Below are positions 1 to 26,837 of a DNA stretch of 26,837 nt, piece by piece. The number at the start of each line of letters is the position of its first letter. The stretch's first letter is position 1. Source of the stretch: an uncultured Bacteriovoracaceae bacterium (GTDB lineage: Bacteria; Bdellovibrionota; Bacteriovoracia; Bacteriovoracales; Bacteriovoracaceae); contig CAKZUQ010000019.1 in the NCBI GenBank assembly GCA_937923325.1, forward strand, positions 1 through 26,837. Reading direction: 5' to 3'. Both the position numbers and the translations under genes were made by a program. Under the pieces are notes generated by a model, which saw only the letters and a program-made list of their open reading frames with translations, was not told where the DNA came from and ran no database searches.

Positions 1-165
1 CATGAGGTTGTAGGATTATTATGGTCTGGAAAATTTCCAAAAAGCCAAAAAGTATCAAAAAGAGGCTTTGAGAAGTTACCTTTAAAGTTTTTATGGAAAG
101 AATTAAACTTTGCATCACCAGCATCAAAAATTAAAGAAAGATTAGAATTGTTTTTTAACAACTAG
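1..165 (+). CDS. C-terminal fragment of an unrecognised protein
   Basis: Frame 1 is open from the first base to a TAG at 163-165, giving 54 residues; the start lies outside the window. The fragment is basic, with aromatic and leucine-rich stretches such as GLLWSGKFPKSQK and a final helix KIKERLELFF. Codon use matches the AT-rich neighbours. I do not recognise the family. It converges on the minus-strand operon ending at 222. The 56 bp between the two stops hold no convincing GC-rich hairpin. An unbroken frame at a window edge is weak evidence, but the composition looks coding. Confidence 0.55.
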   Translation, partial: HEVVGLLWSGKFPKSQKVSKRGFEKLPLKFLWKELNFASPASKIKERLELFFNN

Positions 166-221
166 ATTGATGATCTCAATATAAAAACATCAAGCTAATT
201 GTCTTTTATAAATTCAATTTT

Positions 222-2345
222 TTACGATACAAGAGATAAATCAGGAGTCTTATTGGACAAGAAATTTAACCACTCTTCACTAGCTGGTTTTAAGAACAGT
301 AATTTCTTTTCATCATACTCTTCAAAATATTCATTCATGAAAGTTCTAAATTCACTTTGAATATTTTCTGAATGCTCTTTTAAATTGTCAAAATATGACT
401 CATCTTTATCCTCAACAGTAAAGTTATACATATCCCTAGCTTTACTTCCCTCAGGAGCGAATAAATCTAGTAAGCTATCAGAAAGCTCTTCATCAAGAGT
501 TCCAAGAAGGTCCACTCTCTTTGAGAATTCATATTTTTTTAGAATGTCAGATAAAACTTCTGGTTCCAAATAAGATATTATCGAAAATGGAGCTTTAAAG
601 AGACATACATTTACCCCTTCATTAACAGGTCTAATCTTTAAGAACTCTGAATATAATATCCTCTCTTGGTCTGGTGCCGAAACATAAATAAGCTTCTTTA
701 ACTTTTCAACAAATGGTGATGAAGAAGATGAGTCATGATATTTAGAACAAAGACTTAAAATTTTATCTCTGTTTTCTGAAACAAAATCTGCTGAAAATTT
801 ATTACTGTCACCAATTATAAATCTAACAAGGTCACTATTCATATGGATCATAACTTGACTTAAGAAATTTGCTGTAAAAATATTAAAAAATAATTTTCCA
901 AACTCTTTATTATCCTTAATAAAATTTGAAACTTCTAATGGTGATAATTTCATTACAGAACTAACAAGCTCTTGGTCATCTATCGCACTAGGGACAATTA
1001 AATCACTTACAATTTCTTCATTTACAAATAAAGCTGCTTTGCTCTTATCATACTTATTATTTGAAGTTTCAAGAAGTCCTTTCCAAACTTCTCTTTCTTT
1101 GTCTTGTAGACCATCAAAAAGCTTTAATAGTAGATCATTACTTAAACCATCGGCCAAAAACTTAAGAGCTGATATTTCTTTCTTTTCCGGTGAGCTAATC
1201 CACTTTCTAACTAAAGCTGTCGCAGAAATAAAATTAACTTGTAGATAGTTAATAAATCTTTCCAAAGCTTCACTTTCAGCTGGAGAATCTCCTCCACTTG
1301 ACGATGAGACTTCCATTGGTGAATTTTTATCATCATCCTTTTTACCACCCTCTAACGCCATTTTCTTTTGAGCAAGGTTATTAAGCATTGTTTCAATTTT
1401 TCTAAAGAAAACAAAACATATAACACCTAAAAGAATAGCAAAGAAGATAGCAGCTAAAACATTTGCAAATTTAGCGACAGTTTCAATTTGATCTTTTTCT
1501 ATAATTTTTTGATTAAAAGGTACAAAAGATAGCTTAATTGCTCCTTTCACACCAGAATACGTAATATTTAAGTTTTCCACATACTTTTTAATTTTTGCCT
1601 TATCGCTAGCATCAATACTCTCATCTACTTTTACAAGAATTGTAATTTTGTCCAAATTTTTAAATATATCTAAATTTGAGTTGTATTTCCAAAGCTGCTC
1701 AAAATCACTAATCTTTTTTTCAGACGCTTTTTTTGCAATTTCTAATTTCTCTTTTAGCTCTGCTGTTTTATTTTTAAATTCATTTTCCTTAGATTTTATA
1801 AGTGCTTCGTACTTTTCTTTAGCCTCAGCATTATTACCGACAATTTCTTTAAGAATTGTCTCTCGTCTAAAGTTATCAAAGTCATCAATAAGTGGAGCCT
1901 CTAGTCCTAGCTTTGAAAAAACTATATAGTCTTGAGGTAATTTACTTGGAAGTACATCTGAAGGCTTTATTTTCCCTTTACTCTTATCTTTATCAGCTTG
2001 TTCTTTTTTTTCTTTTGCCTTTTCAGCATTTTTGGCTTCAAGCTCTTTCTTTTTAAGTTCTTCTTGATCAGTATTTTTATCTTTACTAGCTTTACTCTCT
2101 GAATTATTTTGCTCAATATCTGATTTATAGAAATCAGGTGTCTTTGGTTCTATAACCTCAACATTTGTATCTACAGTAAAGCTTTTTCGCTCAACTACTC
2201 CATTAATGCTAGATATTACTTTTTGAGTGATATGTTTTTCAAGTTCAATTTTTTGCCAATGAATACTTGGAATAACATTTGTACGCGCAAAAGCAGTATT
2301 GAATAGTATGCTACAGATTAAAAATAATGAATACAGTTTTTTCAT
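222..2345 (-). CDS. FliF-FliG-like fused membrane protein, putative rotor of a MotAB-linked machine
   Basis: This is a 707-residue protein. Residues 1-20 form a signal-peptide-like helix ending AFA. Residues 33-66 (KVISSINGVVERKSFTVD, NVEV) resemble the start of the FliF periplasmic collar. Residues 75-220 are charged and partly coiled-coil. Residues 232-278 (KITILVKVDE ... LSFVPFN) match the FliF domain before its last membrane helix, and a TM helix follows at 290-314. In the cytoplasm, residues 361-386 (ALVRKWISSPEKKE) resemble the FliF C-terminal helix that binds FliG. Residues 388-425 (ALKFLADGLSNDLLLKLF) resemble the FliG N domain, and 585-640 (LEPEVLSDILKKYEFSKR) resemble the charged FliG C domain. 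FliF RBM1/RBM2 and the FliG EHPQ motif are not seen. An AGGA lies 5 bp before the ATG and overlaps the upstream stop. It is the last gene of the motAB operon. The FliF part is moderately secure, the FliG part less so. Confidence 0.6.
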   Translation of the reverse strand: MKKLYSLFLICSILFNTAFARTNVIPSIHWQKIELEKHITQKVISSINGVVERKSFTVDTNVEVIEPKTPDFYKSDIEQNNSESKASKDKNTDQEELKKKELEAKNAEKAKEKKEQADKDKSKGKIKPSDVLPSKLPQDYIVFSKLGLEAPLIDDFDNFRRETILKEIVGNNAEAKEKYEALIKSKENEFKNKTAELKEKLEIAKKASEKKISDFEQLWKYNSNLDIFKNLDKITILVKVDESIDASDKAKIKKYVENLNITYSGVKGAIKLSFVPFNQKIIEKDQIETVAKFANVLAAIFFAILLGVICFVFFRKIETMLNNLAQKKMALEGGKKDDDKNSPMEVSSSSGGDSPAESEALERFINYLQVNFISATALVRKWISSPEKKEISALKFLADGLSNDLLLKLFDGLQDKEREVWKGLLETSNNKYDKSKAALFVNEEIVSDLIVPSAIDDQELVSSVMKLSPLEVSNFIKDNKEFGKLFFNIFTANFLSQVMIHMNSDLVRFIIGDSNKFSADFVSENRDKILSLCSKYHDSSSSSPFVEKLKKLIYVSAPDQERILYSEFLKIRPVNEGVNVCLFKAPFSIISYLEPEVLSDILKKYEFSKRVDLLGTLDEELSDSLLDLFAPEGSKARDMYNFTVEDKDESYFDNLKEHSENIQSEFRTFMNEYFEEYDEKKLLFLKPASEEWLNFLSNKTPDLSLVS

Positions 2346-2351
2346 AAATTC

Positions 2352-2942
2352 CTATATTGACTTTAATTTAAACTTTTTCTCTAGATAGTTCTTCATTATA
2401 TAAGCATCTCTGTTTTTTGGATTAACACTAAATGCCTTTCTATAATAACTCAACGAATCTTTATATTCTTTCATAAGGTAAAATGTGCTCCCCTTAAGCT
2501 CATGAACAATAGAGAAGTATGGATGCTTATTTGAGACTTGATCCAGTTTTTCAATTGCCTCAGCATAAGACTTACCTCGGATTAATCTTTGGGCATCAAA
2601 TAAATCTGACATAACTCCATCAAAAGATTGAATTAAACTTATTTCTTTAGATACTTCAAGTTTTGCATTCAAGACAACATCATTAGAACCTGAATGTGAA
2701 AAAAGTAGTCGAAATTTTTCAAATCCATCTTTTTGTAACTCAATATTGAATACATTGGATTTTACAAATTGCTTAATAATTTTTCTTATTGGCATTTTAA
2801 ACGGAGTCTTACCTATTTTCATTAGTTGATTTTGACTTGTCATTACATATACTTCAGCACCTTCAGGAGAAGAATTAAGAGTCAGTTCCTCAGCAAATGA
2901 AAGAAAAGAAAACAATATCAAAACTGTAAATAATAATTTCAA
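2352..2942 (-). CDS. Periplasmic PEGA-domain protein with C-terminal TPR
   Basis: This is a 196-residue protein. A signal peptide (MKLLFTVLILFSFLSFAEE) precedes a PEGA-type domain with the typical SSPEGAEVYV and GKTPFK motifs (about residues 20-95). PEGA domains are small beta-sandwiches common in surface and envelope proteins. Residues 105-190 are helical and TPR-like (AEAIEKLDQVSNKHPYF ... YRKAFSVNPKNRDAYI), a scaffold for protein contacts. The start is TTG: it gives the signal peptide its first residue, and a strong GGAGG sits 6 bp upstream inside the end of the preceding gene, whose TGA overlaps it as TTGA. Translation is therefore probably coupled. In this operon it is a natural periplasmic adaptor between the membrane rotor-like protein and the outer-membrane barrels; that role is inferred. 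Confidence 0.8.
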   Translation of the reverse strand: MKLLFTVLILFSFLSFAEELTLNSSPEGAEVYVMTSQNQLMKIGKTPFKMPIRKIIKQFVKSNVFNIELQKDGFEKFRLLFSHSGSNDVVLNAKLEVSKEISLIQSFDGVMSDLFDAQRLIRGKSYAEAIEKLDQVSNKHPYFSIVHELKGSTFYLMKEYKDSLSYYRKAFSVNPKNRDAYIMKNYLEKKFKLKSI

Positions 2943-3562
2943 AAAAGTTCCTCCATATAAATTGTTAGCCCAAGAAGTAATCTCGTAGCAAAAGTTGATG
3001 TTTCAACACCAAAGCCCTTACTTAAAACAAAAGAACCTCTTAGCGCATACTTGTCAGTTATATCATAATACAATCCTCCCTCTCCCTCTAGAGAGAAAAT
3101 AATATCATTTTTTTTACTAAATGCAGTTTTGTACACTAGATATCCTGTAGATAAATTTGCTCCGGCGAAATATTTAAGCTTTGATTTCATCTGTAGGCTT
3201 GATCCCTCTTTTTCATAATTTAAAGTTGAACTTAAAGATTTAAAAAAATAACGAAGTCCAACGCCTACCTGAAAGTATGATGTATCTTCACCTATTAAAG
3301 GTAGAATTGTAGAAATTACATATGATTTATCTACATCATTATACAAATCATATTCTACAGAGGAGATAATTACACTACTGGCCTCAGGATCTGAGTTATC
3401 AATAGATGATGCTGGTGCATTTTGATTTGTTTTTAGCGTGCTTCCTTGGAGTGTAATCGAAGTATTATTAATCCCCATAGAAAAGGATAATTTTTTTCTA
3501 AAAGACTGAGAGAATCCAAGGAGGCTAAAAGAGGTAAATACAATTAATATGGATAGTTTCAT
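2939..3562 (-). CDS. Outer-membrane beta-barrel-like protein
   Basis: This is a 207-residue protein with a signal peptide (KLSILIVFTSFSLLGFSQ). The rest alternates in short amphipathic strands (FQVGVGLRYFF, IIFSLEGEGGLYYDI, ATRLLLGLTIYM) and ends in Phe, the usual C-terminal signature for Bam-dependent outer-membrane proteins. A polar stretch around residues 40-70 could be a surface loop or a periplasmic plug. The size suits an 8-stranded barrel. The ATG lies 1 bp after the upstream stop with no clear ribosome site, suggesting reinitiation. I recognise no specific family. Its place in the motAB operon suggests it is the outer-membrane part of the same assembly. Confidence 0.7.
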   Translation of the reverse strand: MKLSILIVFTSFSLLGFSQSFRKKLSFSMGINNTSITLQGSTLKTNQNAPASSIDNSDPEASSVIISSVEYDLYNDVDKSYVISTILPLIGEDTSYFQVGVGLRYFFKSLSSTLNYEKEGSSLQMKSKLKYFAGANLSTGYLVYKTAFSKKNDIIFSLEGEGGLYYDITDKYALRGSFVLSKGFGVETSTFATRLLLGLTIYMEELF

Positions 3563-3563
3563 T

Positions 3564-4514
3564 CTAACAAGTTAGACCTTCAAATTCATTAGAAATACCG
3601 ATATCTATAAATGTATTTATATTTGTTTTAGATTCTTCTTTAAAAATATCTATTTTATATTTTGAATCTCCATTTTCACATGTTTCAAAATTATAAAATC
3701 TTTGAAACAAACTATCTTCAGAGCTTGAAAAATTAATCTCTTTTAATTTTTCAATGGAACTATCAGTATCAAAATACTTTAATTTAATATTTACACTCTC
3801 TTGAAAAGACTTAATGGATACATTCACAGATGAAACTGAGTCGATTCTCTGAGTGAATAAGTATATTGATTTTAACACTTTTTTGAGATTTTCAACTTCT
3901 TCTAAACCAATATTTACATCAAACTTATCACCATAAGAAAAGTGAACCTTCTGTTTAAAACAAAGATCAGAAGAAAAAAGTTCTACCCAAGCTTCATAAA
4001 AAAGATCGTCATATGAGAAGTTATTTTTCTCATTAACTTCCTTATAAACTTCTTTTATATCAATAATATTAAAATCATTTAATTCATGGATTTTTAAGTA
4101 GTATTTCTCACCAGTTGTCTTAAGTAAGAACTCATTTCTTTTAACATTATGAAATGAATCCATTAAGTTTTTTTGATTATAAATAAGATCTAGACCTTTA
4201 ATATTTGAAGCGTTTCTTTTAAGTTCTCCAGTCTTATGAAATATCATGTAATTAACACCAACAAATTCATATACTTTAGAGTCTAAAGATTCTTTAGACT
4301 CGACACTTGGAATCTGAACGCTACCTTGTCGATCGAAATACTTTCCAATGGCAAGAAAGCTTAAACTCATTGCTAGTCCATAGCCAATATATTCATGAGG
4401 CACAATCATTTCTATCTGATTAACAACAACAGCAAATAAAGATGCTGTAATAATAATAAATGAAAAGAAAAATGATCCTTTAGAGATATTCAGTTTAGTT
4501 AGCAGAAACTTCAT
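3564..4514 (-). CDS. Two-TM protein with PAS-like and degenerate histidine-kinase-like domains
   Basis: From the ATG at 4514 this is a 316-residue protein. That start has an AGGGG-type ribosome site 5 bp upstream; an upstream in-frame start at 4550 would add 12 residues and lie deeper in the preceding gene. Two TM helices (about 16-33 and 43-59) anchor a large cytoplasmic part. Residues 80-158 look PAS-like (VNYMIFHKTGELKRN ... TTGEKYYLKIHEL). Residues 195-300 follow the order of a histidine-kinase ATPase domain: a helix where the N-box should be (LEEVENLKKVLKSIYLF), a strand pair, FDTDSSI where the G1 box DxGxGI should be, then LFQRFYN like an F-box. The N-box Asn and the glycine boxes are missing, and I see no phosphoacceptor His box. 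If the fold assignment is right, this is a pseudokinase. It overlaps the upstream gene by 20 bp. It may sense or gate the motor; that is speculative. Confidence 0.6.
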   Translation of the reverse strand: MKFLLTKLNISKGSFFFSFIIITASLFAVVVNQIEMIVPHEYIGYGLAMSLSFLAIGKYFDRQGSVQIPSVESKESLDSKVYEFVGVNYMIFHKTGELKRNASNIKGLDLIYNQKNLMDSFHNVKRNEFLLKTTGEKYYLKIHELNDFNIIDIKEVYKEVNEKNNFSYDDLFYEAWVELFSSDLCFKQKVHFSYGDKFDVNIGLEEVENLKKVLKSIYLFTQRIDSVSSVNVSIKSFQESVNIKLKYFDTDSSIEKLKEINFSSSEDSLFQRFYNFETCENGDSKYKIDIFKEESKTNINTFIDIGISNEFEGLTC

Positions 4515-4740
4515 TACGCCCCTCTCTTCTAGTATTTCTATTACTAGCATTTTTTCTATTTAATACACTTTGAGAAGATTTTTGTCGTAAAAATGAACTT
4601 CTCCAATCTAATTTGATTGTCTTTGTTGAATCCATCTTCATAAATACTTTTTCAACTTCATCAAATTTTTGAAGTGATTGTGAATCAGGCTTTGATTTTT
4701 TTTTAAAATAACTTTGAATTTTTTCTAGAGTCGCTTTCAT
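4495..4740 (-). CDS. Small basic cytoplasmic protein, unknown
   Basis: From the ATG at 4740 this is an 81-residue protein rich in Lys, Arg, Ser and Asn (MKATLEKIQSYFKKKSK, then an R/N-rich tail), with no signal peptide or TM helix. A TTG at 4779 in the same frame would add 13 residues; it has only a distant AAGGA. Neither start has a well-placed Shine-Dalgarno. A perfect TATAAT ends 6 bp before the ATG, so a leaderless transcript is possible. The last 20 bp overlap the start of the downstream membrane protein, consistent with coupling. The family is not recognised. Its conservation in the operon would need comparison with relatives. Confidence 0.55.
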   Translation of the reverse strand: MKATLEKIQSYFKKKSKPDSQSLQKFDEVEKVFMKMDSTKTIKLDWRSSFLRQKSSQSVLNRKNASNRNTRREGRNEVSAN

Positions 4741-4792
4741 AATAATATTATAGGATGTTTTTAGAAAGCTTTTATACAAGGAAATATATTCC

Positions 4793-6139
4793 TTAAAAGA
4801 TATATCCCGAGTTAATTTGAAAACCTAGTGAGTTATTATTATAAGATCTCGTTCCAACAAATTCAGACACATCTGTAAACATCTTCCCTCCTACAAACAA
4901 CTTCTTCCATACTTTATACATTGTTACCTCTCCAGATAGAGAAAATCCTGTTACTTCTGATGTATACATGGAGGATGTGGCCTCTCCAGCAATAATTCTT
5001 CCAACACCTAGTGAGATAGTGTACGGCCTAATAAAATTTCCATTAAACTTTAGATACATAGTCATTACATAAGATACAACCTCGATATTCTCTAACTGAC
5101 TACCAAGCTCAACTAAATTTACGAAGCTATTACTATTTCTGGATATTTCGAACTGTAGATAAAAATGTTGAAACCATTTATACAAATAAGATAACTTCAA
5201 GTTTAGATTATCTGATATCTCATAATTATTTTCTCCAAAGTTTTTAAGATATTCAATTGAGGCGATAAAACGACTTTTACTCTTATAACTTGCTGCCGTA
5301 TCAAAATCAATAGCAACACCATAGTAATTAAGTGAATTGATTGTAACTAAATTGGGATCAACGAGTGTAGACTTAGTATTAATCACATGAACAAGACTAG
5401 AAAATTTTACATAGTTGTTCAAATCAATATCAAAAGTTTCATTTTCTATGTCTAAAAAGTCTTCAGGTTCCTCTACAGTGTAAGTTTTTTGTTTTTTAAT
5501 TAGATTTTTTTTCCTTTGAAGTTTCTTTTTCTCTCTTTGAATGATTTTATTATTCTCTATTTCTTCATCTACCTTTTTTTTTTCTTCTTTTCTTATTTTT
5601 TTTTCATTTTTTTTTTCATTTTTTTTTTGATTTTTTGCTTTTTCTTGAAGTTTAGGTGATATTTTTTCATCTTTTATTGTATTTATATTTTCTTCACTCT
5701 TCTTCTCTTTTTGAAGTTTTGTATTCAGAGCCTTTTCTTTATTAATAATCATTTTTTCAGATAATAACTTTAAGACTAGTTTTTGGACTTCAAACAAAAG
5801 TTTTTTCTTCTCCACACGAGATTTATCAAATTTGTTAATTTCTCTTCCATTTTCAAGTAATATAGCACTTATAGCATGTCCTTGCTGTAAATCATCATTC
5901 CACTTATAGAAGTCTCCAATTAATTTTATAGAATAAACTTTCTGTTTTTTAGAGAGATTTTTTACTTCAGAAATTAAATATTGATATTTTTTTGATCTAA
6001 GAAGTAACCTATTCACAGTTCTTTTAACTTCAATTACTTCTCGTTTTGATAATTTAGCTATATTTACATCAGACAATCTAATGTAATCATTCCCAATAGC
6101 AGAAGTAGCAATTAATAGAATCAATAAAAAATGAATCAA
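4793..6139 (-). CDS. Lysine-rich coiled-coil plus outer-membrane beta-barrel protein
   Basis: This is a 448-residue protein. It has a signal peptide at 1-16 (MIHFLLILLIATSAIG), a small globular periplasmic domain at about 17-125, an extremely Lys/Glu/Asn-rich helical linker at 126-225, and a C-terminal region of alternating strands at about 230-448 (FYLQFEISRNSN, RPYTISLGVGRIIAG, LGFQINSGYIF) ending in Phe, as in outer-membrane barrels. A positively charged linker between a periplasmic domain and a barrel suits contact with peptidoglycan. The start is TTG: no ATG lies near the signal peptide, and GGAG sits 8 bp upstream within the last codons of motB. The linker is encoded by four runs of 9-10 A, which may slip. 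It directly follows motB, so it may couple the stator to the outer membrane (inference). Confidence 0.7.
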   Translation of the reverse strand: MIHFLLILLIATSAIGNDYIRLSDVNIAKLSKREVIEVKRTVNRLLLRSKKYQYLISEVKNLSKKQKVYSIKLIGDFYKWNDDLQQGHAISAILLENGREINKFDKSRVEKKKLLFEVQKLVLKLLSEKMIINKEKALNTKLQKEKKSEENINTIKDEKISPKLQEKAKNQKKNEKKNEKKIRKEEKKKVDEEIENNKIIQREKKKLQRKKNLIKKQKTYTVEEPEDFLDIENETFDIDLNNYVKFSSLVHVINTKSTLVDPNLVTINSLNYYGVAIDFDTAASYKSKSRFIASIEYLKNFGENNYEISDNLNLKLSYLYKWFQHFYLQFEISRNSNSFVNLVELGSQLENIEVVSYVMTMYLKFNGNFIRPYTISLGVGRIIAGEATSSMYTSEVTGFSLSGEVTMYKVWKKLFVGGKMFTDVSEFVGTRSYNNNSLGFQINSGYIF

Positions 6140-6141
6140 GA

Positions 6142-6861
6142 TTAGTTCTCCTGAGAAAAGTAAACACCAAAACCAAGTTTTTCAGTTTTGGGATTCACAA
6201 AGTCTAAAACTTTAATCACAACTCTTCTATTTCCTCTCATATTATTTTCTATAAGTTGTCCAAATTGATCTGTATCCGGAGCAAGTGGCTTACTATCTCC
6301 CATACCAATAGCAATTAGATTGCGAGGATGGAACCCTGCCTGTTCAAAATAAGATATAACATGTGAGGACCTAGCAGAACTTAGTTGCCAGTTAGAGCTC
6401 ATATTTTCATTATACTTAGCATCAAGAGAATCAGTATGACCTTCAACAAGTATTTTATAATTAATACTTTGACCTTTAATTATCTCGATTAACTCTTGAA
6501 GTTCTCTAATGCTTTTTTGTGACAATTCATATTTTCCAGATTCAAATAAAACAGTTCCACTTATCACCATTATTAATTTGCCATCAGAAACAGTAACTTT
6601 GGCCATCTTTTTAATTTCTGGATGCTTAGCAACTTCCTCTTCAATATTTTTTAATTTTAGAAGTGAGCTTTTATATTTATTCTTTCTAAAAGCTTTTGAT
6701 ATAACCTTTGTTTTTTTACTAAAACCAACAGGATCAAAGTTAGCGAAGGCCATCATTAATATAAAGAAGCAGGCTACCAGTGTCATCATATCTGCATATG
6801 ATAACAACCATCCAGAATCATCATCGGTAGTTACTTCTACCTTTCTTCTTCTTTTACTCAT
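6142..6861 (-). CDS. motB: MotB-type stator subunit with OmpA-like peptidoglycan-binding domain
   Basis: From the ATG at 6861, which overlaps the motA stop as ATGA, this is a 239-residue protein; an in-frame TTG 18 bp upstream is less likely. A short basic N-terminus (MSKRRRKVEV) leads into one TM helix (WLLSYADMMTLVACFFILM). The TM helix carries the conserved proton-binding Asp at position 24, in the YAD motif. The OmpA/MotB domain in the C-terminal half shows VEGHTDS, an SSARSSHVISYF helix, GMGDSKP and NMRGNRRVVI, all typical of peptidoglycan binding. With MotA it forms the ion-driven stator that in flagella turns the rotor through FliG. The intact Asp suggests an active proton channel. It sits in a non-flagellar operon, so its rotor partner is probably encoded downstream. 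Confidence 0.93.
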   Translation of the reverse strand: MSKRRRKVEVTTDDDSGWLLSYADMMTLVACFFILMMAFANFDPVGFSKKTKVISKAFRKNKYKSSLLKLKNIEEEVAKHPEIKKMAKVTVSDGKLIMVISGTVLFESGKYELSQKSIRELQELIEIIKGQSINYKILVEGHTDSLDAKYNENMSSNWQLSSARSSHVISYFEQAGFHPRNLIAIGMGDSKPLAPDTDQFGQLIENNMRGNRRVVIKVLDFVNPKTEKLGFGVYFSQEN

Positions 6862-7643
6862 GATACAATCTTTTTCCAATCAACTCTATCTTTAGGCTCT
6901 AAAAATGAATTTAATTTTTCAGCAGTATAAACAACATTAGATTTCTTTAAAATTTGTTTTACTCCTTCAATAATGATGACATTTTGAAAGTCCTTCTCTT
7001 TGGCAGCTTCAATTAGATTCTCTCCAATTGGAATAATAATTAAGTTTGCAAAGGCTACACCATATAAAGTAGTTATTAAGCATACTCCCATTGCAGGACC
7101 AATCATCTTAAGAGCATCTTCTCCACCTAAATTTGCCAATAGGACGATCATCCCAATTGTAGTTCCCATCATTCCAAATGCTGGAGGAAATTTACTAATA
7201 ACTTTTATTTTATTTGCTTCTTCAGTAGCGTATGAATTCATATTTTCCAGACGCTCTTCAAGGATTTCTATAAGTTCTTCATTGCTCAAAAACCCGTCAT
7301 TTAAAATTGTCAGAGCTTCTTTTAAGAAGGGATCTTTCACAGAAGGTAAAAAGCTCTCAATACTCTCTCCTTTATTTATAGCGCTAACTATCTTAATTAT
7401 TTCAGATACTAATTTTGAGTTTTTTCCGCTACTAGAACTAAAAACGTGTTTTAAGAAAATTTTGGCCAAAACCATAAATCTATTTAGCCTAAAGGATATT
7501 GCTGTAGCCGCGAGTGTCCCACCAAGAACAATAAATAAACTGGGATAATCTAAGAACATTGTTAAGTCATCTGAAGATAACATAAGCCCGCCTAAGAGGA
7601 CCCCAATAGACATGCATAAACCAATAATTGAAAAAATATTCAT
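6858..7643 (-). CDS. motA: MotA-type stator subunit
   Basis: This is a 261-residue protein, somewhat shorter than enterobacterial MotA and near the usual length of many MotA/PomA proteins. It has four TM helices at about 3-21, 34-52, 150-170 and 180-202, with a large cytoplasmic loop between the second and third. The conserved segment before and within TM3 (KFPPAFGMMGTTIGMIVLL) contains the Pro/Gly residues of the ion-translocation path, and TM4 has the matching GPAMGVCLITTLYGVAFAN. A good AAAGG lies 7 bp before the ATG. It is the first gene of the eight-gene operon and overlaps motB by 4 bp. Family membership is firm; whether it serves a flagellum or another motor cannot be read from this gene alone. 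Confidence 0.94.
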   Translation of the reverse strand: MNIFSIIGLCMSIGVLLGGLMLSSDDLTMFLDYPSLFIVLGGTLAATAISFRLNRFMVLAKIFLKHVFSSSSGKNSKLVSEIIKIVSAINKGESIESFLPSVKDPFLKEALTILNDGFLSNEELIEILEERLENMNSYATEEANKIKVISKFPPAFGMMGTTIGMIVLLANLGGEDALKMIGPAMGVCLITTLYGVAFANLIIIPIGENLIEAAKEKDFQNVIIIEGVKQILKKSNVVYTAEKLNSFLEPKDRVDWKKIVS

Positions 7644-7713
7644 AATATAACCTTTAAGTTAATTATGAATGAGTTTTGGAGTTTTTCATATCAGAGGAAA
7701 ATTATGCTTTCTA

Positions 7714-7742
7714 CACATAATTCTATAATTAATACTTACCAA
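7714..7742 (-). promoter_or_regulatory. Candidate promoter of the motAB operon
   Basis: The 118 bp between the lipoprotein stop and motA contain TTGGTA and TATGTG 17 bp apart on the minus strand. The -10 match is weak. No sigma-28 or sigma-54 pattern is evident in this gap. The call rests on position and spacing only. Confidence 0.22.
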
Positions 7743-7761
7743 CGATAAATAACATTTTAAC

Positions 7762-10700
7762 TTAAGGAATATCCTTAACACAACGAAAACCTGCTTTTAT
7801 TTCATCTTCAAATGCAAAGAGCTTCCAAGAAGTACTAAAAGGTCCGCCAAAGTTCTCGTTATAACTCCCACCAAGCAGAGGCATAAATAAGAAAGACCCA
7901 GAGCTAGGAAAGCCATCAAGAGGTACAATAACTTTATCACCGGAAGTAAAATATTGCTTTACACTGTCTGCTTGAATATCAATACTTTTTTCATCGCAAA
8001 GGGAACTATTAGAACTTGGCTTATGCATACCTACAGCAAAATTAAAGCAATCAGCACTTTTAAGCGAAAAAAGTTTATCGCTAGTTGTATTGTTATAAAA
8101 GAAGCTATCACTCTTTAAATCTTCACTTAAAAGATCTGTCCCCGCACTTAATGTTTCAGAGCTAAATTCAGCTAAATTACCAACAAGATCAAAAACTCCA
8201 TATCTAGATTGACAATTATCAGACTCTCCAGCCAATTTTAAAACGCTACCACTAGCACTATAGTCTACATTACAGTCTTTATCAGTAAAGACCTGATTAT
8301 TACTAGCACCTAAAGAGTAGTCTTCTTCTGTCCACAATGCAGCTTGAGTAAATTCTAATTTTGTTGGTAGCCTTTTACCACCTTTGGATATACAGTAATC
8401 CCTAGCATGTGACCTATCTAGCTCAACTGGTGTATTACCGGCTATAGTGGAGATTAAATCTACTCTTGTTTGGTCTAAGGCAATAGTATCTAAGTCCTCA
8501 ACTTTTCTGACACCAGCTTCAAAAAGATCAATTTGAAAAGATTCTCTTTCGATTCTAGATCCATTAGTTCCAGCTCCACTTAAATTACAACCATAATTGC
8601 TAAATCGACTAAAGTTTTTATTACTCATCTGACAAATTTGCTTATTTAACATCCATTTATGGACAAGTGCCATGTTTAATTCAGGAGTGTCAATTTCAAT
8701 AATGGAGTCAGGGTCATTATGATCACTTGGAATATGACTTCCACCTACAGCTATAACTGTAGGGACAACTTTATAAAAGTACTTTGTACTACTTTTAACA
8801 TCGGTTGTATCGTTAAAAGATGTTTGATTGTAATCGGTAATTATAGCATATGGATTATCTAGATTTATAGAATTTCTATCGTCTATAGATCTATAAATAT
8901 GTATAGGTCCTGGTGTGTAGCTTGCATCTAATAAAATAGAATTCCATGAAAGACTTACAGATGGTTCACTCAAAACAGAAGAGCCTACAGCCTCAACTCG
9001 ACCAATTGACTTTATTTGTGTCCAACCGCTAAATATTGAGTTTTCTGGAGCCGACTGGCCAACGAGGTCTACTTTAACAGATCCATCATTTACAGCTGTT
9101 CCATTTGTTGTATACAAAATTTCAAATTCTCCACTATAATTCGTTCCTATTGGTGAATCCGCTGGAGGACTAAAAGTAAAAGTTAACTCACAACTTACAT
9201 TCCTTGGAATACTCGAAGGGCAACTACTTTCAAAAAATGTAAATTCACCTGTTGAATTGGAACCATTTATGAAATGTGCTGTACTACTATTAAAAACAAA
9301 AGGAAATTCTCCAACATTTCTAAATTGAACTCTTAAATCCTTAGACTCTCCTGTTACAACTCTTCTAAAATCAACATTACCCAAAGAAGCTATTAGTCTT
9401 GAAGGAGAGAGCGCTCTTCCACTAAAGTTAACAGAAACACTTTCACGTATACCATCTCTGTTATTATAAAAGAAAATAACATTGTTTCTATAACTGCTGC
9501 TATTAGATGTAAAAGACAAAATAATATTACAACTAGACTCAGGAGCAATATTACTAATTCTCACATCCCTAAAATTAGCTCGAGTCGTCGTACATGCAAG
9601 TGTGTCACTTCTCACATCGACACCATCACCTCGAATAACTATATTAGAAGCTTCGCCTAACCCTATATTTTTAAAATTTAAGGATACATCTTTTGCTAAG
9701 CCTTGAACAAAATTTCCTGTAAAAAGGTACCCTGTAGACCCATTACTCCATATCTCATTTTTATTTTCTCCAGGTAAGTCAATAATGAGATGTCCCGCCG
9801 ATTCATCGGGTCTACCCTCAATTATAAAGCTAACACTATCTTGAAAAATTCCATTAAAAAAATTGACGGTAAGGATATCTGCTTTGTTTCTTGCATCAGA
9901 GGTGGGAAGGCTCACAGAAGCTGTAGCATCTTGTGGAGAAAATGAAATATCTCTAAAACATTCTCCTACAAATGAGCGAGATGTACAACTAAGGAGAGAC
10001 CTTCCACTTAAATTAACACTCTCTCTTTCACTAAAATCACTTCCTTCAGTGTTAGAAAATTGAAAGCTCACATTACTAACCCTAAAGTCTCCAAAGTTTC
10101 GAAATGTAAACCTTCTAGTACTAGTTCCTCCAGGAGAAGTAACAGAGACAAACCTTGATTGAGAGAGGCTAAACGTTCCAAGTTGACGAACAGAAGCATT
10201 TAAGTCTAGTTCAACGGTATAAAAAGGAGCTCCACTAGGTGTTAAAGCACCTATTTGATTATCTGAATAATTTAAAACAATACTACTACGATATGAGCCA
10301 AAAGGAAGATAAGGAGTTGCTATAGATGGATCAGCAGCAGCAACATCAGATGTTCGAACTTCAACTTCTATAAAACAAGAGTCTCCAGATAGTAAATAAT
10401 TAGAGCATAATCCGCCACTAACGTAATTACTCGAAGATTGAAATATGTCTACTGGAGTCGAATTAACATAATGAATAACTCTGTTAGCTGGAGAGCTTAA
10501 CTGACCTTGCCTTAAATCTCTTACGATATCGATGTCATAAGCAGTACTAGGGCCAATATTTCTAAGCCACAAAATTTTTCTAAACTGAGTATTGATTGAG
10601 CCATCATCATTAAAGTAGTCTCCATTCTCAAAAATTCTCTGAAAGCTGTAGCGTCCAATAGGATTTACATCATTGATATTTTCATACCATTGTAGGTTAG

Positions 10701-12369
10701 GCTTATTAAAAGAGGCTCCACTTAAAGAAAATCTATGGGAAGAGTCTCTAACAGATGAACTGGGATCGCTTGAATATTCAATCAGAGCTCTAGAAGCAAA
10801 GCCTCCATCTCCTAGCTTATTATCAAAAGCTCCAACAAATCGCGGTAAATATTGAATAGTAAAATTACAACTATTACCTGCTTGTAAAGTCTGACCACAT
10901 TCATTGCTAACTAAGCTAAACCCAGTATAACAATTTGGATCTATGCTTGTAGATTGGGTTGTACAAACTTCACTAACCTGAGTCGATGGGTCTGCAACAG
11001 ATAGAGAGAAGCGCTTAAGGTTTGATCCCAGTATCCTTAAAGAGCTTACAGGAGCCTGACCTATATTCTTCATAGTAAAGACTTGCCTCTCCTGTTCAAA
11101 AATTCCAATTCTATTAAAAGTAAAAGATTCTAAAGAACTATTAGAAATATCCTCAGGCTGATTCAAAACAACAACTCCAGGGATTAAGCCATTTGCACTA
11201 AAATTTATTGGTACTTGATGACTAAGATTCTGCTTTGAATTATTGTAATCAATAGACAAATTAGTGCTAAAACTTCCACCTATTCCACTTAAAACATCAC
11301 CTTCAGGTGATGTAAAAACAATATAAAGATCACACTTTTGAGATATACCTAACTGTTTTTGACTTACACAAGTTGAGCGCGAGCTATCGACTTTAAAATT
11401 CAACGCATCAGACAAATTAATAGAGTTGATCGTTGCTGTTGCATAACCTCTGTTTATATAAGTTACTCTTTGCTCTCTTTGCCTAGTCCATAAAACATTT
11501 CCAAAGTCATAACTAGAGTCTGTATCAAAAAGTTTCACATCAGCAATGAATTCATTAATATTAACACTAAAAGATAGAGCTTCTTCTTTTATAACATTTG
11601 ACTGATCTGTATAAGATAGGTTTAAAATAGAAGAAAAGCGTCCCTCTGTAGCACCTTGATTCATTTCAATTTCTAAAAAGCAAGACTGCTTAGAATTTAA
11701 CATATTAGAGCAGTTACCATTAATTCCAGGAAAGCTTCCCCCTGTAAAATAAACGTTCCCAGTTCCAGTAAAAGAACTGGAAATATCTCTAGCTACAATA
11801 CCTCCATTATTTGTAATTTTTGCTATAATGGTTCTACTAAAAGGAGGCTCAACAAGGCCAAAACTAAACCCATTTGTATTTTCAAACTCAATAGATGCTC
11901 TATTTCCAGCACTACCTCGAAACTTTAGTGTTATTTTTTTATCTTCAAGGCCATCGTTATAACTAACGTTAAAATTCTTACTAAAAATACCTTCAGAGCT
12001 AGCATTGAATTCAACTTCAATAAGACAGGAATCTAGGCCAGACGCAAGTTCAGTACCACAAGTACCTGCAGTTCCAGGGTACTTTAAACCAGTATAAGCA
12101 AATTCTCCAGAGTCAATTCCTTCAAGCGTATTCATAACTAAATTAAAAGCAGGGAATCGTCCGCCCTTCGAAATAGAAATCAATTTTGAGACTTTATTAC
12201 CAAGTAAAACTTCTCCAAATTCAATTATTGAATTAGATGAACCAGTTAAGCTAATACTATCAAGATTAACATCAACTTTTGCTTGTGCACCCTTTTCAAC
12301 ATCAATACTTTGATTACAGGAAGAAATAGTCATAATAAAAGAAAATATAAACGCTTTTAGTATATTCAT
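7762..12369 (-). CDS. Giant lipoprotein with choice-of-anchor-D repeats and a SUMF1/FGE-like end
   Basis: This is a 1535-residue protein. A lipobox (TISSC, Cys18) ends a short signal peptide. About eight repeats of roughly 120 residues follow. Each has a strand motif like FGEVLLGN, an N-x-G turn (NNGG, NIGQA, NVGEF) and a paired-Cys block such as CGTELASGLDSC. This is the pattern of choice-of-anchor-D (ASPM/SPD-2/Hydin-like) domains, so they form a long stalk. A fibronectin-III-like domain occupies about 1120-1220. Residues 1232-1535 resemble FGE-sulfatase/SUMF1 folds: GGKRLPTKLEF, RYGVFDLVGNLAEF, LLGGSYN and AGFRCV. The Cys pair that binds copper in true formylglycine-generating enzymes is not present between GGS and GFRC, so binding rather than catalysis is likely. 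It starts 6 bp after the related upstream gene. Surface adhesion or prey contact is a guess. Confidence 0.85.
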   Translation of the reverse strand: MNILKAFIFSFIMTISSCNQSIDVEKGAQAKVDVNLDSISLTGSSNSIIEFGEVLLGNKVSKLISISKGGRFPAFNLVMNTLEGIDSGEFAYTGLKYPGTAGTCGTELASGLDSCLIEVEFNASSEGIFSKNFNVSYNDGLEDKKITLKFRGSAGNRASIEFENTNGFSFGLVEPPFSRTIIAKITNNGGIVARDISSSFTGTGNVYFTGGSFPGINGNCSNMLNSKQSCFLEIEMNQGATEGRFSSILNLSYTDQSNVIKEEALSFSVNINEFIADVKLFDTDSSYDFGNVLWTRQREQRVTYINRGYATATINSINLSDALNFKVDSSRSTCVSQKQLGISQKCDLYIVFTSPEGDVLSGIGGSFSTNLSIDYNNSKQNLSHQVPINFSANGLIPGVVVLNQPEDISNSSLESFTFNRIGIFEQERQVFTMKNIGQAPVSSLRILGSNLKRFSLSVADPSTQVSEVCTTQSTSIDPNCYTGFSLVSNECGQTLQAGNSCNFTIQYLPRFVGAFDNKLGDGGFASRALIEYSSDPSSSVRDSSHRFSLSGASFNKPNLQWYENINDVNPIGRYSFQRIFENGDYFNDDGSINTQFRKILWLRNIGPSTAYDIDIVRDLRQGQLSSPANRVIHYVNSTPVDIFQSSSNYVSGGLCSNYLLSGDSCFIEVEVRTSDVAAADPSIATPYLPFGSYRSSIVLNYSDNQIGALTPSGAPFYTVELDLNASVRQLGTFSLSQSRFVSVTSPGGTSTRRFTFRNFGDFRVSNVSFQFSNTEGSDFSERESVNLSGRSLLSCTSRSFVGECFRDISFSPQDATASVSLPTSDARNKADILTVNFFNGIFQDSVSFIIEGRPDESAGHLIIDLPGENKNEIWSNGSTGYLFTGNFVQGLAKDVSLNFKNIGLGEASNIVIRGDGVDVRSDTLACTTTRANFRDVRISNIAPESSCNIILSFTSNSSSYRNNVIFFYNNRDGIRESVSVNFSGRALSPSRLIASLGNVDFRRVVTGESKDLRVQFRNVGEFPFVFNSSTAHFINGSNSTGEFTFFESSCPSSIPRNVSCELTFTFSPPADSPIGTNYSGEFEILYTTNGTAVNDGSVKVDLVGQSAPENSIFSGWTQIKSIGRVEAVGSSVLSEPSVSLSWNSILLDASYTPGPIHIYRSIDDRNSINLDNPYAIITDYNQTSFNDTTDVKSSTKYFYKVVPTVIAVGGSHIPSDHNDPDSIIEIDTPELNMALVHKWMLNKQICQMSNKNFSRFSNYGCNLSGAGTNGSRIERESFQIDLFEAGVRKVEDLDTIALDQTRVDLISTIAGNTPVELDRSHARDYCISKGGKRLPTKLEFTQAALWTEEDYSLGASNNQVFTDKDCNVDYSASGSVLKLAGESDNCQSRYGVFDLVGNLAEFSSETLSAGTDLLSEDLKSDSFFYNNTTSDKLFSLKSADCFNFAVGMHKPSSNSSLCDEKSIDIQADSVKQYFTSGDKVIVPLDGFPSSGSFLFMPLLGGSYNENFGGPFSTSWKLFAFEDEIKAGFRCVKDIP

Positions 12370-12375
12370 AACAAA

Positions 12376-15300
12376 TTAGTACCCCACAAGAGCACTACAC
12401 CTTCCACCATGTAAAAATCGACCACTTTCACTATTAACATCCCCAGTTGCAAATTCATCACCTTCAGAAAACATCATTCCCCATCGTCCAAAAGTTGTTT
12501 CACTAACAAGACTACTAATATTTCTTCTTATATCTCCTCCAGCAACAACCCTAAGGTCTCTAGTGGCAGCTGGCCAAAAAAATCCACCAGCTCCATTATC
12601 CCAAAACGAAAGAGAGCTTCTATAACTTCTAAAATGATGTGTTAAAGAAACTGAGTTTTGATAATTAAATCCTGACTGAATTGAATGTATCCTATTATCC
12701 TCTATAGCATTTGCACCCAAAGGCATTCCCATTATAGTGTTGTAAAATCCTCCATTTCTAAAAATGATATTAGAGTTCATATTTATTATACTATCTCTTG
12801 AAGCGAGAGCCCCTAAATATCCTGGAAAAGCTTGAGGGCTAAAGCTATCTACATCTATAAGTGAAAAAAACGTATTATCACTAGATTTCCAGTCAACCTG
12901 CTCTGGTGTAATAATGCCTGTCTGAGCATCAGGGTCAGTATAGCCTGAGCTACATCTAAATACTCCATTAATAACACTACACCTAAAGTAATCTCTTAAA
13001 CTTTCCCCAACGTTTCCATAGGCATCTTGAATACCGTATCTTGTAATACACTGCGAACTATTAAACATATTATACTGAGTTCTATTTAATGTATCTAAAC
13101 TATCAGAACCCGTATTTAAAAATGAGTAAAGCAACGTCCCACTGTTTGCAAAGCGAGCTCCTGAAAAAGGGTTACTTCTAATAAATTTTGAGTAGCGCAG
13201 ATCTAAGCTTGCATCTATATCAACACTACCTGTCGAAATACTAAGACTAGAGTTATTTCCTCTATAGGCTCTAGAAACTCCATAATGATAATTAGTATTA
13301 CAAGTAGTATTTTCTGTACGATGTCCAATCAAATTTGTCATAGTGTTTTGATCTAATTGTGGTTGATAGTCAAATGAAGCGATTTGCTCTTTTCGACTCA
13401 ATAAACTCTTATTGACTTTAGGAGAAGTTCCTCCACTATAATCAACCTGAATTTCCCTTGCCTGACATAAGTCTTGAATTTTGCTATAACTCTGTCTTCT
13501 CATTGCAGGTATACCAGCTTGATTAGAAAAAATACGAGCATACTGCTCGCTATTTGCAGTATGACGACCAGATACAAGTGACCACTGATTTCCGTACTCC
13601 ATATCTGTTGCACCAGCTGTTTGAACATAAGCTTCTATATTTATTCCAAAGCGGACATAGACACTGCCTCTTAAAGCTTCTAAAGATAAATCTTGTGGAG
13701 CAAAGCTTCCAGCACAATCTCCAACATACAAGTCTGTATTTCTATTCGCTCCATTTAAATTCGCTTCAAAGTTTGGGTTATCAGGATTATCATCTCTTGG
13801 ATGACTAGGATGTCCAAAGAAGTGATCAGAAACATTTTCAGTTTGTCTACTTAACACCAAAGAGTTACCATTATTCCTAACTCGGCATCCCTTACTAACA
13901 ATATCTCCCGATCCTGCAGTGTAGTTAGGATCCCCTCTTGTATAAGAAACTCCCATCTCAAATCGATCAACAAATAAAAAACCTCCAATATCGTAATATT
14001 TCTGTCCATTAACTTGGGTGTGACCAAGTCCATTATAAGAACATCTATAATTATTCACAACATCCACAGGCTTTTGTAAAATATCACAAGCTGCTTTATT
14101 AGCAATCCAAGGGTGAACTAGTGCCATATTATTTGGTGGGACTATAACCTTAGGGTAAGAGATAATATTTAAATTAGGAGCACTTGTCCCTACTTGTTCT
14201 CCATTAAGGAATAGTTCTACTTTATAGTAATATGCTTTTCCTTTGTTTAAGGTATTCACCTCATTTGATGAGTTAATATCATAAGTTAAGCCTTCTCCAC
14301 CAATGACTATAGAGTCACCTGTCTCGACCCCGTAGTCAATAAAACGCCCAAAGTACTTATCACTACTACCACTTAAACTTTCAGCTCCGGCTGCAACAAG
14401 AGGAGCTTCAAAGTAATTAGTTAGAGTTCCAGCGACATTCCTTTGAGTTACAATCGTAAAATTATTGCCACTATTAAATAAACTATCTATTGAGCTTTGT
14501 GTTTGACCTGGATCAGATGCCTCATATCTATAGACTCTATAGCCAGAATTCTCTTGTTCTGTCTCAGTCAGATTATCGTAATATGTTTTAAATTTTTGTC
14601 CATTAGATAATGTAAAATCATTCCACTCTAATACAACAATTCCTCTATCACTACTGGTTACACCTGGATTGTTTAAAATATCACTCGCACCTAGAGCTTC
14701 TGGATACAGCAAAGATCCTCCCTGGTCATCAGCAGACCTAAGTTTCATAGCTTCTTGAACAGGAACATTTCTTTTAATCTTTGGCCCTAAAGCCATAATA
14801 TTAAACCAACCTTCATGTACTGCAGTTATAGCAGGCGTTTGTCCCTCTACTATTGACTTAAAATCAGAAAGTCCAGGAATAGATGTATTTGCAATAACAC
14901 CAATAGAATAAATTGAATTTGGAGCTAGTCCTCCCGAGAGAGGAAAACTATAATTTATTTTCGTCCCGTCAGAGCTTAACGTACCCACCGCACTTAAGTT
15001 ATCATCAACGTTTCCTTGAGAAAAACGAGTATCAAGAACACATTCCTCTGAACCTGTTGATAAGTCTCCACAAGTAAAGTCGGCAGCCTGAATAACTCTG
15101 TTATCTCTAATATTATATGCTATTGCAAATTTATTATAAAGATTTGAAAAGTCAGAGATACGAGTACTGTTATCTAGAGGCTCAATAGAAAATGAACAAC
15201 TAAACGGTCTTGTCTGCCCGTTATCATCTGTACTACTACAGGTTGGTTGAGTGGAAAAACGAAATTGAGGTACAGAAGTTCCTTCAAACCTTTTAATATC

Positions 15301-16752
15301 TGTTTTTACTCCAATTGAGTTTCCATCGGAGTTAATTAATTGAGCACTAAAATAATATACACCGCCAACTAAAAGGTTTCCAACCTCTCTAACATTTCGA
15401 GAAAAAGCTCCCTGTCTATTTATATAAAGATTATTATTATCACTTGGAACTGTAGTTGATAGTAATGTTCCGTCAGCCTCAGGAGCTCCATTAACAATAG
15501 AATGTTGATAAATTTGAATATCTTGAAAGCAGCCTTCATTACTAATATTAAGGTTTAATTCAACAGTTCTTAAGATTCCATTTTCAAACGTAATACCAGA
15601 ACCTAAAACTGCATCTTTTCTTTGAGGCCTGACAACAAGACTTGAGTCACTACTTTTACAAGCTTTATTAGTGTCAACCGAATCACAAGCATACACTGCA
15701 AAGTGGTATTCACTACCGAAATTTAAGTTATTTACTGTATAACTTCTAGAACTTAAATTAGTAACGGTATTAACTGTATAATTTACATCTGAGTTTGTTC
15801 TAGGATCAACACTACTAGGAGTAAAGGCTCCTGCTGATCCAGTGACAACAAAGAATCGATTAAAGGCTCCTTGTCCTTCCCCCCAAGTCACATCAACTTT
15901 TGCAGTAGAACAACTTGTCTCATCCGCCACTGCAGAAGTAATTCCGTTAAAACTAATATCTGTTACAACACTTAAAGTATCTCGCCTAATAATTTTTTCA
16001 TTCTTTTCTTCATTGCCACTCCTATCAAACGCTCTAACTATAAAGTAATAAGCTGTATCAGCTGAGAGAGCTGTAATCTTTCGATTTAAAGAAAATGCTG
16101 AAGAAACTGTCACTTTAGATATGCTAGAGCCTCCAAACAGACTCTCATTAGTTAAGTCTTCAGCGCGCTGACTATAATAAATATTGTAACCTGCTGGATT
16201 TAAATTATTTTGTCCAAAAGGGTCATTTACAGGCTTTACAGCTTCATTCCAATAAAGTTCAAGTTCACTAGAGGCGGCCACCCCAGAAGAATTTTCAACT
16301 GCTTTTAATCCACGAAATTCAGGAACATAGTAATCAAAAGTTCTAATCGGAACTTCAAATCGATTAAGATCTTCTACACCAGAATTTAAATCAAATGCTC
16401 TTACAATAAAAGAGTAATTCGTTCCAAGTCTTAAATTATCAACAACGATTTCTAACTGACCAGCAAAATTTTCTTGTAACTGAGTTGATGAAAACGAAGC
16501 AGATGGAACAGCTAGATTTGAGTTGGTATAGACCCTATAAGAAAAAATTCCACTGCCCCCTACTGCAGGCAAGAACCTTAAAAGAACTTTATTATGAGCA
16601 ATTGCCTTTACTTCTCCAACACCTAAACCAAAAAAAATGAAATCAGGATTTGTAGGAATATTATTTGACTGAGTAAACTCCGGAATCTCTTCCTCAATAG
16701 TACCAACACAAGAAGTAAAAATTAGAATAAGTAACAAACCAAATATTTTCAT
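12376..16752 (-). CDS. Giant lipoprotein with fibronectin-III-like repeats and a diverged SUMF1-like end
   Basis: From the ATG at 16752 this is a 1458-residue protein. AGAGGA lies 4 bp upstream, and this start gives a clean lipoprotein signal (MKIFGLLLILIFTSC, Cys15). An in-frame ATG 18 bp further upstream is possible. Several fibronectin-III-like domains fill residues 40 to about 860, with repeated YSFIVRAFD, YYFIVRAFD and EYHFAVYACD strands. From about residue 874 a long C-terminal module begins NNMALVHPWIANKAACD, closely matching the equivalent point in the downstream paralogue. It continues with SUMF1-like landmarks (LLSRKEQIASF, RYGIQDAYGNVGESL, GGRCSAL) and long insertions. No catalytic metal site is evident. 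It is first of the two-gene lipoprotein operon. The paralogues share the end module but have different stalks. Confidence 0.82.
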   Translation of the reverse strand: MKIFGLLLILIFTSCVGTIEEEIPEFTQSNNIPTNPDFIFFGLGVGEVKAIAHNKVLLRFLPAVGGSGIFSYRVYTNSNLAVPSASFSSTQLQENFAGQLEIVVDNLRLGTNYSFIVRAFDLNSGVEDLNRFEVPIRTFDYYVPEFRGLKAVENSSGVAASSELELYWNEAVKPVNDPFGQNNLNPAGYNIYYSQRAEDLTNESLFGGSSISKVTVSSAFSLNRKITALSADTAYYFIVRAFDRSGNEEKNEKIIRRDTLSVVTDISFNGITSAVADETSCSTAKVDVTWGEGQGAFNRFFVVTGSAGAFTPSSVDPRTNSDVNYTVNTVTNLSSRSYTVNNLNFGSEYHFAVYACDSVDTNKACKSSDSSLVVRPQRKDAVLGSGITFENGILRTVELNLNISNEGCFQDIQIYQHSIVNGAPEADGTLLSTTVPSDNNNLYINRQGAFSRNVREVGNLLVGGVYYFSAQLINSDGNSIGVKTDIKRFEGTSVPQFRFSTQPTCSSTDDNGQTRPFSCSFSIEPLDNSTRISDFSNLYNKFAIAYNIRDNRVIQAADFTCGDLSTGSEECVLDTRFSQGNVDDNLSAVGTLSSDGTKINYSFPLSGGLAPNSIYSIGVIANTSIPGLSDFKSIVEGQTPAITAVHEGWFNIMALGPKIKRNVPVQEAMKLRSADDQGGSLLYPEALGASDILNNPGVTSSDRGIVVLEWNDFTLSNGQKFKTYYDNLTETEQENSGYRVYRYEASDPGQTQSSIDSLFNSGNNFTIVTQRNVAGTLTNYFEAPLVAAGAESLSGSSDKYFGRFIDYGVETGDSIVIGGEGLTYDINSSNEVNTLNKGKAYYYKVELFLNGEQVGTSAPNLNIISYPKVIVPPNNMALVHPWIANKAACDILQKPVDVVNNYRCSYNGLGHTQVNGQKYYDIGGFLFVDRFEMGVSYTRGDPNYTAGSGDIVSKGCRVRNNGNSLVLSRQTENVSDHFFGHPSHPRDDNPDNPNFEANLNGANRNTDLYVGDCAGSFAPQDLSLEALRGSVYVRFGINIEAYVQTAGATDMEYGNQWSLVSGRHTANSEQYARIFSNQAGIPAMRRQSYSKIQDLCQAREIQVDYSGGTSPKVNKSLLSRKEQIASFDYQPQLDQNTMTNLIGHRTENTTCNTNYHYGVSRAYRGNNSSLSISTGSVDIDASLDLRYSKFIRSNPFSGARFANSGTLLYSFLNTGSDSLDTLNRTQYNMFNSSQCITRYGIQDAYGNVGESLRDYFRCSVINGVFRCSSGYTDPDAQTGIITPEQVDWKSSDNTFFSLIDVDSFSPQAFPGYLGALASRDSIINMNSNIIFRNGGFYNTIMGMPLGANAIEDNRIHSIQSGFNYQNSVSLTHHFRSYRSSLSFWDNGAGGFFWPAATRDLRVVAGGDIRRNISSLVSETTFGRWGMMFSEGDEFATGDVNSESGRFLHGGRCSALVGY

Positions 16753-17067
16753 AAGTTCCTCTTTCACCATAAAAGTAAAAACGATAATATACTTATTATA
16801 TATCGGCTGACCGAACCTATGACTTAAATAGAAAAAATTTTGAACAAAACTCTCTAAGTACTTAGAAATAATATGATATTTTTTTCCTTTTTTATCATTA
16901 ACATCTATACAGTTTAAGTTCTATGCCTCATTTAATTTGCTTAAATATTACTTCTTACTCTTTACTTATCGTACAGCACAGACAAATATTAAAAAAACAT
17001 TAACATATCAAACTAATAGAAAAAATTGCCGAAAGTTAATAAGCTTATTTAAAGGAAATCAAAATTG
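16753..17067. other. AT-rich intergenic region upstream of the lipoprotein operon
   Basis: No convincing gene lies here. On the minus strand it should hold the promoter of the two giant lipoprotein genes. It also contains a perfect 12-bp palindrome, AATAAGCTTATT, at 17038-17049, just ahead of the decayed plus-strand gene, and an AAAGGAAAT ribosome-site-like sequence at 17051-17059. The rest is T-rich and A-rich runs with no tRNA-like or strongly structured element that I can see. Confidence 0.5.
16795..16814 (-). promoter_or_regulatory. Candidate -10 box with adjoining dyad upstream of the lipoprotein operon
   Basis: On the minus strand a perfect TATAAT occupies 16800-16795, about 43 bp before the chosen start of the upstream lipoprotein gene. 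Immediately upstream is the imperfect dyad TCGGCTGACCGA at 16803-16814, with TCGG/CCGA arms. This GC-rich island in AT-rich DNA falls where a repressor would overlap the -10/-35 spacer. No good -35 hexamer is visible, which would suit activator dependence. The call is tentative. Confidence 0.28.
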
Positions 17068-17423
17068 ATGTTATAGAGAATATAATTACTACTATCATTG
17101 CTCTACCTCACATCTACATATCAACTTTAGAGATGTTTTTTTGAAATACATCAAAAGAGAGAAAAGTTTTTGGGATGAGCAAAGAACAAGCAGCTATGAT
17201 ACAAGTAAATGCTGCGAACCAAGTTCTATATAATAGTTTTCTAACAGCAGGTCTACTATGGAGAACTATTAGTCAAAATTCAGAAATTGGATTTCAATTT
17301 AACTTTCTTCTTAAGCTGTATCTCTGTTGCTGGCCTTATAGTGATAAGACTCTCCATCTTAAGATATTCTTTATCCAAACAATACCGGCTACAATTGCAC
17401 TAGCAGTGTCTTTACTAAATTGA
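17068..17423 (+). pseudogene. Decayed DUF1304-family membrane protein gene
   Basis: Read across frames, the sequence follows the DUF1304 family of small (about 120-residue) four-helix membrane proteins. ALPHIYISTLEMFF is followed by an in-frame TGA at 17142-17144 where the family usually has Trp, so a TGG-to-TGA change is likely. The frame then reads NTSKERKVFGMSKEQ, AANQVLYNSFLTAGLLW. Near 17295-17310 the family-like sequence moves to the next frame (LTFFLSCISVAGL), and near 17360 it returns (KIFFIQTIPATIALA) to a stop at 17421. The ATG at 17068, preceded by AAAGGAAAT, is also out of frame with what follows. One nonsense change and at least two or three shifts indicate a pseudogene. Its total length equals the family length, so no large deletion is needed. 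The family's function is unknown. Confidence 0.75.
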
Positions 17424-17560
17424 TATATTCTAAAAGCCAATTTTAGTAGTCATATACTTTCATCGAACTCCATTAAATTTTAATCACTTACAAATTTGAT
17501 AAGCTAGTTGTCTTAAATTAGCTTAATATCAAGGGATTAACAAAAGCTTGGAGTCTTTAG

Positions 17561-18307
17561 ATGAAAGAAGTAGTTAAAGGATCAAACACGAAAATTCGTA
17601 GTTCTCACAATGTAAATGAAATAAAACGATACTCAAACATTATGACATCCAAAAAACTTAATCTTTTTGGAAAGCTTTCAATTATTGGAATATACACTTT
17701 AGTAGTTGTATTTATAGCAAGCTTTCAGATACGAAAGAATATAGAGTCTGATATCAATAGAACATTATCATCTTTAAAAGAGGATCAGCTTCAAACAAAA
17801 ACACTTATAAAAGGTGAATTAAAAAAAATATCTAAAGATCTTCAATACAGTACAACGAACTTTAATATAGAAGAAAAAATTTTAAATCGTGTTAATACGA
17901 CACTATTTAAAGAAAAACAAAAAGAGTCATTAAATTTAAAGAATCAACAAGAACAAATCGATTTATTGAAAAGAAAAATTCAAGCATTAATAACATTATC
18001 AAAAAATAATACTTTAAAAAACAACAAAGATGAAGAAGATTTAAAAACCTTATCTTACAGCCAAGAAAATTATGATATATTATACTTTAAACATCAACAG
18101 GTTCTCAAAAGAATGAAAGAGAATAACAAAAAGCAAGAAATTGCATTTGTTTCACTCAATGATATGACTCAAAAGGAAAATCAAATAAGACTCCAAGACC
18201 TAAAAGATTCTCTTGCCTTACAACTATACTCGAAGAGAAGAAAATTTACGACAATAAGACAAACTTTTAGAAAGAACAAATTTATTAATATTGCTTCAAA
18301 CTTCTAA
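17561..18307 (+). CDS. Single-TM protein with long coiled coil, unknown
   Basis: This is a 248-residue protein. GGAG lies 7 bp before the ATG; an internal ATG at codon 28 has no ribosome site. A basic, hydrophilic N-terminus of about 36 residues precedes one TM helix (LSIIGIYTLVVVFIASF, about 39-55). The rest is long and charged, with heptad-like helices (about 60-160 and 175-235) rich in Lys, Gln, Asn and Leu. The likely topology is N-in with the coiled coil in the periplasm. A conserved family is not recognised. It is followed 75 bp later by another Lys-rich secreted protein. An envelope-spacing or scaffold role is possible but unsupported by motifs. Confidence 0.7.
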   Translation: MKEVVKGSNTKIRSSHNVNEIKRYSNIMTSKKLNLFGKLSIIGIYTLVVVFIASFQIRKNIESDINRTLSSLKEDQLQTKTLIKGELKKISKDLQYSTTNFNIEEKILNRVNTTLFKEKQKESLNLKNQQEQIDLLKRKIQALITLSKNNTLKNNKDEEDLKTLSYSQENYDILYFKHQQVLKRMKENNKKQEIAFVSLNDMTQKENQIRLQDLKDSLALQLYSKRRKFTTIRQTFRKNKFINIASNF

Positions 18308-18381
18308 AGAATTTGCGAAATTTTATTTAACGTTATAAGCTACTTCTATTAATTTATTTAACTTAATAGAGAGGTTCTTTT

Positions 18382-18747
18382 ATGCTTAAGTTTATACTTA
18401 TTATCTTTTCGATATCCACATCTTTTGCTTCTATAGATTGTTTGACAATTACAGACTCTCTAGATAGAGAATATTGCTTTAAGAAGTCACTTAGATCAGA
18501 AGAGCTTAAACTTAAAAAACAATTGGAAACACTTAAAAAAAGCTTATCTGCAGATCAAAAGAATCAAGTTATTTCTCAACTTGATTTCAAAATACAAAGA
18601 AATAAAGAGGAGGCCAGTTACTTATTGAAAAAGCAGGCTATCTTCACTTCTCACAAAGAAAAAATAAGTAAGCTTTCTATTACAAAAAAGAAAAAGAAAA
18701 AAAACAAACTTAAAGATTCATTAAAGAAATTAGGTATTAAATTATAA
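18382..18747 (+). CDS. Small secreted lysine-rich helical protein, unknown
   Basis: This is a 121-residue protein. A signal peptide (MLKFILIIFSISTSFAS) is followed by two Cys residues about 12 apart (DCLTITDSLDREYC), which could form a disulphide, then helical Lys/Leu/Glu-rich sequence and a run of six Lys near the C-terminus. AGAGAGG lies 6 bp before the ATG. Its stop overlaps the next start by one base (TAATG), so it is probably co-translated with the DUF1499 gene. I know no named family. The basic tail would suit binding to peptidoglycan or anionic lipid. Confidence 0.7.
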   Translation: MLKFILIIFSISTSFASIDCLTITDSLDREYCFKKSLRSEELKLKKQLETLKKSLSADQKNQVISQLDFKIQRNKEEASYLLKKQAIFTSHKEKISKLSITKKKKKKNKLKDSLKKLGIKL

Positions 18748-19190
18748 TGAAAAAAAAGATTATCTACTTATTAATATTTTTATTAGCACTGTTTTTAGGA
18801 AACTTAGTAAAAAAAGGAATTCAAAGCTCAGATATGAAAAATTCAAAAACATTTACTGGTACAGCACTAGGTTCTTGCCCAAACAAACCAAATTGTGTAT
18901 CAAGTTTCAATGACACTAATAACTCTAATTATATTAAACCTTTAGCGATTACTAAACTTAACTTCTCTCTAAAAGATTTGGATCTTTCTAAGTTTAATAT
19001 AATTGAACGTACTGATAAATACATACACATGACGCATACAAGTATGATTTTTAGATTTATTGATGACATAGAATTATATTTCGACGAAGATGCAAAGTTA
19101 TTACATTTTCGATCAGCATCAAGAGTTGGCTACTCTGATTTAGGAGCGAATAGAAAAAGAATTGAATCAATTAAAGCTCAATTAAGGTAA
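18747..19190 (+). CDS. DUF1499 family protein, membrane anchored
   Basis: This is a 147-residue protein. An N-terminal hydrophobic helix (IIYLLIFLLALFLGNLV) acts as signal or anchor. The DUF1499 signature is clear: LGSCPNKPNCVSS early in the domain, ERTDKYIHMTH, FRFIDDIELYF, and near the end SASRVGYSDLGANRKRIE. The length fits the single-domain form of the family. The biochemical function of DUF1499 is not established. The start overlaps the upstream stop (TAATG). The 3' end overlaps the convergent epimerase-like gene by 9 bp. The domain call is secure. Confidence 0.9.
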   Translation: MKKKIIYLLIFLLALFLGNLVKKGIQSSDMKNSKTFTGTALGSCPNKPNCVSSFNDTNNSNYIKPLAITKLNFSLKDLDLSKFNIIERTDKYIHMTHTSMIFRFIDDIELYFDEDAKLLHFRSASRVGYSDLGANRKRIESIKAQLR

Positions 19191-19913
19191 TTTAGAATTT
19201 ATCTTAAATTGATCATATTTAGTTTCGATGACCTTGCTGCTTACATTAAGGTCATCATTAAAACTTATTTTTTTTAATTGAAAACGTTTACAAAAATTAT
19301 TATAGTATTCTTTTTTTATTGGATGGTTAGAGTTAACTAAGTTTAGTAATTTAACTTCACTCTTATCTAAAACATTCTCCATAATTTTCAAAATATCGTT
19401 GATACCTATTAGATTAATCTTTAAGTATTGACCTGATACATTCTCTTTTCCAGATAAAAAGTATCCAGGATGTCTATCTTCCCCATAGAGACCAGCACAT
19501 CTTAAAATCAAATAATCATCGTGAATACTTTTTAATGCATTCTCTATATCAATTTGCTTCTTAGCTCTATCAGAAATTGGATTTAACTGCGAACCTTCAT
19601 CAAAAGTACCACTCCCCTCATAAACAGAGGTCGAACTAACAAGAATAACTCTTTTTCCTAAAAGTTTCTCAAAGAGATTGTTTAAAGACTTTAGATCTAT
19701 AACTCTACTTGGAGGAATATTAAAAAAGACTATATCTGCCAATTTTAGAGACTCTGGGAGTTTATCAAAGTTATTAATATCAAAGAAAAATTCATCAATA
19801 ACTCCCTTGCTTTTAGAGTTAAAAGAGCCAGAGCAAATGTACATATTTTCAAAGTGACTATAAACCTTTGTTCCCATCCACCCTAATGATATAATTGAAA
19901 GCTTTCGCTTCAC
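19182..19913 (-). CDS. NAD(P)-binding epimerase/dehydratase-like (extended SDR) protein
   Basis: This is about 243 residues from the GTG at 19913. A GTG at 19928 would add five residues (VWGVK, read with Met first); I prefer 19913 because it puts the first Rossmann strand close to the N-terminus. LSIISLGWMGTKVYSHF carries a GxxG nucleotide-binding loop. DIVFFNIPPSR, RVILVSSTSVYEGSG and LILRCAGLYGEDRHP follow the order seen in YeeZ-like SDR proteins. The canonical SDR YxxxK is not clear; AKKQIDIENAL occupies the equivalent helix. The protein lacks a transmembrane segment. The substrate is unknown. It converges with and overlaps the DUF1499 gene, and is divergent from the small gene at 20010. 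Confidence 0.75.
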   Translation of the reverse strand: MKRKLSIISLGWMGTKVYSHFENMYICSGSFNSKSKGVIDEFFFDINNFDKLPESLKLADIVFFNIPPSRVIDLKSLNNLFEKLLGKRVILVSSTSVYEGSGTFDEGSQLNPISDRAKKQIDIENALKSIHDDYLILRCAGLYGEDRHPGYFLSGKENVSGQYLKINLIGINDILKIMENVLDKSEVKLLNLVNSNHPIKKEYYNNFCKRFQLKKISFNDDLNVSSKVIETKYDQFKINSKLP

Positions 19914-20009
19914 TTTAACCCCCCACACAATACATACTTATATTTTAAATAAGACAACTTAAGTATTTCATAGTAATAAATCAATATTAATAAATAAGGT
20001 AAAGAGATT

Positions 20010-20234
20010 ATGGCCAAAATAAACAAGAAAAACATCAAAGATCTAGACGCATGGGATCAAAAAGAATTGCGAAAACTTAAAATTATGGCCAAAAATAGAC
20101 TTAGCTCACTTACTTCTCATAGGTCATCTACAGAAGTAAGTGAAAAGCACCTACTAAGTGGTTACGATATTCAACTTTTAAATGAATTGATTATCAACAT
20201 TCAAAGAGCAGAGAAAAAACTTAAAGCTGAATAG
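20010..20234 (+). CDS. Small basic helical protein, unknown
   Basis: This is a 74-residue, highly charged, all-helical-looking protein (WDQKELRKLKIMAKNRL ... LLNELIINIQRAEKKLKA) with no signal peptide or TM helix. An AAGAG lies close before the ATG. The stop is 2 bp from the stop of the convergent anti-sigma gene. The composition suggests a nucleic-acid-associated or small adaptor protein, but no known motif supports either. It is a single gene, probably with its own promoter in the 96-bp divergent gap. Confidence 0.65.
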   Translation: MAKINKKNIKDLDAWDQKELRKLKIMAKNRLSSLTSHRSSTEVSEKHLLSGYDIQLLNELIINIQRAEKKLKAE

Positions 20235-20236
20235 AC

Positions 20237-20863
20237 TTATCTTTTTTTTGCATAATAACTAAACAGAAATCCACCGAAACTAGAGATAAGAAGAACTGGG
20301 AGTATATGAGATCCTAAGTTATGCCAAGGATCTCTAGATGGACAACTCATCTGTAAAAAGATTCCAGAGCTCATTGCCGATAGCAAAAAAGTACTTAAAC
20401 CAAGCCATTTTGGATAAAGAATTTTTTTCTTAGTATAGTAGGTAACAACAATTAAAGCTGGAATAAAGCTGATTATAAACGCTTTTAAAAAGCATTTATT
20501 TAATATTTGTTTTATAGAGAGTGTATAAAAAGAAGAATTTACAAAAAATAGAGCGACATTTAAACCAATCCAACTTATTGCTAACAGCTGAATAGTCTTA
20601 ACCTTTATCTCTTTTTCTTTTCCATACATCGACAATTTGGTACTTAAAATAACTGCATTTAAAGTTAAAGTTAAAATAATTCCAAACTCAAGCCAAAAAC
20701 TAAAATCTTTTTGAATTTCTGCAAAATCATCTCTAAGTCCAGTAACATTAATACAAATCGTAGAATACAGAACAACAAGTAAAATTCTCTTTAGATAACG
20801 AGAAATTAAGCTTGTTGCCTTTTGAGTTTTCTGATTAGATAGATCTCTTAAGAAATCACTCAT
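20237..20863 (-). CDS. NrsF/DUF1109-type membrane anti-sigma factor
   Basis: This is a 208-residue protein with about six TM helices after a short cytoplasmic N-terminus (MSDFLRDLSNQ). NrsF-type proteins hold an ECF sigma factor at the inner membrane and release it on metal or redox stress through two conserved cysteines. Here Cys124 (LNKCFLKAF) and Cys174 (MSCPSRDPWHNLGSH) are candidates; the second sits in the family's C-x(n)-H motif ahead of LPV in the last helix. The start overlaps the sigma-factor gene upstream by 8 bp, the usual pairing. It ends the operon. The assignment rests on topology, the C/H motif and the neighbour. Confidence 0.82.
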   Translation of the reverse strand: MSDFLRDLSNQKTQKATSLISRYLKRILLVVLYSTICINVTGLRDDFAEIQKDFSFWLEFGIILTLTLNAVILSTKLSMYGKEKEIKVKTIQLLAISWIGLNVALFFVNSSFYTLSIKQILNKCFLKAFIISFIPALIVVTYYTKKKILYPKWLGLSTFLLSAMSSGIFLQMSCPSRDPWHNLGSHILPVLLISSFGGFLFSYYAKKR

Positions 20864-21383
20864 TGAAACTCCTTTTTATTTTTTTAGTTAACCTATGAAT
20901 TAATACTTTCGTATTAGACTTAGTTAAACCCAACTCATGTGAAATATCATCAATGCTTACTCCCATTAATTTTTGCTGTAAGTACTCTCGTCCAAAAACT
21001 TCATTAGATAAATTTTTAATTATTTCTTTAAGAGCTAGTTTGTCTTCCATAATTATTTCAATAGACTCAATTTCATGATTTTCAATTTGATCAAAACTAG
21101 AATTTCGTTTTTGCTTTCTATAAAAATCAATTGTCTTATGAAAGATTATTGAGTTTATCCAAGGTAAAATTGCACGTTTTTTATCAAAAGTATCGAGAGA
21201 TTTGTGAATCCCTAATAGAATTTCTTGAGAAGTATCTTCAATTAGTTCACGATTTGAAATTTTTTTCATTAAAACTTTTCGAATATAAACATCAACTTCT
21301 TTTAAAAAAAGATAATAGCTATCCTTATCACTATGTGAAAAATAGTTATGTAAATATTTTTTTAAAGTTGCATCGTCTAACAT
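20856..21383 (-). CDS. ECF-family RNA polymerase sigma factor
   Basis: This is a 175-residue protein, normal for ECF sigma factors. Region 2 spans about 30-92 (ISNRELIEDTSQEILLGIH, then RAILPWINSIIFHKTIDFYRKQKR), with the typical core-binding and -10-recognition helices. Region 4 spans about 113-172 (REYLQQKLMGVSIDDISHELGLTKSNTKVLIHRL), a helix-turn-helix for the -35 element. There is no region 1.1 or 3. With the NrsF-type anti-sigma factor next to it, it is probably an envelope or redox-stress regulator of the Caulobacter SigF-NrsF kind. It starts 1 bp after the aminotransferase stop with only a weak ribosome site, so it seems to depend on upstream transcription and translation. Confidence 0.9.
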   Translation of the reverse strand: MLDDATLKKYLHNYFSHSDKDSYYLFLKEVDVYIRKVLMKKISNRELIEDTSQEILLGIHKSLDTFDKKRAILPWINSIIFHKTIDFYRKQKRNSSFDQIENHEIESIEIIMEDKLALKEIIKNLSNEVFGREYLQQKLMGVSIDDISHELGLTKSNTKVLIHRLTKKIKRSFNE

Positions 21384-21384
21384 T

Positions 21385-22575
21385 TTACTTTATTTGATCA
21401 CAAATCGACTTGATTCGTCTAGCGGCCTCAACAAGTAAATCATCAGAAGTAGCATAAGACAGTCTTATAGTTTCAGGAGTTCCAAAAGCAACGCCTGGAG
21501 TTGTTGCAACAAGCGCGTATTCAAGTAAAATTTCACAGAAATCCTTAGAATCTTGAATCAACTGTCCTTTAAAGGATTTATTAAAGAAATAAGAGATATC
21601 AGGCAATAAATAAAATGCTCCATTTGGAACATTAATACTAAATCCATTAATTTTTGATAATTCTTCTACAAATAAATCTCTTCTGATTTTAAAAGTCTTT
21701 TTCATATATTCTATTTTTTGAGGACCTTGATTTAAAGCAACGATTGCTGCTTTTTGAGTCACAGCATTGGCACCAGAAGTAAACTGACCTTGAATTTTTG
21801 AACAGGCCTTAGCAACATCTAACGGAGCCCCCATGTAACCAAGTCTATAACCGGTCATAGCAAATCCTTTAGAAAGGCCATTAACAGTAACAACTCGATC
21901 CTTAATTGAGTCAAATGTGGCCAAAGAAATATTTTGACCATCAAAGTTTATATACTCATAGATTTCATCAGAAACAATTAAGATATCTTTATACTTTTCT
22001 AAGACAGATACGATTTCTTTTAATTCATCCATAGAATAAGATGCCCCAGATGGGTTACATGGATTACTAAATAAAAACATTTTTGACTTAGCAGTAATAG
22101 ATGCCTCTAATTTAGCACCTGTTACCTTATAGTCCTCACTAAGATTTGTTGATATTTCTACAGGTATACCTTCTGCAAAATTTACCATATCAAAATAACT
22201 TACCCAATATGGAGCTGGTAGTATGACTTCATCTCCTGGGTTAATAGTTGCCAAGATCACATTCATGATCGATTGCTTAGCTCCAGTAGAAACAACAATT
22301 TGCTCAGGAGAATAAGATATTTGGTTATCTCTCATAAATTTTTCAGAAATTGCCGCTCTTAACTCTTTAGTTCCAGGAACTGGAGTATAAAAAGAGTTAT
22401 TATCGTCTACAGCATCTTTTACAGCTTGCTTAATATAATCTGGAGTAAAAAAATCTGGTTCACCTAAGCTTAAACTAATAACATCTTTTCCACTCTCTTT
22501 GAGCTCAGCTGCAAGTCTTGCCATTTTAAGCGTCGCCGACTCACCTAATTTCTTTGCTCTATCAGATATGTTCAT
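21385..22575 (-). CDS. Pyridoxal-phosphate aspartate-type aminotransferase (class I)
   Basis: This is a 396-residue protein, full length for type Ib aspartate aminotransferases. It shows SLGEPDFFTP (substrate-binding loop), STGAKQSI (phosphate contact), NPCNPSGASYS, SDEIYEYINF (Asp and Tyr that hold the cofactor), Lys236 in NGLSKGFAMTGYRLGY as the Schiff-base lysine, and Arg371 in ETIRLSY, which binds the substrate carboxylate. It would interconvert aspartate or a related amino acid with its 2-oxo acid; related enzymes also use prephenate. AGGAG lies 7 bp before the ATG. It is sandwiched in an operon between a methyltransferase and a sigma factor, an unusual setting for a housekeeping enzyme. 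Confidence 0.92.
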   Translation of the reverse strand: MNISDRAKKLGESATLKMARLAAELKESGKDVISLSLGEPDFFTPDYIKQAVKDAVDDNNSFYTPVPGTKELRAAISEKFMRDNQISYSPEQIVVSTGAKQSIMNVILATINPGDEVILPAPYWVSYFDMVNFAEGIPVEISTNLSEDYKVTGAKLEASITAKSKMFLFSNPCNPSGASYSMDELKEIVSVLEKYKDILIVSDEIYEYINFDGQNISLATFDSIKDRVVTVNGLSKGFAMTGYRLGYMGAPLDVAKACSKIQGQFTSGANAVTQKAAIVALNQGPQKIEYMKKTFKIRRDLFVEELSKINGFSINVPNGAFYLLPDISYFFNKSFKGQLIQDSKDFCEILLEYALVATTPGVAFGTPETIRLSYATSDDLLVEAARRIKSICDQIK

Positions 22576-22578
22576 CTA

Positions 22579-23226
22579 TTAACTCCTATATAATAAATCT
22601 GTAAATTGAGTACTTTCTTCATTAAAAAACTTTTTACTTTCCCATAGTTTACTTGAAATATTAGTAAAATGCTTCGATAAAATATTACGGTAAAACTCTC
22701 GACTTCTCTTAATTGCATACTCATCATCAAAGTCTAATTCCTCAACTTGTCTCTTAAGTTCTACATCAGTAGGAACTGTTAGGTATAGGAATTTTACTCT
22801 TAAAGAAATTTTTTCAATTATTGGTTCTAGATTATCTGTTTTCACATACTGCAACACAGAAGTACAAAGACCTAAATCAAAGTTAAGTCTTTTAGAGTCT
22901 TTTCTTTGACACCATGCTAACAAATCTTCTTGAGCTAAGTCTAACTTAGTAGAATCTACAGGTTTTAACTTTCTTTTAAGTGCTTTTTTATATGCATACT
23001 CAGATGGCTCAATCCCCATTGCTCTATATGGAAGAAACTCCTTCATTACTCTTTGAAACAAATACCCATAGCCAAAGCCAAGATCCACAACAGAGCTAAC
23101 ATCGACCATTTCAAGTTCAAAAAGAGCCTTTAAATACCTTGCATGTTCTTTTGCATTGCCAATACAGTCCATAGAGCTAGGCTCTGAGTAATTCTCATCC
23201 CAATATTTTTTAGTAAAATTTGTCAT
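22579..23226 (-). CDS. SAM-dependent class I methyltransferase
   Basis: This is a 215-residue protein. VVDLGFGYGYLFQRV (about 46-60) is motif I, the glycine-rich SAM-binding loop; AMGIEPSEYA follows as motif II with the acidic ribose contact; LDLGLCTSVLQYV fits motif IV. The N-terminus (KYWDENYSEPSS) resembles many small-molecule and lipid methyltransferases. The substrate is not deducible. The stop is 3 bp before the aminotransferase start and the start is 33 bp after the MATE gene, so it is operonic. Confidence 0.8.
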   Translation of the reverse strand: MTNFTKKYWDENYSEPSSMDCIGNAKEHARYLKALFELEMVDVSSVVDLGFGYGYLFQRVMKEFLPYRAMGIEPSEYAYKKALKRKLKPVDSTKLDLAQEDLLAWCQRKDSKRLNFDLGLCTSVLQYVKTDNLEPIIEKISLRVKFLYLTVPTDVELKRQVEELDFDDEYAIKRSREFYRNILSKHFTNISSKLWESKKFFNEESTQFTDLLYRS

Positions 23227-23259
23227 AATAACCTTTTAGATTCAGATATTTTTAATATA

Positions 23260-24570
23260 TTAAAGACTTGAAAAAGATTTAATTTTTTTTAATTCTTTTA
23301 TAGTTAATATACTTAAAATAATACTTACAATAGTCAAAGCAATTGCCAAGCCACTCCACAAACCAACTAAATTCATAGATAATGAGAATCCTAAATAAAT
23401 TCCAAGAGGTATACCGATAAACCAAAAGCCGGTAATAATTCCAAAAAAAGGCTCTCTTGTTTTATTTAATCCTCTAAGAATTCCACCTAAAGTTACCTGT
23501 AGTCCATCTACTAATTGAAAGATTGCCACCACAAGTAAAATTTTAACACCTAAGTTAATTATATCAATATCACTTGATACTAATGTCATAATCTCTCTTG
23601 GTAAAAAGAAGTACCCAAAGGCCGTAAAACACATGAAACTCATACTCAAAATAATTGCAACAAAAGAGTAGCTGCTTATATCTAAGTATGATTTATTACC
23701 AAATGCATTACCGACCTTTACACCTACAGCGCTACTAATTGAAAGAGGAACCATAAATGTTAAAGATGCAAGGTTTAATACCAAACTATTTGTTGCAGCT
23801 TCTATTACACCAAACTTTCCGGCCAAAATACCAAAAAGACAAAAACCTAGGACTTCAAAGAAGATCATAAATCCAATAGGATAACTAAATAAGAATAAGT
23901 CTTTTATAAATGTGGTATCTACTTTTGATTCTTTTAACTTTGACACTAAAGGTAAAATCATCACAAAGGCCATGAGGATTCTAATTATTAAACTAGCATA
24001 GGCCATTCCTTCAAAGCCTAATTGCGCAAAACCAAACTTTCCAAAGACTAGACAATAATTTAAAGGGATATTTACAATTGCTCCAGCAATGGCCACAGAG
24101 TTTGCAAGCTTAACCTTTTCATGTCCTTGTAAATATTCTTTAACTAATTGATAAATAAGAGCAAAAGGAAATGAAAATAAAACTATTTTCATATACTGTT
24201 TGATATATGGAATCATCTCTTGAGTAATACCTATATTATCAACAAAGAATATAAGAAAATATGTTAATAACATTAAGAAAGCACTAATAATCAAACAAAA
24301 TACAAGAGCTGATTTAAATGAATTCTTAAGATCTTTCTTTTTACCAATTTCAATAGAAATAAATGATGAAACTCCCATCATAAAACCTATGCCTAAAAGA
24401 AAAATAGGATTTAAAGCGTTAACAGCTATTCCTATAGATGCGACAGATAGAGCTGAATGCCACGAAGCAACTAGAATATCTCCAAATCCAATTAACATAA
24501 TTCCAACCTGTCCAACCATTATTGGCCAGGCAAGCTTTAATAAGTCCTTAAAAAAGAACTTTTTATTCAT
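23260..24570 (-). CDS. MATE family multidrug/cation antiporter
   Basis: This is a 436-residue, strongly hydrophobic protein with about 12 TM helices in two repeats, the normal MATE size. The first repeat begins LAWPIMVGQVGIMLIGFGD, matching the family's N-terminal helix and its D/S turn; the second has FSYPIGFMIFFEVLGF at its start. Polar residues in FMMGVSSFISIEIGKKK and GGILRGLNKTREP are typical. It would export drugs or metabolites using a Na+ or H+ gradient. It overlaps the upstream small gene by 8 bp. The substrate cannot be predicted. Confidence 0.9.
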   Translation of the reverse strand: MNKKFFFKDLLKLAWPIMVGQVGIMLIGFGDILVASWHSALSVASIGIAVNALNPIFLLGIGFMMGVSSFISIEIGKKKDLKNSFKSALVFCLIISAFLMLLTYFLIFFVDNIGITQEMIPYIKQYMKIVLFSFPFALIYQLVKEYLQGHEKVKLANSVAIAGAIVNIPLNYCLVFGKFGFAQLGFEGMAYASLIIRILMAFVMILPLVSKLKESKVDTTFIKDLFLFSYPIGFMIFFEVLGFCLFGILAGKFGVIEAATNSLVLNLASLTFMVPLSISSAVGVKVGNAFGNKSYLDISSYSFVAIILSMSFMCFTAFGYFFLPREIMTLVSSDIDIINLGVKILLVVAIFQLVDGLQVTLGGILRGLNKTREPFFGIITGFWFIGIPLGIYLGFSLSMNLVGLWSGLAIALTIVSIILSILTIKELKKIKSFSSL

Positions 24571-25096
24571 TGCATTTGTCGTACTGATTATATAGAAATA
24601 AGTTATCTTTTTTTATGTACTCTTTTATTTGTGTATATAGTTCTTTATTTTTATAAAGACTTCCAAGCATAGTACAGAATAATACTTTAGATATTTCTTT
24701 CGAATTATTATCAAACTCAGTATCAGAATTATTAACAGCAGTTTCAACTTCTTTTGGAGCTTCAACTTCTCTAGGTTTCCATGAAATTACGTCATACTTT
24801 GTATCTCTAGGCCATCCAAGAATATGCTCACTATAGTAAATCAAAACTTGTCTTCCTTCATAGTTATATAACTCATTACCAATTTCATCTGAAGAGACAC
24901 TAAAAAAAGAAGTTAGCTTATCTCCACTACCTTCATCAATTGTACCTTCCCAAGTTTTAAAGATTTTTCCTTTTTTAGAAATTTTAGTAAGATTACCCAC
25001 TCTTTTACCGCTAGAAACTTTAAAGTCCCAAAGTATAAACTTGGCAAAAAATAATATTCCTACAAAAACTAATGCTGCTATAATTTTCTTTTTCAT
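24563..25096 (-). CDS. Small membrane-anchored protein, family often mislabelled 6-phosphogluconate dehydrogenase
   Basis: This is a 177-residue protein. An N-terminal hydrophobic helix (IIAALVFVGILFFAKFIL) is followed by a compact beta-rich domain: SGKRVGNLTKISKKGKIF, KTWEGTIDEG, SFFSVSSDE and VLIYYSEHI with a final TKYDVISW. From memory this resembles small proteins in Bacteroidetes and others that databases sometimes call 6-phosphogluconate dehydrogenase; it has neither the size nor a Rossmann motif for that enzyme. After an acidic linker (about 112-132), a C-terminal helix carries two Cys. Its start is 1 bp after the tldE stop. The function is unknown, probably periplasmic. Confidence 0.65.
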   Translation of the reverse strand: MKKKIIAALVFVGILFFAKFILWDFKVSSGKRVGNLTKISKKGKIFKTWEGTIDEGSGDKLTSFFSVSSDEIGNELYNYEGRQVLIYYSEHILGWPRDTKYDVISWKPREVEAPKEVETAVNNSDTEFDNNSKEISKVLFCTMLGSLYKNKELYTQIKEYIKKDNLFLYNQYDKCNE

Positions 25097-25097
25097 C

Positions 25098-26414
25098 CTA
25101 ACTCCCCGCTACTTTCATATTTGAAAACCTAATTATTGGTGCAAAAAAAGTTTCACTACTATTTGCAAATACTCTATCACCAACGCATTCTATTTCTTTT
25201 AACATCTTATAAAAATTTCCAGCAACAGTAATCCCTTTTATTGGTTTCTCTCTTTTACCATCTCTACATAAATATCCACTTGCTCCAAATGAAAACTCTC
25301 CACTGATAGCACTTGCTCCAGAGTGAAGACCTTGTAATGAGCAAAGCTCTATATATGTTCCACTTGTTGGTGATTTTTCAGACCCTTTTTTAAATATGAT
25401 ATTAGTACCACTTACACCAAGACCACCCTTTGAAGATCTACTCGCATGTCCAGTAGTTTGAGTTTTAAAATAATTTGCTGTAGATGAATTATGATAAAAG
25501 TTCTTAAGTTCTCCATTTTCTAAAAGACAAAGATCTTTTCTATCAACACCCTCGCTATCAAAATGATAATTATAAAAAGCATCCTTAAATCTTGGCATAT
25601 CAACAACTGAAATTTCTTTATGAGCGACTATATTATTTAGTTTATCCGCAAAAGGATTTACTTTATCCCAAGCTCCTTTTGCACTAAAAATCCCACTAAA
25701 ACAATTAAATATCGATTCTAATTCATCTGTATGAAAAATAATATCATAACTTCCTGTTGCAACTGGCTTTGCACCAAGCCAGTTTGAAGCATGTTCAAGA
25801 CTCTCACTAATACATTTCTCAAAATCTAAATCTGAAAATTTTCTTGCTTGTGTTCCATAATAATTCATCGAGTTTTCAACACCATCAGTTATTAGTGCCG
25901 ATGTATAACAACTCATAGATTTTTCAGAGTCAAAACAAAATTTATTATTAGAGTTTAAGTAATAAGACTCGCTCTTTCCTTCACTAAATCCATTATATGG
26001 AACAGCTTGAACTCTTTTGTCTTTAGCATAGACTTCACTTTCCAGTTTTAATCCAAAATCAATTTTCTCTTGTAAAGAAGTTGTGTCCTCTTCAAGAATA
26101 CTTTCAACTATATGATTTCCTTCTTTAGAGAATATTGTCTCGAATTCATTTTCATCTGTGAAAGAACTATTATCGATTGCATTTTTCACCATTATCTCTA
26201 GAGCATGGTCTTCAATACTTTCTGAATATGAAATTCCGACTCTTCCATTCTTTATTGCTCTAATACCAATTATTTGGGAACCAGTAACAGAGTACTTATC
26301 GATATCTCCTTTTTGAGCAGAGATAGAGAATGAATTACCTTTAGAATAAAGAACGTCACACTCAGCACCTAAGTCTTTGGCCATTGATACTGTTTTTTCT
26401 AATATTTCTTTCAT
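25098..26414 (-). CDS. pmbA: TldE/PmbA-type subunit of the TldD/TldE protease
   Basis: This is a 438-residue protein, normal for PmbA. The N-terminal half has the family pattern with [19 protein letters not shown]. The C-terminal half has [46 protein letters not shown] and [15 protein letters not shown], all typical of the TldD/PmbA fold. In E. coli TldE pairs with the metalloprotease TldD and itself lacks the zinc site; the pair degrades unfolded peptides and matures some peptide products such as microcin B17. The ATG overlaps the tldD stop (ATGA), the usual obligate pairing. Confidence 0.9.
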
Positions 26415-26837
26415 ACTTGACCTCCAACTAAAATTTCATCTACTTTTATAGCAGGTTGTCCTACGGTAGTTGGAATAGATCCACTTACACTTCCACACAT
26501 ACCTGTCGCTAATTCGAAATTATCAGCACTCATACTTATTTTATTTAAAATATCTTCACCTTTTCCAATTAAAGTTGCACCTTTAATTGCATCTTTAATT
26601 TTTCCATTTTTTACAATATAGCCTTCTTGAACAGAAAAATTAAACTCTCCTGTTCCAGGGTTTACAGAACCTCCACCCATTTTCTTAGCATAGATTCCAT
26701 CTTCCATTGAATTCAATAAATTATCTAAAGTGTATTTACCAGCTTCAATAAATGTATTTCTCATCCTACTAGCAGGAGCAAACTTATAGCTTTGCCTTCT
26801 AGCTGATCCCGTTCGAGCATGCTCTGTTTTCATAGAT
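26411..26837 (-). CDS. tldD: TldD metalloprotease, C-terminal part
   Basis: The last about 140 codons of TldD are present; the frame runs open to the window edge and the first Met inside it is internal. The sequence shows [27 protein letters not shown], a family hallmark, split here as ARTGSARRQ and [11 protein letters not shown]. It continues with [27 protein letters not shown], read as [14 protein letters not shown], and [18 protein letters not shown], and ends in a strand rich in Gly. The zinc-binding HExxxH lies further upstream, outside the window. It overlaps pmbA by 4 bp and is the first gene seen of this minus-strand operon. Confidence 0.92.

Follow-up and report, generated by a model that had tools for sequence, protein, structure and literature searches.

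A candidate MotAB-powered envelope motor with a FliF-FliG-like rotor protein in Bdellovibrionota

The window, that is the whole 26.8-kb stretch of DNA analyzed here, carries eight tightly spaced minus-strand open reading frames (ORFs) that span positions 222-7643, with the MotA gene at the 7643 end. They belong to a gene set conserved among relatives of predatory bacteria and may encode a machine, so far undescribed, that serves movement on surfaces or contact with prey and in which a flagellum-type motor is joined to outer-membrane proteins. Gene conservation, homology of one protein to FliF and FliG, an outer-membrane barrel fold and a separate stator clade constitute the computed support, and we regard it as fairly probable that the module is a dedicated non-flagellar rotary envelope motor.

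The eight ORFs lie at 222-2345, 2352-2942, 2939-3562, 3564-4550, 4495-4779, 4793-6139, 6142-6879 and 6858-7643, and these coordinates confirm the single-strand cluster of the original prediction. Most neighbouring pairs overlap or lie a few bases apart. The spacing of 1-25 bp or overlap that had been claimed holds for most of the cluster, but not for the gene of a small basic protein (4495-4779) if this starts at ATG 4740, as may well be the case; the product would then have 81 amino acids and the gene would begin about 50 bases past the previous stop. The adjoining gene for a protein with two transmembrane (TM) segments (3564-4550) may well start at ATG 4514. Pfam scans of 20 window genes (all except 24563-25096, the truncated gene at 26411-26836 and short ORFs) revealed no export, rod, hook, filament, chemotaxis or other flagellar gene besides motAB, bearing out the predicted absence of hook, filament, export and chemotaxis genes.

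MotA (6858-7643) matches the Pfam family MotA_ExbB (1.5e-17), while MotB (6142-6861) matches MotB_plug (1.5e-11) and OmpA (3.1e-17), the latter an OmpA-type peptidoglycan-binding domain. In NCBIfam, the stator is nearest to the PomA and MotD/MotS models, below the cut-off of every model among the matches listed, and we refer to MotA as PomA-type. The MotB start is ATG 6861, which overlaps the MotA stop as ATGA and makes the Asp of the YAD motif residue 24. This residue is Asp in all 52 aligned module MotBs, the window copy included; Asp24 and the OmpA domain are thus intact, as had been proposed.

A quick MotA tree of 81 MotA-like rows, with support given by SH-aLRT and no bootstrap, placed 52 module MotAs, among them the window MotA, on one branch (SH-aLRT 97) apart from 12 flagellar MotAs. 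The module stator therefore does not belong to the flagellar stator group of the same genomes. Five rows labelled as module by position fell outside this branch. L057 is of the flagellar type; L094, L095, L096 and L101 are variants on long branches. All five, as well as L107 and the TolQ-like rows, were excluded from a comparison of MotA columns, in which column 131 is Arg in 52/52 module rows versus Glu in 8/8 PomA-type rows, and column 109 is Glu in 49/52 module rows versus Lys in 7/8 PomA-type rows. Such charge swaps fit a different rotor partner, although the E98-equivalent in MotA lacks conservation and the window MotA has N90-K91 where 47/52 rows have R or K at position 90.

The candidate rotor protein (222-2345, 707 amino acids) is, as judged from profile and fold searches, a shortened FliF (RBM3, second TM segment and C-tail) continuous with FliG in a single chain. 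The homology is remote, for the FliG-type rotor domains as well, and each FliF stretch is weak when taken alone. By AF2 modelling and fold search, TM1 or a signal was assigned to residues ∼1-20, RBM3-like halves separated by an insertion to ∼25-64 and 231-278, TM2 to the inside of helix 285-333, a FliF C-tail-like helix to ∼358-384, and FliG-like domains to 387-685 with a torque-helix-like segment at 635-646. The AF2 model matches FliF RBM3 and FliG. When a profile of 16 divergent rotor relatives was compared with PDB sequences, the top three matches were FliG (E 6.6e-7) and twice FliF (4.7e-4 and 7.7e-4), and an HMM of 16 rotor relatives, built without the window, recovered the window protein at E 3.7e-88. 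A pairwise comparison of the rotor and FliG profiles gave E 2.5e-4 at a probability of 43%.

With default filters, none of 10 flagellar FliGs or 3 FliFs was matched by rotor profile A3. With the filters off, FliG scored 4.2-18.7 bits against A3, where no control exceeded 4.6, and 11.9-18.0 bits against a 71-row rotor profile, where no control exceeded 7.6, while the FliF scores of 0.1-6.6 bits (A3) and 1.3-6.6 bits (71-row) were not clearly above the controls. The FliF claim rests accordingly on the fold match of the model and the PDB profile searches. Pfam gave no FliG match for the window protein, and FliG_N was found at E 0.09 in 1 of 20 rotor relatives; matches of the family to SLATT_4, NT5C and TNFR_16_TM were taken as chance. 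The label FliF-FliG-like, originally a guess from reading, is hence backed by both kinds of search, and the flagellar-like character ascribed to the motor side is extended by detectable homology of the rotor protein.

A single-sequence scan of genome contigs yielded no rotor relative and a plasmid search for such relatives was empty, while an alignment-based scan of genome contigs detected 11 rotor loci and a homologue search with profile A3 recovered four proteins, one of which was the query itself. With weak matches included, the rotor profile matched 46/129 genomes in the class of G004 and 70/368 genomes in the phylum; the matches in G041, G158, G180 and G272 (weak) and in G365 (E 3.2e-31) lie outside the locus set. 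The neighbourhoods analyzed comprise the 11 named loci and loci from further genomes, in total 72 rotor loci from 63 genomes, apparently with near-copies among them (e.g. L145/L146, L152/L153 and L091/L092). L072, which is the same place as L002, and L095-L101, which are variant paralogues or have no full rotor gene, were dropped. At L098, the other module genes are present with the first 124 amino acids of the rotor gene.

The gene for a PEGA-TPR protein lies at most 300 bp from the rotor gene in 67/72 loci; the five loci without it are L064 and L151, at contig ends, and the variant L091-L093, in which a coiled-coil TM protein of 511-521 amino acids is followed by a stand-alone FliG-like protein of 355-356 amino acids. 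Within 9 kb of the rotor gene, a small outer-membrane barrel is encoded in 59/72 loci and a coiled-coil barrel family in 33/72. MotA and MotB were each counted in 49 loci and both in 48; after correction by the tree, as the L057 pair is flagellar-type and the L094 MotA lies outside the module branch, the numbers are 47 for MotA, 48 for MotB and 47 for the pair. When only the 42 loci flanked by 5 kb or more on each side are counted, PEGA-TPR is found in 41, the small barrel in 38, MotA and MotB in 33 each and the coiled-coil barrel in 23. The downstream genes thus do co-occur with the module motAB in relatives. One named isolate for which the module points to specific genes is Bacteriovorax sp. 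BSW11_IV (L002); its 38.5-kb contig with the rotor gene also carries a module-type MotA, ∼18 kb off at the contig end.

Gene order and strand vary among loci: motAB is divergent in L004, L005, L007 and L008, and it lies upstream at L009 and L010 and downstream at L011. Although variation of this kind would also be compatible with a decaying remnant of a flagellar operon, we consider such decay scarcely credible in view of the long open frames, the key residues conserved across many genomes and the association retained despite rearrangement. Linkage that persists through rearrangement argues for a joint function.

The genomes behind the 11 named loci encode a separate FliG in 10 cases and another flagellar-type stator, on another branch of the MotA tree, in 9, so the module motAB is accompanied by separate flagellar stators. 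A canonical MotA of 290-293 amino acids occurs in G001, G004, G007 and G011, and PomA-type flagellar stators occur in G001-G007 and G010; in G008 and G009, no flagellar-type stator was present among the places examined, which are part of the MotA_ExbB matches. That flagellar FliG and stators are encoded at other places speaks against a role as a flagellar accessory, in which the flagellar basal body would gain an additional stator set and ring for torque or sheath handling. The PomA-like MotA and the homology of the rotor protein to FliF and FliG would agree with such a role, as would the presence of FlhA in 42 of the 46 matching genomes of the class; in B. bacteriovorus, moreover, the three motAB pairs are all reported to serve one flagellum (Morehouse 2011). 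However, the rotor profile has no match in 75 of the 117 genomes that carry FlhA. Moreover, two module clusters (L009 and L066) are present in the 2.9-Mb draft genome G009, whose completeness is not given and in which FlhA, FliG_C, Flagellin_N and Flg_bb_rod are all without a match and FliF gives only a partial match of 27 bits. We therefore consider an accessory role unlikely. G071-G073 have no FlhA, FliG_C, flagellin, rod or rotor match, indicating that the module does not merely track flagellum loss. Among the 20 window genes scanned, the motor is accompanied by no export apparatus, rod, hook or filament gene, and in G009 by no FlhA, rod, flagellin or FliG_C match; most other carriers encode flagellar genes elsewhere.

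For the putatively periplasmic PEGA-TPR-like protein (2352-2942, 196 amino acids, TTG start), the Pfam TPR and PEGA matches are weak and below cut-off, but a family HMM without the window finds the window copy at E 3e-76, and linkage to the rotor gene points the same way. The second barrel-like protein (2939-3562, 207 amino acids) is supported as a predicted small outer-membrane barrel by its AF2 model (pTM 0.68), Foldseek matches to NspA (E 1e-7), OmpA and OmpX, its family HMM (E 4e-47) and linkage; in the barrel alignment A2, the window protein is without its first Met. The coiled-coil protein of 448 amino acids (4793-6139) had no Pfam match, and a homologue search with its gene returned the query alone; a family HMM without the window matched the window copy at E 4e-17, and the gene is linked to the rotor gene. 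Outer-membrane barrels typically end in Phe, and the terminal Phe of this protein is the basis for its putative C-terminal barrel.

The small basic and two-TM genes have larger counterparts at the same position in relatives, and the window proteins match HMMs of these counterparts, built without the window, marginally (E 0.009 and 0.046, respectively). The two-TM protein had been labelled PAS/kinase-like; Pfam detected no kinase domain in the window protein, and PAS persists only in the counterpart of L004 (PAS_8, E 6.4e-5), one of four among L002, L003, L004 and L008, with no PAS match in that of L091. We leave its function unassigned. A PilZ domain in the gene adjoining MotB at L009, together with the PAS domain in L004, suggests control by second messengers.

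The PilZ domain, as well as the combination, shared with Agl-Glt, of outer-membrane barrels and a periplasmic protein of the TPR type, would also suit an energised envelope system of the Tol-Pal or Agl-Nfs kind, by which lipids or a surface polymer are moved and in which the FliG-like part is a scaffold rather than a rotor. This seems to us improbable, even more so than the accessory role, since the stator carries the MotB plug and OmpA domain and the torque-helix charges, needless for a mere scaffold, are largely kept across the rotor family.

Upstream of motA, beyond a gap of 118 bases and not part of the original prediction, two giant minus-strand genes at 7762-16770 encode putative lipoproteins of 1535 amino acids (7762-12369; HYDIN/ASH Ig-like repeats, an FGE-sulfatase-like domain and a lipobox-like ISSC) and 1464 amino acids (12376-16770; fn3 domains and a lipobox-like FTSC). 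ORFs of at least 1000 amino acids were found in 34/41 rotor loci of at least 18 kb versus 6/20 control regions, and homologues of the window giants in 19/72 rotor loci (E < 1e-10) versus 0/20 controls (E < 1e-5), the controls being hand-chosen from long contigs and not random draws. The giant lipoproteins may be the load or surface cargo of the motor.

If the module is a dedicated non-flagellar rotary motor, MotAB stators would be anchored to peptidoglycan by the MotB OmpA domain, and MotA would act on a FliG-type face, turning or pushing a ring of the FliF-FliG fusion protein, whose RBM3 would be periplasmic, whose TM2 would cross the inner membrane and whose FliG torque domain would be cytoplasmic. 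Movement would be transmitted by the PEGA-TPR protein and the RBM3 insertion to the small outer-membrane barrels, and probably also to the giant surface lipoproteins of the adjoining genes. The stoichiometry, the assembly of a ring, the torque, its coupling through the periplasm and the output are all inferred in this scheme, and its weakest step is the output, which may be gliding, attachment or prey contact through barrels and giant lipoproteins. We suggest more tentatively, and at somewhat less than even odds, that the module is a bacterial nanomachine of a new class, in which a flagellar stator-rotor pair works independently of any flagellum or type III secretion system, reaches from the inner to the outer membrane and moves giant surface lipoproteins, and which could drive gliding or prey invasion in some Bdellovibrionota. 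A FliG-type rotor in a non-flagellar role would, if true, bear on flagellum evolution, as a rotor-stator core could then exist, or come to exist, independently of type III export. Trimmed to RBM3, TM2 and C-tail, the FliF part suggests a minimal ring.

A module of this kind was not found described in the open-licence literature, to which subscription papers and preprints mostly do not belong. Across 16 predator genomes, motAB pairs number 1-4, HD100 having three and Halobacteriovorax marinus a single one (PMC11323537). A 2025 study of MotAB evolution distinguishes flagellar from generic stators; the name Bdellovibrionota is absent from it, and Bdellovibrio appears a single time, in connection with AglRS (PMC12505986).

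The module shares with the flagellar motor a MotAB stator with plug and OmpA domain and the order FliF RBM3, TM2, C-tail and FliG domains. It differs in that FliF and FliG form a single chain, which is too short ahead of RBM3 for RBM1 and RBM2, and in having outer-membrane barrels and PEGA-TPR with no export, rod, hook, filament or chemotaxis genes among the scanned window genes. An engineered full-length FliF-FliG fusion of Salmonella indicates that a single chain can form rings (PMC6079021); that chain likewise joins FliF and FliG, but it is engineered, contains full FliF and works in a flagellar context. With Agl-Glt of Myxococcus and Bd0828-0838 of Bdellovibrio, the module has in common, by kind of part, an ion-driven stator with TPR and outer-membrane-type components, and gliding as a possible output. 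According to PMC3169522, in which FliG does not occur, AglR is of the MotA/TolQ/ExbB family, AglQ and AglS are of the ExbD/TolR family, and the Agl-Glt-type cluster Bd0828-0838 is proposed for Bdellovibrio gliding, which makes it a rival candidate for that role. The B subunit of the module is instead a MotB with OmpA domain, and its stator, with MotB_plug and OmpA and with PomA, MotD and MotS as best models, is not of the TolQ/TolR-like AglRQS type. GldLM of type IX secretion and gliding is described in PMC13104615 as a 5:2 motor that drives outer-membrane and surface parts and resembles MotAB without homology; the module would be alike as a 5:2 motor driving such parts, but its stator is MotAB itself. 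Taken together, the module departs in a defining feature from each known machine compared, although its parts are homologous to known ones.

Variant modules were identified among the loci compared from relatives' genomes, at L091:7844-10461 and L093:8155-10794. In both, the FliG-like protein (355-356 aa) is encoded on its own, and the FliF part is replaced by a leucine-rich coiled-coil transmembrane protein. More distantly related paralogue clusters with MotAB were observed at L094, L095, L096, L101 and L107, all but the last of which (4/5) contain FliF-FliG-like candidates of 497-591 aa. The 497-aa protein of L095 (G010:C36) matched the Pfam family FliG_C with 34 bits.

At L009, one of two module clusters in the genome G009, a gene placed between MotB and PEGA-TPR (L009:8111-9175) encodes a PilZ domain (1.8e-7), hinting at c-di-GMP control.

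A sigma-70-family factor gene and an adjoining gene for an NrsF-like membrane protein were found in the window at 20237-21383 using Pfam (Sigma70_r2, 7e-9; NrsF, 4e-12). The DUF1499 gene of the window and its NAD-binding-like neighbour (18747-19928) are found again alongside the module in L010 (L010:5900-7569), where relatives of the window's two giant putative lipoprotein genes are also present next to the module.

Proteins of ~498 aa with similar gene context are encoded at L135:915-2411 and L136:1142-2635, which derive from G009 and G073, both genomes without flagellar markers. The two proteins gave partial YscJ_FliF matches (26-27 bits) and may represent another non-flagellar relative of FliF.
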